55,782 bases of DNA, from the NCBI GenBank assembly GCA_016873935.1, contig VGVT01000001.1, positions 1 through 55,782 of the forward strand, read 5' to 3'. Under the pieces are notes generated by a model. It had not been told where the DNA came from, did not search any database, and saw only the letters and a program-made list of their open reading frames with translations. Position 1 is the stretch's first letter. Each line of letters begins with the position of its first letter. A program made the position numbers and the translations under genes. This document shows positions 1 through 55,782 of this stretch, in pieces. Origin of the DNA: Betaproteobacteria bacterium. Lineage in GTDB: Bacteria > Pseudomonadota > Gammaproteobacteria > Burkholderiales > Thiobacillaceae.

Positions 1-242
1 GCCGACATCCTCTCCCGAAGGCATCAGGCGCGACACGCCGCCAAGGTCGGCCACACCAGGAAACAACAGCGATTACATCTCCAGCCTACGCCTGCCGTTG
101 GGCCGGGGGGAATCTGACAAAGTAGAATTAAGTAGCATGCGCTGCATCGGCGCGCGTCCGGCTTTCCGGAGAGGAGAACGGGGGGCTGCGCAGGCCCGAA
201 GGCTTGACGCTTCGCTTTCATGAACCGGAAAGGAGTCCCGCG
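1..242. other. Leader or intergenic segment at the left edge
   Basis: No gene could be assigned here. Several frames are open across the first 100 bases on both strands, so the end of a neighbouring gene may enter from the left, but nothing is recognisable. A possible sigma-70 promoter for the following gene is TTGGGC at 98-103 and TAGAAT at 123-128, with a long 19-bp spacer, so it is weak evidence. About 110 bases of GC-rich leader then precede the next start. Confidence 0.4.
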
Positions 243-2108
243 ATGTTGGACCAAGACCATCGGACCTCTGTGTCCAGGAGCGCCTCGCTGCGTCTGTTCA
301 TCCTGCTCTTCACCCCGGTGGCGCTGCTGATCCTCGGCGGGGCATGGTATGTCGGCAAGGAACGCATCGAAGAGGAGGTCGCCCTCATCCGCACCAGCGA
401 AATCGCCAACGTGGTGATGGGCGTGCGGCGCCTGGATGACGAATTGCACACGCCGCTCAACCAGTTGCGGCTGCTCGCCGGCGAGGACGCGTTGCGCCGC
501 GCCGTCGAAACGGAAGGCGCGCGCGAGTTGCGCGAGCTGGAGTCGAGCTTCGCCCGGCTCATCGCCTACACCGGCCACTACGACAAGGTCCGCTGGATCG
601 ACGAGCAGGGGCGCGAACGGGCGCGCGTCAACAACGTCGCCGGCCAGGCGCAGGTGGTGGGGCCGGAATATCTGCAGCGGGTGGCGGACACGCATTACTT
701 CAAGGCGGGCGTGCAACTGCCCGCGGGGCAGGTCCATGTTTCGCCGCTCGACCTCAATGTCGAGCATGGCAAGCTGGAGACCCCGCGCCGGCCTGTGTTG
801 CGCCTGATCACCCCGTTGCACGGCGCCGACGGCGCGGCGCGCGGCATCCTGGTGCTCAACGTGGCCGGCCAGGCCCTGCTCGATGCCTTTACCGACAGCC
901 TGGTGGAGATCCGCGACCACGCCATGCTGGTGAACGCTGACGGCTACTGGCTGAAGCACCCCAACTCCGCCCTGGAATGGGGCTTCCTGTTCAATCGGCA
1001 GGACACTTTGGGCAACCACCACCCCGAGGCCTGGCAGGCTATCCGCGCCATCCCCTCAGGCCAGGACGAACTCGCCGATGGTTTGTGGACCTGGAGCACC
1101 GTGTATCCGCTGAAGCAGGAGGATGCGCAGGCGGCCTCCGCCCCGCCCACCTGGCTGGTGGTCAGCCATCTGTCCCGGCAGCATCTCGAAGCGCTGCGGC
1201 AGGCCGCGTGGCGCAGCGTGGGGGTCTACATGTTCGTCCTCCTGGCCGTCTACGCGGCCATCGCCGTCTGGCTGACCCGAGCCGTGTCCGAACGCACGCG
1301 GGCCATGGCCGCGGCCGCCCAGGCTCAGGCCGAGGCGGAGGCGGCGCAGCGCGTGAGCCAGGCCAAGGAACGCTTCCGCCTGGTGGTGGAAGCGAATATC
1401 AACGGCCTGCTGGTGGTGGACAGGGAAGGCCGTATCGTCCTGGTCAATCCCGCCCTGGCGGCGATGTTCGGCTATGCCAGGGAGGAACTCGTCGGCCAGC
1501 CGCTGGACATGCTGCTGCCGGAAGCCGGCCGCAGCTTCCATGCCGGCTACTTCGCCGCCTACCTGCGTGATCCCGAGGCGCGTCCGATGGGCGTGGGACG
1601 AGAACTGTACGGCCGGCGCAAGGACGGCAGCCTGTTCCCCATTGAGATCAGCCTTAGCCCATTCCGTGAGAACGGCGAGCTGTTCGTCGATGCCTTCGTC
1701 GCCGACATCTCCGAGCGCAGGCGCGGCGAGCTCCTGCACCGGCGCATCGAGGCACGGCTGCAACTGATGATGCAGACCAATCCCAACGGTCTGCTGGTGG
1801 TCGATGACCAGGGCGCCATCGAGATGGCCAATCCGGCCCTGGAGCGCATGTTCGGTTATGCGCCGGGGGAACTGCTGAACCAGTCGCTGGAACGCCTGCT
1901 GCCGGTCGATCTGCGGCAGCGCCACGCCCAGTTGCGTGAGGGCTACATGCGGCAGCCCTCGATCCGCGCCATGGGTGACGGCATGGTCCTGCACGGCCTG
2001 CGCAAGGACGGCGCCACCATCCCGGTGCGGGTGAGCCTGGCGTGCTTTGTCGAGGAGGGGAGAACCTACGCCCAGGCCACCGTGATCGACGCCAGCGGCC
2101 GGGGCTGA
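243..2108 (+). CDS. Membrane-anchored sensor protein with two PAS domains and no output domain
   Basis: This protein probably senses an extracellular or redox signal at the inner membrane. From the N terminus, a membrane helix (about residues 15-35) is followed by a periplasmic domain of roughly 270 residues resembling a double-Cache sensor, a second helix (about 325-350), a short alanine/glutamine-rich coiled coil, and two PAS domains (about 375-500 and 505-620). Each PAS domain has the signature of a GLLVVD strand, a NPAL helix start and an RKDG turn. I chose ATG 243 because AAAGGAG lies at 229-235; TTG 204 is in frame but has no such site. The protein stops right after the second PAS domain, where a GGDEF, EAL or kinase domain would be expected. 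It may signal through a partner protein or be a truncated relic. Membrane PAS sensor is secure; the ligand is unknown. Confidence 0.85.
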   Translation: MLDQDHRTSVSRSASLRLFILLFTPVALLILGGAWYVGKERIEEEVALIRTSEIANVVMGVRRLDDELHTPLNQLRLLAGEDALRRAVETEGARELRELESSFARLIAYTGHYDKVRWIDEQGRERARVNNVAGQAQVVGPEYLQRVADTHYFKAGVQLPAGQVHVSPLDLNVEHGKLETPRRPVLRLITPLHGADGAARGILVLNVAGQALLDAFTDSLVEIRDHAMLVNADGYWLKHPNSALEWGFLFNRQDTLGNHHPEAWQAIRAIPSGQDELADGLWTWSTVYPLKQEDAQAASAPPTWLVVSHLSRQHLEALRQAAWRSVGVYMFVLLAVYAAIAVWLTRAVSERTRAMAAAAQAQAEAEAAQRVSQAKERFRLVVEANINGLLVVDREGRIVLVNPALAAMFGYAREELVGQPLDMLLPEAGRSFHAGYFAAYLRDPEARPMGVGRELYGRRKDGSLFPIEISLSPFRENGELFVDAFVADISERRRGELLHRRIEARLQLMMQTNPNGLLVVDDQGAIEMANPALERMFGYAPGELLNQSLERLLPVDLRQRHAQLREGYMRQPSIRAMGDGMVLHGLRKDGATIPVRVSLACFVEEGRTYAQATVIDASGRG

Positions 2109-2112
2109 ACAG

Positions 2113-2133
2113 GGGAGGGGCGTTGCCCCTCCC
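2113..2133. terminator. GC-rich hairpin between convergent genes
   Basis: A perfect 9-bp stem (GGGAGGGGC and its complement around a GTT loop) lies between the convergent PAS-sensor and iron-binding-protein genes. Neither side has a good T-run, so termination is plausible but not certain. Confidence 0.5.
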
Positions 2134-2139
2134 GCGCCC

Positions 2140-3168
2140 TTACTTCCAGCCGGCGCGGTCGATGAAGCGCTGCGCCTTGGGGGTGTACTGCGCCAGGACG
2201 CCGGCCGGCAACTGGTCCACCTTGAACTTGCCAAGGGCGTCCAGCTGCTTGTTGTCCAGCTTGGCGGAGGCGACCACCGGCCATTCGTTGTTGCCGTTGG
2301 CGAAATAGGCCTGGGCTTCGTCCGAGGCCAGGTATTCCAGGAACTTCACGGCCGCCGCCTTGTTGGGCGCGTTCTTCAGCATGCCGCCACCGGAGATATT
2401 GACGTGGGTGCCCTTGCCCTTCTGGTCCGGGAAGACGATGCCCACCTTCTGCACCACCTCCTGGTCGGCCGGTTTGTCCGAGGCCATCAGGCGGGCGTAG
2501 TAGTAGTGGTTGCTGATCGCCACGTCGCATTCGCCGGCAGCGACGGCGCGGATCTGGTCGGTATCGCCGCCCTTGGGCGCGCGCGCCAGGTTGGCGACGA
2601 TGCCGCGCGCCCAGTCGAGGGCGTTTTCGTCGCCGGTGTTGTAGATCGTCGAGGCCATCAGTGTGCGGTTGTAGACGTGTCCACCGCTACGCACGCACAG
2701 CTTGCCTTTCAGCTTGGGGCTGGCCAGGTCGGCGTAGTTCTGCACGTCGTTGGCATTGATCTTGGCCTTGTTGTAGGCGATGACGCGCGCCCGGTAGGAG
2801 AAGCCGAACCAGCGGTTGTCCTCGCCGCGGAACTGCTTGGGGATGCGTTGTTCGATGGCTTTCGAACGTACCGGGGCGAACAGACCGGCCTCGTCGGCCG
2901 CCTGCAGGTTGGCGGCGTCGACGGTGATGAACACGTCGGCGGGGCTGGCCGCGCCTTCGCGGCGGATGCGCTGGATCAGTTCGTCTTCCTTGCCGTCGAT
3001 GCGGTTGATGCGGATGCCGGTGGCCTTGGTGAAGTTGGCGTAGAGGACTTCATCGGTCTGGTAATGCCGCGAGGAATACAGGTTGAGCACGCTTTCCTGG
3101 GCGAGGGCGGGTTGCGCCGCGCCGATCAGCAGGGCGCCGACGAGGGCAAACAGAGAGCTACGGTTCAT
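2140..3168 (-). CDS. Periplasmic Fe(III)-type ABC transporter substrate-binding protein
   Basis: A 342-residue FbpA/FutA/AfuA-type periplasmic binding protein, expected to bind ferric iron and hand it to an inner-membrane ABC permease. It begins with a clear Sec signal peptide ending in ALA (about residues 1-23). It continues with NLYSSRHYQTDE, the usual start of the mature FutA-like fold, and carries the family stretch FVTVDAANL-like (here VFITVDAANLQ) and a YYYARL segment with tandem tyrosines of the kind used for metal binding. ATG 3168 was chosen because an AGGA site lies just upstream and the signal peptide starts there; the frame extends 33 codons further without a signal-like start. 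No permease or ATPase gene is adjacent, so it is an orphan here. A Fur-like site upstream supports iron control. Confidence 0.88.
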   Translation of the reverse strand: MNRSSLFALVGALLIGAAQPALAQESVLNLYSSRHYQTDEVLYANFTKATGIRINRIDGKEDELIQRIRREGAASPADVFITVDAANLQAADEAGLFAPVRSKAIEQRIPKQFRGEDNRWFGFSYRARVIAYNKAKINANDVQNYADLASPKLKGKLCVRSGGHVYNRTLMASTIYNTGDENALDWARGIVANLARAPKGGDTDQIRAVAAGECDVAISNHYYYARLMASDKPADQEVVQKVGIVFPDQKGKGTHVNISGGGMLKNAPNKAAAVKFLEYLASDEAQAYFANGNNEWPVVASAKLDNKQLDALGKFKVDQLPAGVLAQYTPKAQRFIDRAGWK

Positions 3169-3227
3169 AACGGGTTCCTGGGTTGAGTTGAGCAGGCCGC
3201 GAGCGGCACCCTGGCATGATAAACACA

Positions 3228-3265
3228 AATAGGAATGGTTATCAACCGATATGCGAATAATTCCC
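3228..3265 (-). promoter_or_regulatory. Putative Fur-box region upstream of the iron-binding protein gene
   Basis: Read on the minus strand, this AT-rich stretch contains GAATTATTCGCAT followed by TTGATAACCATTCC. Both resemble halves of the Fur consensus, which is built of GATAAT hexamers. It lies 60-95 bases upstream of the start codon, where a promoter would be. The match is partial and judged by eye. Confidence 0.45.
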
Positions 3266-3319
3266 AAGTGATGCTGTCCCTTTGCGACAGGAAGCGATGT
3301 GGAAGAAGCGGGGTGGAGC

Positions 3320-3982
3320 TCAGTTTCCGCCGAGGCGGAAGCGCATGAGGGTGTTGAGGCGACCTTCGAACCAGGCGTCGTAGCCGACCTCGGTCGCGCT
3401 GACTTCCACGTTGAAGCCCGGCTGCTGGGGTGGGGTCAGGCCCAGGAAGCGCAAGCCGGGGTGTTCGATGCGCACCCGCATGCTGACCCGCATGGGGTAG
3501 AAGCCGTCGAGGAACTGGCGCATGTAGGGACCGTTGGCCAGGCTGTAAACACCCTCGCCGTCATTCGCCAGGGCCATGGTCTCGCCGCGGATGCAGATTA
3601 GAGCGTCGCGCGCGATCTGTTCCATCTGCACCGTGTTTTCATGCACCCAGGCCCTGCCGATGTTCTTGCTTTGCAGGATGCTGAGCGCGCGGATGCGTTC
3701 CGGCCGGTAGACGATCTGCAGGCTGGCCACCGCGTCCAGGTGGTGATGGCATTGTTCCAGGCCGACCCAACCACTGCTCAGGCTGTCGCGCGTGATGACA
3801 ATCTTGTTCTGGTGGTGGTGCACCGGCCTGGCAGGCGGGGTGGCGAGAAAGTTGAGGGCGCCCTCGTTGACGTCGGCGACACTCTTGAAGAAGAGTTCCT
3901 CCTCAGTGGGGGTCGCCCAGGCGGCCGCGGCCGCGAGGAACAGCAGAAGCGCAAAAGTGAACTTATTCGACGGGCAACACAC
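3320..3982 (-). CDS. Exported protein of unknown function, partner of the NlpC/P60 gene
   Basis: I do not recognise this 220-residue protein. It has a hydrophobic signal peptide ending WATP (about residues 8-24), then a soluble region with two histidine clusters (HHH near residues 54-56 and CHHH near residue 80). Four cysteines can be seen: two at the extreme N terminus, one before the second histidine cluster and one in the middle. No membrane anchor follows the signal peptide, so a periplasmic or envelope location is likely. The only start upstream of the signal peptide is GTG 3982, which overlaps the end of the upstream NlpC/P60 gene by 20 bases and has no visible Shine-Dalgarno sequence. 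Translation is therefore probably coupled. Co-transcription suggests a role in cell-wall turnover, but that is inference. Confidence 0.7.
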   Translation of the reverse strand: MCCPSNKFTFALLLFLAAAAAWATPTEEELFFKSVADVNEGALNFLATPPARPVHHHQNKIVITRDSLSSGWVGLEQCHHHLDAVASLQIVYRPERIRALSILQSKNIGRAWVHENTVQMEQIARDALICIRGETMALANDGEGVYSLANGPYMRQFLDGFYPMRVSMRVRIEHPGLRFLGLTPPQQPGFNVEVSATEVGYDAWFEGRLNTLMRFRLGGN

Positions 3983-4466
3983 GGCGCGCGCCGTTGAAGC
4001 GGGAAGCCCAGTACTTCTGGTCCATGCGCGAGACGGTCACGGCCTTGTGGCGGGTGCTGCTGGCGTGCACGAATTCGCCGTTGCCCTTGTAGATGCCGAC
4101 ATGGGAATTGGGCTGGCGCCGGGTGTTGAAGAACACCAGATCACCCGGCTTGAGTTCGGACTTCGCCACCGACTCGCCCAGCCTGCTCATGTCGCGCGCG
4201 CTGCGCGGCAGGGTCAGGTCGGTGGTTTCCTTGTAGACGTGCTTGACGAAACCGCTGCAATCGACGCCCTGATCGGGATTGCTGCCGCCGAACTTGTAAG
4301 GTGTGCCCAGCATGCTGAGGGCCTTGAGGATGGGCCGGGCGGTGGCCTTGAGGTCGTCGATCAGACCGGAATCGGCCTCGGTTTCCGTCGCACTGGCGGT
4401 CGGCAGGACGATCAGCGCCGTCAGCAGGAGGCCAAGCGTGGTCAAACGTTTCGGCAGGGAAGACAT
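3963..4466 (-). CDS. Exported NlpC/P60 family peptidoglycan endopeptidase
   Basis: A 167-residue hydrolase of the C40 family, which cuts gamma-D-glutamyl-diamino acid bonds in peptidoglycan stem peptides. It has a Sec signal peptide (residues 1-26, ending ASA) and then one catalytic domain. The catalytic cysteine is C70 in VDCSGFV. The histidine is H122 in SHVGIY and the third polar residue is H134 in FVHAS. There is no SH3 or LysM targeting domain, so it is a minimal member of the family. The gene is divergent from the helical protein gene at 4581 and is followed by a translationally overlapping exported protein of unknown function. Confidence 0.92.
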   Translation of the reverse strand: MSSLPKRLTTLGLLLTALIVLPTASATETEADSGLIDDLKATARPILKALSMLGTPYKFGGSNPDQGVDCSGFVKHVYKETTDLTLPRSARDMSRLGESVAKSELKPGDLVFFNTRRQPNSHVGIYKGNGEFVHASSTRHKAVTVSRMDQKYWASRFNGARRVLPVE

Positions 4467-4580
4467 GCGCGGCTTGTCGGAAAATTTGACACAAAAAGTG
4501 CGGCGATTAAGCCATCAAAGCGGCAAGCTTGTCTACTATGGTAGTGTGACTGTTAACAACCAACATGAAGGAGATATTCC

Positions 4581-5216
4581 ATGTCCATGGAAAATAAGCA
4601 AGAAGTTGCCGAAGCCATTCGTGCGTCCGCAGGCGATGACGCGCAATTGCGGGAAAAAGTACGCGCCCTGGTCATGAAGGCGCTAGTCGATCACCAGGCC
4701 GATCCGGCCGCCATCCGCGAGATCATGCGCGACACCCTGGAGGGCGTCGGGGATGGCCTCATGGCGCGCGGCAACCAGGCCAGCGGCGCCCTGCGCGAGG
4801 CGGTGGTGGGTATGGACGAGGCGGTGGGACGCTCGGTGTACGCCATGCAGATGGCGATGGAGGAGGCCTGGGGCATGGGCCAGAACTTCGCCGCCACCGA
4901 CATGAAGGCGACCATGAGTCAGTTCAAGGGCCTGGAAGACGATCTGCTCGCCACGCTGAAGGAGGCTTCGAGCAAAACCCAGGGCTGGCTGCAGGGCGAG
5001 TACGCCGACCTCGCCACCCATCTGGCGCGCACCGGCACCGATACCGGCAGCCAGGTGCTGGCGGTGATGCAGAAACTGAACAGCCGCATGGCGGGTGTGG
5101 TGGTCGGCTCCGGCGCGGACACCATGGCCACCGCCTCGGAAGCGCGGCAGCGCCTGACCGCCGTCGCCTCCGGCATCCTGCGGGGTCTCGCCGACGCCCT
5201 CGATTCCAAGCGCTGA
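4581..5216 (+). CDS. Helical protein of unknown function, phasin-like in composition
   Basis: A 211-residue, almost wholly alpha-helical protein rich in alanine, methionine and glutamine, with no signal peptide or membrane helix. The N-terminal half contains acidic amphipathic helices; the middle (about residues 65-115) is methionine-rich (YAMQMAMEEAWGMGQ). I see no catalytic motif. It resembles the small DUF6781-type proteins that I recall next to ABC1 kinase genes in betaproteobacteria, and its composition is like a phasin or apolipoprotein, but neither link is proven. The start is secure: AAGGAG lies at 4568-4573 and ATG at 4581. The gene ends 12 bases before an ABC1/UbiB-type kinase and probably forms an operon with it. 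Confidence 0.75.
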   Translation: MSMENKQEVAEAIRASAGDDAQLREKVRALVMKALVDHQADPAAIREIMRDTLEGVGDGLMARGNQASGALREAVVGMDEAVGRSVYAMQMAMEEAWGMGQNFAATDMKATMSQFKGLEDDLLATLKEASSKTQGWLQGEYADLATHLARTGTDTGSQVLAVMQKLNSRMAGVVVGSGADTMATASEARQRLTAVASGILRGLADALDSKR

Positions 5217-5228
5217 CCGCGCCCCCCG

Positions 5229-6908
5229 ATGCTGCGTGAAACCCTGTCCATGGTGCGGGATCTCTCGCGCCTGCACGAGATCGCGTCGGTACTGATCCGC
5301 TACGGCTGGGGGGACATGGTCCGCCTGCTGGGGGTGTCCCACCTGCTGGAGCGGGCCGGTCGCCTGCTGCACTGGCAGACCTCCAACGACATCACCCGGC
5401 TCGACTTGCCGGTGCGCATCCGCATGGCCCTCACCGACCTGGGGCCGACTTTCGTCAAGCTTGGGCAGATCCTAGCCACTCGCGTCGATGTGTTCCCGCC
5501 GGCCTGGATCAGGGAGTTCGAACAACTGCACAGCCACGTGCCGCCGGTCCCGTTCGAGCTGATGCGGCCGGAACTGGAGCGGGTCTGGGGCGGCAAGGTG
5601 GAGGACGTGCTCGGCGACTTCCAGACCGAGCCTTTCGCCGCCGCTTCCATCGCCCAGGTGCACCGGGCGCGCCTGCCGGACGGCACGCCGGTGGTGGTGA
5701 AGATCCGGCGTCCCGACATCCTGCCCAAGATCGAGGCCGACCTGCGCATCCTCAATCATCTCGCCCGCCTGATCGAATTGCAGATGCCGGATTTGCGCCG
5801 CTACCGGCCGGCGCAGATCGTCGGCCAGTTGAAGCGCTCGCTGCTGCGCGAATTCGACCTGATCAAGGAGGCGCGCAACCTGGAGTCCTTCGCCGAGCGC
5901 TTCAGCCAGGACGACACCGTGCGCGTGCCGCGGGTGTACTGGCCATACTGCGGCGAGACGGTCAACGTGCAGGAGGAGTTGATCGGCATTCCCGGCAGCG
6001 ACATCGAGCGTGCCCGCGCCGAGGGCTATGACCTCGGCCTGATGGCGGCGCGCGGCGCCGACGCGGTGCTTCGCATGATCCTCATCGACGGCTATTTCCA
6101 CGCCGATCCACACCCGGGCAATGTCGTCTACCTGCCCGGCGATCGACTCGGCCTGCTGGATTTCGGCATGGTCGGGCGCATCACCGACAGCCGCCGCGAA
6201 CAACTCATCGATTTCCTGGAAGCCCTCATCAAGAAGGACGAGGCCGGCATGCTCAACGTGCTGGTGCAGTGGTCGGGCGATGCCGAGATCGACGAGGATC
6301 ACCTCGCCTACGACATCTCGGAGATGGTGTTCGGTTACGACAACCTGACCCTCAAGGACATCCGCGTCGGCGCGCTGCTCAACGAGGTCACCACGGTCAT
6401 GCGCGACAACCATCTGTCGCTGCCGCCGGATCTCACCCTGTTATTCAAGGCGCTGATCACCCTGGAAGGGCTGGGCTACCAGCTCAACCCGGATTTCCAC
6501 ATGGTCGACCACATGACGCCCTTCGTGCGGCGGGTCATGGAGGCGCGCTATGCGCCGCAGGCCCTGGCGCGGCGCGCCCGCCACGGCTTGCGCGAGATCG
6601 CCGAGATCGTCATCGGTCTGCCGCGCGACGTCGCCCGCCTGTTCCGCATGGCCCGCCGCGGGCGCTTGCGCATCGATCTGGATCTCAAGCGGCTCGACCA
6701 TTTCGGCCTGCAACTCGACCAGGCCGCCAACCGCCTGACCATGGGGGTATTGACCGCCTCGCTGGTGGTGGGCTCTAGCATCATCATGACCGTGGAGGGC
6801 GGCCCCGAACTGTTCGGCCTGCCCCTGTTCGGTCTGCTCGGCTTCGTCGTCGCCTTCTTCAACAGCCTCTGGATCCTCTATTCCATCTGGCGTTCCGGCC
6901 GCGATTGA
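5229..6908 (+). CDS. ABC1/UbiB family atypical kinase
   Basis: A 559-residue member of the ABC1/ADCK/UbiB family. These membrane-associated atypical protein-kinase-like ATPases are needed for ubiquinone synthesis or lipid homeostasis. The family KxGQ motif is at residues 77-80 (KLGQ), followed by the alanine-rich loop (AAASIAQVH) that replaces the glycine loop. The catalytic region reads FHADPHPGN, and the metal-binding aspartate is in LLDFGMVG. Two hydrophobic helices close the protein (about residues 505-525 and 530-553), as in UbiB. It is not beside ubiE or ubiJ here but follows a helical protein, so it may be a UbiB paralogue rather than the ubiquinone-specific enzyme. The start could also be the methionine at residue 8. 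Confidence 0.88.
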   Translation: MLRETLSMVRDLSRLHEIASVLIRYGWGDMVRLLGVSHLLERAGRLLHWQTSNDITRLDLPVRIRMALTDLGPTFVKLGQILATRVDVFPPAWIREFEQLHSHVPPVPFELMRPELERVWGGKVEDVLGDFQTEPFAAASIAQVHRARLPDGTPVVVKIRRPDILPKIEADLRILNHLARLIELQMPDLRRYRPAQIVGQLKRSLLREFDLIKEARNLESFAERFSQDDTVRVPRVYWPYCGETVNVQEELIGIPGSDIERARAEGYDLGLMAARGADAVLRMILIDGYFHADPHPGNVVYLPGDRLGLLDFGMVGRITDSRREQLIDFLEALIKKDEAGMLNVLVQWSGDAEIDEDHLAYDISEMVFGYDNLTLKDIRVGALLNEVTTVMRDNHLSLPPDLTLLFKALITLEGLGYQLNPDFHMVDHMTPFVRRVMEARYAPQALARRARHGLREIAEIVIGLPRDVARLFRMARRGRLRIDLDLKRLDHFGLQLDQAANRLTMGVLTASLVVGSSIIMTVEGGPELFGLPLFGLLGFVVAFFNSLWILYSIWRSGRD

Positions 6909-7211
6909 TCTGAATCATCCCGCCGAATCGATGATTCCGGCTCACCCCCGCATATTTGGTTACAATTTTTCTTTCAGGGGTGAACGATGACATTTCCCGC
7001 AGGAACCACCGGCTTACGTTTCCCGGCCCAGCGCATGCGCTGCGTCGGGGTGTGCCGCTTGCCGGGACATTGCCCACCCGCACCCGCTAGCGGGCAACGC
7101 GTCGATTCGCGCCAGGCTCCGTCCGGCGAAGCTTCCCCCGAAGCGGCGAGACACTAGCCGCCGCCAAGGACATCGCAAAGCAAGACTCCCACTCGAAGGA
7201 AAGCACGCATC
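6909..7211. other. Intergenic leader between the ABC1 kinase and serC
   Basis: This 303-base gap carries a perfect 7-bp inverted repeat (GAATCAT at 6912-6918, ATGATTC at 6931-6937) just after the kinase gene. A TACAAT hexamer at 6961-6966 could be the serC operon -10, but no good -35 lies at the right distance. The stretch from 6980 to 7210 would then be an unusually long leader of more than 200 bases, with several GC-rich palindromes (for example TTGCCC at about 7069 pairing with GGGCAA at about 7092). It also contains a small open frame, listed separately. Confidence 0.5.
6987..7157 (+). CDS. Possible 56-residue leader ORF upstream of serC
   Basis: ATG 6987 follows AGGGGTGAACG, a passable Shine-Dalgarno sequence, and opens a 56-codon frame ending at TAG 7155-7157, 54 bases before serC. 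The product is rich in proline, arginine and glycine with three cysteines and matches no family I know. The composition looks like translated GC-rich leader, so it may be only an unused frame or a short regulatory upstream ORF. I list it because the position and start context are suggestive. Confidence 0.2.
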   Translation: MTFPAGTTGLRFPAQRMRCVGVCRLPGHCPPAPASGQRVDSRQAPSGEASPEAARH

Positions 7212-8294
7212 ATGGAACGCATCTACAACTTCAGCGCCGGCCCGGCGGTATTGCCCCGTGAAGTCCTCGAACAGGCCCGCGACGAGCTGGTCAACTGGCA
7301 GGGCTGCGGCATGTCGGTCATGGAAATGTCCCACCGCGGCAAGGAATACATGGGCATCCAGGCCCAGGCCGAGGCCGACCTGCGCGAGCTGATGGGCATT
7401 CCCGCCAATTACAAGGTGCTGTTCGTGCAGGGCGGCGCCTCCAGCCAGTTCGCCATGGTTCCCATGAACCTGCTGCGCGGAAAGGCTTCCGCCGATTACC
7501 TGAACACCGGCGAGTGGTCGAAGAAGGCCATCAAGGAAGCCAAGAAGTACGGCGCCGTGAACGTGGTGGCGAGTTCCGAGGACAAGAATTTCTCCTACGC
7601 GCCCACCCAGGATGCCTGGAAGCTGGACCCCAACGCCGCCTACGTCCATTACACCCCCAACGAGACCATCGGCGGCGTGGAGATCTTCTGGACCCCCCAG
7701 ACCGGCGACGTGCCCCTGGTCGCCGACATGTCCTCCACCATCCTGTCGCGTCCCATCGACGTCTCCAAATATGGCGTGATCTACGCCGGCGCGCAGAAGA
7801 ACATCGGCCCGGCCGGAGTCACCGTGGTCATCGTGCGCGAGGATCTGATCGGCCAGACCGTGGCCGGCACGCCGACCATGTTCGACTACAAGATCCACGC
7901 CGACAACGAATCCATGTACAACACGCCGCCCACCTACGGCATCTACACCGCCGGCCTGGTGTTCAAGCTGCTGAAGGCCAAGGGCGGTTTGAGCGCGATG
8001 GAAAAGACCAACCGCCAGAAGGCCGCTTTGCTCTACGACTACATGGATTCCACCGGCTTCTACAATTCGCCGGTAGCGAAGGAAAACCGCTCCCTCATGA
8101 ACGTGCCCTTCACCCTGAAGGACGCCACCCTCGACGAGGACTTCCTCAAGGGCGCCAAGGCGCGCGGTCTGGTGCAGTTGAAGGGCCACCGTTCCGTTGG
8201 CGGCATGCGCGCCTCCATCTACAACGCCATGCCGGTCGAAGGCGTGCAGGCGCTGGTGGAGTACATGAAGGAGTTCGAGAAGGCGCGCGGCTGA
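7212..8294 (+). CDS. serC: Phosphoserine aminotransferase
   Basis: This 360-residue PLP-dependent class V aminotransferase converts 3-phosphohydroxypyruvate and glutamate to phosphoserine. It also acts in pyridoxine synthesis. Family landmarks are the N-terminal FSAGPA, the phosphate-cup stretch QGGASSQF (about residues 74-81), the GEWS segment, and the PLP-binding lysine K196 in AGAQKN. Length and end (MKEFEKARG) match the bacterial enzyme. It heads an amino-acid operon followed directly by a phosphoglycerate dehydrogenase, so two successive steps of serine synthesis are encoded side by side. The ribosome site GAAGGA lies just before the ATG. Confidence 0.98.
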
Positions 8295-8311
8295 GCCCGG
8301 CCCCGTCCACG

Positions 8312-8332
8312 GCCGGCGCCACGCGCCGGCCT
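8312..8332 (+). terminator. Strong hairpin between serC and the phosphoglycerate dehydrogenase gene
   Basis: A perfect 9-bp GC stem (GGCCGGCGC, loop CAC, then its complement) is followed by TGTCTTTGTTT. The T-run is interrupted, so it may only attenuate transcription or protect the 3' end of the serC message rather than stop the operon. Confidence 0.45.
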
Positions 8333-8359
8333 GTCTTTGTTTCCGGAGAGCACAGCACC

Positions 8360-9538
8360 ATGGCCAAGGCCCAGAAAATCCTCACCCTGAACGCCATTTC
8401 CAAGCGCGGCCTCGCCCGCCTTCCCAACACCTACACGGTGGGCAACGACGTCGCCGACCCGGACGCCATCCTGGTGCGTTCCCAGGTCATGCACGAGATG
8501 CCCATCGCCGACAGCGTGCTCGCCATCGGCCGCGCCGGCGCCGGCACCAACAACATCCCCGTGAAAGCCATGAGCGAGCGCGGCGTGGTGGTGTTCAACG
8601 CCCCCGGCGCCAACGCCAACGCGGTGAAGGAACTGGTCATCGCCGGCATGCTGATGGGCGCCCGCAACCTGTTTCCGGCCCTGAATTTCGTCGCCGGTCT
8701 GCATGGCGACGACGAGTCCCTGCACAAGCAGGTGGAAGCCGGCAAGAAGCACTTCGTCGGCCACGAACTGCCCGGCCGCACCCTCGGCGTCATCGGTCTC
8801 GGCGCCATCGGCTCGCTGGTGGCGGACGCCGCCATCCGCTTAGGCATGCACGTCATCGGCTTCGATCCGGAGATCACCGTCGATGCCGCCTGGCGCCTGC
8901 CTTCCCAGGTGAAGAAGGCGGCCAGCGTCGACGACCTGGTCAGGCATGCCGACTTCATCAGCCTGCACACCCCCCTGGTGCCCGCCACCAAGGACCTGAT
9001 CAACGCCGATCGGGTCAAGCTCATGAAGAAGGGCTGCGTGCTGCTCAACTTCGCCCGTGACGGCATCGTCAACGAGGAGGCGGTCCTCGCAGGCTTGAAT
9101 GAAAACCGCCTGCACGCCTATGTCTGCGACTTTCCCAGCAACCTGCTGCGCCAGCATGCCCGCTTCGTCGCCCTGCCGCACCTGGGCGCCTCCACCGAGG
9201 AAGCCGAGGAAAACTGCGCCATCATGGTCGCCGAGCAGGTCAGCGACTACCTGGAGAACGGCCACATCCTCAACTCGGTGAATTTCCCCAACCTCAGCCT
9301 GCCGCGCGAGTCCGCTTTTCGGCTGGCCATCGCCAACGCCAACGTGCCCAACATGCTGGGCCAGATTTCCACCACCCTGGCGGGCGCCGGCCTCAACATC
9401 CACAACATGGTGAACAAGTCGAAGGGCGACCAGGCCTTCACCCTCGTGGACGTCGACAGCGCCGTGTCCGACGCGGTCATCGCGCAACTCGCCGCAATCC
9501 AGGGCGTGCTGCGCATCCGTTATCTGCCGGCGGACTGA
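8360..9538 (+). CDS. serA: D-3-phosphoglycerate dehydrogenase with C-terminal ACT domain
   Basis: A 392-residue NAD-dependent 2-hydroxyacid dehydrogenase catalysing the first step of serine synthesis. The NAD-binding motif GVIGLGAIGS is near residue 140. The family catalytic arginine lies in NFARDGIV, and the acid-histidine pair lies in the PHLGASTEEAE segment. A single ACT domain closes the protein (about residues 325-392, with LAGAGLNIHNMVNKS). The intervening domain of the long SerA form is absent, so this is the short ACT-containing type, which is commonly serine-inhibited. ATG 8360 was chosen from homology of MAKAQKIL and the nearby CCGGAGAG; the frame is open far upstream only because it runs antiparallel to no stop within serC. 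Confidence 0.94.
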   Translation: MAKAQKILTLNAISKRGLARLPNTYTVGNDVADPDAILVRSQVMHEMPIADSVLAIGRAGAGTNNIPVKAMSERGVVVFNAPGANANAVKELVIAGMLMGARNLFPALNFVAGLHGDDESLHKQVEAGKKHFVGHELPGRTLGVIGLGAIGSLVADAAIRLGMHVIGFDPEITVDAAWRLPSQVKKAASVDDLVRHADFISLHTPLVPATKDLINADRVKLMKKGCVLLNFARDGIVNEEAVLAGLNENRLHAYVCDFPSNLLRQHARFVALPHLGASTEEAEENCAIMVAEQVSDYLENGHILNSVNFPNLSLPRESAFRLAIANANVPNMLGQISTTLAGAGLNIHNMVNKSKGDQAFTLVDVDSAVSDAVIAQLAAIQGVLRIRYLPAD

Positions 9539-9546
9539 ACGCGATC

Positions 9547-10608
9547 ATGAGCGAGCAGCTTCTCGCCCTGCGCCAGCAGATCGACGCCGTCGACGACGAG
9601 GTCTTGCGCCTGCTCAACGAGCGGGCGCGGCTGGCCCAGGCCGTCGGCCATCTGAAGAACGGCATCATCTACAAGCCGGAGCGCGAAGCCCAGGTGGTGC
9701 GCCGCATGCAGGCGTCCAACGCGGGACCGCTCACGGCGGAATCGGTGTCGGTGATCTTCAAGGAAGTCATGTCGGCCTGCCGCTCCCTCGAGCAGCCGCT
9801 GACCATCGCCTACCTGGGCCCGGAGGGTACCTTCTCCGAGGCCGCCGCCATCAAGCATTTCGGCCACGCCGCCATCGGCCTGCCCTGCGCCAGCATCGAC
9901 GAGGTCTTCCAGGCAGTGGAACGCGGCGAGGCGCATTACGGCGTGGCGCCGGTGGAGAACTCCACCGAGGGCGCGGTGAACCGCACCCTCGACCTGATGC
10001 TGAACAGTCCCCTGAAGATCTGCGGCGAGGTCATGCTGCGCGTGCGCCAGCACCTGTTGCGCAAGCCGGACAGCCTGGAGGGCATCCGCGTGGTGTATTC
10101 GCACGCCCAGTCCCTGGCCCAGTGCCACGAGTGGCTCAGCCGCAACCTGCCGGGCGTGGACAGCATCCGCGTCACCAGCAACGGCGAGGCCGCGCGCATG
10201 GCGGCGGAGAACCCCGAGGCCGCCGCCATCGCCGGCGAGCTCGCGGCCGAGCGCCATGGCCTGGCCATCGTCGCCCGCGACATCGAGGACGAGCCCAACA
10301 ACACCACCCGCTTCCTCGTGCTCGGCGCCGAGGAGACCGCCGCCTCGGGCAAGGACAAGACCTCCCTGGTCATCTCCGTGCGCAACCGTCCCGGCGCCCT
10401 CATGGAACTGCTGGCGCCCTTCGCCGGCCACGGCATCGGCCTGTCCAAGCTGGAATCCCGACCGGCGCGCAGCGGCGCCTGGGAATACGTGTTCTACGTC
10501 GACCTCGAAGGTCACGTCAGCGATCCCAACATCCAGGGCGCCCTCAAGGAGGTGGAGGCCCACTCCATCTTCCTCAAGGTGCTGGGCGCCTATCCCCTAG
10601 CCGTCTGA
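9547..10608 (+). CDS. pheA: Bifunctional chorismate mutase/prephenate dehydratase (P-protein)
   Basis: This 353-residue enzyme converts chorismate to prephenate and then to phenylpyruvate, committing carbon to phenylalanine. The N-terminal AroQ-type chorismate mutase (about residues 1-85) shows LRQQIDAVDDEVLRLLNERA. The dehydratase domain follows from YLGPEGTFSEAA (about 92) to the catalytic TRF motif in NNTTRFLVLG (about 255). The ACT domain carries the phenylalanine-binding GALMELL and ESRPAR motifs (about 280-353). It starts 8 bases after the dehydrogenase gene and ends 12 before hisC, clearly in one operon. Feedback inhibition by phenylalanine is expected from the ACT motifs. Confidence 0.98.
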   Translation: MSEQLLALRQQIDAVDDEVLRLLNERARLAQAVGHLKNGIIYKPEREAQVVRRMQASNAGPLTAESVSVIFKEVMSACRSLEQPLTIAYLGPEGTFSEAAAIKHFGHAAIGLPCASIDEVFQAVERGEAHYGVAPVENSTEGAVNRTLDLMLNSPLKICGEVMLRVRQHLLRKPDSLEGIRVVYSHAQSLAQCHEWLSRNLPGVDSIRVTSNGEAARMAAENPEAAAIAGELAAERHGLAIVARDIEDEPNNTTRFLVLGAEETAASGKDKTSLVISVRNRPGALMELLAPFAGHGIGLSKLESRPARSGAWEYVFYVDLEGHVSDPNIQGALKEVEAHSIFLKVLGAYPLAV

Positions 10609-10620
10609 GCCTCGACCGCC

Positions 10621-11736
10621 ATGTCCCTCGCCGAACTTTCCCCCCACTACATTCGCGCCATCGCGCCCTACCAGCCTGGCAAGCCCATCTCCGAACTGGC
10701 CCGGGAAATGGGTCTGGACGAGGCCGCCATCGTCAAGCTGGCCTCCAACGAGAATCCCCTGGGCGTCAGCCCGAAGGCGAGGGCCGCGATTGCCGCCGAG
10801 AGCGACGAACTCGCCCTCTACCCGGACGGCAATGGTTTCGCGCTGAAGTCCGCCCTCAGCCGCAAGCTGGGGGTCGGGCTGGAGCAGATCGTCCTCGGCA
10901 ACGGTTCCAACGATGTGCTGGAAATGGTGGCGCGGGCCTTCCTGGCGCCCGGCACCTCGGCCGTGTATGCCCGCCATGCCTTCGCCGTCTATCCACTGGC
11001 CACCCAGGCCGCGGGCGCCATCGGCATCGAGGCGCCGGCCAGGGATTTCGGCCACGACCTGGAAGCCATGCGGGCGCGCGTGCAGCGGCACACACGGGTG
11101 GTGTGGATTGCCAACCCGAACAATCCCACCGGCACCCTGCTTGGCAATGAGGCTCTGCATGCCGCCCTGGCCGGCTTCGCCGCGACCTCGGCGGTGGTGG
11201 TGCTGGACGAGGCCTACGTCGAATACCTCGATGCCGGACGGCGGGCGCCTTCCCTGGAGTGGCTGCGCGAGTTCCCCAACCTCATCGTCTGCCGTACCTT
11301 CTCCAAGGCCTATGGCCTGGCCGGCCTGCGCGTCGGCTACGCGGTGTGCCGGCCCGAGGTGGCGGACCTGCTCAACCGCGTGCGCCAGCCCTTCAACGTC
11401 AACAGCCTGGCCCTCGCCGCCGCGACCGCTGCCCTGGATGACACGGAATTCCTCGACCAGACCAAGCGTGTCAACGATGCGGGCATGCGCCAGCTCACCG
11501 AGGGTTTCGCCCGGCTCGGCCTGGACTGGATTACCTCCGCCGGCAACTTCGTCGCCGTGCGCGTCGCCCCCGGCGGCGATGCCATGCCCATCTTCCAGGC
11601 CCTGCTGCGCCGCGGTGTCATCGTGCGGCCGGTCGGCAATTACGGCATGCCGGAATACCTGCGCGTCAGTATCGGCCTGCCGGAGCAGAACGAGAAATGC
11701 CTCACGGTCCTGGGCGACATCCTGGGGGGCCGGTGA
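10621..11736 (+). CDS. hisC: Histidinol-phosphate/aromatic aminotransferase
   Basis: A 371-residue fold-type I PLP aminotransferase of the HisC family. It begins with YIRAIAPYQPGKPI, has the substrate motif ASNENPLG, the NPNNPTG turn (about residues 165-171), the aspartate in LDEAYVEY and the PLP lysine in FSKAYGLAGLR (about residue 226). HisC enzymes act on histidinol phosphate. Lying between pheA and tyrA, this copy probably also transaminates phenylpyruvate and 4-hydroxyphenylpyruvate, which is inference from context. Its TGA stop overlaps the GTG start of tyrA, so the two genes are coupled. Confidence 0.95.
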   Translation: MSLAELSPHYIRAIAPYQPGKPISELAREMGLDEAAIVKLASNENPLGVSPKARAAIAAESDELALYPDGNGFALKSALSRKLGVGLEQIVLGNGSNDVLEMVARAFLAPGTSAVYARHAFAVYPLATQAAGAIGIEAPARDFGHDLEAMRARVQRHTRVVWIANPNNPTGTLLGNEALHAALAGFAATSAVVVLDEAYVEYLDAGRRAPSLEWLREFPNLIVCRTFSKAYGLAGLRVGYAVCRPEVADLLNRVRQPFNVNSLALAAATAALDDTEFLDQTKRVNDAGMRQLTEGFARLGLDWITSAGNFVAVRVAPGGDAMPIFQALLRRGVIVRPVGNYGMPEYLRVSIGLPEQNEKCLTVLGDILGGR

Positions 11737-12602
11737 TCGGGCATCTGGTCGTCGTCGGCGTCGGCCTCATCGGCGGCTCCTTCGCCCTGGACCTCCGGAA
11801 GCAAGGCCTGGTGCGCCGCGTCACCGGCGTCGGGCGCGGTCGCGCCAACCTGGAGAAGGCGAGGCAACTGGGCATCATCGACGCCATCGCCGATTCCGCC
11901 GCGGAAGCGGTCGCGGACGCCGACCTGGTGCTGCTGGCCATTCCCGTCGGCGCCATGCCGGCGGTGTTTCGCGCCATCGCCCCGGCCCTGCCGCCCGCCT
12001 GTATCGTCACCGATGCCGGCAGCACCAAGCAGGACGTGGTGGCCGCCGCCCGCGCCACGCTGGGGGACAAGCTTGGCCGCTTCATCCCCGGTCACCCCAT
12101 CGCCGGCGCCGAGACCAGCGGCGCCGAGGCGGCGCGGGCCGGGCTCTACCAGCATAAGCCGGTCATCCTCACCCCCCTGGCGGAGAACGCCCCGGCGACC
12201 GTCGATACGATCGCCGATCTCTGGAAAGCCTGCGGCGCCCAGGTCAGCCTCATGCAGCCGGATCGTCACGACCATGTTTTCGCCGCGGTCAGCCATCTGC
12301 CGCACATGGTGGCCTTCGCCCTGATGGAGGAACTCGCCGGCCGTCCCGACGCCGACCTCTATTTCCAGCACGCCGGCAGCGGCTTCCGCGATTTCACCCG
12401 CATCGCCGGCAGCCATCCGGAGATGTGGCGCGACATCAGCATGGCGAACAAGGAAGCGCTGGTGGCCGAACTCGACGCCTTCATCGCCAAGTTGTCCGGC
12501 ATGCGCAATCTGCTCGCTTCGGGTGACAGCGCGGCGCTGGAAGCCTTGTTCGCGCGGGCCCGCGAGGCCCGCCTGCACCGCGTAAAAGGGAGACCCCATT
12601 GA
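11733..12602 (+). CDS. tyrA: Prephenate dehydrogenase
   Basis: This 289-residue NAD(P)-dependent enzyme oxidatively decarboxylates prephenate (or arogenate) for tyrosine synthesis. The Rossmann motif VVGVGLIGGSF opens the protein. The catalytic histidine is in HPIAGAETSG (about residue 117), and the second family motif, SHLPHMVAFAL, is near residue 189. I chose GTG 11733, which overlaps the hisC stop as GTGA and sits behind a GGGGGG site; the longer frame simply reads through hisC. Unlike the fused enzymes of some proteobacteria, it carries no chorismate mutase or EPSP synthase domain. The end of this gene (TGA 12600-12602) abuts the insertion that separates it from aroA. Confidence 0.96.
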   Translation: MIGHLVVVGVGLIGGSFALDLRKQGLVRRVTGVGRGRANLEKARQLGIIDAIADSAAEAVADADLVLLAIPVGAMPAVFRAIAPALPPACIVTDAGSTKQDVVAAARATLGDKLGRFIPGHPIAGAETSGAEAARAGLYQHKPVILTPLAENAPATVDTIADLWKACGAQVSLMQPDRHDHVFAAVSHLPHMVAFALMEELAGRPDADLYFQHAGSGFRDFTRIAGSHPEMWRDISMANKEALVAELDAFIAKLSGMRNLLASGDSAALEALFARAREARLHRVKGRPH

Positions 12603-12606
12603 TGAA

Positions 12607-12913
12607 CCTTGATTCCTTGGTTGAACGCTATTTTGTCTTCGTAAAGCCGCATGCCTGCTGAAGTTCGTGCCTTCGTTCCCGTTCGCCATCTGGCTGAGCC
12701 CGCTACACGCCCGCTTTCGTGTCTGTGCGGGCGCCTTGCTTTGTCGCTCCTCCTTGCGGGGAACGACCCCGCCGCGTCGTCGCTTGTGGGCCTGCGGCCC
12801 ATCCCTCGCTGCGCTCGGGACCAGCACTGCGTGCTGTCCTGCGCCCTGCGGGCTGGTCGCGCCAGCCACCCGCGCAGTCACGCCCGCAGTCGTGTTCAAC
12901 CGAGGAATCAAGG
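12607..12913. mobile_element. 307-bp non-coding MITE-like element inserted at the aroA start codon
   Basis: The segment is bounded by 20-bp inverted ends with one mismatch: CCTTGATTCCTTGGTTGAAC at 12607-12626, and the complement of CCTTGATTCCTCGGTTGAAC at 12894-12913. It is flanked by a 5-bp direct repeat ATGAA at 12602-12606 and 12914-12918. It encodes no transposase and no convincing protein, so it fits a miniature inverted-repeat element moved by a related transposase. From memory, the ends resemble those of IS1380-family elements such as ISEcp1 (CCTAGATTC...), which also make 5-bp duplications. The interior holds a run of small hairpins with TGC loops. The right end supplies GAGGA at 12903-12907, now the only visible ribosome site for aroA. 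Confidence 0.8.
12787..12853. repeat. Array of small TGC-loop hairpins inside the element
   Basis: Within the inserted element, palindromes with the same TGC loop follow each other: TGGGCC/GGCCCA at 12787-12801, an imperfect TCCC/GGGA stem at 12802-12820, AGCAC/GTGCT at 12823-12835 and GCCC/GGGC at 12843-12853. The even spacing and shared loop suggest structured RNA or DNA rather than chance. Confidence 0.6.
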
Positions 12914-14215
12914 ATGAATCATCTGGACCTGCCGGCCCTGTCCGGCGCCCGCGGCATGGTGCGCCTGCCCGGCTCCAAGAGCATTTCCAACCGCATCCTG
13001 CTGCTGTCCGCCCTGGCCTCCGGCAGCACCCTGGTGAAAGGCCTGCTCGATTCCGACGACACCCGCGTCATGCTCGACGCCCTGCATCGCCTGGGCGTGA
13101 ACTGGCAACGCCTGGAGGGCACCGATGACTATCGGGTCGAGGGCGTCGGCGGCCCCTTCCCGGTGAAGTACGCCAACCTCTTCCTGGGCAACGCCGGCAC
13201 CGCCTTCCGCAGCCTCACCGCCGCCTGCGCCTTCGCCCACGGCGACTACACCCTGTCCGGGGTGCCGCGCATGCACGAGCGGCCCATCGGCGACCTGGTG
13301 GAGGCCCTGCGCCTGGCCGGCGCCAACATCGACTACACGGAAAACGACGGCTTCCCGCCCCTGCACATCCTGCCCCCCGAAGTCCAGGGCGGTGAGATTG
13401 CCGTCAAGGGCAACGTTTCCAGCCAATACCTGACAGGCTTGTTGCTGGCCGCGCCCCTGCTCGGCCGGGAAGGGGTCATCAACGTGGTGGGCGAACTGAT
13501 TTCCAAGCCCTATGTGGAAATCACCCTCAACCTGATGCAACGCTACGGCATCGACGTGGCGCGGGCAGGCTGGCAACGCTTCACCGTGCCGGCCGCCACC
13601 TACCGAAGCCCCGGCGAAATCCTGGTCGAAGGCGACGCCTCCTCGGCTTCCTACTTCCTCGCCGCCGGCGCCATCGGCCACGGCCCGGTGCGGGTCCAGG
13701 GGGTGGGACGCAACAGCATCCAGGGCGATGTGCGCTTCGCCGAGGCCCTGGCCCGCATGGGCGCCGAGGTCGGTTTCGGCGCGGACTGGATCGAATGCCG
13801 CCTGGGTTGCGCCGACAAGCTGCACGCCATCGACCTGGACTGCAACCACATCCCCGACGCCGCCATGACCCTGGCGGTGCTGGCCCTGTTCGCCGACGGC
13901 ACCACCACGCTGCGCAACATCGCCAGTTGGCGCGTGAAGGAGACCGACCGCATCGCCGCCATGGCCACTGAATTGCGCAAGCTCGGCGCGACGGTGGAGG
14001 AGGGCGCCGACTTCATCAAGGTCACGCCGCCCGACTCACGTCTCACCGCACACGCGCAAATCGACACCTACGACGACCACCGCATGGCCATGTGCTTCTC
14101 CCTGGTGGCCCTGGGCGGCGTGCCGGTGCGCATCAACGACCCCCAATGCGTGGCGAAGACCTTCCCGGATTATTTCGAGAGGTTCGGCGCCATCACCACC
14201 ACCGCGAAGTTCTGA
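12914..14215 (+). CDS. aroA: 3-phosphoshikimate 1-carboxyvinyltransferase (EPSP synthase)
   Basis: This 433-residue enzyme adds an enolpyruvyl group to shikimate 3-phosphate in the chorismate pathway. It carries [10 protein letters not shown] (substrate-binding lysine and serine, about residues 18-27), [11 protein letters not shown] (the PEP-site motif), the two-domain repeat pattern and the C-terminal RVKETDRI and DDHRMAM motifs. Length is normal for class I enzymes. ATG 12914 lies directly after the right end of the inserted element. The codon exists because the target duplication ATGAA recreated it, and GAGGA at 12903-12907 lies 6 bases upstream. Before insertion the gene would have started at 12602, overlapping the tyrA stop. 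It is followed 4 bases later by cmk. Confidence 0.97.
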
Positions 14216-14219
14216 AACC

Positions 14220-14891
14220 ATGTCCAGCGCAACCATTCCCGTCATCGCCATCGACGGCCCTTCCGCCTCCGGCAAGGGCACCGTGGCCGCCCTGGTGGCC
14301 CGGGCCCTGGGTTTCCATTACCTGGACAGCGGCGCCATCTACCGGGTCACCGCCCATGCCGGCCAGCGCGCCGGCGTGTCGCTGGATGACGAATCCGCCC
14401 TGGCGACTCTGGCCAGGGGTCTGGACCTGCGCTTCGACGGCGTCGAGGTATTTCTGAACGGCGAGGCGGTGGGGGACGCGATTCGCACCGAGGAGGCCGG
14501 CCGCGCCGCCTCGAAGATCGCCGCCATGCCGGTATTGCGGGCCGCCCTGCTGGAGCGCCAGCGCGCCTTCCGCCGGGCGCCCGGGCTGGTCACCGACGGA
14601 CGCGACATGGGCTCGGTGGTGTTCCCCGACGCGACGCTGAAAATCTTCCTTACGGCGAGCTGCGAGGAGCGGGCGAAAAGACGCTATAAGCAGTTGATTG
14701 AAAAAGGATTCGATGCTAACCTCGCCGCCCTGTTTGAGGACTTGAGCGAGCGGGATGCGCGCGATGCTGCGCGGGCCGTGGCTCCCCTGAAACAGTCGGC
14801 GGATGCCGTGTTGCTGGATACCACCGGCCTCAGCATCGACGAGGCCGTGCAGCAGGTGCTGCGGGATTACCGCGCCGCTTCCGCCGTCTGA
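14220..14891 (+). CDS. cmk: Cytidylate kinase
   Basis: This 223-residue P-loop nucleoside monophosphate kinase phosphorylates CMP and dCMP. The Walker A motif is GPSASGKGT (about residues 13-21). The CMP-specific pieces DSGAIYR and the arginine-containing [12 protein letters not shown] are both present. The lid region reads RAKRRYKQL, and the end contains [11 protein letters not shown]. It is a standard member of the aroA-cmk-rpsA block. The start follows the aroA stop by only 4 bases. The gene is followed by two terminator-like hairpins before rpsA, so part of the transcription may stop here. Confidence 0.97.
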
Positions 14892-14895
14892 ACCG

Positions 14896-14946
14896 CCGAA
14901 AGGCCGTGCCCGGAAATACCGGTGCGCCTTTCGGTTTTTGTTTTTT
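14896..14946 (+). terminator. Terminator-like hairpin between cmk and rpsA
   Basis: A 9-bp stem (CCGAAAGGC at 14896-14904 with GCCTTTCGG at 14926-14934) encloses a nested CCGG stem and is followed by TTTTTGTTTTTT. This is a good intrinsic terminator, or an attenuator for rpsA. Confidence 0.75.
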
Positions 14947-14956
14947 AACCAACCCG

Positions 14957-14976
14957 CCGTGGCAACACGGTTTTTT
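14957..14976 (+). terminator. Second short hairpin with GCAA loop and T6 ahead of rpsA
   Basis: A 5-bp stem (CCGTG and CACGG) closed by a GCAA tetraloop is followed by six T residues, 13 bases before the rpsA start. As a terminator it is small; as part of the S1 mRNA leader it could be a regulatory stem. Confidence 0.45.
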
Positions 14977-14988
14977 CTAGGTTTCTAC

Positions 14989-16701
14989 ATGTCCACCGCA
15001 ATCGCCAGCCAACCCATGGAATCCATGGAATCCTTTGCCGCCATGTTTGAAGAAAGCATTTCCAAGCAGGAAATGCGTCATGGCGAAGTCATTACCGCCG
15101 AAGTCGTCGGCATCGACGACAACTTCGTCACCGTCAACGCCGGCCTCAAGTCCGAGAGTCTGATCCCCGTCGAGGAGTTCAAGAACGACCGCGGCGAAGT
15201 GGAAGTGACCGTGGGCGACTTCATCCAGGTCGCCATCGAGTCCATCGAGGACGGCTACGGCTCCACCAAGCTCTCCCGCGACCGCGCCCGCCGCCTCGCC
15301 GCCTGGCTGGACCTGGAAGCCGCCATGGAAGAGGGCCGCGTGGTCAAGGGCGTGATCAACGGCAAGGTGAAGGGTGGCCTGACGGTCATGTGCAACGGCA
15401 TCCGCGCCTTCCTGCCCGGCTCGCTGGTGGACGTGCGTCCCATCAAGGACACCACGCCGTTCGAGAACAAGGAATCCGAATTCAAGGTCATCAAGCTGGA
15501 CCGCAAGCGCAACAACGTGGTGGTTTCCCGCAAGGCCGTGCTCGAGCAGAGCATGGGCGCCGAGCGCGAGAGCCTGTTGGCCAACCTGAAGGAAGGCGCC
15601 CAGGTCAAGGGCGTGGTCAAAAACATCACCGAATACGGCGCCTTCGTGGATCTGGGCGGCATTGACGGCCTGCTGCACATCACCGACCTGGCCTGGCGTC
15701 GGGTCAAGCATCCCTCCGAAGTGGTCACCGTCGGCGACGAGGTTACCGCCGTGGTGCTCAAGTTCGACCAGGACAAGAACCGCGTCTCCCTGGGCCTGAA
15801 GCAGCTGGGCGAGGATCCCTGGGTGGGTCTGTCGCGTCGCTACCCCACCGGCACCCGCATGTTCGGCAAGGTGGCCAACCTCACCGACTACGGTTGCTTC
15901 GTCGAGATCGAGCCCGGCATCGAGGGCTTGGTGCACGTCTCCGAGATGGACTGGACCAACAAGAACGTCAACCCGTCGAAGATGGTCTCTCTGGGCGACG
16001 AGGTCGAAGTCATGGTGCTGGAGATCGACGAGGATCGCCGCCGCATCTCCCTGGGCATGAAGCAGTGCAAGTCCAATCCCTGGGACGATTTCGCCATGAA
16101 CTTCAAGAAGGGCGACAAGGTGAAGGGGCAGATCAAGTCCATCACCGACTTCGGAGTCTTCATCGGCCTGTCCGGCGGCATCGACGGCCTGGTGCACCTG
16201 TCCGACCTGTCCTGGAGCCTGACCGGCGAGGAAGCCCTGCGCAACTATCGCAAGGGCGAGGAAGTGGAAGCCGTGGTGTTGGCCATCGACGTCGAGAAGG
16301 AGCGCATCTCCCTGGGCATCAAGCAGATGGAGAACGACCCCTTCAACGCCTACGTGGCCACCCATGACAAGGGCTCCATCGTCAAGGGCGCGGTCAAGTC
16401 CCTCGATGCGAAGGGCGCGGTCATCACCCTGGACGGCGAGGTGGAAGGCTACCTGCGCGCCTCCGAGGTCTCCCGCGAGCGCGTCGAGGACATCCGCAAC
16501 CACCTGAAGGAAGGCGACGCGGTGGAGGCGGTGATCATCAATCTTGACCGCAAGAACCGCCAGATCAACCTGTCCATCAAGGCCAAGGACGCCGCCGAGC
16601 AATCCGAGGCCCTGCGCAAGCTGGCTTCCGAGCAGTCCACCGGCACCACCAACCTGGGTGCCCTGCTCAAGGCCAAGCTCGACAACAAGAGCGCGGAATG
16701 A
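14989..16701 (+). CDS. rpsA: 30S ribosomal protein S1
   Basis: This 570-residue protein has six S1 OB-fold repeats. S1 binds the leader of mRNAs and brings them to the 30S subunit. The repeats are visible as recurring G-x-V-(K/T)-x-(I/L)-T-(D/E)-(Y/F)-G-x-F-(V/I) and H-(I/V/L)-S-(D/E) motifs, for example [10 protein letters not shown] and [10 protein letters not shown]. The start is set by homology ([22 protein letters not shown]): the frame is open further upstream into cmk but only through the terminators. There is no strong Shine-Dalgarno sequence, as is usual for S1 genes, which are autoregulated through a structured leader in enterobacteria. The gene ends 14 bases before the chosen ihfB start. 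Confidence 0.98.
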
Positions 16702-16715
16702 TCGAGAAGGGCGCC

Positions 16716-17000
16716 ATGACCAAGTCGGAGCTCATAGCCCGGCTGGCGGAGCGCCATCCTCATCTGGTGGCGGCGGACGCCGAACTCGCGGTGAAGACGA
16801 TCCTCGATGCCATGACCAGCAGTCTGGTGGAAGGGGAACGCATCGAGATTCGCGGGTTTGGCAGCTTCAGCCTGAATTTCCGACCGCCCAGGGTGGGACG
16901 CAATCCCAAGACCGGCGAGAAGGTCCACGTCGAAGGCAAGCACGTGCCCCATTTCAAGGCGGGCAAGGAATTGCGCGACCGCGTGGACTTCAAGGACTAA
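16716..17000 (+). CDS. ihfB: Integration host factor subunit beta
   Basis: A 94-residue HU/IHF-family DNA-bending protein that dimerises with IHF alpha. The start [11 protein letters not shown] at 16716 matches the E. coli protein in sequence and length and has GAGAAGG just upstream. An in-frame ATG at 16698 overlaps the rpsA stop and would add six residues. The DNA-wrapping arm contains [15 protein letters not shown], with the intercalating proline at the expected place, and the dimer core has IEIRGFGSF. The rpsA-ihfB arrangement is conserved, and a strong terminator follows. IHF is relevant here because the hydrogenase promoter in this window has a candidate IHF site. Confidence 0.97.
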
Positions 17001-17021
17001 CAAGTATTCCCGCATGGTTCG

Positions 17022-17047
17022 ACGCCCCCGCTGGGGGCGTTTTTTTT
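17022..17047 (+). terminator. Intrinsic terminator after ihfB
   Basis: An 8-bp GC stem (ACGCCCCC, loop GCT, then GGGGGCGT) is followed by eight T residues at 17040-17047. This is a textbook Rho-independent terminator ending the aroA-cmk-rpsA-ihfB unit. Confidence 0.92.
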
Positions 17048-17121
17048 GCATCGGACGGCGTTGTGGCCCGGCCCCGGCCATGCGGCTACAATCCCGGCCA
17101 ATCCATCTCCCGCCTGCTTCC

Positions 17122-17367
17122 GTGCGCACGCTGGCATTTCCCCTCAAGGTCATCCTGTTCCTGTTGCTGCTGGGGTTCGCCGCGCTCAACAGCGACAGCG
17201 TCACGCTGCGCTATTTCCTCGGCCTGGAATGGCAAGCACCGCTGTCCCTGGTCATCCTTATCGTCTTCGCCGTCGGCCTGCTGACCGGCCTGCTCGCCTG
17301 CACCAGCCGACTCCTGCGCAGCCACCGCGAATTGCGCGACCTGCGCCGTGAACTGCACAAGGAATGA
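17122..17367 (+). CDS. lapA: LapA-family inner-membrane protein (DUF1049)
   Basis: An 81-residue protein with two membrane helices (about residues 7-25 and 38-60) and a basic, arginine-rich tail, as in LapA/YciS. It is thought to work with LapB in balancing lipopolysaccharide synthesis. The family NSDSVTLRYFLG motif between the helices is present. I chose GTG 17122 (product begins M-R-T-L-A-F-P-L-K) because the protein then matches family length. The frame is open back to 17014, but that region contains the ihfB terminator and a TACAAT -10-like hexamer (17087-17092). It overlaps the lapB start as ATGA. Confidence 0.85.
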   Translation: MRTLAFPLKVILFLLLLGFAALNSDSVTLRYFLGLEWQAPLSLVILIVFAVGLLTGLLACTSRLLRSHRELRDLRRELHKE

Positions 17368-18527
17368 GCTTGGAATTCGAATCCTGGTACCTGCTGGTCA
17401 TACCACTGTTCTTCGCCCTCGGCTGGGTCGCCGCCCGCATCGACATCCGCCATGTCATGCAGGAATCGCGCGCGGTGCCGCGCTCCTATTTCAAGGGCCT
17501 CAACTACCTGCTCAACGAGCAGCCGGACAAGGCCATCGAGGCATTCCTCGAAGTCGCCAAGATGGACCCGGACACCCTCGAACTGCATTTCGCGCTGGGC
17601 GCCCTGTTCCGCCGCCGGGGCGAACTCGACCGGGCCATCCGCATCCACCAGAACCTGGTGGATCGCGCCGATCTGTCGCAGGACCAGCGCATGAAAGCGC
17701 TCTACGAACTCGGCGAAGATTTCCTCAAGGCCGGGCTGCTGGACCGCGCCGAGTCGGTGTTCCGCCGCCTGGAATCGGGCAGCCACGCCCGCGAGGCCCT
17801 GCGCAACATCCTCGATATCCAGGTGCTCACCAAGGACTGGCCGCAAGCCATCCAGACCGCCGCCCGCCTGGAAAAGCTGGGCTGTCCGGCGCAGAACGCG
17901 GATACCGCGCATTACTACAGCGAGATGGCCGTGGCCGCCCTGTTGAAGGACGATTTCGCGGCGGCGCGGGCGCACCTGGATGAGGCCTTGCGTGAAAACA
18001 AGCGTTCCGCGCGGGCCTGGATGCTGCGCGGCGACCTGGAAGCGAAGGCGGGACGCGATGAAGAAGCCATCGCCGCCTGGCGCCGGCTGGAGGAGATCAA
18101 CCCCTCCTTCCTGCCCACCGTGGCCGAGCGCCTGGTGCAGGCCCATATCCGCCTGGGCCGGCAGGAACAGGTCATTGTTCTGCTGAAAGCCTATCTCGAC
18201 CGCCAGCCCAGCCCGGACCTGCTGCATCTGGTGTTCCAGACCGTGGCCGAGCATCAGGGCTGGCCGGCGGCCCGCCAGCTGGCCGCGGAAGAACTCAAGC
18301 GGCATCCCAGCCTGCGTGCCCTCGACGACTATCTGCAGGCCAGCAACGCCGTGCAGCCAGAATCGGTGGAGGGACGACTGGCCCAGGACCTTGTGCATCG
18401 CCAGGTCAGCCGCACCGCCTATTACCTTTGCGGCAATTGCGGCTTCAAGGCGCGCCAGTTCTTCTGGCAGTGTCCGGCCTGCGCGCGCTGGGAAAGCATC
18501 CCGCCGGAACGGGTGGAGCATGACTGA
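17364..18527 (+). CDS. lapB: Lipopolysaccharide assembly protein B
   Basis: A 387-residue membrane-anchored TPR protein (LapB/YciM). In enterobacteria it regulates FtsH-mediated turnover of LpxC. An N-terminal helix (about residues 8-24) anchors it. About eight to nine TPR-like helices follow, beginning at [22 protein letters not shown]-terminal rubredoxin-like metal site is formed by CGNC and CPAC (within the last 35 residues). The ATGA overlap with lapA and an 8-base overlap with pyrF show a tight operon. Confidence 0.95.
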
Positions 18528-19218
18528 ACCGCGCGTCATCGTTGCCCTCGATTACGCGGATGCCGCCGCCGCCCGCGCCGTGGTGGCGCGCCTGCGGCCG
18601 GACCTGTGCCGCCTGAAGGTGGGCAAGGAGCTGTTCGTCGCGGCCGGGCCCGATTTCGTGCGCGAGCTGGTGGGGCAGGGCTTTGCCGTGTTCCTCGATC
18701 TCAAGTTCCACGATATCCCGAATACCGTCGCCCAGGCCTGCAAGGCGGCCGCCCGCCTCGGCGTGTGGATGCTGAACGTGCATGCCAGCGGCGGTCCGCG
18801 CATGCTCGCGGCCGCGCGCGAAGCCGTCGAGAGTGGCCCGGCGCGGCCGCTGCTGATCGCGGTGACGGTGCTGACCAGCATGGGGCGCGAGGAACTGCAA
18901 GCCATCGGCATCGACGCCGACCCGGAGGCGCAGGTCCTGCGCCTGGCCGGACTGGCGCGCGACGCGGGTCTGGACGGCGTGGTCTGTTCCGCCCTGGAGG
19001 CCTCCACGCTGCGGCGGAACATGGGCGCGCATTTCCGCCTGGTGACGCCCGGTATCCGCCCGGCCGGCAGCGCCGCCGGCGACCAGACCCGCATTCTCAC
19101 GCCGGCTCAGGCGTTGCGCGCCGGCGCCGATGATCTGGTGATCGGCCGCCCCATTACCCAGGCGGCTGATCCCGTGGCCGAACTGGAGAAAATCGCCGCC
19201 GAAATCGCCGCGTGTTGA
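18520..19218 (+). CDS. pyrF: Orotidine 5'-phosphate decarboxylase
   Basis: This 232-residue TIM-barrel enzyme makes UMP from OMP. The catalytic tetrad is formed by the K35-x-G-K region and the [10 protein letters not shown] motif (D60, K62, D65). The phosphate-binding end is TPGIRP...GDQ and VIGRPIT. ATG 18520 overlaps the lapB end by 8 bases; the longer open frame is a continuation through lapB. Gene order lapA-lapB-pyrF is shared with many proteobacteria. Confidence 0.97.
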
Positions 19219-19289
19219 GGCCTCGCGGCGGCGTCGGGCGATCGAGCAGCAAGTAGAATCCTCAAGCAGTCCGCCATAGATCCTCCGCC

Positions 19290-20177
19290 ATGTACAAGAC
19301 CATCGAAGATTTCGTCGGCAACACCCCCCTGGTGCGCTTGCGCAAGCTGCCGGGTGCCACTTCCAACGTCGTCCTGGTCAAGCTGGAAGGCAACAACCCG
19401 GCTGGCTCGGTGAAGGATCGGCCCGCCCTGTCGATGATTGCCAGGGCGGAGGCGCGTGGCGAGATTCGCCCCGGCGATACCCTCATCGAGGCCACCAGCG
19501 GCAATACCGGCATCGCCCTGGCGATGGCCGCCGCCATCCGCGGCTACCGCATGGTGCTGATCATGCCCGAGCACCTGTCGATCGAACGCCGCCAGACCAT
19601 GAAGGCCTATGGCGCGGAGCTGGTGCTGGTGAGCAAGGCAGAGGGCATGGAAGGTGCCCGCGACCTGGCCGAACGCATGCAGCGCGAAGGCCGCGGCAAG
19701 ATCCTCGACCAGTTTTCCAACCCCGACAATCCGGTGGCCCACTATGAAGCCACCGGCCCGGAAATCTGGCGGGATACCGAGGGTACGCTCACCCACTTCG
19801 TTTCCAGCATGGGCACCACCGGCACCATCATGGGGTGTTCGCGCTACCTGAAGGAAGTCAATCCGGCCATCCAGATCGTCGGCGTGCAGCCGGAGGAGGG
19901 CGCCCAGATCCCCGGCATCCGCAAGTGGCCCGCCGAGTACGTGCCGAAGATCTGCGACTACGATCGGGTCGACCGCATGATCTACGTCGGCCAGGCGGAG
20001 GCGGAGGAAACCGCCCGTCGCCTGGCGGCCGAGGAAGGCATCTTCGCCGGCATCTCCTCCGGCGGTGCCCTCTACGCGGCGCTGCAACTGTCCAAGGAAG
20101 TGGAACACGCGGTCATTGTCTCCATCGTCTGTGACCGTGGTGACCGCTACCTCTCCACCGGCGTGTTCCCGGCCTGA
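19290..20177 (+). CDS. cysM: Cysteine synthase B
   Basis: A 295-residue O-acetylserine sulfhydrylase of the CysM type. PLP is bound to K42 in NNPAGSVKDRPA. The phosphate-cradle TSGNTGIALAMAAAIRGY motif and the GTTGTIMG loop are both clear. The extended IERRQTMKAYGAELVLV segment is typical of the CysM rather than the CysK subgroup. CysM can also use thiosulfate. A short 71-base gap after pyrF contains TAGAAT (19255-19260), a plausible -10. The cytochrome b gene begins 2 bases downstream. Confidence 0.96.
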   Translation: MYKTIEDFVGNTPLVRLRKLPGATSNVVLVKLEGNNPAGSVKDRPALSMIARAEARGEIRPGDTLIEATSGNTGIALAMAAAIRGYRMVLIMPEHLSIERRQTMKAYGAELVLVSKAEGMEGARDLAERMQREGRGKILDQFSNPDNPVAHYEATGPEIWRDTEGTLTHFVSSMGTTGTIMGCSRYLKEVNPAIQIVGVQPEEGAQIPGIRKWPAEYVPKICDYDRVDRMIYVGQAEAEETARRLAAEEGIFAGISSGGALYAALQLSKEVEHAVIVSIVCDRGDRYLSTGVFPA

Positions 20178-20179
20178 GC

Positions 20180-20866
20180 ATGAGCGGGCGCGTCTACGTC
20201 TGGGACTTGCCGACGCGGCTGTTCCACTGGCTGCTGGTGGCATTGATCGTGGCCGCTTATCTGACCGCGTCCTTCGATGCGATGGACTGGCACCGGCGCA
20301 TCGGTCTTACGCTGCTGGGCCTGGTCGTGTTCCGCCTGGTCTGGGGCTTTGTCGGGTCCCGCCATGCCCGCTTCGCCGACTTCCTGCGCGGTCCCGCCGC
20401 CGTCCTCGCCTATCTGCGCGGCACATGGCATGGCGTTGGGCACAATCCGCTGGGCGGTTGGTCGGTGCTGCTGCTGTTGTTGTTGCCGCTGGCCATGGTC
20501 GGCAGCGGCCTGTTCGCCAACGATGACGTCACCTTCCAGGGGCCACTCGCCGGGCTGGTCGACAAGGCGACCAGCGATCAACTCACCAGCCTGCATCACC
20601 TGGCCTTCGACCTGCTGCTGGGCCTCATCGGTCTGCATCTGGCGGCGATCACCTACTACCGCCTGGCGCGTCGGGAAAACCTGGTGAAGCCCATGTTCAG
20701 CGGCTGGAAGGAGGGCGACTTCACAGAGGAGCAGCCACGCCGCCCGACGCCCTGGCCAGCCTTGCTGCTGGCCGTGGCGGTTGCCGGTGGGGTCGTCTAT
20801 GGCGTAACGACCCTGGAACCGCCGCCGTCCGCGCCGATTCCCGCCGAAGCCCTGCCGGACTGGTGA
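20180..20866 (+). CDS. Cytochrome b561-type di-heme membrane protein
   Basis: A 228-residue cytochrome b of the prokaryotic b561 / hydrogenase-cytochrome b superfamily. It begins VYVWDLPTRLFHWLL, where the histidine in RLFHW is a conserved heme ligand. Further histidines in membrane segments include MDWHRRIG, VGSRHARF, SLHHLAFD and IGLHLAAI. Four core membrane helices are evident, plus a C-terminal helix (about residues 190-208) followed by a proline-rich tail. Proteins of this kind pass electrons between quinones and periplasmic partners. It is co-directional with cysM and convergent with a cytochrome c' gene, so the two cytochromes might interact, but this is inference. Confidence 0.9.
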   Translation: MSGRVYVWDLPTRLFHWLLVALIVAAYLTASFDAMDWHRRIGLTLLGLVVFRLVWGFVGSRHARFADFLRGPAAVLAYLRGTWHGVGHNPLGGWSVLLLLLLPLAMVGSGLFANDDVTFQGPLAGLVDKATSDQLTSLHHLAFDLLLGLIGLHLAAITYYRLARRENLVKPMFSGWKEGDFTEEQPRRPTPWPALLLAVAVAGGVVYGVTTLEPPPSAPIPAEALPDW

Positions 20867-20869
20867 GCT

Positions 20870-20900
20870 GACAAGCCTGGCCGCACGGCTCAGGCTTGTC
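20870..20900. terminator. Bidirectional hairpin between convergent cytochrome genes
   Basis: GACAAGCCTG at 20870-20879 pairs with CAGGCTTGTC at 20891-20900, with an inner CCG/CGG. It lies between cytochrome b (plus) and cytochrome c' (minus). T-runs are poor on both sides, but the stem is long. Confidence 0.6.
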
Positions 20901-20916
20901 TGTCGGGAGGCACGCC

Positions 20917-21387
20917 TTACTTGACGCGGTAGCGGTCGTGGCAGGCCTTGCAGGATTCACCCAGCTTGCCGAACTGGGCGCCGATCGCCTTGGCATCGCC
21001 GGTGGCGGCGATCTTCGCCATTTCGTTGGCCTGGGTGTTGAAGTTGACGGCGATCTCGCGCACTTTCTCGGGCTCCTGGAAGAACTCCGACTTCAGGCGG
21101 GTCTTTTCGCCGCCGACGTCGCGGTCGGTGCCCGGCGCGTAGAGGGCGCCCAGCCCGGAATTGGCGACCGTGGCGATGGCCGCAGCGGCTTTCGCCACTT
21201 CGTCCTTGTTGAAGTTGCCTTCCAGACTGCCCTTGATCTTGCCCATGTTCCAGGCCATGAAGTTGTAGCTGGCCTTGCGGAACTTGATCATCTCCTCCGG
21301 CTTGAGCGGGGTGCTGGCGAGGGCGCCGCCGGCGACCGACAGGGCCAGGGCGGCCAGGACGAGTTTCAGGGTGGGCTTGCACGACAT
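20917..21387 (-). CDS. Cytochrome c' (class II c-type cytochrome)
   Basis: A 156-residue periplasmic protein with a signal peptide (residues 1-24, ending ALA). The single heme site is at the C terminus (C146-K-A-C149-H150), which is the hallmark of cytochrome c'. The mature N terminus MIKFRKASYNFMAWNMGKIKG matches the first helix of this four-helix-bundle family. Cytochromes c' bind NO and CO and are linked to nitric oxide tolerance. ATG 21387 has an AAGGAG site upstream; a longer open frame to 21696 is just read-through of the preceding gene region. It is the last gene of the minus-strand cluster. Confidence 0.93.
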   Translation of the reverse strand: MSCKPTLKLVLAALALSVAGGALASTPLKPEEMIKFRKASYNFMAWNMGKIKGSLEGNFNKDEVAKAAAAIATVANSGLGALYAPGTDRDVGGEKTRLKSEFFQEPEKVREIAVNFNTQANEMAKIAATGDAKAIGAQFGKLGESCKACHDRYRVK

Positions 21388-21433
21388 GCTGATCTCCTTG
21401 GTTGGTGGGGGTAAGGGCGGGCGCATTGTCGCC

Positions 21434-22162
21434 TCATTCGCGCCAGAGCAGGAAGACACAAGGGTGTTTGCGGAGTTCCGGCGGGCTCGCCGGCCATGCC
21501 GCGACGCGGGTGCTGAGGATGAGTTCGTCGCGACCGGTGAGGTCGCGCGCCACCGCCAGCCGGGTATCGGCGCGGCAGACCGCGAGGATGCTCTCCAGCA
21601 TGGCCGGGTTGCGGTAGGGCGTTTCGATGAAGATCTGGGTGGCGTTGTCGGTGGCGGCGCGCGCTTCCAGAGCGCGCAGGGCCTGGGCCCGCTCATCCGG
21701 CTTCGCCGGCAGATAGCCGTGGAAGGTGAAACGCTGGCCGACCATGCCTGCGGCCATCAGCGCCAGCAGGATGGAGGAGGGGCCGACCAGGGGACGCACC
21801 GGGATGCCGTGGTCGTGGGCCAGGCGCACCAGTTCGGCGCCGGGGTCGGCTACCGCGGGACAACCGGCTTCCGACAGCAGTCCGGCGTCGTGGCCGTCGA
21901 GCAGGGGACGCAGCAGGCTTTCGAGTTCGGCATTCCGGGTGTGCTCGTTGAGTTCCAGCAGGGTCAGTTGCTGGAGCGGCAGCGTGGTAGGCAGTTGCTT
22001 GAGGAAGGCCCGCGCGGTCTTCGCGTGCTCGACGATGAAGGTGGAGAGGTTGGCGGCGATGCGCCGTGTTGCTTCAGGCAGCACCGATTCCAGCGGGGAG
22101 TCGCCCAGAGGCGTGGGAATCAGGTAGAGGGTGCCCGGCGCTGTTTCCGCCACACGCCGCAC
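21434..22162 (-). CDS. SAM-dependent methyltransferase, RsmI/tetrapyrrole-methylase-like
   Basis: This 242-residue protein belongs to the tetrapyrrole (corrin/porphyrin) methylase superfamily. It begins GTLYLIPTPLGDSPL, like the GxLYxVxTPIGN start of RsmI, and has SEAGCPAVADPG and GPSSILLALMAAG at the SAM site. It lacks the C-terminal RsmI extension and several RsmI-specific residues, so it is the RsmI-like paralogue that often sits next to maf and not necessarily the 16S C1402 ribose methylase. GTG 22162 starts 3 bases after the maf stop; a second in-frame GTG at 22153 is an alternative. The substrate is unknown. Confidence 0.85.
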   Translation of the reverse strand: MRRVAETAPGTLYLIPTPLGDSPLESVLPEATRRIAANLSTFIVEHAKTARAFLKQLPTTLPLQQLTLLELNEHTRNAELESLLRPLLDGHDAGLLSEAGCPAVADPGAELVRLAHDHGIPVRPLVGPSSILLALMAAGMVGQRFTFHGYLPAKPDERAQALRALEARAATDNATQIFIETPYRNPAMLESILAVCRADTRLAVARDLTGRDELILSTRVAAWPASPPELRKHPCVFLLWRE

Positions 22163-22165
22163 GCC

Positions 22166-22756
22166 TTACCCCTCACGCCAGGTCAGCACATCCAGGCCCT
22201 CGTTGGCCAGCATCTCGGTGAGCCTGATGAGGGGCAGACCCACCAGGGCGTTGGGATCCTCGGTCTCGTAGCGGGCGATGAGGGCGATCCCCAGGGATTC
22301 GCTGCGCGCGCTGCCGCAGCAGTTGTAAGGTTGGTCCTTGCGCAGATAGGCCTCGATCTGGGCGTCGCTGTAGTGCCGCATCAGCAGGCGTACCGGTACG
22401 TTGGCGGTCTGCACCGATCCGGTCCCGGCATTGAGCAGGCTGAGGGCGGTGTGGAATTCCAGGGTTTTGCCACGCATCGCGCGAAGTTGTGCTACCGCCT
22501 TTTCGTGGCTACCGGGTTTGCCCAGTTGCACCCCTTCCAGCAGAGCGACCTGGTCGGAACCGATGATGAGTGCGTCGGGAAAACGCGCCGCCACCGCGCG
22601 CGCCTTCAGCACCGACAGGCGCTGGGCGGTCTCGTCCGGAGACTCGCCCGGCAAGGGCGTCTCGTCCACGTCCGGGGCCGCCACCTCGAAGGGCACCCCC
22701 AGGCGGGCGAGGAGTTCGCGGCGGTAGGGGGAGGTTGAAGCGAGGACGAGGCGCAT
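22166..22756 (-). CDS. Maf family nucleotide pyrophosphatase (YceF type)
   Basis: This 196-residue Maf protein hydrolyses canonical or modified nucleoside triphosphates. Key features are the N-terminal LASTSPYRRELL (the SxSPRR motif) and the basic DETPLPGE strand. The catalytic aspartate is in IIGSDQVALL (about residue 69). The segment GKPGSHEKA is like the YceF subgroup, which prefers m7GTP. The start ATG 22756 has no visible Shine-Dalgarno sequence; instead a long stem-loop repeat fills the space up to the oadA stop. In enterobacteria yceF lies beside the yceD-rpmF-plsX cluster, which is also nearby here. Confidence 0.92.
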   Translation of the reverse strand: MRLVLASTSPYRRELLARLGVPFEVAAPDVDETPLPGESPDETAQRLSVLKARAVAARFPDALIIGSDQVALLEGVQLGKPGSHEKAVAQLRAMRGKTLEFHTALSLLNAGTGSVQTANVPVRLLMRHYSDAQIEAYLRKDQPYNCCGSARSESLGIALIARYETEDPNALVGLPLIRLTEMLANEGLDVLTWREG

Positions 22757-22763
22757 GTCTGAG

Positions 22764-22857
22764 CGGGTGGCTGGTAGCTGGTAGCTGGTAGCGGTCCATC
22801 AGCGCGCCTCCGGCGCGGAAACTTGATCTACCTGCTACAGACTACCCCCTACAAGCT
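22764..22857. repeat. Heptad-arm stem-loop repeat, copy A
   Basis: The left arm has 7-bp units of GTAGCTG type (22766-22796). The apex is GCGCGCC-TCC-GGCGCGG (22802-22817). The right arm has CTAC-led 7-bp units (22828-22857). It lies between oadA and maf and ends about 8 bases from the maf start. This is the copy with the least perfect right arm (CTACCTG, CTACAGA, CTACCCC, CTACAAG). Confidence 0.85.
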
Positions 22858-22860
22858 AAA

Positions 22861-24717
22861 TTATTCCGGCTGAATCTCCACCAGCACCTGATCTGGCGTC
22901 ACCGCGTCGCCCTTGGCCACGTGGACTTGCACCACGGTACCGGAGACCGGGGCCTGGACTTCGTTCTCCATCTTCATCGCCTCGATGACCAGGACACCGT
23001 CGCCAGCCTTGACCTTGTCACCGGGCTTGACCTTGACGTCGACGATGGTGCCGGGCATGGCGGTGGTGACGCAGCCGGCGTGGGTGGGACGCGGACGCTG
23101 CTTGCTGCCGCCAGCCGCGGCCTTGCCGCCGGCCGACTTGCGCGGCGCGGCGGCGCCGGGGGTGACTTCCACCTCGTCCAGGGCCTCCAGCAGGACTTCC
23201 TCGGCGACCCCGTCGACGTGCACGTAGAACGGACGCTGGCCCTCGCCGCCATGGCCGGTACCCTTGATGCGGATATGGTAGGTCTCGCCGTGCAGGGTGA
23301 CGTTGAATTCGCTGGGCGCATAGATGGCCGGGCAGGAAGCGGCTTCCTTGGATTCCGCCGGCAGCAGCGGTTCGGGAGTCAGGGTGCCGGCGGCCCGCTC
23401 CTGCAGGAAGGTGCGGCCGATGTCGGGGAACATGGCGTAAGTCAGCACGTCCTCGTCGGATTTGGCCAGACCCTCGGCCTCGCCGCGCAGCTTGTCGAGT
23501 TCGTCGGTGAGCAGATCGGCGGGGCGGCAGGTGATGACCTCCTGGTTGCCCACCGCGAGTTTCTTCACTTCCTCGTTGACCTTGCCCGGGGCGGCACCGT
23601 AGCGGCCCAGGAGGTAGCTTTTCACCTCGTTGGTGACCGACTTGTAGCGCCCGCCGGTGAGCACGTTGAGCACGGCCTGGGTGCCGACGATCTGCGAGGT
23701 GGGTGTGACCAGGGGAGGGTAGCCGAGGTCCTCGCGCACGCGGGGAATCTCCGCCAGCACCTCGTCCATGCGGTTCAGCGCGCCTTGCTCGCGGAGCTGG
23801 TTGGTGAGGTTGGAGATCATGCCGCCCGGCACCTGGGAGACCAGGATGCGGGTGTCCACCTGCGGGCCGGACATCTCGAACTGCCAGTATTTCTTGCGCT
23901 GTTCGCGGAAGTAGGCGCTGATTTCCTGCAGTTTGACGAGATTCAGACCGGTGTCGTATTCGGTGCCGGCGAGGGCGGCCACCAGGCTTTCCGTGGTGGG
24001 GTGGCTGGCGCCTTCAGAGTAGGCGGACAGGCAGGTGTCGATCATGCTGGCGCCGGCCTCGACTGCCTTCAGGTGCACCATGCTGGCCAGGCCCGAGGTG
24101 GCGTGGCTGTGCGTGTGGATGGGAAGGGAGACGGCGGCCTTCAGGGCCTTCACCAGCTTCTCGGTGTCGTAGGGCGTCAGCAGGCCGGCCATGTCCTTGA
24201 TGGCCAGGGTGTCGCAGCCCATGGCTTCCAGTTCCTTCGCCATGGCAACGAAATAGTCGATGCCGTGCACCGGGCTGGTGGTGTAGCTGAGCGTGCCCTC
24301 GGCGTGCTTGCCGGCCGCCTTCACCGCCTCGATGGAGACGCGCAGGTTGCGCAGGTCGTTCATGGCGTCGAACACACGGAACACGTCGATGCCATTGTCC
24401 GCGCACTTCGTCACGAAGGCGCGCACCACGTCGTCGGGGTAATGCCGGTAGCCGAGCAGGTTCTGGCCGCGCAGCAGCATCTGGATGCGGGAGTTGGGCA
24501 GGGCGCGGCGCAGTTTCTTCAGGCGCTCCCAAGGATCCTCCTTGAGGAAGCGCACGCAGGCGTCGAAGGTGGCGCCGCCCCAGGCCTCGAGCGACCAGTA
24601 GCCGGCGGCGTCGAGGGCGCCGCAGATGGGCAGCATGTCCTCGGTGCGCATGCGGGTGGCGATCAGGGACTGGTGGCCGTCGCGCAGGACCAGTTCGGTG
24701 ACGTGTACTTTCGGCAT
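22861..24717 (-). CDS. Pyruvate carboxylase subunit B / oxaloacetate decarboxylase alpha-type protein
   Basis: A 618-residue carboxyltransferase plus biotin carrier. The N-terminal TIM-barrel starts VTELVLRDGHQSLIATRMR with the metal-binding aspartate. It contains the carbamylated-lysine motif IKDMAGLLTP (about residue 176) and the HTHSHATSG metal-histidine pair. A helical PYC/OadA domain follows, then a flexible alanine/glycine-rich linker (about residues 520-540). The C-terminal biotinyl domain has EAMKMENEV, with the biotin lysine at 582. No OadB or OadG sodium-pump genes are present, and a biotin carboxylase gene lies 12 bases upstream. I therefore infer an anaplerotic two-subunit pyruvate carboxylase rather than a decarboxylase. 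Confidence 0.92.
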   Translation of the reverse strand: MPKVHVTELVLRDGHQSLIATRMRTEDMLPICGALDAAGYWSLEAWGGATFDACVRFLKEDPWERLKKLRRALPNSRIQMLLRGQNLLGYRHYPDDVVRAFVTKCADNGIDVFRVFDAMNDLRNLRVSIEAVKAAGKHAEGTLSYTTSPVHGIDYFVAMAKELEAMGCDTLAIKDMAGLLTPYDTEKLVKALKAAVSLPIHTHSHATSGLASMVHLKAVEAGASMIDTCLSAYSEGASHPTTESLVAALAGTEYDTGLNLVKLQEISAYFREQRKKYWQFEMSGPQVDTRILVSQVPGGMISNLTNQLREQGALNRMDEVLAEIPRVREDLGYPPLVTPTSQIVGTQAVLNVLTGGRYKSVTNEVKSYLLGRYGAAPGKVNEEVKKLAVGNQEVITCRPADLLTDELDKLRGEAEGLAKSDEDVLTYAMFPDIGRTFLQERAAGTLTPEPLLPAESKEAASCPAIYAPSEFNVTLHGETYHIRIKGTGHGGEGQRPFYVHVDGVAEEVLLEALDEVEVTPGAAAPRKSAGGKAAAGGSKQRPRPTHAGCVTTAMPGTIVDVKVKPGDKVKAGDGVLVIEAMKMENEVQAPVSGTVVQVHVAKGDAVTPDQVLVEIQPE

Positions 24718-24729
24718 GGGACGATCCTC

Positions 24730-26148
24730 TTACAAGCCCATATGGGCGGCGATGGCCGCGGACAAGGCGGCGGCCACATGTTCGGCGGGGCGCTTGACCG
24801 CGTAGTTGAGCAGTTCCGGATGGGCTTCGACGAAGCCGGTGTTGAAGCGGCCGGAGCGAAAATCCGGGTTCTGCAGAATTTCCTGATAGTAGGGAATGGT
24901 GGTCTTGACGCCGTACACCTTCATGTCGTCCAGGGAACGGCGGCCGCGCTCGATCACCGCCTCCCAGGTCAGCGCCCAGACCGTGAGCTTGGCACACATG
25001 GAGTCGTAGTAGGGCGGGATGGTGTAGCCCGAATACATGGCCGCGTCGACGCGCACGCCGGGGCCGCCGGGGGCGTAGTAGCGGGTGATGCGGCCGAAAC
25101 TGGGTAGGAAGCTGTTTTTTGGATCCTCGGCGTTGATGCGGAATTCCATGGCGAAGCCGCGGTGGCGGATGTCCTCCTGCTTGTACTGCAGGGGCAGGCC
25201 ATCGGCGATGCGGATCTGCTCCTGGACGATGTCGATGCCGGTGATCGTCTCGGTGACGCAGTGTTCCACCTGCAAGCGGGTGTTCATCTCCATGAAGAAG
25301 AACTGGTTGTCCGCATCCAGCAGGAACTCGACGGTGCCGGCGTTCCTGTAGCCGACCGCCTTGGCGGCGCGCACCGCGAGCTTGCCGATGTATTCGCGCT
25401 GGGCCTCGCTGAGCTGCGGCGAGGGGGCGATCTCGATCAGTTTCTGGTTGCGGCGCTGGATGGAGCAGTCGCGTTCGTACAGGTGGACGCAATCGCCGTG
25501 GCTGTCGCCGATGATCTGCACCTCGATGTGCTTGGGGTTCACCACGCACTTCTCGATGAAGACCTCCGGCTTGCCGAAGGCCTTGGTGGCTTCGGAGACC
25601 ACCCGCTCGTAGTTCTTCACCAGTTCATCGTCGGAATCGCAGCGGCGGATGCCGCGGCCGCCGCCGCCGTTGGTGGCCTTGAGCATGACCGGGTAGCCGA
25701 TCTCACGGGCCAGTTCGAGGGCTTCCTCGGCGTTTTCCAGGTTGTGGTCGGAGCCGGGTACCACTGGGATGCCGGCCTTGATCATGGCCTGGCGGGCCTG
25801 GATCTTGTCGCCCATCTGGGTGATGACCTCGGCGGTGGGGCCGATGAACTTGATGCCGCGGCGCGCGCACACCTCGGCCAGCACGGGATTCTCCGAGAGG
25901 AAGCCGTAGCCGGGATGAAGCGCGTCGCAACCGGAGGCCACCGCCAGATTGACGATGTTGTGAGCGTTGAGGTAGCCCAGCACGGGGTCGGAGCCGATGT
26001 TGTAGGCGACGTCGGCCTTCTTGACATGGAGGGCGTGGCGGTCGGCATCGGTATAGATGGCGACCGACTGGATGCCCATCTCCTTGCAGGCCCGCACGAT
26101 GCGGACCGCGATTTCGCCCCGGTTGGCAATGAGTATCTTCTTGATCAC
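24730..26148 (-). CDS. Biotin carboxylase, pyruvate carboxylase subunit A
   Basis: This 472-residue ATP-grasp biotin carboxylase forms carboxybiotin from bicarbonate and ATP. It begins IKKILIANRGEIAVRI, the family signature, and has the glycine-rich ATP loop (GGGGRGIR, about residues 163-170), the EFLLD and EMNTRLQVEH active-site motifs and GFAMEFRINAEDP. GTG 26148 was chosen because AAAGG lies upstream and this is where homology begins; the frame stays open to 26226. Length fits the PycA subunit. It forms an operon with the carboxyltransferase/biotin carrier gene downstream. A near-consensus promoter for the divergent yceD gene lies just upstream of it. Confidence 0.93.
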   Translation of the reverse strand: MIKKILIANRGEIAVRIVRACKEMGIQSVAIYTDADRHALHVKKADVAYNIGSDPVLGYLNAHNIVNLAVASGCDALHPGYGFLSENPVLAEVCARRGIKFIGPTAEVITQMGDKIQARQAMIKAGIPVVPGSDHNLENAEEALELAREIGYPVMLKATNGGGGRGIRRCDSDDELVKNYERVVSEATKAFGKPEVFIEKCVVNPKHIEVQIIGDSHGDCVHLYERDCSIQRRNQKLIEIAPSPQLSEAQREYIGKLAVRAAKAVGYRNAGTVEFLLDADNQFFFMEMNTRLQVEHCVTETITGIDIVQEQIRIADGLPLQYKQEDIRHRGFAMEFRINAEDPKNSFLPSFGRITRYYAPGGPGVRVDAAMYSGYTIPPYYDSMCAKLTVWALTWEAVIERGRRSLDDMKVYGVKTTIPYYQEILQNPDFRSGRFNTGFVEAHPELLNYAVKRPAEHVAAALSAAIAAHMGL

Positions 26149-26219
26149 GCTACAGCCTTTACTCGAGTGGAGCGGGGAGGATTCCGACACGGATTCGGAG
26201 TCGAAATAGTCCCGTAACT

Positions 26220-26248
26220 TTGACAAAAAAGGCCGTAAAGCTTAACAT
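26220..26248 (+). promoter_or_regulatory. Near-consensus sigma-70 promoter of the yceD-rpmF-fab cluster
   Basis: TTGACA at 26220-26225 and TAACAT at 26243-26248 are separated by exactly 17 bp, so the -35 is perfect and the -10 matches four of six. Transcription would begin near 26255-26258, at the yceD ATG itself (26258). The mRNA would thus have almost no leader. Confidence 0.75.
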
Positions 26249-26255
26249 TTACGGC
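26225..26255 (-). terminator. Hairpin with T-run on the minus strand, overlapping the yceD promoter
   Basis: GCCGTAAA at 26232-26239 and TTTACGGC at 26248-26255 form an 8-bp stem. On the minus strand it is followed by six T residues (26230-26225), like an intrinsic terminator for antisense transcription leaving yceD. As DNA, the same palindrome spans the promoter -10 and could be an operator. Confidence 0.5.
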
Positions 26256-26257
26256 TT

Positions 26258-26695
26258 ATGTCTGCACCGGGATACCTGGACGCACTGAGTTTCGCCCGCT
26301 CCGGCGCGAGCCTGGAAGGGGAACTCCGCGCCGATCAGCTGCCCCGCCTGCAAAGCAATTTGACCTCAGATGATGCTGCGGTGCAATACCGGATCGTGGG
26401 CATAGTCGAAGCCGGCCGGCCGGCTTTGAGCTTATGGATCGAGGCGGATGTCCGCCTGACCTGTCAGCGTTGCCTGGAGCCCTTCCGGCAACGTGTGGAA
26501 CTGGAGAATGTGTTGCCCGTCGCGCGGGACGAAGCCGAGCTGGCGCGATGGGAAACGGATGATCCCCTGGTGGATGCGCTGGTGGCCGATGACCGGCTGG
26601 ACGTGGCGTCCCTGGTGGAAGACGAAATTTTGTTGAGCCTGCCCGTTGCGCCCCGCCATCCGGAGGGGGAGTGCGGTGCGGGATTCCAGGCTTGA
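26258..26695 (+). CDS. yceD: YceD family protein (DUF177), 23S rRNA accumulation
   Basis: A 145-residue DUF177/YceD protein, the usual upstream partner of rpmF in bacteria and linked in E. coli and plants to 23S rRNA accumulation. The family CxxC-type core LTCQRCLEPF is present (about residues 67-76), with a C-terminal acidic stretch (VEDEILLSLPVAPRHPEGEC). The start MSAPGYLDALSFARSG agrees with other members. The predicted transcription start coincides with the ATG, so no Shine-Dalgarno sequence is expected. It is the first gene of the fatty-acid cluster. Confidence 0.92.
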   Translation: MSAPGYLDALSFARSGASLEGELRADQLPRLQSNLTSDDAAVQYRIVGIVEAGRPALSLWIEADVRLTCQRCLEPFRQRVELENVLPVARDEAELARWETDDPLVDALVADDRLDVASLVEDEILLSLPVAPRHPEGECGAGFQA

Positions 26696-26722
26696 CGCGA
26701 GATCGATGTAAAGGAGAACGAT

Positions 26723-26908
26723 ATGGCCGTTCAGCAGAACAAGAAATCCCCGTCCAAGCGCGGCATGCACCGCGCCCACGACTTTCTGAGCAATCCTCCC
26801 ACCGCGGTGGAAGCCACCACCGGCGAGGTTCACATGCGCCACCACATCAGCCCCAACGGCTATTACCGTGGCCGCAAGGTCATCAGCGGCAAGGCCGACA
26901 ACAGCTGA
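26723..26908 (+). CDS. rpmF: 50S ribosomal protein L32
   Basis: This 61-residue basic protein is the large-subunit L32. It starts [22 protein letters not shown], the conserved signature, and ends GYYRGRKVI. It lacks the zinc-binding cysteine pairs of some L32 forms (no cysteine at all), as in E. coli. A strong ribosome site (AAAGGAG) precedes the ATG. Placement between yceD and plsX is canonical. Confidence 0.98.
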
Positions 26909-26958
26909 TCAACCGCCGCGATCCGGCCGGCCGTGGCCCACTCCGCGGCTGATCGAAC

Positions 26959-27999
26959 ATGCGCGAAATCACCATCGCCATTGACGCCATGGGGGGCGAC
27001 CACGGTCCCCACGTGACCGTCAAGGCCGCTTTGCAGGCCTTGCGCGCCGAACCGGACATCAACATCGTCCTGGTCGGCCTGGAGGACGTGATTCGCGCCG
27101 AACTCAAGGCCAACCGCGCCGAGACAGGAACCCACCTGCGCATCCACCACGCCAGCGAGGTGGTGAAGATGGACGACCCCCTGCCGGTCGCACTGCGCAT
27201 CAAGAAAAATTCCTCCATGCGGTTGACCGCCGATCTGGTCAAGCGCGGCGAGGCCGACGCCGGCGTGTCCGCCGGCAATACCGGCGCCCTCATGGCGGTT
27301 TCCCGCTTCGTCCTGAAAACCCTGCCCGGCATCGATCGACCCGCCATCGCTTCCACCCTGCCTTCCCGCACCGGCAGCACCTATGTGCTGGACCTGGGTG
27401 CCAACGTGGATTGCGGCGCCGAACACCTGCTCCAGTTCGGCATCATGGGGGCAGCCCTGGCCGCGGCCATCGAGCACAAGGAGCGCCCCAGCGTCGGCCT
27501 GCTCAACATCGGCGAGGAAGACATCAAGGGCAACGAGGTGGTCAAGCGTGCCGGTGAGCTTCTCAAGGATAGCGGCCTGAATTTCCATGGCAACGTCGAG
27601 GGCGACGACATCTACAAGGGCACCGTGGATGTGGTGGTGTGCGACGGATTCGTCGGCAACATCGCCCTGAAGACCTCCGAAGGCCTGGCCAAGCTGATCG
27701 GCGATCAGTTGCGCACGGAGTTCAAAAGGAATCCCTTGACCATGCTGGCCGGACTCATCGCCCAGCCGGTCCTGCGCGCCTTCAAGCGAAAACTGGACCC
27801 CCGCCGCTATAACGGTGCCAGCCTGCTCGGCCTGAACGGGGTGATCATCAAGAGCCACGGCTCCGCCGACGTGTTCGCCTTTACCCAGGCCGTGCACAAG
27901 GCCGTCGAGGAGGTGCGCGGCGGACTGTTGCGGCGCATCGCCGAACAGGTGGGCAACCACCAAAACGGCTTGCCGGAAGAAGAAGGAGAAGCGGCGTGA
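26959..27999 (+). CDS. plsX: Phosphate acyltransferase PlsX
   Basis: This 346-residue enzyme makes acyl-phosphate from acyl-ACP for phospholipid synthesis. It opens with [14 protein letters not shown], the diagnostic motif, and has [17 protein letters not shown] and GNEVVK segments. The segment [16 protein letters not shown] lies near residue 230. The end overlaps the GTG start of fabH, so the two are coupled. A 50-base gap after rpmF shows no separate promoter. Confidence 0.97.
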
Positions 28000-28970
28000 G
28001 TCAAACGCCAAGTATTTTTTCCCGCATCATCGGGACCGGCAGCCACTTGCCGGCCCGTGTGCTGACCAATGCCGACCTGGAAAAGCAGATTGAAACCACC
28101 AGCGAGTGGATCCTGGAGCGAACCGGCATCCGCGAGCGCCACATCGCCGCCGAGGGCGAGCTGACCAGCGATCTGGCGCAGCAGGCCGCGGAAGCGGCGA
28201 TCGAGGCGGCCGGCATCGACGCCGCCGAGATCGGGCTCATCGTCGTCGCCACCACCACCTCCGACCGTATCTTTCCCAGTACCGCATGCGCGCTGCAGGC
28301 CAAACTGGGCATCACCAACGGCTGTCCCGCTTTCGACGTGCAGGCGGTGTGCAGCGGCTTCGTCTACGCGGTCTCCGTGGCCGACCAGTTCATCCGCTCC
28401 GGTCAGGTCAAGACCGCCCTGGTGGTGGGCGCGGAAACCCTGTCGCGCATCACCGACTGGAGTGATCGGGGCAACTGCATACTCTGGGGCGATGGCGCCG
28501 GCGCCGTGGTCCTGCAAGCCTCGGAGCAGCCCGGCATCCTCAATACCCACCTGCACGCCGACGGCCGCTATCAGGATCTGCTGTTCGTCGACGGCGGCGT
28601 GTCGCTGAAGAAGGAAGGCGCCTGCTACATGCGCATGTCAGGCAATGCCGTGTTCAAGATGGCGGTCAACACCCTGGACGCCATCGTCGACGAGACCCTG
28701 GAGGCCAACGGCTTGCAAAAGACCGACATCGACTGGCTGGTGCCCCACCAGGCCAACATCCGCATCATACAGGCCACCGCCAGGAAGCTGGGCATGGGCA
28801 TGGAGCGGGTGGTGGTCACCGTCGACCGCCATGGCAACACCTCCGCCGCCTCGATTCCCCTCGCTTTCGATACCGCCGTGCGGGAAGGCAAGATCAAGGC
28901 CGGCGAGCTGGTGCTGATGGAAGCCTTCGGCGGTGGCTTTACCTGGGGCTCGGTGCTGGTGAGGATGTGA
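27996..28970 (+). CDS. fabH: 3-oxoacyl-ACP synthase III
   Basis: This 324-residue KAS III initiates fatty acid synthesis by condensing acetyl-CoA with malonyl-ACP. The catalytic triad is C119 in QAVCSGF, a histidine in VPHQANIRI and an asparagine in [13 protein letters not shown] 27996 overlaps the plsX stop and has AAGGAG at 27983-27988. After the stop there is a copy of the stem-loop repeat before fabD. Confidence 0.97.
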
Positions 28971-28975
28971 TTTGG

Positions 28976-29070
28976 AGCCTGTGGCTGGTGGCTGATAGCG
29001 GGTGGCTCCTGATCCGCGCCTGCGGCGCGCTGACTCAGGCTACGAGCTACCCTCTACGAGCTACCTGCTT
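28976..29070. repeat. Heptad-arm stem-loop repeat, copy B
   Basis: The left arm has degenerate GTGGCTG/ATAGCGG 7-bp units (28981-29008). The apex is CCGCGCC-TGC-GGCGCGC. The right arm is GCTACGAG CTACCCT CTACGAG CTACCTG (29039-29067). It lies between fabH and fabD and ends 4 bases before the fabD Shine-Dalgarno sequence AAGGAG. Confidence 0.85.
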
Positions 29071-29085
29071 CCCCAAGGAGACCCA

Positions 29086-30012
29086 ATGAAATTTGCTTTC
29101 GTTTTCCCCGGCCAGGGCTCCCAGTCGGTGGGCATGATGGCCCACTACGGCGATGCCGTCCGCGCCACTTTCGACGAGGCTTCCGCCGCCCTGGGCCAGG
29201 ATCTGTGGGCCATGGTGGGCGAGGGGCCGGCTGAAGCCCTCAACCAGACCGTCAACACCCAGCCGGCGATGCTGGTCGCCGGCGTCGCGGCCTACCGGCT
29301 CTGGCTGGCCCAGGGCGGCCCCGCGCCAGCCCTGATGGCGGGCCACAGCCTGGGCGAGTACACCGCCCTCGTCTGTGCCGGCGCCCTGGGGTTCGCCGAT
29401 GCCGTCCGTCTCGTGCGCCTGCGCGCCGAGGCCATGCAATCCGCCGTGCCCGAGGGCGTTGGCGCCATGGCCGCCGTGCTCGGCCTGGATGACGATCTGG
29501 TGTGCGCGGTCTGCGCCGAGGCCGCCCAGGACGAGGTGCTGGAGGCGGTCAACTTCAATTCCCCCGGCCAGGTGGTCATCGCCGGCAACAAGGCCGCCGT
29601 GGACCGGGGTTGTGCCCTGGCCAAGGAGAAGGGCGCGAAGCGGGCGTTGCCGCTGCCGGTGTCCGTGCCTTCCCATTGCGCGCTGATGAAACCGGCGGCG
29701 GAGAAGTTGCTGGTTGCGCTGAACGGCATCGAGGTCAAGGCACCCTCCGTGCCGGTGCTGCACAACGCCGATGTCGCCGGCCATGCCGACCCCGCGGCCA
29801 TCCGCGACGCCCTGGCGCGGCAACTTTTCAGCCCGGTGCGCTGGGTGGAGACGGTGCGGGCGATGGCCGCGCAAGGCGTCGAACTCATCGCCGAATGCGG
29901 GCCGGGCAAGGTGCTGTCCGGTCTCAACAAGCGCATCGTCGAGGTACCCACCCTGGCCATCACCGATGCCGCCAGCCTGGCGGACGTGCTGGGCAAGGTG
30001 AAGGGCACCTGA
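29086..30012 (+). CDS. fabD: Malonyl-CoA:ACP transacylase
   Basis: This 308-residue enzyme loads malonyl groups onto acyl carrier protein. It begins FAFVFPGQGSQSVGM. The nucleophile is S88 in AGHSLGEYTAL, and the arginine-containing RLRAEAMQ lies near residue 115. The histidine of the catalytic dyad is in PSHCALM (about residue 200). ATG 29086 follows AAGGAG at 29075-29080. The Shine-Dalgarno sequence lies immediately after a stem-loop repeat that fills the fabH-fabD gap. Confidence 0.97.
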   Translation: MKFAFVFPGQGSQSVGMMAHYGDAVRATFDEASAALGQDLWAMVGEGPAEALNQTVNTQPAMLVAGVAAYRLWLAQGGPAPALMAGHSLGEYTALVCAGALGFADAVRLVRLRAEAMQSAVPEGVGAMAAVLGLDDDLVCAVCAEAAQDEVLEAVNFNSPGQVVIAGNKAAVDRGCALAKEKGAKRALPLPVSVPSHCALMKPAAEKLLVALNGIEVKAPSVPVLHNADVAGHADPAAIRDALARQLFSPVRWVETVRAMAAQGVELIAECGPGKVLSGLNKRIVEVPTLAITDAASLADVLGKVKGT

Positions 30013-30061
30013 CTGATATTTCCGGATGCCGGCCATGGTCCGGCCCAGATAGGAGACAGAC

Positions 30062-30799
30062 ATGGAAATTCGCGTCGCATTGGTCACCGGCGCCTCCCGC
30101 GGGATCGGCCAGGCCATCCTGCATGCCCTGGGACGGGCTGGCTGCCTCGTGGTGGGAACCGCCACCAGTGAATCCGGCGCCCAGGCCATTGGTGATGGCC
30201 TGGCCCAGGCGGGCATCAAGGGCGAAGGCCTGATGCTCAACGTCAACGATGCCGCCCAGGTCGACGCGGCCATCGAGGGCATCCTGGCTCGCCACGGCCG
30301 CATCGACATCCTGGTCAACAACGCCGGCATCACCCGCGACAACCTGCTCATGCGCATGAAGGACGAGGAGTGGGCGGCCATCATCGATACCAACCTCACC
30401 TCCGTGTTCCGTCTTTCCCGCGCGGTGCTGCGGCCCATGATGAAGGCCCGCTTCGGCCGCATCGTCAACATCGCCTCGGTGGTGGGGGCCTCCGGCAACG
30501 CCGGCCAGACCAACTACGCCGCCGCCAAGGCCGGCATGATCGGCTTCTCCAAGTCGCTGGCGCAGGAGGTGGGCAGCCGCGGAATCACCGTAAACTGCCT
30601 CGCGCCGGGCTTCATCGACACCGACATGACCAAGGCCCTGCCGGAAGCCGCCCGCGCCAAACTGATGGAGCGCATCCCTCTGGGCAAACTGGGCACTCCC
30701 GAGGACATTGCCCATTCCGTGGCCTTCCTGGCCTCGGACGGGGCGGGCTACATCACCGGTGCCACCCTGCACGTCAATGGCGGTATGTACATGGATTGA
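30062..30799 (+). CDS. fabG: 3-oxoacyl-ACP reductase
   Basis: A 245-residue short-chain dehydrogenase that reduces 3-oxoacyl-ACP with NADPH. The cofactor motif TGASRGIG is at residues 9-16, and NNAG is at 86-89. The catalytic residues are S139, Y152 and K156 (in NYAAAKAG). The C-terminal [12 protein letters not shown] is the standard FabG end. It is preceded by AGGAGAC. Confidence 0.98.
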
Positions 30800-30850
30800 A
30801 CCGACAGGTCGTATTATTCGCATCCGACCTGATTCTCCAGCCGGGGTTTT

Positions 30851-30859
30851 TGCTAGAAT
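30851..30859 (+). promoter_or_regulatory. Extended -10 promoter of acpP
   Basis: TGCTAGAAT at 30851-30859 is an extended -10 element (TG, one base, TAGAAT). No good -35 lies 17 bp upstream, which suits an extended -10 promoter. It would give acpP its own transcript with a leader of about 30 bases. Confidence 0.65.
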
Positions 30860-30896
30860 TTCCCCGCTTTTTTTCCTACCCGTAGGGAGTTTTCTG

Positions 30897-31136
30897 ATGA
30901 GTGATATTGAGCAGCGTGTCAAAAAGATCGTCGCCGAGCAGCTGGGCGCCAACGAAGCCGATGTGAAGCTGGAGTCCTCCTTCGTGGACGACCTGGGCGC
31001 CGACTCCCTGGATACGGTGGAATTGGTGATGGCCCTGGAAGAAGCCTTCGAGTGTGAGATTCCGGACGAGGAGGCCGAGAAGATCACCACCGTGCAGCAG
31101 GCCGTTGACTACATCAACACCCACCTGAGCAAGTAA
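30897..31136 (+). CDS. acpP: Acyl carrier protein
   Basis: This 79-residue acidic four-helix carrier holds growing acyl chains on a phosphopantetheine attached to S37 in the [11 protein letters not shown] motif. It starts [12 protein letters not shown] and is very acidic, like other bacterial ACPs. GTAGGGAG precedes the ATG. It has its own extended -10 promoter and is followed by a strong terminator, so it is set up for high expression apart from the rest of the cluster. Confidence 0.99.
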
Positions 31137-31180
31137 TCGTCCTCCTGGCGCATCGCCGGCCCCAGGTCGGCGACGCGCGG

Positions 31181-31205
31181 GCCCGGCTATCGAGCCGGGT
31201 TTTTT
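31181..31205 (+). terminator. Intrinsic terminator between acpP and fabF
   Basis: GCCCGGCT at 31181-31188, loop ATCG and AGCCGGGT at 31193-31200 form an 8-bp stem with a T6 run (31200-31205). It should end much acpP transcription before fabF. Confidence 0.9.
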
Positions 31206-31230
31206 CTTTATACCGTCGAGGAGTCGCATC

Positions 31231-32484
31231 TTGTCCCAGCATTCACGCCCCGCCAGACGTCGAGTGGTGATCACCGGTCTGGGCGTCATTTCCCCGCTCG
31301 GCAACAGCGTGTCGGAGGCCTGGGACAAGCTCGTGGCGGGCAAATCGGGGATCACGCGCATTACCCGCTTCGATCCCTCTGCTTTCTCCTCGCAGATCGC
31401 CGGCGAGGTCAAGGATTTCGACGTGGCCAAGTACCTGTCTCCGAAGGAGGCGCGGCGCATGGATGTGTTCATCCATTACGGCCTGGCGGCGGGTATCGAT
31501 GCGGTGAAGGATTCCGGCCTGGAAGTCACCGACGCGAACCGGGAACGCATCGGCGTCAACATCGGTTCCGGCATCGGCGGCCTGCCGATGATCGAGGATA
31601 CCCACAAGACTTACGTTGATACGGGCGGCCCGCGCAAGATTTCGCCTTTCTTCATCCCGGGCACCATCATCAACATGATCTCGGGCAATCTGTCCATCCT
31701 GCTGGGTCTGAAGGGCCCCAATCTGGCCGTGGTCACCGCCTGTACCACCGGTCTGCACGCCATCGGTACCAGCGCCCGCATGATCGAGCACAACGACGCC
31801 GACGTGATGGTCTGCGGCGGCGCCGAATCCACCGTCTGCCCGCTGGCCATCGGCGGTTTCTCCGCCGCCAAGGCGCTGTCCACGCGCAACGACGATCCCG
31901 CCACCGCCAGCCGGCCCTGGGACAAAGATCGCGACGGTTTCGTGCTGGGCGAAGGTGCCGGTGTCATGGTGCTGGAGGAGTACGAGCACGCGAAGGCGCG
32001 CGGCGCCCGCATCTACGCGGAAATCTCCGGTTTCGGCATGAGCGGCGACGCCTTCCACATGACCGCGCCGGATACGGACGGCCCCAAGCGTTCCATGCTC
32101 AACGCTTTGCGCGATGCCGGGGTGAACGCCGACGAGGTGCAATACATCAACGCCCACGGCACCTCGACGCCCCTGGGCGACAAGAACGAGACCGAGGCCA
32201 TCAAGCTGGCCTTCGGCGAGTCCGCGCGAAATCTCGTGGTCAATTCCACGAAATCCATGACCGGCCACCTGCTCGGTGGCGCCGGCGGCCTGGAATCGGT
32301 GTTCACCGCGCTGGCCGTGCATCACCAGATCTCGCCGCCCACCATCAATATCTTTTCGCAGGATCCCGAGTGCGACCTGGACTACTGCGCCAACGTCGCC
32401 CGCGCCATGAAGATCGACGTCGCATTGAAGAACAACTTCGGTTTCGGCGGCACCAACGGCACGCTGATCTTCCGCAAGGTGTGA
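31231..32484 (+). CDS. fabF: 3-oxoacyl-ACP synthase II
   Basis: This 417-residue KAS II elongates acyl-ACP chains and controls unsaturated fatty acid length. The catalytic cysteine is C171 in VTACTTGLHAIG; the two histidines are in NAHGTSTPLGD and MTGHLLGG. TTG 31231 was chosen because GAGGAG lies 7-12 bases upstream and the next methionine is too far into the fold. It follows a strong terminator, so either read-through or a local promoter must serve it. Confidence 0.96.
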   Translation: MSQHSRPARRRVVITGLGVISPLGNSVSEAWDKLVAGKSGITRITRFDPSAFSSQIAGEVKDFDVAKYLSPKEARRMDVFIHYGLAAGIDAVKDSGLEVTDANRERIGVNIGSGIGGLPMIEDTHKTYVDTGGPRKISPFFIPGTIINMISGNLSILLGLKGPNLAVVTACTTGLHAIGTSARMIEHNDADVMVCGGAESTVCPLAIGGFSAAKALSTRNDDPATASRPWDKDRDGFVLGEGAGVMVLEEYEHAKARGARIYAEISGFGMSGDAFHMTAPDTDGPKRSMLNALRDAGVNADEVQYINAHGTSTPLGDKNETEAIKLAFGESARNLVVNSTKSMTGHLLGGAGGLESVFTALAVHHQISPPTINIFSQDPECDLDYCANVARAMKIDVALKNNFGFGGTNGTLIFRKV

Positions 32485-32505
32485 GCCCGGCCATCGGGCG
32501 GTTTG

Positions 32506-33327
32506 ATGGCACCCGCCGCTGAAGTGGCTCCCCGCATTCTCGTCAACGGCGAGGCGCTTGGCCACGTCAGCGCGCTGGACCGGGGCCTGGGCTATGGCGA
32601 CGGGGTGTTTCGCACGCTGCGCATCGAGGCCGGGCAGCCCCGCTGGTGGGACGAACATCTGGCCCGGCTGGCCGAGGATTGCGCCCGCCTGCGCCTGGAT
32701 TGCCCCAGCCGCGACACGCTGGAGCGCGATCTGTCTGACTTGGCGCCGCTGCCGGCCTGGGGCGTATTGCGCATTACGCTGACCCGCGGCGAGGGGCCGC
32801 GCGGCTATCGTCCGCCATTTCCGGCCCATGGCACCCGCATCCTCGCCTGCTGGCCCGACCCTCATGCCTTGCCGCGCGACAACATCCGGGCGCGCGTATG
32901 CGACCTGCGCCTGGCCTGGCAGCCCGCGCTGGCTGGCATCAAGCATCTCAACCGCCTCGAACAGGTCATGGCGCGCGCGGAATGGGAGGATGCCGACATC
33001 GACGAAGGCATCCTGCTGGACCGCGACGGACGAATCGTCTGCGGCGTCTCGAGCAACCTGTTCTTCTGGCGGGACGACGGTCTGCATACCCCCGCCTTGC
33101 GCGGCTGTGGTGTCGCCGGAGTGACCCGCGGCCGCCTGCTGCGCCGCGCGGTCTCGGCAGGCATCGCGGTGCGGGAGGGCGAATATGTCCTCGACGATCT
33201 CTGGCAGGCGCAGGAACTCATGCTGACCAACAGCCTGACCGGCCTGCGGCGGGTGGCCAGGCTGGGCGAGAAAATCTGGGAGACGCCCGTCGTCAGCCCC
33301 CGTCTGCGCGAGTTGCTGGATGCTTAG
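32506..33327 (+). CDS. pabC: Aminodeoxychorismate lyase
   Basis: A 273-residue fold-type IV PLP enzyme releasing 4-aminobenzoate from aminodeoxychorismate for folate synthesis. It begins ILVNGEALGHVSALDRGLGYGDGVFRTLR, the diagnostic start. The PLP lysine is in AGIKHLNRLEQV, and EGILLDRDGRIVCGVSSN follows. TTG 32503 lies directly before ATG 32506; I took the ATG. The ribosome site is weak. It overlaps mltG by 8 bases, matching the conserved pabC-mltG-tmk-holB order. Confidence 0.95.
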   Translation: MAPAAEVAPRILVNGEALGHVSALDRGLGYGDGVFRTLRIEAGQPRWWDEHLARLAEDCARLRLDCPSRDTLERDLSDLAPLPAWGVLRITLTRGEGPRGYRPPFPAHGTRILACWPDPHALPRDNIRARVCDLRLAWQPALAGIKHLNRLEQVMARAEWEDADIDEGILLDRDGRIVCGVSSNLFFWRDDGLHTPALRGCGVAGVTRGRLLRRAVSAGIAVREGEYVLDDLWQAQELMLTNSLTGLRRVARLGEKIWETPVVSPRLRELLDA

Positions 33328-34318
33328 GTTGATCCGTCGGCTCCTTCTGCTGGCGCTACTCGTCGTCCTTGCCGCGTCTGGCTGGCTGCTGTACTACGCC
33401 GTGACGCCGATGCTCGGCGGCGGGGCCGCCTATCCGCTGGCCTTCTCCATCGAACGTGGTGCCAGCCTGCGCGCCGCCAGCGAGAGCCTGGGCGCGGCGG
33501 GCGCTCTGGAGAGGCCCGAAGCCTTCGTCCTCATCGCGCGCTTGCGCGGCATGGCCGGCGACATCCGGGCGGGCAGTTATGCTCTGGAAACGCCGGCCAG
33601 TCCCCTGGAACTGTTGCGCAAGATCACTGCCGGGGACACCGTGCTGCAGAAGATCACCTTTGTCGAGGGCTGGACTTTCGCCGAGATGCGCCGCGCCATC
33701 GAGGCCCATCCCGGCTTGCGGCAGGACACCGCGGGCCTGTCCGAAGCCGATCTGCTGAAGGCCGTGGGGGCCGAGGTGGAGCATCCCGAGGGCTGGTTCC
33801 TTCCCGATACCTATTTCTTCGACGCCGGCAGTTCCGACTTGGCCATCTATCGGCGCGCGCACGATGCCATGCGCAAGCTGTTAGAGCAGGAATGGCCGAT
33901 GCGCGCAGCGGGCCTGCCCTATGCCGCGCCCTACGAGGCCCTGATCATGGCCTCCATCATCGAGAAGGAAACCGGAGCGCCGGAAGAACGCCCGCAGATC
34001 GCCTCCGTGTTCGTCAACCGCCTGAGCATCGGCATGCGCCTGCAGACCGACCCCACCGTGATCTATGGCCTGGGTGCGCGCTTCGACGGCAATCTGCGCA
34101 AGGTCGATCTGCAGACGGATACCGCCTACAACACCTATACGCGTGCTGGCCTGACACCGACCCCCATTGCCCTGCCAGGGGCTGCCGCCCTGCGCGCGGC
34201 TCTGCACCCCGAGCAGACCCGCTACCTGTATTTCGTTTCCATGGGCAATGGCCTGCATGTGTTCTCGGAAAACCTGAACGCCCACAACCGTGCGGTGAAC
34301 CGCTACCAGAGACGCTAG
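33320..34318 (+). CDS. mltG: Endolytic murein transglycosylase MltG
   Basis: A 332-residue YceG/MltG protein that cuts nascent peptidoglycan and limits glycan strand length. One N-terminal membrane helix (about residues 7-28) anchors it facing the periplasm. A LysM-like subdomain (about 35-110) precedes the catalytic domain, where the conserved glutamate lies in IMASIIEKETG. The segments QTDPTVIYG and YNTYTRAGLTPTPIALPG are typical of the family. Confidence 0.96.
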   Translation: MLRLIRRLLLLALLVVLAASGWLLYYAVTPMLGGGAAYPLAFSIERGASLRAASESLGAAGALERPEAFVLIARLRGMAGDIRAGSYALETPASPLELLRKITAGDTVLQKITFVEGWTFAEMRRAIEAHPGLRQDTAGLSEADLLKAVGAEVEHPEGWFLPDTYFFDAGSSDLAIYRRAHDAMRKLLEQEWPMRAAGLPYAAPYEALIMASIIEKETGAPEERPQIASVFVNRLSIGMRLQTDPTVIYGLGARFDGNLRKVDLQTDTAYNTYTRAGLTPTPIALPGAAALRAALHPEQTRYLYFVSMGNGLHVFSENLNAHNRAVNRYQRR

Positions 34319-34327
34319 GACATCCAC

Positions 34328-34936
34328 ATGAAGGGCATGTTTCTCACCCTGGAAGGCGTCGACGGCGCCGGCAAGAGCAGCCATCTGGAATGGCTGGCCG
34401 CGTGGTTCCGCAGCCGCGGCCGCGTGGTGCGCATGACGCGGGAGCCGGGTGGCACGCCGGTCGGCGAGAAGTTGCGGGAGATCGTGCTGCATGAGCCCAT
34501 GCACGCGGAGACCGAGGCTTTGATCATGTTCGCCGCCCGCCGCGAGCACATCGAGCGGATCATCCGGCCGGCCCTGGCGGCGGGCGAGGTGGTCATCTCG
34601 GACCGTTTCACCGATGCCAGTTTCGCCTACCAGTGCGGCGGCAGGGGCCTGGCCGAGGCCAGGCTGGAGGTGCTGGAGGCATGGGTGCATGCCGATCTGC
34701 AGCCCGATCTGACCTTGCTGTTCGACCTGCCCACCGAAATCGCCGCGCGCCGCCTGGCGACAGCCCGTTCACCGGACCGCTTCGAGCGGGAAGAGGCGGA
34801 TTTTCACGCGCGTGTGCGCGCGGCTTATCTGCGCCGGGCCGAGCGACACCCCGAGCGCATCCGCGTGGTCGACGGCAGCCAAGGCCTGGAGGCGGTGCGC
34901 GCCCAGTTGCTGGCGATTCTGGAGTCGCTGCCATGA
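34328..34936 (+). CDS. tmk: Thymidylate kinase
   Basis: This 202-residue kinase phosphorylates dTMP. The P-loop reads [10 protein letters not shown] (about residues 8-17), the DRF motif is in [13 protein letters not shown], and the lid has [25 protein letters not shown] segment binds the nucleotide base. Its stop overlaps the holB start as ATGA. Confidence 0.97.
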
Positions 34937-35922
34937 TCCATCCCTGGAACCGGGCTCTGTTCGAGCGCCTGGGCGGCGATCGCGAGCGCCTGCCGCACGC
35001 CTTGCTGCTGCATGGCCGGGCCGGCGTCGGCAAGCGTGATTTGGCTCTCGATCTGGCGGCCTGGGTGTTGTGTGAGTCCCCAAGCGGGGAGGGACCTTGC
35101 GGGCAGTGCGATGCCTGCAATTGGTTCGCGCAGGGCAACCACCCTGATTTTCGTCTGGTGGAACCTCAGGAAGAGGAAACCGACGATGCCGGCAAGGTGG
35201 TGAAGAAGGCCAGCCGGCAGATCAGCGTCGAGGCGGTGCGCGGCATCACGGAATTCCTCGGTCTTACCGCGCATCGCGGTGGCTGGCGCAGCGCGGTGAT
35301 CCATCCGGCGGAGTACATGAATGCTGCGGCCGCCAACGCCTTGCTGAAGACGCTGGAGGAACCGCCGCCGCGCGTGCTGCTCCTGCTGGTGTCGCATCAG
35401 CCGGGACGCCTGCCGGCCACCGTGCTTTCACGCTGCCGCCAGGTGGCGGTGACGCCGCCGCCCTCCGCGGAGGCCCTGGAATGGCTGCGCCAGGCCCGCA
35501 TCGAAGAGCCCGAGGCGGCACTGGCCGAAGCCGGCGGGGCACCCTTGCGTGCCCTGGAATACGCCGATGCGGAGAGGCGTGCCCGCATGGAGTCCTTCCT
35601 CGACGCGCTGGCCGCGCCGGAAGCGATCGAGGCCAGTGATCTGGCCCTCGCCTACAAGGACGCCCTGGCCGACTGCTGGGGCTGGCTGGCCCGCTGGATG
35701 CACGACATGCTGAGCCTGCGCCTGGCCGGAAACAGCCGCTACTTCAGCGGTCGCGCCGGAGACATGCGACGACTGGGCGCCCATGCGGAACTCTCCGGCA
35801 TGCTCGATTTTCAGCGCGAAATCACCGAGGCGGCGCGCTGGCTGCGCCACCCGTTGAACGCGCAGTTGTTGCTAGAATCCTGGCTCATCCGCTACATCCA
35901 GGTCACGCGAGGCAACCCATGA
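34933..35922 (+). CDS. holB: DNA polymerase III subunit delta'
   Basis: A 329-residue AAA+ clamp-loader subunit. The P-loop-like segment [15 protein letters not shown] (about residues 26-40) is followed by a zinc site formed by cysteines in [18 protein letters not shown]. The sensor/arginine-finger region is [12 protein letters not shown] 34933 overlaps the tmk stop, and the gene's end overlaps pilZ as ATGA. The longer open frame to 34633 is only read-through of tmk. Confidence 0.94.
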
Positions 35923-36284
35923 GCGAAAGCGCGCGTCAGCAAGCCGGCCGGGCGGGGATGTTGTCCCTGGCCATCAAGGAACGTTCCGCCCTGTTCGCCG
36001 CCTACATGCCCTACGTCAAGGGCGGAGGCCTGTTCATCCCGACCAATCGGCCCTATCAGATGGGTGATCAGGTCTACATGTTGCTGACCCTCATGGACGA
36101 GCCCAACAAGTTGCCGGTTTCCGGCAAAGTGGTCTGGATCACGCCTTCCGGCGCCCAGGGCAACCGCCAGCAGGGCATCGGCGTGCAGTTCGACGAGAGC
36201 GAGGGTGCCGTGTCGGTGCGCCACAAGATCGAGGGCATACTCGGCAACGCCATGAAGTCGACCCGCCTGACGCATACGATGTGA
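35919..36284 (+). CDS. pilZ: PilZ domain protein, type IV pilus assembly
   Basis: A 121-residue protein of the original PilZ type, required for type IV pilus assembly in Pseudomonas. It opens with a helical lead-in and MLSLAIKERSALFAAYMPYVKGGGLFIPT, and has the PilZ-fold VSGKVVWITP and GIGVQFDE strands. The RxxxR c-di-GMP-binding motif is absent near the N terminus, as in other true PilZ pilus proteins, so it probably does not bind c-di-GMP. Position after holB is conserved. Confidence 0.92.
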   Translation: MSESARQQAGRAGMLSLAIKERSALFAAYMPYVKGGGLFIPTNRPYQMGDQVYMLLTLMDEPNKLPVSGKVVWITPSGAQGNRQQGIGVQFDESEGAVSVRHKIEGILGNAMKSTRLTHTM

Positions 36285-36293
36285 TTTAGGGGC

Positions 36294-36382
36294 AGCTTGT
36301 AGCTCGTAGCGGGTAGCTTTTATTGCGCGCCGAAGGCGCGGAAAAATACGGCTACGAGCTACCGGCTACGAGCTACAAGCTT
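36294..36382. repeat. Heptad-arm stem-loop repeat, copy C
   Basis: This is the most perfect copy. The left arm AGCTTGTAGCTCGTAGCGGG (from 36294) is matched by the right arm CTACCGGCTACGAGCTACAA (ending near 36379). The apex is GCGCGCC-GAA-GGCGCGG (36325-36341). It lies between pilZ and tatD and ends 7 bases before the tatD start. Confidence 0.9.
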
Positions 36383-36389
36383 AAAAAAA

Positions 36390-37160
36390 ATGTTCGTCGA
36401 TTCCCACTGCCACATCGATTTCCCCGATTTCCAGGAAGGGGTGGAACCCTTGCTGGCGCGCATGTCCGAGGCCGGCGTTGGGCATGCCCTGTGCGTGGCC
36501 GTGAACCTGGAAAATCTGCCGCGCGTGCTGGATCTGGCCCGTGCGCACGCCAACCTGTTCGCCTCGGTGGGCGTGCATCCCGACCATGACGAGGGCCGCG
36601 AGCCTGGCGTCGACGAACTGGTCGAACTCGCCGGCCTGCCCAAGGTGGTGGCCATCGGCGAAACCGGCCTGGATTACTACCGCATGCGGCGGGAAGACGT
36701 GGACTGGCAGCGGCAACGCTTCCGGGTGCACATCCGCGCCGCCCGCCGGGCGGGCAAGCCCCTCATCATCCATACCCGCAATGCCGCCGCCGATACCCTC
36801 GCCATCATGCAAGAGGAGGGGGCGGACCTGGCCGGCGGGGTCATGCACTGTTTCACCGAATCCTGGGAGGTGGCGCAAGCCGCCCTGGACATGGGGTTTC
36901 ACATTTCCTTTTCCGGCATCGTCAGCTTCAAGAATGCGCTGGAGCTGAAGGAAGTCGCCCGGCGGGTGCCCCTGGAACGCCTGCTCATCGAGACCGACGC
37001 GCCCTACCTCGCCCCCGTGCCACATCGCGGCCGGCGCAACGAACCCGCCTACGTGCGTCACGTGGCTGAGGAAATTTCCAGGCTCCGGGACATGCCCTTG
37101 GCCGAAGTGGAAGCGGCGACCACGGCCAACTTCTTCCGCTTGTTCCAGGCCGCCGCCTGA
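36390..37160 (+). CDS. tatD: TatD family metal-dependent deoxyribonuclease
   Basis: A 256-residue TIM-barrel hydrolase of the YcfH/TatD family. The metal-binding N-terminal HCHID (SHCHIDFPDF) is followed by the glutamate in AIGETGLDYY, a histidine in IIHTRNA, a histidine in HCFTES and the aspartate in LIETDAPYLAPV. Family members act as 3'-5' exonucleases. No Shine-Dalgarno sequence precedes the ATG: only A7 separates it from the stem-loop repeat. This start is nevertheless fixed by homology (MFVDSHCH). Confidence 0.95.
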   Translation: MFVDSHCHIDFPDFQEGVEPLLARMSEAGVGHALCVAVNLENLPRVLDLARAHANLFASVGVHPDHDEGREPGVDELVELAGLPKVVAIGETGLDYYRMRREDVDWQRQRFRVHIRAARRAGKPLIIHTRNAAADTLAIMQEEGADLAGGVMHCFTESWEVAQAALDMGFHISFSGIVSFKNALELKEVARRVPLERLLIETDAPYLAPVPHRGRRNEPAYVRHVAEEISRLRDMPLAEVEAATTANFFRLFQAAA

Positions 37161-37161
37161 A

Positions 37162-37188
37162 AGAAAACGGGCACCCGCGGGTGCCCGT
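37162..37188. terminator. Terminator between tatD and clpA
   Basis: A 22-base perfect palindrome (ACGGGCACCCG and its complement, 37167-37188) lies between the convergent genes. On the minus strand it is followed by TTTTCTTT, so it works best as the clpA terminator. Confidence 0.8.
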
Positions 37189-37210
37189 CGCGATGAGGCG
37201 GCTGGCGGGG

Positions 37211-39475
37211 TCAGGCCGGTTCGAGTTCCGCGCTGAACCGCAGCTTGATGGCTTCGTTTTCGTCGACGTCCACCGTCACCTCGCCACCCTCGCTCAAACG
37301 CCCGAATAACAGTTCGTCGGCCAGGGCCTTGCGGATGGTGTCCTGGATCAACCTCGACATGGGCCGCGCACCCATCAGGGGATCGAAGCCCTTCTTCGCC
37401 AGCCAGGCGCGCAGGGCGTCGGTGAAGTGGGCTTCCACCTTCTTCGCATGGAGCTGTTCCTCCAGTTGCATGAGGAACTTGTCCACCACGCGCAGGATGA
37501 TTTCCTCGGTGAGGGACGCGAAGGAAATGGTGGCATCCAGCCGGTTGCGGAATTCCGGCGTGAACATGCGCTTGATCTCGGCCATCTCGTCGCCCACCTT
37601 GGAAGCCAGGGTGAAGCCGATGCCCGTCTTGTTCATGGCCTCGGCGCCGGCGTTGGTGGTCATGATGATCACCACGTTGCGGAAATCGGCCTTGCGCCCG
37701 TTGTTGTCGGTGAGGGTGCCGTGGTCCATGACCTGCAGCAGGACGTTGAAGATGTCCGGGTGGGCCTTCTCGATCTCGTCCAGCAGCAGCACCGCGTAAG
37801 GGTTCTTGGTGATGGCCTCGGTGAGCAGGCCGCCCTGCTCGAAGCCCACGTAGCCGGGTGGCGCGCCGATGAGGCGGGAGACCGCGTGGCGCTCCATGTA
37901 CTCCGACATGTCGAAGCGGATCAGTTCCACGCCCAGGGTGTAGGCGAGTTGCCGCGCCACCTCGGTCTTGCCGACGCCGGTGGGACCCGAAAACAGGAAG
38001 GAGCCGATGGGCTTGGCCGGATTGCCGAGGCCGGAGCGGGACATCTTGATGGCCGCGGAGAGGGCGTCGATGGCCTTGTCCTGGCCGAACACCACGGCCT
38101 TCAGGTCGCGGTCCAGGCTCTTCAGGGCGTTGCGCTCGTCGTTGGCGACGGTCTTCGCCGGAACACGGGCGATCTTGGCGACAATGTCCTCGATCTCCTT
38201 GGGGGTGATGACCTTCTTCTGCTTGGACTTGGGCTGGATGCGCTGGGCGGCGCCGGCCTCGTCGATGACGTCGATGGCCTTGTCCGGCAGGTGACGGTCG
38301 TTGATGTAGCGGGCCGACAGTTCGGCGGCGGTGGACAGGGCGCCCTGCGTGTACTTCACGCCGTGGTGGGATTCGAAGCGCGACTTGAGGCCCTTGAGGA
38401 TGAGCACGGTCTCCTCGACCGAGGGTTCCTTCACGTCGATCTTCTGGAAGCGGCGGGATAGGGCGTGGTCCTTCTCGAAGATACCGCGGAACTCGGCATA
38501 GGTCGTGGCGCCGATGCAGCGCAACTGCCCGGCCGACAAGGCCGGCTTCAACAGATTGGAGGCGTCCAGGGTGCCGCCGGAGGCCGCGCCGGCACCGATG
38601 ACGGTATGGATCTCGTCGATGAACAGAATGGCCTTGGGATTGCCGGCCAGTTGCTTGATGACGGCCTTCATGCGCTGTTCGAAATCCCCCCGGTACTTGG
38701 TGCCGGCGAGCAGGGCGCCCATGTCCAGGGCATAGACCGTCGAGCCTTCGAGAATCTCGGGCACATTGTGTTCGATCAGGCGCCGCGCCAGGCCCTCGGC
38801 GATGGCGGTCTTGCCGACGCCGGCCTCGCCCACCAGCAGCGGATTGTTCTTGCGACGGCGACACAGGGTCTGGATCACCCGTTCCAGTTCCAGATCACGG
38901 CCGATGAGGGGGTCGATCTTGCCGGAAAGGGCCAGGGCGTTCAGATTGTTGGTGAAGGATTCCAGCGGCGAGGCAGCCTTTTCCTCGCCTTCCTGTGCCT
39001 CACCCGCGCTGTCGCCACGGGCTCCGGCCGAGGATTCCTGCGGGGTCTTGGCGATGCCGTGCGAGATGAAGTTGACCACATCGAGTCGGCTGAGGCCCTG
39101 CTGGGACAGAAAGTGCAGGGCGTGCGAATCCTTCTCGCCGAAAATGGCCACCAGTACGTTGGCGCCGGTGACCTCCTTCTTGCCGGAGGATTGCACATGC
39201 AGAATGGCGCGCTGGATGACGCGCTGGAAACCCAGAGTGGGCTGGGTGTCGACGTCTGCCTCGCCGGGCACTCGCGGTGTATGACGCGCGATGAAATCTG
39301 CCAGCTTCTTGCGCAGATCCTCGATATTCGCCGTGCAGGCCCGCAGCACTTCCGCCGCCGAGGGATTGTCGAGCATGGCCAGCAGCAGATGCTCCACGGT
39401 GATGAATTCGTGGCGTTTCTGCCTGGCGTCCATGAAGGCCATGTGCAGACTGACTTCCAACTCCTGGGCGATCAT
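37211..39475 (-). CDS. clpA: ATP-dependent Clp protease ATP-binding subunit ClpA
   Basis: A 754-residue HSP100 unfoldase that feeds substrates to ClpP. The N-domain (1-150) begins [15 protein letters not shown]1 has Walker A GEAGVGKT and Walker [12 protein letters not shown]2 has [15 protein letters not shown] and [12 protein letters not shown]. The linker after the N-domain is serine/glutamate-rich ([19 protein letters not shown]). ATG 39475 overlaps the clpS stop as ATGA, so the two genes are coupled; the longer frame to 39496 is read-through. The ClpP-docking loop is present in the region after VDKF. Confidence 0.97.
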
Positions 39476-39783
39476 TCGTTTTCCTCCATCACGCACTGCA
39501 GTGGGTGCTGGTGTTCGCGCGCATGATTCGTCACCTGTCGCACCTTGGTTTCCGCCACGTCGCGGGGGTAGACGCCAGCCAACCCCGCACCCTCATTATG
39601 CACTTTGAGCATGACCCGTGTGGCTTGTTCACGGTCCATGAGAAAAAAACGCTGCAGCACGCCGATGACGAAATCCATGGGCGTGAAATCGTCATTAAGA
39701 AGCAAAACCTTATATAGCGGTGGCGGCGGGCGGACGCTTAATTCCGTGCCCGAGTCCAATTGTTCGAGATGCCTGACTGCCAT
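39472..39783 (-). CDS. clpS: ATP-dependent Clp protease adaptor ClpS
   Basis: A 103-residue adaptor that delivers N-degron substrates to ClpA. The core [25 protein letters not shown] contains the paired aspartates used for N-terminal residue recognition. The [19 protein letters not shown] segment contacts ClpA. I took [12 protein letters not shown] at 39783 as the start; the open frame extends 46 codons upstream with arginine- and histidine-rich sequence unlike ClpS. It is divergent from cspA. Confidence 0.95.
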
Positions 39784-39811
39784 GGTTGCGAGCCGATGCG
39801 CTGTGGCATTG

Positions 39812-39839
39812 ATTGTGGCGGCGTGAAGAATTTTTTCAA
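39812..39839 (-). promoter_or_regulatory. Candidate clpS-clpA promoter
   Basis: On the minus strand TTGAAA (39839-39834) and CACAAT (39817-39812) are separated by 16 bp. Transcription would start about 20 bases before the clpS ATG. This is a visual match only. Confidence 0.45.
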
Positions 39840-39844
39840 GCCGA

Positions 39845-39890
39845 TTGACGGAATGGATATTTGCCGGGTAAAAAGCCGCCGTTTGGCGGC
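39845..39890 (+). promoter_or_regulatory. Candidate cspA promoter and 5' hairpin
   Basis: TTGACG at 39845-39850 and TAAAAA at 39869-39874 (18-bp spacing) could be the cspA promoter. It is immediately followed by a perfect GCCGCC-GTTT-GGCGGC hairpin (39875-39890), which would sit at the extreme 5' end of a leader about 70 bases long. The hairpin with its flanking A and T tracts could also act as a terminator in either direction. Confidence 0.4.
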
Positions 39891-39950
39891 GGAGCGCTTT
39901 TTTCCGGGCTGAACGGGTCAATTGTTTTGTTTTGCTTAGGAGCAGTTTAG

Positions 39951-40154
39951 ATGGCCACTGGCACTGTGAAATGGTTCAACGATTCAAAAGGCTTCGGCTT
40001 CATCACCCCGGACGGCGGTGGTGACGACGTGTTTGCCCACTTTTCCGCCATTCAGAGCAAAGGCTTCAAGAGCCTGAAGGAAAACCAGCGTGTGACCTTC
40101 GATGTGGTGGATGGTCCCAAGGGCAAACAAGCCTCCAATATCCAGCCGATGTAA
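39951..40154 (+). CDS. cspA: Cold-shock protein
   Basis: A 67-residue single-domain OB-fold RNA chaperone. RNP1 is KGFGFI and RNP2 is DVFAHF. It starts [14 protein letters not shown] and ends [14 protein letters not shown] lies 10 bases upstream of the ATG. A leader region with a strong hairpin suggests post-transcriptional control, as is known for cold-shock genes. The exact paralogue type (A, C, D or E) cannot be decided from sequence alone. Confidence 0.96.
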
Positions 40155-40183
40155 GAGTCGGTGCCGGTGTAATCCGGTTTTTC

Positions 40184-40209
40184 GGCGGGTGGGGCCATTG
40201 CCGCCCGCC
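40184..40209 (+). terminator. Possible terminator after cspA
   Basis: GGCGGG at 40184-40189 pairs with CCCGCC at 40204-40209 around a GGCC-containing loop. There is no T-run after it, so the call is weak. Confidence 0.3.
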
Positions 40210-40264
40210 AACCCCGGCCCCCTGTGCTATACGTCAAACAAGACGTTGGCGCAGGAGAGGCCAG

Positions 40265-40448
40265 ATGAACACCCCCCATCAGGTTCCACCCATTGACGTG
40301 ACACCGGGCAAAACACCGGGGAGCGAGCTTGCGCATCTGCTTGCGGGCCTGGAACGCCAGAAGGAAGAACTGGGTCCCATCGCCGACGAGTTGATCGGCC
40401 TGCTGCACCACCTCGGAGTGGATCTCCCGCCCCGAGGCGACAAGCGCC

Positions 40449-40468
<20 letters not shown>
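40265..40468 (+). CDS. Small hypothetical protein
   Basis: A 67-residue protein I do not recognise. It starts behind CAGGAGAGG, a good ribosome site. The first 20 residues are proline/threonine-rich; a helical stretch ([30 protein letters not shown], residues about 21-50) follows, and the tail is polar. It could be a small coiled-coil or adaptor protein. Its last 20 bases overlap the end of the convergent icd gene. It is supported by the start context and amphipathic pattern but not by homology. Confidence 0.5.
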
Positions 40469-41690
<1,222 letters not shown>

Positions 41691-41724
41691 GATGACTCCT
41701 GGTCGAGATACGAAAAATCCGCTG

Positions 41725-42261
41725 ATGGCCCGCATTCTCCTGTTCAACAAACCTTATGGCGTATTGAGCCAGTTCACGTCCGAGGACGGACATCCGGGGC
41801 TCAAGGAATTCATCCCGATACCGGGGGTGTACGCGGCGGGGCGCCTGGATGCGGATAGCGAAGGCCTGCTGATTCTAACCGACGATGGTGCGCTACAGCA
41901 TCGGCTGGCCGATCCCCGCCACAAGCTGCCCAAGACTTACTGGGCCCAGGTCGAGGGGGCACCGGACGACGCCAACCTTGAGCCTCTGCGCCGGCCCATG
42001 GACCTGGGTGATTTCATCAGCCTACCGGCGCGCGCCCGCCTGATGGACGCGCCGACGCAGCTCTGGCCGCGCGATCCGCCGGTGCGATTCCGCAAGGCCA
42101 TTCCCACCACCTGGATCGAGCTGGTCCTGCTTGAAGGCAAGAATCGCCAGGTACGGCGCATGACCGCCAAGGCCGGCTTTCCCACCTTGCGCCTGATCCG
42201 CGCCGCAATCGGCGATTACACCCTGGACGGACTGGCGTCCGGGCAGTGGCGCGAGGCATGA
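41725..42261 (+). CDS. rluE: Pseudouridine synthase, RluE-like
   Basis: A 178-residue RsuA/RluE-family enzyme without an S4 domain. It starts [15 protein letters not shown] and carries the catalytic aspartate D42 in [17 protein letters not shown], plus [28 protein letters not shown] near the end. RluE makes the single pseudouridine at 23S position 2457 (E. coli numbering). Divergent from icd with 34 bases between starts, so both promoters must overlap coding sequence or each other. Confidence 0.9.
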
Positions 42262-42294
42262 CGCGAAACGGCTGAAGGGGCCCTTCTTTGAGGC

Positions 42295-43626
42295 TCAATG
42301 TCGGCCGGCGATGCGTTCGCGCCAGGCGTGGGCTCGGGCCAGGGCCTCCGAGGCATCCACCCGTATGCTTTGCCCGTCGGCGACGACGGCCCGGCCATTG
42401 ACCCAGACATGGCTCACCTGTTCCCGTCCGGCGCAGTAGACCAGTTGGGAGACCGGGTCGTAACAGGGCTGGCTACGCGGCGCCGCCAGATCCACTGCCA
42501 CCACGTCGGCCGACTTGCCGACCTCCAGGGAGCCGATGCGATCGTCCAGTCCGAGGGCGCGGGCACCCGCCAGGGTGGCCATTTCCAGCGCCCGGTGCGC
42601 CGGTAGCACGGCCGGGTCGCCTGCCACGCCCTTCGCCAGCAGCGCGGCCAGGCGCATTTCCGCGAACAGGTCGAGGCGGTTGTTGCTGGCCGCGCCGTCG
42701 CTGCCGATGCCGACGTTGACGCCCGCCGCCAGCAGCCTGGCCACCGGCGCGAAGCCGCTGGCCAGCTTGAGATTGGAGGCGGGGCAGTGGGCGACGTGGC
42801 AGCTGTGCGTGGCCAGCGTGTCGATCTCCTCTTCGCTCACATGCACCGCGTGCACCGCCGTCAGATTCGGCCCCAGCAGACCGAGGCCGCGGAGCCGGGC
42901 GAGGGGGCGCAGGCCGTGGTGTTGCAGGCTGTGGCGGATCTCGTCCTCGGTTTCGTGGACGTGCATGTGCACCGGCAGGTCCAACTGGGCGGCATAGGTG
43001 ACCACCTTCTCCAGCGCCCGGTCGCCCACGCTGTAGGGTGCGTGCGGAGCCAGGCAGAAACGGACCAGTTCATGGTCCCGCCAGGCATCCCGCACCGCCA
43101 GGCCCTTGCCCAGATAGTCGTCCGGGTCGGCGGCGTAGGGGGTGGTCGCATCCAGCACGATGATGCCGGCGGCGATGCGCATGCCGGCTGCCACCGCCGC
43201 TTCCACCGCCGCCTCCGGAAAGAAGTACATGTCGTTGAAACAGGTGATGCCGCCTTCCAGCATTTCCAAGCATGCCAGACGGGTGCCGTCGCGCACGAAA
43301 TCGGCGCACACGTGGCGGCCCTCGGCCGGCCAGATGTGTTGGGTGAGCCAGGTCATCAGCGGCAGGTCGTCGGCGTAGCCGCGCAGCAGGTTCATGGCCG
43401 CGTGGGTGTGCAGGTTGACCAGGCCGGGAATCAGGACGTGCCCCGGCAGTCGCAGATGTTCCGACGCCTGCCAGGCGTCGGCCTGGGCAGTCGGCGCCAG
43501 CGCGGCGATGCGGCCGTCGCGCAGCAGCAGGCTGTGCTGCTCCAGGACCAGGCCGTTCGGCCGCACCGGTACGATCCAGCCGGCATCGATGCGCAGATCG
43601 GCGTGCGGGTCGGGCGGTAGGCTCAT
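42295..43626 (-). CDS. Amidohydrolase, 5-methylthioadenosine/S-adenosylhomocysteine deaminase-like
   Basis: A 443-residue TRZ/ATZ-family cyclic amidohydrolase. The metal site is built of LVNLHTHAAMNLLRG, HMHVHETEDEI, a histidine in AVHAVHV and the aspartate in IGSDGAASNN. These are the MtaD-type motifs, whose enzymes deaminate 5'-methylthioadenosine or S-adenosylhomocysteine. In betaproteobacteria this gene often sits near gyrA and ubiG; here it is divergent from gyrA. Guanine or other purine deamination cannot be excluded. GGAG precedes the ATG at 43626. Confidence 0.88.
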   Translation of the reverse strand: MSLPPDPHADLRIDAGWIVPVRPNGLVLEQHSLLLRDGRIAALAPTAQADAWQASEHLRLPGHVLIPGLVNLHTHAAMNLLRGYADDLPLMTWLTQHIWPAEGRHVCADFVRDGTRLACLEMLEGGITCFNDMYFFPEAAVEAAVAAGMRIAAGIIVLDATTPYAADPDDYLGKGLAVRDAWRDHELVRFCLAPHAPYSVGDRALEKVVTYAAQLDLPVHMHVHETEDEIRHSLQHHGLRPLARLRGLGLLGPNLTAVHAVHVSEEEIDTLATHSCHVAHCPASNLKLASGFAPVARLLAAGVNVGIGSDGAASNNRLDLFAEMRLAALLAKGVAGDPAVLPAHRALEMATLAGARALGLDDRIGSLEVGKSADVVAVDLAAPRSQPCYDPVSQLVYCAGREQVSHVWVNGRAVVADGQSIRVDASEALARAHAWRERIAGRH

Positions 43627-43714
43627 GGCGGGCTCCGGACGGGCGGGAAGGGGGGCAATGCTACCGGCAAGGCGGGTTTCGAGTCACTTTTCCGGGGGGT
43701 GCAGGGGGGGTACG

Positions 43715-43723
43715 TGCTAAAAT
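43715..43723 (+). promoter_or_regulatory. Extended -10 promoter of gyrA
   Basis: TGCTAAAAT at 43715-43723 is an extended -10 element 52 bases before the gyrA start. No clear -35 is present. It is very similar to the acpP element (TGCTAGAAT) in this window. Confidence 0.6.
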
Positions 43724-43774
43724 CGCGCGGATTTTTGCCCACCATAACAATTCCTCACAGAGACAGCTTCCCCC

Positions 43775-46342
43775 ATGGAAAACCAGTTCGCCAAAGAGAC
43801 GCTCCCGGTCAGTCTGGAAGAGGAGATGCGCCGTTCCTATCTCGATTACGCCATGAGCGTGATCGTTGGCCGGGCGCTACCGGACGTGCGTGATGGCTTG
43901 AAGCCGGTGCACCGGCGCGTGCTGTTCGCCATGCACGAGCTGAACAACGACTGGAACAAGGCCTACAAGAAGTCGGCCCGCGTGGTCGGCGACGTCATCG
44001 GTAAATATCACCCGCACGGCGATACGGCGGTGTACGACACCATCGTGCGCATGGCCCAGGATTTCTCCCTGCGCTACCCCCTGGTGGACGGCCAGGGCAA
44101 CTTTGGCTCCGTGGACGGCGACAACGCCGCCGCCATGCGTTACACCGAAATCCGCATGGCCAAGCTGGCACACGAACTCCTGGCGGATATCGACAAGGAA
44201 ACCGTCGATTTCGGCCCCAACTACGACGGCTCCGAGCACGAGCCGCTGATCCTGCCGGCCAAGTTCCCCAACCTGCTGGTGAACGGCTCGACGGGCATCG
44301 CCGTGGGCATGGCGACCAACATCCCGCCCCACAACATGAACGAGATCGTCGATGCCTGCCTGGCGGTGCTGCGCGACCCGTTCATCGACATCGAGGACCT
44401 GATCGACATCGTCCCCGCCCCCGATTTTCCGACCGCCGGCATCATCTATGGCACGGCGGGCGTGAAGGACGGCTACCGCACCGGCCGCGGCCGCGTGGTG
44501 ATGCGGGCCAAGTGCCACTTCGAGGATATCGAGAAGGCCGGCGGCCGCCAGGCGGTCATCATCGACGAGCTGCCCTATCAGGTGAACAAGGCCAATCTGT
44601 GCGCCAAGATCGGCGAGCTGGTGCGCGAGAAGCGCCTGGAAGGCATCAGCGAGATCCGCGACGAGTCGGACAAGTCCGGCATGCGGGTGGTGATCGAACT
44701 GAAGCGGGGCGAAGTCCCCGAGGTGATCCTGAACAATCTGTACAAAGAAACGCAGATGCAGGACACCTTCGGCATGAACATGGTGGCCCTGCTGGACGGC
44801 CAGCCCCGCCTGCTGAACCTGAAGCAATTCCTGGAAGCCTTCCTCAAGCACCGCCGTGAGGTGGTCACCCGCCGCACCCAGTTTGAGCTGCGCAAGGCCC
44901 GCGACCGGGGCCACATCCTGGAAGGCCTGGCGGTGGCCCTGGCCAACGTGGACGAGATCATCGCCCTGATCAAGGCCAGCGCCACCCCGCCGGAGGCCAA
45001 GGCCGCCCTGCTGGCCAAGCCCTGGCGCTCCAAGGTGGTCGAAGAAATGCTGGTCCGGGCCACGGGCGACCTGCTGGGCCCCAAGGCCGACGCTTTCCGG
45101 CCCCAGGACCTGGCTCCCGAGTTCGGCCTGCACAAGCAGGGTTACTTCCTCACCGAGGTCCAGGCCCAGGCCATCCTGGACCTGCGTTTGCAGCGCCTCA
45201 CCGGCCTGGAGCAGGACAAGATCGTGGGCGAGTACGGCGAAGTCATGGCCCGCATCGCCGACCTGCTGGACATCCTGGACAAGCCCGAGCGGGTCACCGA
45301 GATCATCGCCACCGAACTGGCCGAGATCAAAGCCGCCTTCGGCGACAAGCGCCGTTCCGAGATCGTCGTCCATGCCCAGGAAATGTCCATGGAAGACCTC
45401 ATCACGCCGCAGGACGTGGTGGTGACCCTCTCCAGCACCGGCTACATCAAGGCCCAGGTGCTCGACGAATACCGCACCCAGAAGCGGGGCGGCCGCGGCA
45501 AGATGGCGGCGGGCACCAAGGAAGAGGATTTCATCGACAACCTGTTCATCGCCAACACCCACGACTACATCCTCTGCTTCACCAGCCGGGGCCGCATGTT
45601 CTGGCTCAAGGTCTACGAGGTGCCGCAGGGCGGCCGCGCGGCGCGCGGCAAGCCCATCGTCAACCTGCTCAAGCTGGAGGAGGCCGAGAAGGTCACCGCC
45701 ATCCTGCCGGTGAAGGAGTTCGACGAGCAGCACTACGTGTTCATGGCCACCGCCCTGGGCACGGTGAAGAAGACCCCGCTTTCCGATTTCTCCCGCCCGC
45801 GCAGCGCCGGCATCATCGCCGTCAACCTGGACGAGGGCGACCATCTGGTGGGCGTCGCCATCACCAACGGCATGCAGCAGATCATGCTGTTCTCCGACGA
45901 GGGCAAGGCCAACCGCTTCGATGAGGAAGAGGTGCGCTCCATGGGCCGTCTGGCCCGGGGCGTGCGCGGCATCAAGCTGCCCGCCGGCGCCGAGGTGATC
46001 GCCCTGCTGGTCACGGAGAACGACGAACAGCAGGTGCTGGCCGCCACCGAGAACGGCTACGGCAAGCGCACCCCGGTGGGCGAATACTCCAAGCACGGCC
46101 GCGGCGGCCAGGGCGTCATCGCCATCTCCACCTCGGCACGCAACGGCAAGGTGGTGGGCGCGGTGCTGGTGGAGCCGGACGACGAGGTCATGCTCATCAC
46201 CACCGGCGGCGTGCTGATCCGCACCCGGGTCAAGGAAATCCGCGCGGCCGGCCGCTCCACCATGGGCGTCACCCTCATCAACCTGGGCGAGGGCGAGAAG
46301 CTGTCCGGCCTGCAACCGGTGCTGGACTCGGAAGAAGAGTAA
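43775..46342 (+). CDS. gyrA: DNA gyrase subunit A
   Basis: An 855-residue type IIA topoisomerase subunit. The catalytic tyrosine is Y123 in [10 protein letters not shown]. In the quinolone-resistance region [15 protein letters not shown], position 84 (E. coli S83) is threonine and D88 is aspartate. Threonine is a common wild-type residue in this position in several proteobacteria, so this need not mean resistance. The C-terminal beta-pinwheel begins near residue 535 with the GyrA box QKRGGRGK (about residue 569). The short acidic tail ends DSEEE. Confidence 0.98.
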
Positions 46343-46441
46343 TTCGCCTTCATTTCGGACCTGTCCGTCACACGGCCGGCGCCGCCCGCCTCAAGCCGTG
46401 GCGCTTGGTGCCGATAATCCACGGTCAAAGGAGGAAACAAC

Positions 46442-47029
46442 ATGTCCACCGCCATCATCTTCTGGGCCCTGGTCGTCATCCTGCTGATCTACGGCGTGGT
46501 GATCTACAACGCCCTGGTGCAGCTCAAGCACAACGTTTCCAAGGCCTGGTCGAACATCGACGTGCTGCTCAAGTAGCGCCACGACGAGTTGCCCAAGCTG
46601 GTCGAAGCCTGCCGCCAGTACAAGCAGTTCGAGCAGGACACCCTGCAGAAGGTGACCGAGGCGCGCGCCCGCGTGCAGGCCGCCAGCCAGGCCCAGGACA
46701 TCCCCGCCCTGGGGCTCGCCGAAAGCGCCCTGCGCGCCGGCCTTGGACAGATCTTCGCGGTGGTCGAGGCCTATCCGGAACTGCGCGCCAACGAGCAGTT
46801 CAACCAGCTCATGGCCCGCGTCACCGGCCTGGAGGAAGCCATCGCCGACCGGCGCGAGTTCTACAACGAGAGCGTCAACGTCCACAACGTGCGGGTCGAG
46901 CAGTTCCCGGACAACTTCGTCGCCCGCCTGTTCGGCTTCGCCCTGCGGCCCCTGCTCAGCTTCCCCGCCTCGGACCTCAAGGACGTCGACGTGAAGGCCC
47001 TGTTCGCAGGCGGCAACGCCCAGGCCTGA
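46442..47029 (+). pseudogene. lemA: LemA family protein gene interrupted by an in-frame amber codon
   Basis: ATG 46442 follows AAAGGAGG. The frame encodes the LemA N terminus with its membrane helix (about residues 4-24) and KAWSNIDVLLK. TAG 46574-46576 is then codon 45. The same frame continues without shift with RHDELPKLVEAC and the rest of a normal LemA domain to TGA 47027-47029, giving 195 residues if read through. Other LemA proteins have glutamine or a similar residue at the stop (LLKQRHDLIP), so a single CAG-to-TAG change explains it. No other damage is seen, so the break is recent, suppressed or a sequencing error. It lies 16 bases upstream of its usual partner, a GIDE-domain gene. 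Confidence 0.9.
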
Positions 47030-47045
47030 GCCCCCGCGTCCGGCC

Positions 47046-47945
47046 ATGTCCATAATGCGGGCCTGGCGCGGCCGCTTTTATTCCATCCTGTTCATCGCCC
47101 AGGCGGCCTTGCTGGGTTTCGCCCTGCAACTGGGCGACGCCAAGGTCTGGACGCTGGTCCTGGGCATCGCCGCCGCCCTCAACCTGTTCGGCTGGCTGCG
47201 CGCACAGCGTATCGCCCGCGCCATCGCCGACACCCCCACCTCGCGCGTCGCCTCCGCCGCCCAGGGTTACGTCGAACTGCACGGCCAGGCCCAGGCCCAT
47301 GACGGCGTGCAACTGCTCACCCCGCACAGCCAGTTGCCGTGTGTCTGGTATCGCTATTTGCTGGAGCGTCGCGAGGGCGACAAATGGCGGCACGTGGACG
47401 GCGCCGAAAGCGAGTTGGCCTTCGACCTCCGGGATGCCAGCGGCCGCTGCATCATCTACCCGTCTGGCGCCCACATCGAAACCACGCGCAAGGAAGTGCG
47501 CAGCCAGGGTGACCTGCGCCATACCGAATGGGTGTTGCTGAAGGACGACCGGCTCTACGCCCTTGGCGCCTTCGACAGCCTGCGGCCGGAACAGATGGTA
47601 TTGAATGCGCGCGTCGACGAGGGCGACCTGCTGGCCGAGTGGAAACAGGACCAGGAAGAACTGCACCGGCGCTTCGACCTGGACGGCGACGGCGCCATCG
47701 GCCCCAAGGAATGGATGCTGGCCCGCCAGGCCGCACGCCGCGAGATCGCCCGCCGGCATGCCGAACTGCGCGCGCAAGCCACGCGGCACACCCTGTCCAA
47801 GCCGCGGGATGGCCGCCCCTACCTCATCAGCAACCTGCCCCCGGACCAACTGGGCCGCCGTTATGCCTGGCTAGCCCGCCTGTTCATGGCCTTGCTGCTC
47901 GGCTGCCTGGGTGTCATTACCTACCTGCTGAAAACGGGGCGCTGA
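47046..47945 (+). CDS. Membrane protein with GIDE domain and an EF-hand-like loop
   Basis: A 299-residue protein with an N-terminal membrane segment or two (about residues 10-52) and a C-terminal helix (about 278-296). Between them lies a domain resembling the GIDE/MULAN fold: VELHGQAQ, CVWYRYLLERR, FDLRDASGRCII and EWVLLKDDRLYALG. A canonical EF-hand loop DLDGDGAIGPKE is at residues 211-222, suggesting calcium binding. Prokaryotic GIDE proteins are found beside LemA and are thought to work with it at the membrane. The E3 RING domain of the eukaryotic protein is absent. Function is inferred from context only. Confidence 0.8.
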   Translation: MSIMRAWRGRFYSILFIAQAALLGFALQLGDAKVWTLVLGIAAALNLFGWLRAQRIARAIADTPTSRVASAAQGYVELHGQAQAHDGVQLLTPHSQLPCVWYRYLLERREGDKWRHVDGAESELAFDLRDASGRCIIYPSGAHIETTRKEVRSQGDLRHTEWVLLKDDRLYALGAFDSLRPEQMVLNARVDEGDLLAEWKQDQEELHRRFDLDGDGAIGPKEWMLARQAARREIARRHAELRAQATRHTLSKPRDGRPYLISNLPPDQLGRRYAWLARLFMALLLGCLGVITYLLKTGR

Positions 47946-48024
47946 ATCGCTCTGGAGGAGGGCGCCTGGGTCATCAGTCGTCGCGGAAAGTGCGCGACAG
48001 TTCCAGCCCTACGTGAATCAGACC

Positions 48025-50496
48025 TTACTTTGGCCGCCAGCGCTTCAGCAGCAGCGAATTGCTCACCACCGATACCGACGACAGCGCCATGGCGGCGCCG
48101 GCGATGACCGGGTTGAGGTAGCCCAGGGCCGCCAGGGGCAGGGCCAGCACGTTGTAGAAGAAGGCGAAGAACAGGTTCTGGCGGATCTTCGCCATGACCG
48201 CGCGGGACAGGGCCACCGCATCGGCGACACCGTTCAGATCGGCGCGCATGAGGGTGATGTCGGCCGCTTCCAGGGCGATGTCACTGCCGCCGGCCATGGC
48301 GAAGCTGACGTCTGCGGCGGCCAGGGCGGGAGCGTCGTTGACGCCGTCGCCGGCCATGCCCACCAGCCGGCCATCGCTTTTCAGGGCGGATACGGCGGCG
48401 GCCTTGTCCTGGGGTTTCACGCGGGCGCGGAAGTCGGCGATGCCGGCTTGCCGGGCGATGGCGGCGGCGGTGTCCTCGTGGTCGCCGGTGAGCATGATCG
48501 GCGTGATGCCGAGCGTCTGGAGCCGGGCCAGGGCGGCGACCGATGTGGGGCGCAGGCGGTCGGCGAGGTCGAAGCGGCCAAGCGGTTTGCTGCTTTCGGA
48601 CAGATGGATGGAGGTGAAGCCGGCGCCGCCCGCCATCCTCTCCTCGACCCCTCCCTCTCCCGCGCTGCCGCGCAGCCCTCCCTCGCTTGCGGGTGAGCAC
48701 CCTGAAGGGCATAAAGGGCTGGGGGAGAGGGCGCCGTTCAGGGCCGCGCGTTCCAGATCCGTAACGGCCACACCCAGCCGGAGATGACGGCCTTCCACTT
48801 CCCCGGCCACGCCTTCGCCCGGCCGGTTCTCGAAGCCGGAAACGGGCGGTAAATCGATGCTCCGTTCTTTCGCGGCGAGCACAAGCGCGGCGGCGATGGG
48901 ATGGGTACTGCCCTGTTCGAGGGCGGCGGCCAGGCGCAGCAATTCCTCCTCGGAAACACCCAGCGCGGGTTCCAGGCCCACCAGGGCCATCTTCCCTTGC
49001 GTCAGGGTGCCGGTCTTGTCCACGGCCAGGACGGCGAGTTTTTCCGCCCGTTCCAGGGCCTCCGCCGAGCGCACCAGGATGCCCAGTTGCGCGCCGCGAC
49101 CCAGGCCCACCATCACCGCCGTCGGGGTGGCCAGACCGAGGGCGCAGGGGCAGGCGATGACCAGCACGGCGACGGCGGGAATGAGGCTGTCGGTGAAGTC
49201 GCTGCTGGCCAGCCACCAGCCGGCGAAGGTGAGCAGGGCGAGGCCGATCACGGCTGGTACGAAGACGCCGGAGATACGGTCGGCCAGTTTCTGGATGGGG
49301 GCCTTGGAGCCCTGCGCGGCCTCGGTGAGGCGGACGATCTCCATGAGCTGGGTATGCGCGCCGACGCCCTCGGCGCGGATGCGCAGGCTGCCATCGAGGT
49401 TCTGGGTGCCTGCGTGCACCGTGTCGCCCGCCGTCTTGGCCACCGGCAGGCTTTCGCCGGTGAGCAGGCTTTCGTCCAGGCTGGAGGCACCGTCCAGCAC
49501 GCGGCCGTCCACCGGCACCCGCTCTCCGGCCCGCACCCGCACCAGGTCGCCAACCTGCAAGAGGGCCGCCTCCACCTCCCTGGTTTCACCGCCTTTCTCG
49601 ACCCAGGCGGTGCGGGGTTGCAGGCCCACCAGCTGTTCGATGGCCGCCGAGGTTCTCGACTTGGCGCGGGCCTCCAGCAACTTGCCCAGGCGCACCAGGG
49701 TGACCACCGCGGCGCTGGCTTCGAAATAGACGTGGCTGTCCAGCCCCAGCAGGATGACGGCGACGCTGAAGAAATAGGCGGCGCTGGTGCCCAGGGCGAC
49801 CAGCACGTCCATGTTGGCGCCGCCGCCGCGCAGGCTGTTCCAGGCGCCGGTGTAGAAGCGGCGGCCGGCCCAGAACTGCACCGGCGTGGCCAGCAGCCAT
49901 TGCAGCCAGGGCGGCATCCACTCGACGTGGTGCGCGCCAGCCAGCATCGGCCCCATCTGCGCCAGCAGGGGCAGGGTGAAGAGGGCGGCGATGAGGAAGA
50001 CGCGCAACTCGTTGCGGTACTCGGCGGCCTTGTGCGCCTTTTCCTCGGCCCGGCTGGCTTCGCTGATGGGGGAGGCGGCGAAGCCGGCGCGGGCCACGGC
50101 GGCGACCAGGTCGTCGGCTGTTGTCAGTCCCGGGGTGTAACGCAGACGGGCCTTCTCGGTGGCCAGGTTGACGCGCGCCTCGACGCCGGGAAGCTGGTTG
50201 AGCACCCGCTCCAGGCGGGTCGAGCAGGCGGCGCAGGTCATGCCGGAAATGGCCAGGTCGAGGGTCTGGACCGGCACCGAGAAGCCGGTTTTTCGGACCT
50301 GCTCGGCGATGGCGGCGGCGTCGGCGAGGGCCGGATCGAATTCCACCCGCGCTTTCTCCGTGGCCAGATTGACGCTGGCACTCACCCCCTGCAGCCGGTT
50401 CAGGTTTTTTTCCAGCCGCGTCGAGCAGGCGGCGCAGGTCATGCCGGCGATGGGCAGTTCAATGACTTGGCGGGTGGGGGAGGCGAGAGGTGCCAT
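48025..50496 (-). CDS. copA: Copper-translocating P1B-type ATPase
   Basis: An 823-residue copper-exporting ATPase. Two N-terminal heavy-metal domains have GMTCAAC (C21/C24 and C88/C91). The membrane metal site is C449-P-C451. The actuator motif is TGES (LLTGESLP), the phosphorylated aspartate is D493 in DKTGTLTQG, the nucleotide-domain HP is in GSTHPIA, and the hinge is GDGVNDAP. Copper(I) specificity follows from CPC and the final membrane motifs. Residues about 588-620 are an unusual glycine/serine/proline-rich insertion encoded by a palindromic repeat, in the nucleotide-binding domain just after the LGVAVTDLE segment. No metal-responsive regulator gene is adjacent. Confidence 0.95.
48636..48735. 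repeat. Palindromic repeat inserted in frame in the copper ATPase gene
   Basis: The segment starts with CTCTCCTCGACCCCTCCC and ends with the near-complementary GGGCTGGGGGAGAGGG. It contains inner hairpins such as GCTGC/GCAGC and CCCTTCAGGG-like palindromes. The C- and T-rich arms resemble widespread intergenic palindromes of GC-rich proteobacteria. The insertion keeps the ATPase frame open. Confidence 0.65.
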
Positions 50497-50511
50497 GCCC
50501 TGTTTTACACG

Positions 50512-50536
50512 AAAAAGGGACTGACGAATCAGTCCC
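50512..50536 (-). terminator. Intrinsic terminator after the proline-rich gene
   Basis: An 8-bp stem (GGGACTGA and TCAGTCCC around CGAA, 50517-50536) is followed on the minus strand by five T residues (50516-50512). It separates the proline-rich gene from the copper ATPase gene, implying that the latter has its own promoter, possibly within 50497-50570. Confidence 0.85.
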
Positions 50537-50571
50537 CTTACCTCGGGCGACGGTTCCCGTAACGCTAAGTC

Positions 50572-51879
50572 TTACTGGCAGACCTGCTGCATGTTGAAGG
50601 GCAGCAGATTGGTCTTGTTGATGCCGTCGAAGGCCAGATTCACCACCTCATGCAGGGCGGCGGTAGGTGGTGGGGTGACCCCAACCAGCTCGGTGGGGCA
50701 CTTGAAGGTCAATACTTTCAAGGGCTTCTCGCCGGTCGGGTAGACCGTCTTGATGGTAGGCAGAATGGCCTGGCCCGAGGGTGGCGTGTTGGGGAAGATC
50801 GTGTACTTCAGTTTCTCCAGAATGCCTCCCACAGACGTGCTATCTGCCGTCTCGGGCTCGGGCCGAGGCGCCTGCGCGGAGGGCTGGACCGGGGTGGCCT
50901 GCGGCAGCGGGCTCGCGGGCACGCTGACCGGCGGCAGTGGCGCCTGGGCGACCGGGGCGACGGGGGATTTCACGATCTCCGCGAATTTTGGAGGCGCTAC
51001 CTGGGCGGGGGCGGAGTAGGCCGGCCAGACTGGCGGCTTCACGGCTTCGGGTTGTCGTGCAGCCTGAACCGCGTGGGCGGGGCGCAAATGAGCCAGATAA
51101 GGATTGTTCCACCAAGGCGGCAAAGTTGCTGCCGGCTGCGCGGCAACGGGTGGCGCCACAGGGGCGGCCGCCACCGCCGGGGGAGAATAAGGCTGGCTCC
51201 AGGCGGGTAGCGCGAACTGGGGCATCTGGACGGCGGGCGGTGTCCAGGGGGTGGGCGGAAGGATCGGCAGGCGATAGGCCAGATAGGGGTTCGTGGTGGT
51301 CTGTGGCGCAGGATTGGCCGGCTGCACAGCGGCTTGCGGTGCCGGGAACGGGGTCGGGGCTGCCGGGAAGGGGAATTGGAAGCCCTGGAACGGGTTGACC
51401 CAGGTCGGTGGGGTGTAACGGGGCATTTGCGTCGGCAGCGCAGACCAGGGAGTCGGTGCCTCGGCCGTTTGCACTTGCGGACGGGCCACATAGGGATTGA
51501 CCGAAGCCGTGGTGTTCGTGGCTTGCGCATTCCCTGGGGTGGGCTGGGGCATCGGCAGGTAAGGATTGCCGGATGCCGGGGTCTGCGCGGCCTGGGCGGG
51601 CGGCGGTATGGTGGGTGGCATGCCCGCCAGCGCGGCGGCAGGAGCCGCGGCCGCCTGGACGGTGGCTGTGGCGGGTGCGGCTGGTTTGGGTGTGGCTGTC
51701 GCTGCTTTCGGGCGCGTGCTTTGCGTGGCGGCTTTGGGTTTCGCCTTCTTCGGGGCGGATTTCTTCACCGCACCCTGTTTCGGTGCCTCGCTCCAGGCGG
51801 TATCCGCCGACAGCAGGGCGAGGGAGGCGACCATCATGCCGCCCAGCAGGGCGACGATTGGTTTTCGCTGAAAATTCAT
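50572..51879 (-). CDS. Exported proline/alanine-rich protein with spaced NPY motifs
   Basis: I do not recognise this 435-residue protein. A signal peptide (about residues 1-30, ending TAWSEA) is followed by a lysine/alanine-rich stretch like a cell-wall or nucleic-acid-binding linker (KKSAPKKAKPKAA). A long proline/alanine-rich region (about 60-350) carries the recurring motif N-P-Y-(L/V) or N-P-F at GNPYLPM, VNPYVAR, VNPFQGF, TNPYLAY and NNPYLAH, with PW-containing segments between. A conserved-looking C-terminal domain (about 350-435) has two cysteines and ends NMQQVCQ. It is probably extended and surface- or periplasm-located. It is divergent from the hydrogenase operon and ends at a strong terminator. 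Confidence 0.75.
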   Translation of the reverse strand: MNFQRKPIVALLGGMMVASLALLSADTAWSEAPKQGAVKKSAPKKAKPKAATQSTRPKAATATPKPAAPATATVQAAAAPAAALAGMPPTIPPPAQAAQTPASGNPYLPMPQPTPGNAQATNTTASVNPYVARPQVQTAEAPTPWSALPTQMPRYTPPTWVNPFQGFQFPFPAAPTPFPAPQAAVQPANPAPQTTTNPYLAYRLPILPPTPWTPPAVQMPQFALPAWSQPYSPPAVAAAPVAPPVAAQPAATLPPWWNNPYLAHLRPAHAVQAARQPEAVKPPVWPAYSAPAQVAPPKFAEIVKSPVAPVAQAPLPPVSVPASPLPQATPVQPSAQAPRPEPETADSTSVGGILEKLKYTIFPNTPPSGQAILPTIKTVYPTGEKPLKVLTFKCPTELVGVTPPPTAALHEVVNLAFDGINKTNLLPFNMQQVCQ

Positions 51880-52034
51880 GATGATGGGTGGCGGAAGGAT
51901 TGAATGACAGCACGCTAATTACCGGCGCCATGGGCGTCAACAAGAGCCTGGACTGCCATGAACAATGACCAGTCCGGTGTGGCTGGGGGGTCTCAACCTG
52001 TGGTGCGGTTTGCGGAAGTGGAATAGTAAAAAGT

Positions 52035-52047
52035 AATCAATTAATTA
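52035..52047 (+). promoter_or_regulatory. Candidate IHF binding site
   Basis: AATCAATTAATTA matches the IHF consensus WATCAANNNNTTR at every specified position. It lies about 110 bp upstream of the sigma-54-type promoter, in AT-rich DNA, where IHF commonly bends the DNA to let an activator reach the polymerase. Chance matches are more likely in AT-rich sequence. Confidence 0.5.
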
Positions 52048-52073
52048 ATAAAACAGTAAACATAATTAACATG

Positions 52074-52088
52074 TGATATTTAATATCA
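52074..52088. promoter_or_regulatory. 15-bp perfect palindrome, possible regulator site
   Basis: TGATATT, one T, then AATATCA forms an exact inverted repeat about 60 bp upstream of the sigma-54-type promoter. The position suits an activator or repressor operator; the protein is unknown. Confidence 0.4.
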
Positions 52089-52146
52089 ATAATAGGAAAT
52101 CAATGTATCAACATGATATGTAAGGAAATATTGAAATAAAGTTTCG

Positions 52147-52163
52147 TTGGCACGCTTCTTGTA
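52147..52163 (+). promoter_or_regulatory. Sigma-54-type (-24/-12) promoter of hyaABC
   Basis: TTGGCACG, four bases, TTGTA agrees with the RpoN consensus (TGGCACG-N4-TTGC), with T in place of the final C. The GG and G(C/T) are spaced 12 bp apart as required. Transcription would begin near 52174, about 64 bases before the hyaA ATG. RpoN promoters for uptake hydrogenases, activated by HoxA/HupR-type regulators, are well known. Confidence 0.75.
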
Positions 52164-52237
52164 ATGATCGGACACCATTCCCCATCCCGAGCTTGGCTGT
52201 GGAATGCCTTCAACCCGACCGAGAGGAGACCGTGTCC

Positions 52238-53317
52238 ATGGTGGAAACCTTTTACGAAGTCATGCGGAGACAGGGCATCACCCGCCGCAGCTTCCTCAAA
52301 TTCTGTAGCCTGACCGCCACCTCCCTGGGGTTGGGACCGGCCTTCGTACCGAAGATCGCCCACGCCATGGAGACCAAGCCGCGCACCCCGGTGCTTTGGC
52401 TGCACGGCCTGGAGTGCACCTGCTGCTCCGAGTCCTTCATCCGTTCCGGCCATCCCCTGGCCAAGGACGTGGTGCTGTCCATGATCTCCCTGGACTACGA
52501 CGACACCATCATGACCGCCGCCGGGCACCAGGCCGAGGCCATCCTGGATGAGGTCATGACCAAGTACAAGGGCAACTACATCCTGGCGGTGGAGGGCAAC
52601 CCGCCCCTCAACCAGGACGGCATGAGCTGCATCATCGGCGGCAAGCCCTTCCTGGAGCAGCTGAAGCACGTGGCCCGCGACTGCAAGGCCATCATCTCCT
52701 GGGGCTCCTGCGCCTCGTGGGGCTGCGTGCAGGCGGCCAAGCCGAATCCGACCCAGGCCGTGCCGGTGCACAAGGTGATCCACGACAAGCCCATCATCAA
52801 GGTGCCGGGCTGTCCACCCATCGCCGAGGTCATGACCGGGGTCATCACCTACATGCTGACCTTCGACCGCATCCCGGAACTGGACCGCCAGGGCCGGCCG
52901 AAGATGTTCTACGGCCAGCGCATCCACGACAAATGCTACCGCCGCCCGCACTTCGACGCCGGCCAGTTCGCCGAGGCCTGGGACGACGAGGGTTCGCGCA
53001 AGGGCTATTGCCTCTACAAGATGGGCTGCAAGGGTCCGACCACCTACAACGCCTGCTCGACCATCCGCTGGAACGGCGGCGTGTCCTTCCCCATCCAGTC
53101 CGGACACGGCTGCATCGGCTGCTCCGAGGACGGCTTCTGGGACAAGGGAGGCTTCTACGACCGGGTCACCGACATCCAGCAGTTCGGCGTGGAAGCCAAC
53201 GCCGACAAGGTGGGGGCCACGGCCCTGGGCGTGGTGGGCGCGGCGGTGGCGGCGCACGCGGCGGTGAGTGCCATCAAGCAGAGTCGGACCAAGCAGGCCG
53301 ACGCAAACGATCAGTGA
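52238..53317 (+). CDS. hyaA: [NiFe] hydrogenase small subunit, oxygen-tolerant group 1d type
   Basis: A 359-residue iron-sulfur subunit of a membrane-bound uptake hydrogenase, exported folded through Tat with the large subunit. The twin-arginine motif TRRSFLKF is at residues 15-22, with cleavage likely after AHA (43). The proximal cluster ligands are C60-T-C62-C63 and C158-A-S-W-G-C163. The two additional cysteines (62 and 163) build the 4Fe-3S cluster of oxygen-tolerant enzymes, and the sequence is close to E. coli HyaA. The C-terminal helix (about 325-345) should anchor it in the membrane. ATG 52238 is 9 bases after GAGAGGAG; GTG 52232 is too close to it. Confidence 0.96.
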
Positions 53318-53328
53318 GGATGACCAAC

Positions 53329-55125
53329 ATGGCTGCCTACGAAACCCAAGGCTTCAAGCTCGACAACTCCGGCAAGCGCGTGGTGGTGGACCCGGTGACC
53401 CGCATCGAGGGCCACATGCGCGTGGAAGTGAATCTGGATGGCAACAACGTGATCCGCAACGCCGTCTCCACCGGCACCATGTGGCGGGGCCTGGAGGTCA
53501 TCCTCAAGGGCCGCGACCCGCGCGACGCCTGGGCCTTCACCGAACGCATCTGCGGCGTCTGCACCGGCACCCACGCGCTGACCAGCGTGCGCGCCGTGGA
53601 GGACGCCCTGGCCATCCAGATCCCGGAGAACGCCAACAGCATCCGCAACATCATGCAGTTGTGCCTGCAGGTCCATGACCACCTGGTGCACTTCTATCAC
53701 CTGCACGCTCTGGACTGGGTGGACGTGGTCTCCGCTCTCAAGGCCGATCCCAAGAAGACCTCCGAACTGGCCCAAAGCATCTCCTCCTGGCCCCTGTCCT
53801 CGCCGGGCTATTTCCGCGACATCCAGAACCGGCTGAAGAAGTTCGTCGAAAGCGGCCAACTGGGGCCCTTCATGAACGGCTACTGGGGCAACCCGGCCTA
53901 CAAGCTGCCCCCCGAGGCCAACCTGATGGCGGTGACCCACTACCTGGAAGCCCTGGATTTCCAGAAGGAGATCGTCAAGATCCACACCATCTACGGCGGC
54001 AAAAACCCCCATCCCAACTGGCTGGTGGGCGGCGTGCCCTGCGCCATCAACGTGCACGACACCGGGGCGGTGGGGGCCATCAACATGGAGCGCCTCAACC
54101 TCATCTCCTACATCATCGACCGCAGCATCGAGTTCATCGACCAGGTCTACATCCCGGACCTGCTGGCCATTGCCAGCTTCTACAAGGGCTGGACCCACGG
54201 CGGCGGCCTGTCCTCGAAGAGCGTGCTGTCCTACGGCGACATCCCGGACAAGGCCAACGACTACGGCGCCGCCAACCTCATGCTGCCCCGGGGCGCCATC
54301 ATCAACGGCGACTTGTCCAAGGTGCACGAAGTTGATTTGCGTGATCCGTCCCAGATCCAGGAATTCGTCGACCACTCCTGGTTCAAGTACGAAGGTGGCG
54401 CGGCGGGCAAGGGCCTGCACCCCTGGGACGGCGAGACCGTGCCCCATTACGAGCTGGGCAAGAACGCCAAGGGCACCAGCACCCACATCGAGCAGATCGA
54501 CGAGGGTGGCAAGTACTCCTGGATCAAGGCGCCGCGCTGGAAGGGCCACGCCATGGAAGTGGGCCCCCTGGCCCGCTACATCATCGGCTACGTGCAGAAG
54601 AAGCCCGAGTTCAAGGAGCCGGTGGACATGGTCCTGAAGAAACTGGACCTGCCGCTGACCGCCCTGTTCTCCACTCTGGGCCGCACCGCCGCCCGGGGCC
54701 TGGAAGCCTCCTGGGCCGCCCACAAGATGCGCTACTTCCAGGACAAGCTGATGGCCAACCTGAAGGCCGGCGACCTGGCCACGGCCAACATCGACAAGTG
54801 GGAACCCTCCACCTGGCCCAAGGAGACCAAGGGCGTGGGCTTCACCGAGGCCCCGCGCGGCGCCCTGGGCCACTGGATCCGGATCAAGGACACGCGCATC
54901 GACAACTACCAGTGCGTCGTCCCCACCACCTGGAACGGCAGCCCCCGGGATTCCAAGGGCCAGATCGGCGCCTTCGAGGCCAGCCTGATGAACACCCCGG
55001 TGGCCAAGGCCGACCAGCCCCTGGAAATCCTGCGCACCCTGCATTCCTTCGATCCCTGCCTGGCGTGTTCCACCCATGTCATGGCGCCGGATGGTCAGGA
55101 GATGAGCAAGGTTCGGGTACGGTGA
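53329..55125 (+). CDS. hyaB: [NiFe] hydrogenase large subunit
   Basis: A 598-residue catalytic subunit. The NiFe site is bound by C75-x-x-C78 in [11 protein letters not shown] and by C577 and C580 in [10 protein letters not shown] maturation protease should cut after H583, removing the last 15 residues ([11 protein letters not shown]...). It opens with [18 protein letters not shown], the group 1 signature. ATG 53329 was chosen because GAGGA lies 8 bases before it; ATG 53320, three codons earlier, would leave no spacing. The gene follows hyaA by 11 bases. Accessory maturation genes are not in the window and may lie to the right. Confidence 0.97.
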
Positions 55126-55127
55126 AA

Positions 55128-55224
55128 CAGCTCGTAGCCGGTAGCAGGTAGCTCGTAGTTTGGCTTGCGCGCCTTCGGCGCGGTTTAAGAGCTACCAACT
55201 ACCAGCTACCAACTACCAGCTACC
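55128..55224. repeat. Heptad-arm stem-loop repeat, copy D
   Basis: The left arm has 7-bp units CTCGTAG, CCGGTAG, CAGGTAG, CTCGTAG (55131-55158). The apex is GCGCGCC-TTC-GGCGCGG (55167-55183). The right arm has five units AGCTACC/AACTACC (55190-55224). It begins 3 bases after the hyaB stop and runs straight into the AAGGAG of hyaC. Confidence 0.9.
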
Positions 55225-55236
55225 AAGGAGACACAC

Positions 55237-55782
55237 ATGCTCTCAGCACAAGACATGCAGGAAGCGGCGGCCCACGGTCGGCACGTCCGCGCGGTATACG
55301 TCTACGAAGCGCCGGTCCGCTTGTGGCACTGGGTCAACGCCCTGGCCATCGCGGTGCTGGCCATCACCGGCTGGTTCATCGCCAGCCCGCTGCCCAGCCA
55401 GCCCGGCGAGGCCAGCGAGAACTTCCTCATGGGCTACATCCGCTTCGCCCATTTCAGTGCCGGCTACGTGTTGCTTATCGGCCTGCTGGGGCGGGTTTAC
55501 TGGGCTTTCGTAGGCAATCACCACGCCCGGCAGATGTTCATCCTGCCCATCTTCAACGCCAGATGGTGGCGGGAGGTGTTCTTCGAGCTGCGCTGGTACC
55601 TCTTCCTGGAGCCGGACCCGAAGAAGTACGTGGGCCACAACCCCCTCGCGCAACTGGCCATGTTCAGTCTGTTCCTGACCACCACCCTGTTCATGATGGT
55701 CACCGGCTTCGCCCTCTACGGCGAGGGCACGCTGGAAGGCAGCTGGGCCCACACCCTGTTCACCTCCTGGGTCATCCCCCTG
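55237..55782 (+). CDS. hyaC: Hydrogenase cytochrome b subunit, partial at the right edge
   Basis: The first 182 residues of the di-heme cytochrome b that anchors the hydrogenase and passes electrons to quinones. It begins with VYVYEAPVRLWHWVNALAI, where the histidine in RLWHW is a heme ligand. The following membrane segments carry IRFAHFSAGYVLL, VGNHHARQ and YVGHNPLAQLAMF. The ATG follows AAGGAG with a 6-base spacer. The reading frame is still open at base 55782, so the gene continues beyond the window. It is separated from hyaB by a stem-loop repeat, which could lower its expression relative to hyaAB. Confidence 0.94.
   Translation, partial: MLSAQDMQEAAAHGRHVRAVYVYEAPVRLWHWVNALAIAVLAITGWFIASPLPSQPGEASENFLMGYIRFAHFSAGYVLLIGLLGRVYWAFVGNHHARQMFILPIFNARWWREVFFELRWYLFLEPDPKKYVGHNPLAQLAMFSLFLTTTLFMMVTGFALYGEGTLEGSWAHTLFTSWVIPL

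What the first reader, a model, noticed from the sequence alone, without database searches (positions are those of the whole stretch)
22764..22857. A dispersed stem-loop repeat family with 7-bp repeat arms (copy A and overall description)
Four copies (22764-22857, 28976-29070, 36294-36382, 55128-55224) share one architecture but little exact sequence. The left arm has three to four 7-bp units around GTAG, the apex is GCGCC-NNN-GGCGC with variable loop (TCC, TGC, GAA, TTC), and the right arm has four to five units around CTAC. Loop changes and paired arm changes suggest selection for the fold, not the letters. All four are in gaps between co-directional genes. I do not know a described family with heptad arms of this kind, so it may be new. 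Copy number change of the 7-bp units could come from slippage.
Basis: partly seen in the sequence, partly recalled or inferred. Interest (0 to 1): 0.82.

Follow-up and report, generated by a model that had tools for sequence, protein, structure and literature searches.

The report
Heptad-armed hairpins between operon genes
These are copies of a real, genome-wide repeat family, long hairpins built from 7-base units that sit between a stop codon and the next gene, and comparison of related bacteria shows that many of the places are inherited while the letters inside are rewritten, sometimes to a different 7-base unit.

Summary
All four copies are real and belong to a genome-wide family: AGC-(NNGTAGC)~4, spacer, GCGCGCC-NNN-GGCGCGG, spacer, (GCTACNN)~4-GCT, median 97 nt. 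I read 31 distinct copies (73 strand-hits in the genome). 30 of 31 lie between co-directional genes, starting a median 2 nt after the stop codon and ending a median 8 nt before the next start.

Loops fit GNA/TNC in 21 of 26.

Comparing the same sites is the main result. Relative G016 (flanks 77-95% identical) has a GTAG hairpin at 19 of 24 sites, with its own unit flavour at 19 of 19. Sister G015 (flanks 87-100%) has one at 12 of 25; by my reading 7 others carry hairpins with other 7-nt units (GGGAAAN, GGACTGA) and 4 are short gaps. Sites look inherited, interiors rewritten.

GTAGC-armed hairpins occur in many phyla; facing tandem arrays of other units there mostly have period 7.

Best reading: a REP-like intercistronic element acting in mRNA as a stop-adjacent structure; function is inferred. 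Closest precedents: Xanthomonas GGGAATC heptads, GTAG REPs.

The parts
22762..22857 (.). Copy A: heptad-armed hairpin between a carboxylase-like gene (HMGL-like, PYC_OADA, biotin domain; 22861-24717, -) and maf (22166-22756, -)
   Evidence: Pfam
28976..29069 (.). Copy B: hairpin (body reversed) between fabH (27996-28970, +) and fabD (29086-30012, +); a GTAG hairpin is in this gap in G000 and G015 only, of 14 genomes whose gap was read
36294..36381 (.). Copy C: hairpin between a PilZ-domain gene (35919-36284, +) and tatD (36390-37160, +)
55129..55225 (.). Copy D: hairpin between the NiFe-hydrogenase large subunit gene (53320-55125, +) and the next gene on the + strand, which was not identified
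22803..22817 (+). Apex of copy A: CGCGCC-TCC-GGCGCG (6-bp stem, triloop)
29015..29029 (-). Apex of copy B: loop TGC on +, GCA on -
36326..36340 (+). Apex of copy C: loop GAA
55168..55182 (+). Apex of copy D: loop TTC

Best explanation
A REP-like intercistronic palindrome family, one local representative of a wider kind of heptad-armed hairpin. Shown: nearly every copy read fills the gap between a stop codon and the next start codon of co-directional genes; the same gaps hold such hairpins in related species; the interior differs far more than the flanks (species-specific unit flavours, opposite core orientations, and in G015 hairpins of other 7-nt units). Inferred: the sites are inherited and the interior is rewritten in place. 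Inferred: in a polycistronic mRNA the very stable hairpin, whose base lies a few nt after the stop codon, works like a ribosome termination structure: it blocks scanning and re-initiation past the stop and may protect the upstream message. Any hairpin that begins at the stop and ends before the next start serves, which is why letters may change but place and shape stay. Inferred: rewriting occurs by unit slippage, strand switching or cruciform inversion between the inverted arms, and conversion between dispersed copies. GTAG units put TAG in all three frames on either strand (7 is not a multiple of 3), which would make insertion next to a gene end harmless.
For: Location: 30 of 31 co-directional, 1 convergent, 0 divergent; stop-to-element median 2 nt (30 copies), element-to-start median 8 nt (29 copies). 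A TAG inside the left arm is the upstream stop in about 9 of 30 (one of these has only a 47-codon upstream frame). Predicted folding -41 to -58 kcal/mol for the four copies. Shared sites: G016 19 of 24, G015 12 of 25; about 1 of 24 would coincide by chance if 46 copies were spread over 1000 gaps (assumed numbers). Interior: the own orthologue is the best of 26 own elements in 10 of 12 for G015 but 3 of 19 for G016 over 81 nt (7 of 12 and 5 of 19 over the 39-nt core). T at unit position 5 is 0.13 in own and 0.51 in G016, higher at 19 of 19 sites; unit sharing between species at the same site is 0.30, below sharing between different sites within G016 (0.47) or within own (0.37). Core orientation opposite at 4 of 12 (G015) and 8 of 19 (G016) shared sites, clearly by descent only at L178:2477 and L182 in G015. 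Body orientation relative to transcription is about random (13:12). In 68 elements of named loci from several phyla the position is similar (44 co-directional, 17 convergent, 5 divergent, 2 unclear; median 2.5 nt after the stop in co-directional gaps). RTS: a stable structure centred 5 nt after stops that governs re-initiation (PMC7518266, abstract and passages).
Against: No transcript or translation data. RTSs are reported depleted at operon gaps under 25 nt, and four G015 sites have gaps of 17-35 nt and no such hairpin, so it is dispensable. SD motifs are no rarer next to elements (18 of 29 without) than at control genes (21 of 36 without), so nothing shows that downstream translation depends on the hairpin. 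A pure structure function does not explain why GTAG letters are kept so strictly, nor why facing NN do not pair. At G016 the same-site unit sharing (0.30) is only slightly above different-site sharing across genomes (0.26; permutation p = 0.035), so descent of each G016 copy rests on the shared place, not on its letters. The change from GTAG to GGGAAAN units cannot be ordinary homologous conversion. Gap-filling could simply be where insertions survive.
Confidence: 0.45

Rival explanations
1. Selfish miniature palindrome (MITE-like) mobilised by an unidentified recombinase that targets gene 3' ends or existing hairpins; site sharing and family swaps reflect repeated insertion into hot spots.
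For: Dispersed, sharp AGC...GCT ends, lineage-specific copy number (strand-hits G000 73, G016 92, G015 and G010 27 each, 14 of 23 genomes 0-2), short gaps without it at 4 of 25 G015 sites, other palindromes in the same gaps, patchy spread over phyla.
Against: A direct duplication of 3 nt or more flush with the ends in 0 of 30 copies (chance mean about 1; ends are approximate); 19 of 24 sites shared with G016 fits inheritance better; the 8 distinct GGGAAAN copies listed in G015 have centres that look unrelated, so no common mobile body in that family.
Confidence: 0.25
2. Member of the GTAG REP superfamily moved by a RAYT (Y1 tyrosine transposase).
For: GTAG motif, GC-rich small hairpin, gene-end location and TAG stops supplied by the repeat, as described for GTAG REPs (PMC3733652, abstract and sections 5 and 15 read).
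Against: No Y1_Tnp match in G000, G010 or G016, all rich in copies, though G015 and G012 have two each; no facing heptad arms at any of 12 Y1 loci read, only one of which is from G015 (one locus has a single heptad pair); GTAG is repeated inside facing arms, not a single unpaired foot; length about 97 nt, not 20-40.
Confidence: 0.08
3. Neutral 7-bp microsatellite plus snap-back copying: arrays grow by slippage and fold-back synthesis makes the inverted partner.
For: Pure arrays exist in the same genome (about 13 GCTACTC units at G000:C3:9479-9567); GGGAAAN pairs enclose different centres; core orientations differ.
Against: Facing arms are not copies of each other in NN; a fixed apex with GNA/TNC loops and about 4 units per arm; architecture kept at shared sites although flanks differ by 5-23% (G016).
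Confidence: 0.12
4. Heptads are binding sites for a sequence-specific regulator or nucleoid protein.
For: GTAG letters near-invariant with free spacing bases; a similar proposal was made for heptad sites of Geobacter (PMC2700814, passages).
Against: Sites carry unrelated units in a sister species; gaps sit inside gene pairs, none divergent of 31. Flanking genes were annotated only for the window copies, so a shared function was not tested.
Confidence: 0.08
5. Intrinsic transcription terminators.
For: Strong hairpins after stop codons.
Against: No T tract follows; the scan of 22000-37500 finds none at A or B and only a weak site inside the arm of C, with 12 sites overall against 9.0 +/- 2.8 in shuffles (D was not scanned); located between co-directional genes.
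Confidence: 0.04

Closest known systems
Xanthomonas GGGAATC / (GGGANTN)n heptamer repeats, with Nostoc GGGGA(C/T)T (PMC4692102; one results section and passages, among them parts of the abstract)
   Same: 7-nt unit, mostly four units, 70 and 75 inverted pairs in the two genomes studied, between aligned ORFs near stop codons, under-represented between divergent ORFs, majority said to be transcribed
   Different: Unit is GTAGCNN, without a G-tract for G-quadruplexes; common apex GCGCGCC-NNN-GGCGCGG; here facing arms, shared sites and in-place unit change were measured
GTAG repetitive extragenic palindromes / SMAG (PMC3733652; abstract and sections 5 and 15 read)
   Same: GTAG tag, small GC-rich hairpin with short loop, gene 3' ends, TAG stops supplied by the repeat
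   Different: GTAG repeated about 4 times per arm at 7-nt spacing and facing CTAC; 97 nt; no Y1_Tnp match in this genome
Geobacter metallireducens heptad elements (GGACCGG x4, 49 copies; MTYCTGA x5, 15 of 16 class-3 sites) (PMC2700814, passages)
   Same: Four to five 7-nt units, dispersed; the regulator-site classes are said to be mostly in pairs
   Different: Other units; some lie inside genes; interpreted as regulatory RNA elements or regulator sites
TAACTGA heptad repeats of Beggiatoaceae, Cyanobacteria and Bacteroidetes (PMC4679880; abstract and section 10 read)
   Same: Intergenic 7-nt units with patchy cross-phylum distribution
   Different: In the Maribeggiatoa genome 169 direct sets and one indirect, most just upstream of start codons
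Ribosome termination structure, RTS (PMC7518266; abstract and passages)
   Same: Stable mRNA structure beginning right after the stop codon
   Different: RTS is a general folding signal, not a repeat family; no translation test here

Membership tests
GTAG REP superfamily | Single unpaired GTAG at one foot of the palindrome | tested here: not met
   GTAG repeated about 4 times in each arm and facing CTAC
GTAG REP superfamily | 20-40 bp length | tested here: not met
   median 97 nt over 30 copies
GTAG REP superfamily | 6-13 bp stem with short loop | tested here: met
   CGCGCC-NNN-GGCGCG apex, 98.7% of cells paired
GTAG REP superfamily | RAYT (Y1 transposase) association | tested here: not met
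   0 PF01797 matches in G000, G010, G016, 2 each in G012 and G015; no facing heptad arms at 12 Y1 loci
GTAG REP superfamily | Near gene 3' ends, between unidirectional or convergent ORFs | tested here: met
   30 unidirectional, 1 convergent of 31
Xanthomonas-type heptamer inverted pairs | Tandem 7-nt units, about 4 per array, in facing pairs | tested here: met
Xanthomonas-type heptamer inverted pairs | G-rich unit GGGANTN | tested here: not met
   unit GTAGCNN; GGGAAAN hairpins occur in sister G015 (14 overlapping hits, 8 distinct copies listed) and 2 in G000
Xanthomonas-type heptamer inverted pairs | Close to the upstream stop codon between aligned ORFs | tested here: met
   median 2 nt
Ribosome termination structure | Stable structure immediately downstream of the stop codon | tested here: met
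   (predicted folds of the four window copies only)
Ribosome termination structure | Controls re-initiation | not testable with these tools
   needs reporter operons
Rfam families | Covariance-model match at gathering score | tested here: not met
   0 matches in the window

The most novel reading that the evidence does not exclude
Heptad-armed hairpins are one cross-phylum kind of intercistronic element defined by shape and a 7-nt unit length, not by sequence. Sites are inherited and an unknown process rewrites the unit in place, so that related species carry GTAGCNN, GGGAAAN, GGACTGA or CGGATTT arms in the same gaps. The Xanthomonas GGGAATC, Geobacter and Thiobacillus repeats would then be forms of one phenomenon.
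Probability: 0.3. Interest if true: 0.82.

Novelty: new variant of a known kind. Interest (0 to 1): 0.62.

Why it matters
Heptamer repeats have been reported separately in Xanthomonas, Nostoc, Geobacter and Beggiatoaceae, each with its own explanation (G-quadruplexes, regulator sites, translational control). Finding the same layout (7-nt units, facing arms, flush with stop codons) with unrelated units in the same gap of close relatives argues that the unit's letters are secondary. It makes the question 'why seven?' testable by comparing strains, and gives a test bed for how stop-adjacent mRNA hairpins arise and are kept. If the rewriting is real, repeat annotation by sequence similarity would miss much of the class.

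Tried and rejected
Compensatory evolution of the arms: tested and rejected. RAYT mobilisation: weakened. Flush target duplication: none of 3 nt or more in 30 copies. Intrinsic terminator: no support at A, B or C. UNCG RNA tetraloop as the reason for TNC loops: dropped on register, since it would break the other stem pairs; a GNA triloop (stable in single-stranded DNA; recalled, no call) fits, but GNA and TNC are equally frequent on the mRNA strand (10 and 11, 4 other, of 25), so no strand preference. Loss of the Shine-Dalgarno motif next to elements: no difference from control (18 of 29 against 21 of 36 without). 'All heptads carry stop codons in three frames' as the reason for seven: true for GTAGCNN, not for GGGAAAN, CGGATTT or GGGAATC, so not general. 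Chi (GCTGGTGG, recalled) resemblance in copies A and B: dropped, the other units do not resemble it. An exact 12-mer literature search listed 3 papers, all on plants (listing only). Searches for heptanucleotide, heptamer and palindromic repeats listed the papers cited but I saw no description of a GTAGC-armed family; subscription journals are largely absent from the library. A search on REP gene conversion listed nothing that I used; PMC10666635 and PMC7518266 came.

Caveats. Gene calls are from my own simple codon model, which missed one upstream gene (L174); start codons and element ends are approximate, and one search set the left ends of B and L186 some nt too far out. Sites were chosen because G000 has the element, so gains in the other species are not sampled. 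In one search only 150 candidates per genome were scored and the place list was cut, so copy numbers other than the 31 read are strand-hits and may be lower bounds. In one search the 15 non-GTAG period-7 pairs include one duplicate and four that on reading contain GTAG/CTAC units, leaving 10 distinct against 4 at other periods (two at 9, two at 5); the p-value used 15 of 19, before this correction. The 80 loci were chosen for carrying GTAGC hairpins. In unselected stretches of relatives, period-7 inverted pairs were 2 in 378 kb (genus, with 1 at period 4), 0 in 179 kb (family, with 1 at period 5), 0 in 345 kb (order, none at any period). Classification of non-GTAG fillers in G015 was by eye; L008 and L181 are irregular. 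Of the 4 opposite cores in G015, L179 looks like an unrelated copy and L173 is mixed. A narrower gene search around the named loci gave 43 co-directional, 19 convergent, 5 divergent and 8 unclear. The first element parser had a loop-length bug and was replaced.

Full report
What is there. The four copies are real. Reading further copies from the same genome gives one architecture: AGC, about four NNGTAGC units, a spacer, GCGCGCC-NNN-GGCGCGG, a spacer, about four GCTACNN units, GCT. The apex-to-first-GTAG distance is 19-21 nt on 49 of 52 sides, and arms have 4 units in 34, 5 in 9 and 3 in 9 of 52 cases (26 copies). The median length is 97 nt (30 copies). A covariance model built from 26 copies finds 73 strand-hits in the 2.70-Mb genome (which scored only 150 candidates per genome); 31 distinct copies were read. 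Rfam has no match in the window.

Letters or fold. In the 208 units counted, GTAG is nearly invariant (205, 203, 189, 207) and the next C is 174 of 208, while NN is free. NN of facing units are equal in 12.6% of 95 comparisons, against 16.6% when arms of different copies are paired (p = 0.87). With all 32 possible pairs counted on the 26-copy alignment, none of the five measures exceeds shuffling (covariation score 0.086 against 0.095 +/- 0.008). The arms therefore give no evidence of selection on pairing; the letters and the 7-nt spacing are what is kept. The apex differs: its loop fits TNC or GNA in 21 of 26 (GNA 12, TNC 9), against 12.5% expected for random triplets.

Where it sits. With a simple codon-model gene caller, 30 of 31 copies lie between co-directional genes, 1 is convergent, none divergent. 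The element begins a median 2 nt after the upstream stop codon (30 copies) and ends a median 8 nt before the downstream start (29 copies); in about nine of 30 the upstream stop is a TAG inside the left arm. In the window the gaps are carboxylase-like/maf, fabH/fabD, PilZ/tatD and NiFe-hydrogenase large subunit/next gene (Pfam). Shine-Dalgarno motifs are missing at 18 of 29 downstream starts, but also at 21 of 36 control genes, so this is not a special feature. Orientation of the core relative to transcription is about random (13 to 12), and no direct duplication of 3 nt or more is flush with the ends in 30 copies.

Same gaps in relatives. The search held 23 genomes of the genus including the own one; 15 have model hits. 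A public locus holding an element identical to one of G016 is titled Thiobacillus denitrificans FI88_66_23, and G015 corresponds to contig WOUQ01000008.1, so the genus is Thiobacillus (inference). For 25 own sites readable in G015 (flanks 87-100% identical) there is a GTAG hairpin at 12, another heptad hairpin at 7 by my reading (GGGAAAN at L011, L174, L181, L183, L184; GGACTGA at A; an irregular GNGAGGC at L008), an unrelated palindrome at 2, and a gap of 17-35 nt at 4. For 24 sites readable in G016 (flanks 77-95%) there is a GTAG hairpin at 19. In G017 gap A holds CGGATTT arms. In the fabH-fabD gap only G000 and G015 have the GTAG hairpin of 14 genomes read. A strict GGGAAAN-hairpin pattern gives 14 overlapping hits in G015 (8 distinct copies listed, with centres that look unrelated), 2 in G000 and 0 in the 21 other genomes of the genus.

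Rewriting. The own element at the orthologous site is the best of 26 own elements in 10 of 12 cases for G015 but only 3 of 19 for G016 over 81 nt (7 of 12 and 5 of 19 over the 39-nt core). G016 has its own unit flavour, GTAGTCG: T at position 5 in 0.51 of units against 0.13 in the own genome, higher at 19 of 19 shared sites. Unit sharing at the same site between own and G016 (0.30) is below sharing between different sites within G016 (0.47) or within the own genome (0.37), and only slightly above different sites across the two genomes (0.26, permutation p = 0.035); for G015 the same-site value is 0.61. That is the pattern of concerted evolution at shared sites. The core has the opposite orientation at 4 of 12 shared sites in G015 and 8 of 19 in G016. 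At L178:2477 and L182 in G015 the inverted alignment to the orthologue is the best match, so inversion by descent is the simplest reading there; L179 in G015 and most G016 cores could equally be replacements.

Beyond the genus. The strict pattern with two GTAGC units facing two GCTAC units is found in 8 of 61 relatives including the own genome and 4 of 185 genomes sampled from the class, again including it. The arms are shared while the centre differs between lineages, for example AAACCNGGTTT-like centres in Gallionellaceae (read by eye). In 68 elements from the 80 named loci, 44 are co-directional, 17 convergent, 5 divergent, 2 unclear, with the element a median 2.5 nt after the stop in co-directional gaps and 2 nt from the nearest stop in convergent ones (a narrower search gave 43, 19, 5 and 8). 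In the same 600 kb, facing tandem arrays without GTAG/GTGG units have period 7 in 15 of 19 cases (10 of 14 after removing a duplicate and GTAG-like cases by hand), with 2 each at 9 and 5. In unselected stretches they are rare: 2 period-7 pairs in 378 kb of the genus (1 at period 4), none in 179 kb of the family (1 at period 5) or 345 kb of the order. In the orthologous window region of five genomes there were 6 period-7 pairs, at least one in each genome, against one each at 4 and 6.

Explanation. Shown: architecture, place, sharing of sites, greater difference inside than outside, opposite cores, different units in the same gap. Inferred: inheritance of sites with in-place rewriting by slippage, strand switching and conversion between copies; and that the hairpin acts in the mRNA as a stop-adjacent structure, as described for the ribosome termination structure (PMC7518266, abstract and passages). 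Coupling of translation across such a gap would be unlikely without the hairpin, since coupling is reported to be almost abolished at about 20 nt (PMC10666635, abstract); whether the folded hairpin shortens the distance is not known. The function part is uncertain, because four G015 sites lack any such hairpin.

Known relatives. The layout agrees with the GGGAATC repeats of Xanthomonas (7-nt units, mostly four, facing pairs, near stops; PMC4692102), and the place and TAG stops agree with GTAG REPs (PMC3733652), but the defining foot and size of REPs are not met and no RAYT link was found. Geobacter (PMC2700814) and Beggiatoaceae (PMC4679880) have other heptads. I therefore call it a new variant of a known kind, with a bolder unifying reading kept as the novel case.

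Noticed in passing
L208 (G012, fabH-fabD gap): The same gap that holds copy B carries a different palindrome pair, CGTCATTCCCGCGCAAGCGGGAATCCAG, in relative G012; in G001 it is only 19 nt.
   Followed up: partly
G000:C3:9479-9567 (L239): A tandem array of about 13 GCTACTC units; whether it has a facing arm was not checked. Shorter GCTACCC or GCTACTC arrays lie on C50, C15, C29 and C33.
   Followed up: no
L340 and L366 (G015): At two sites where G000 has a GTAG hairpin, G015 has other palindromes, GTAGGAGCGGCCTTGGCCGCGA... and a C/G-rich CCCCTCCCCC... hairpin.
   Followed up: no
G024:C1:1129611-1129680 (L053): A family relative holds a long GTAGCTG array with a short facing GCTACGC arm, possibly a young element.
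   Followed up: no
L373-L384: Twelve viral-contig stretches carry GTAGC heptad hairpins; whether these are phage or host DNA was not checked.
   Followed up: no
L298 1-59 (G016:C2): A contig begins in a GGGTGAG heptad array, which suggests that heptad arrays can break assemblies.
   Followed up: no
L324 (G015) against L178:5809: By eye, the G015 allele without the element has a TGA stop and a GGAG motif just before the start codon, both missing in the G000 allele, where a TAG of the left arm ends the upstream gene.
   Followed up: partly
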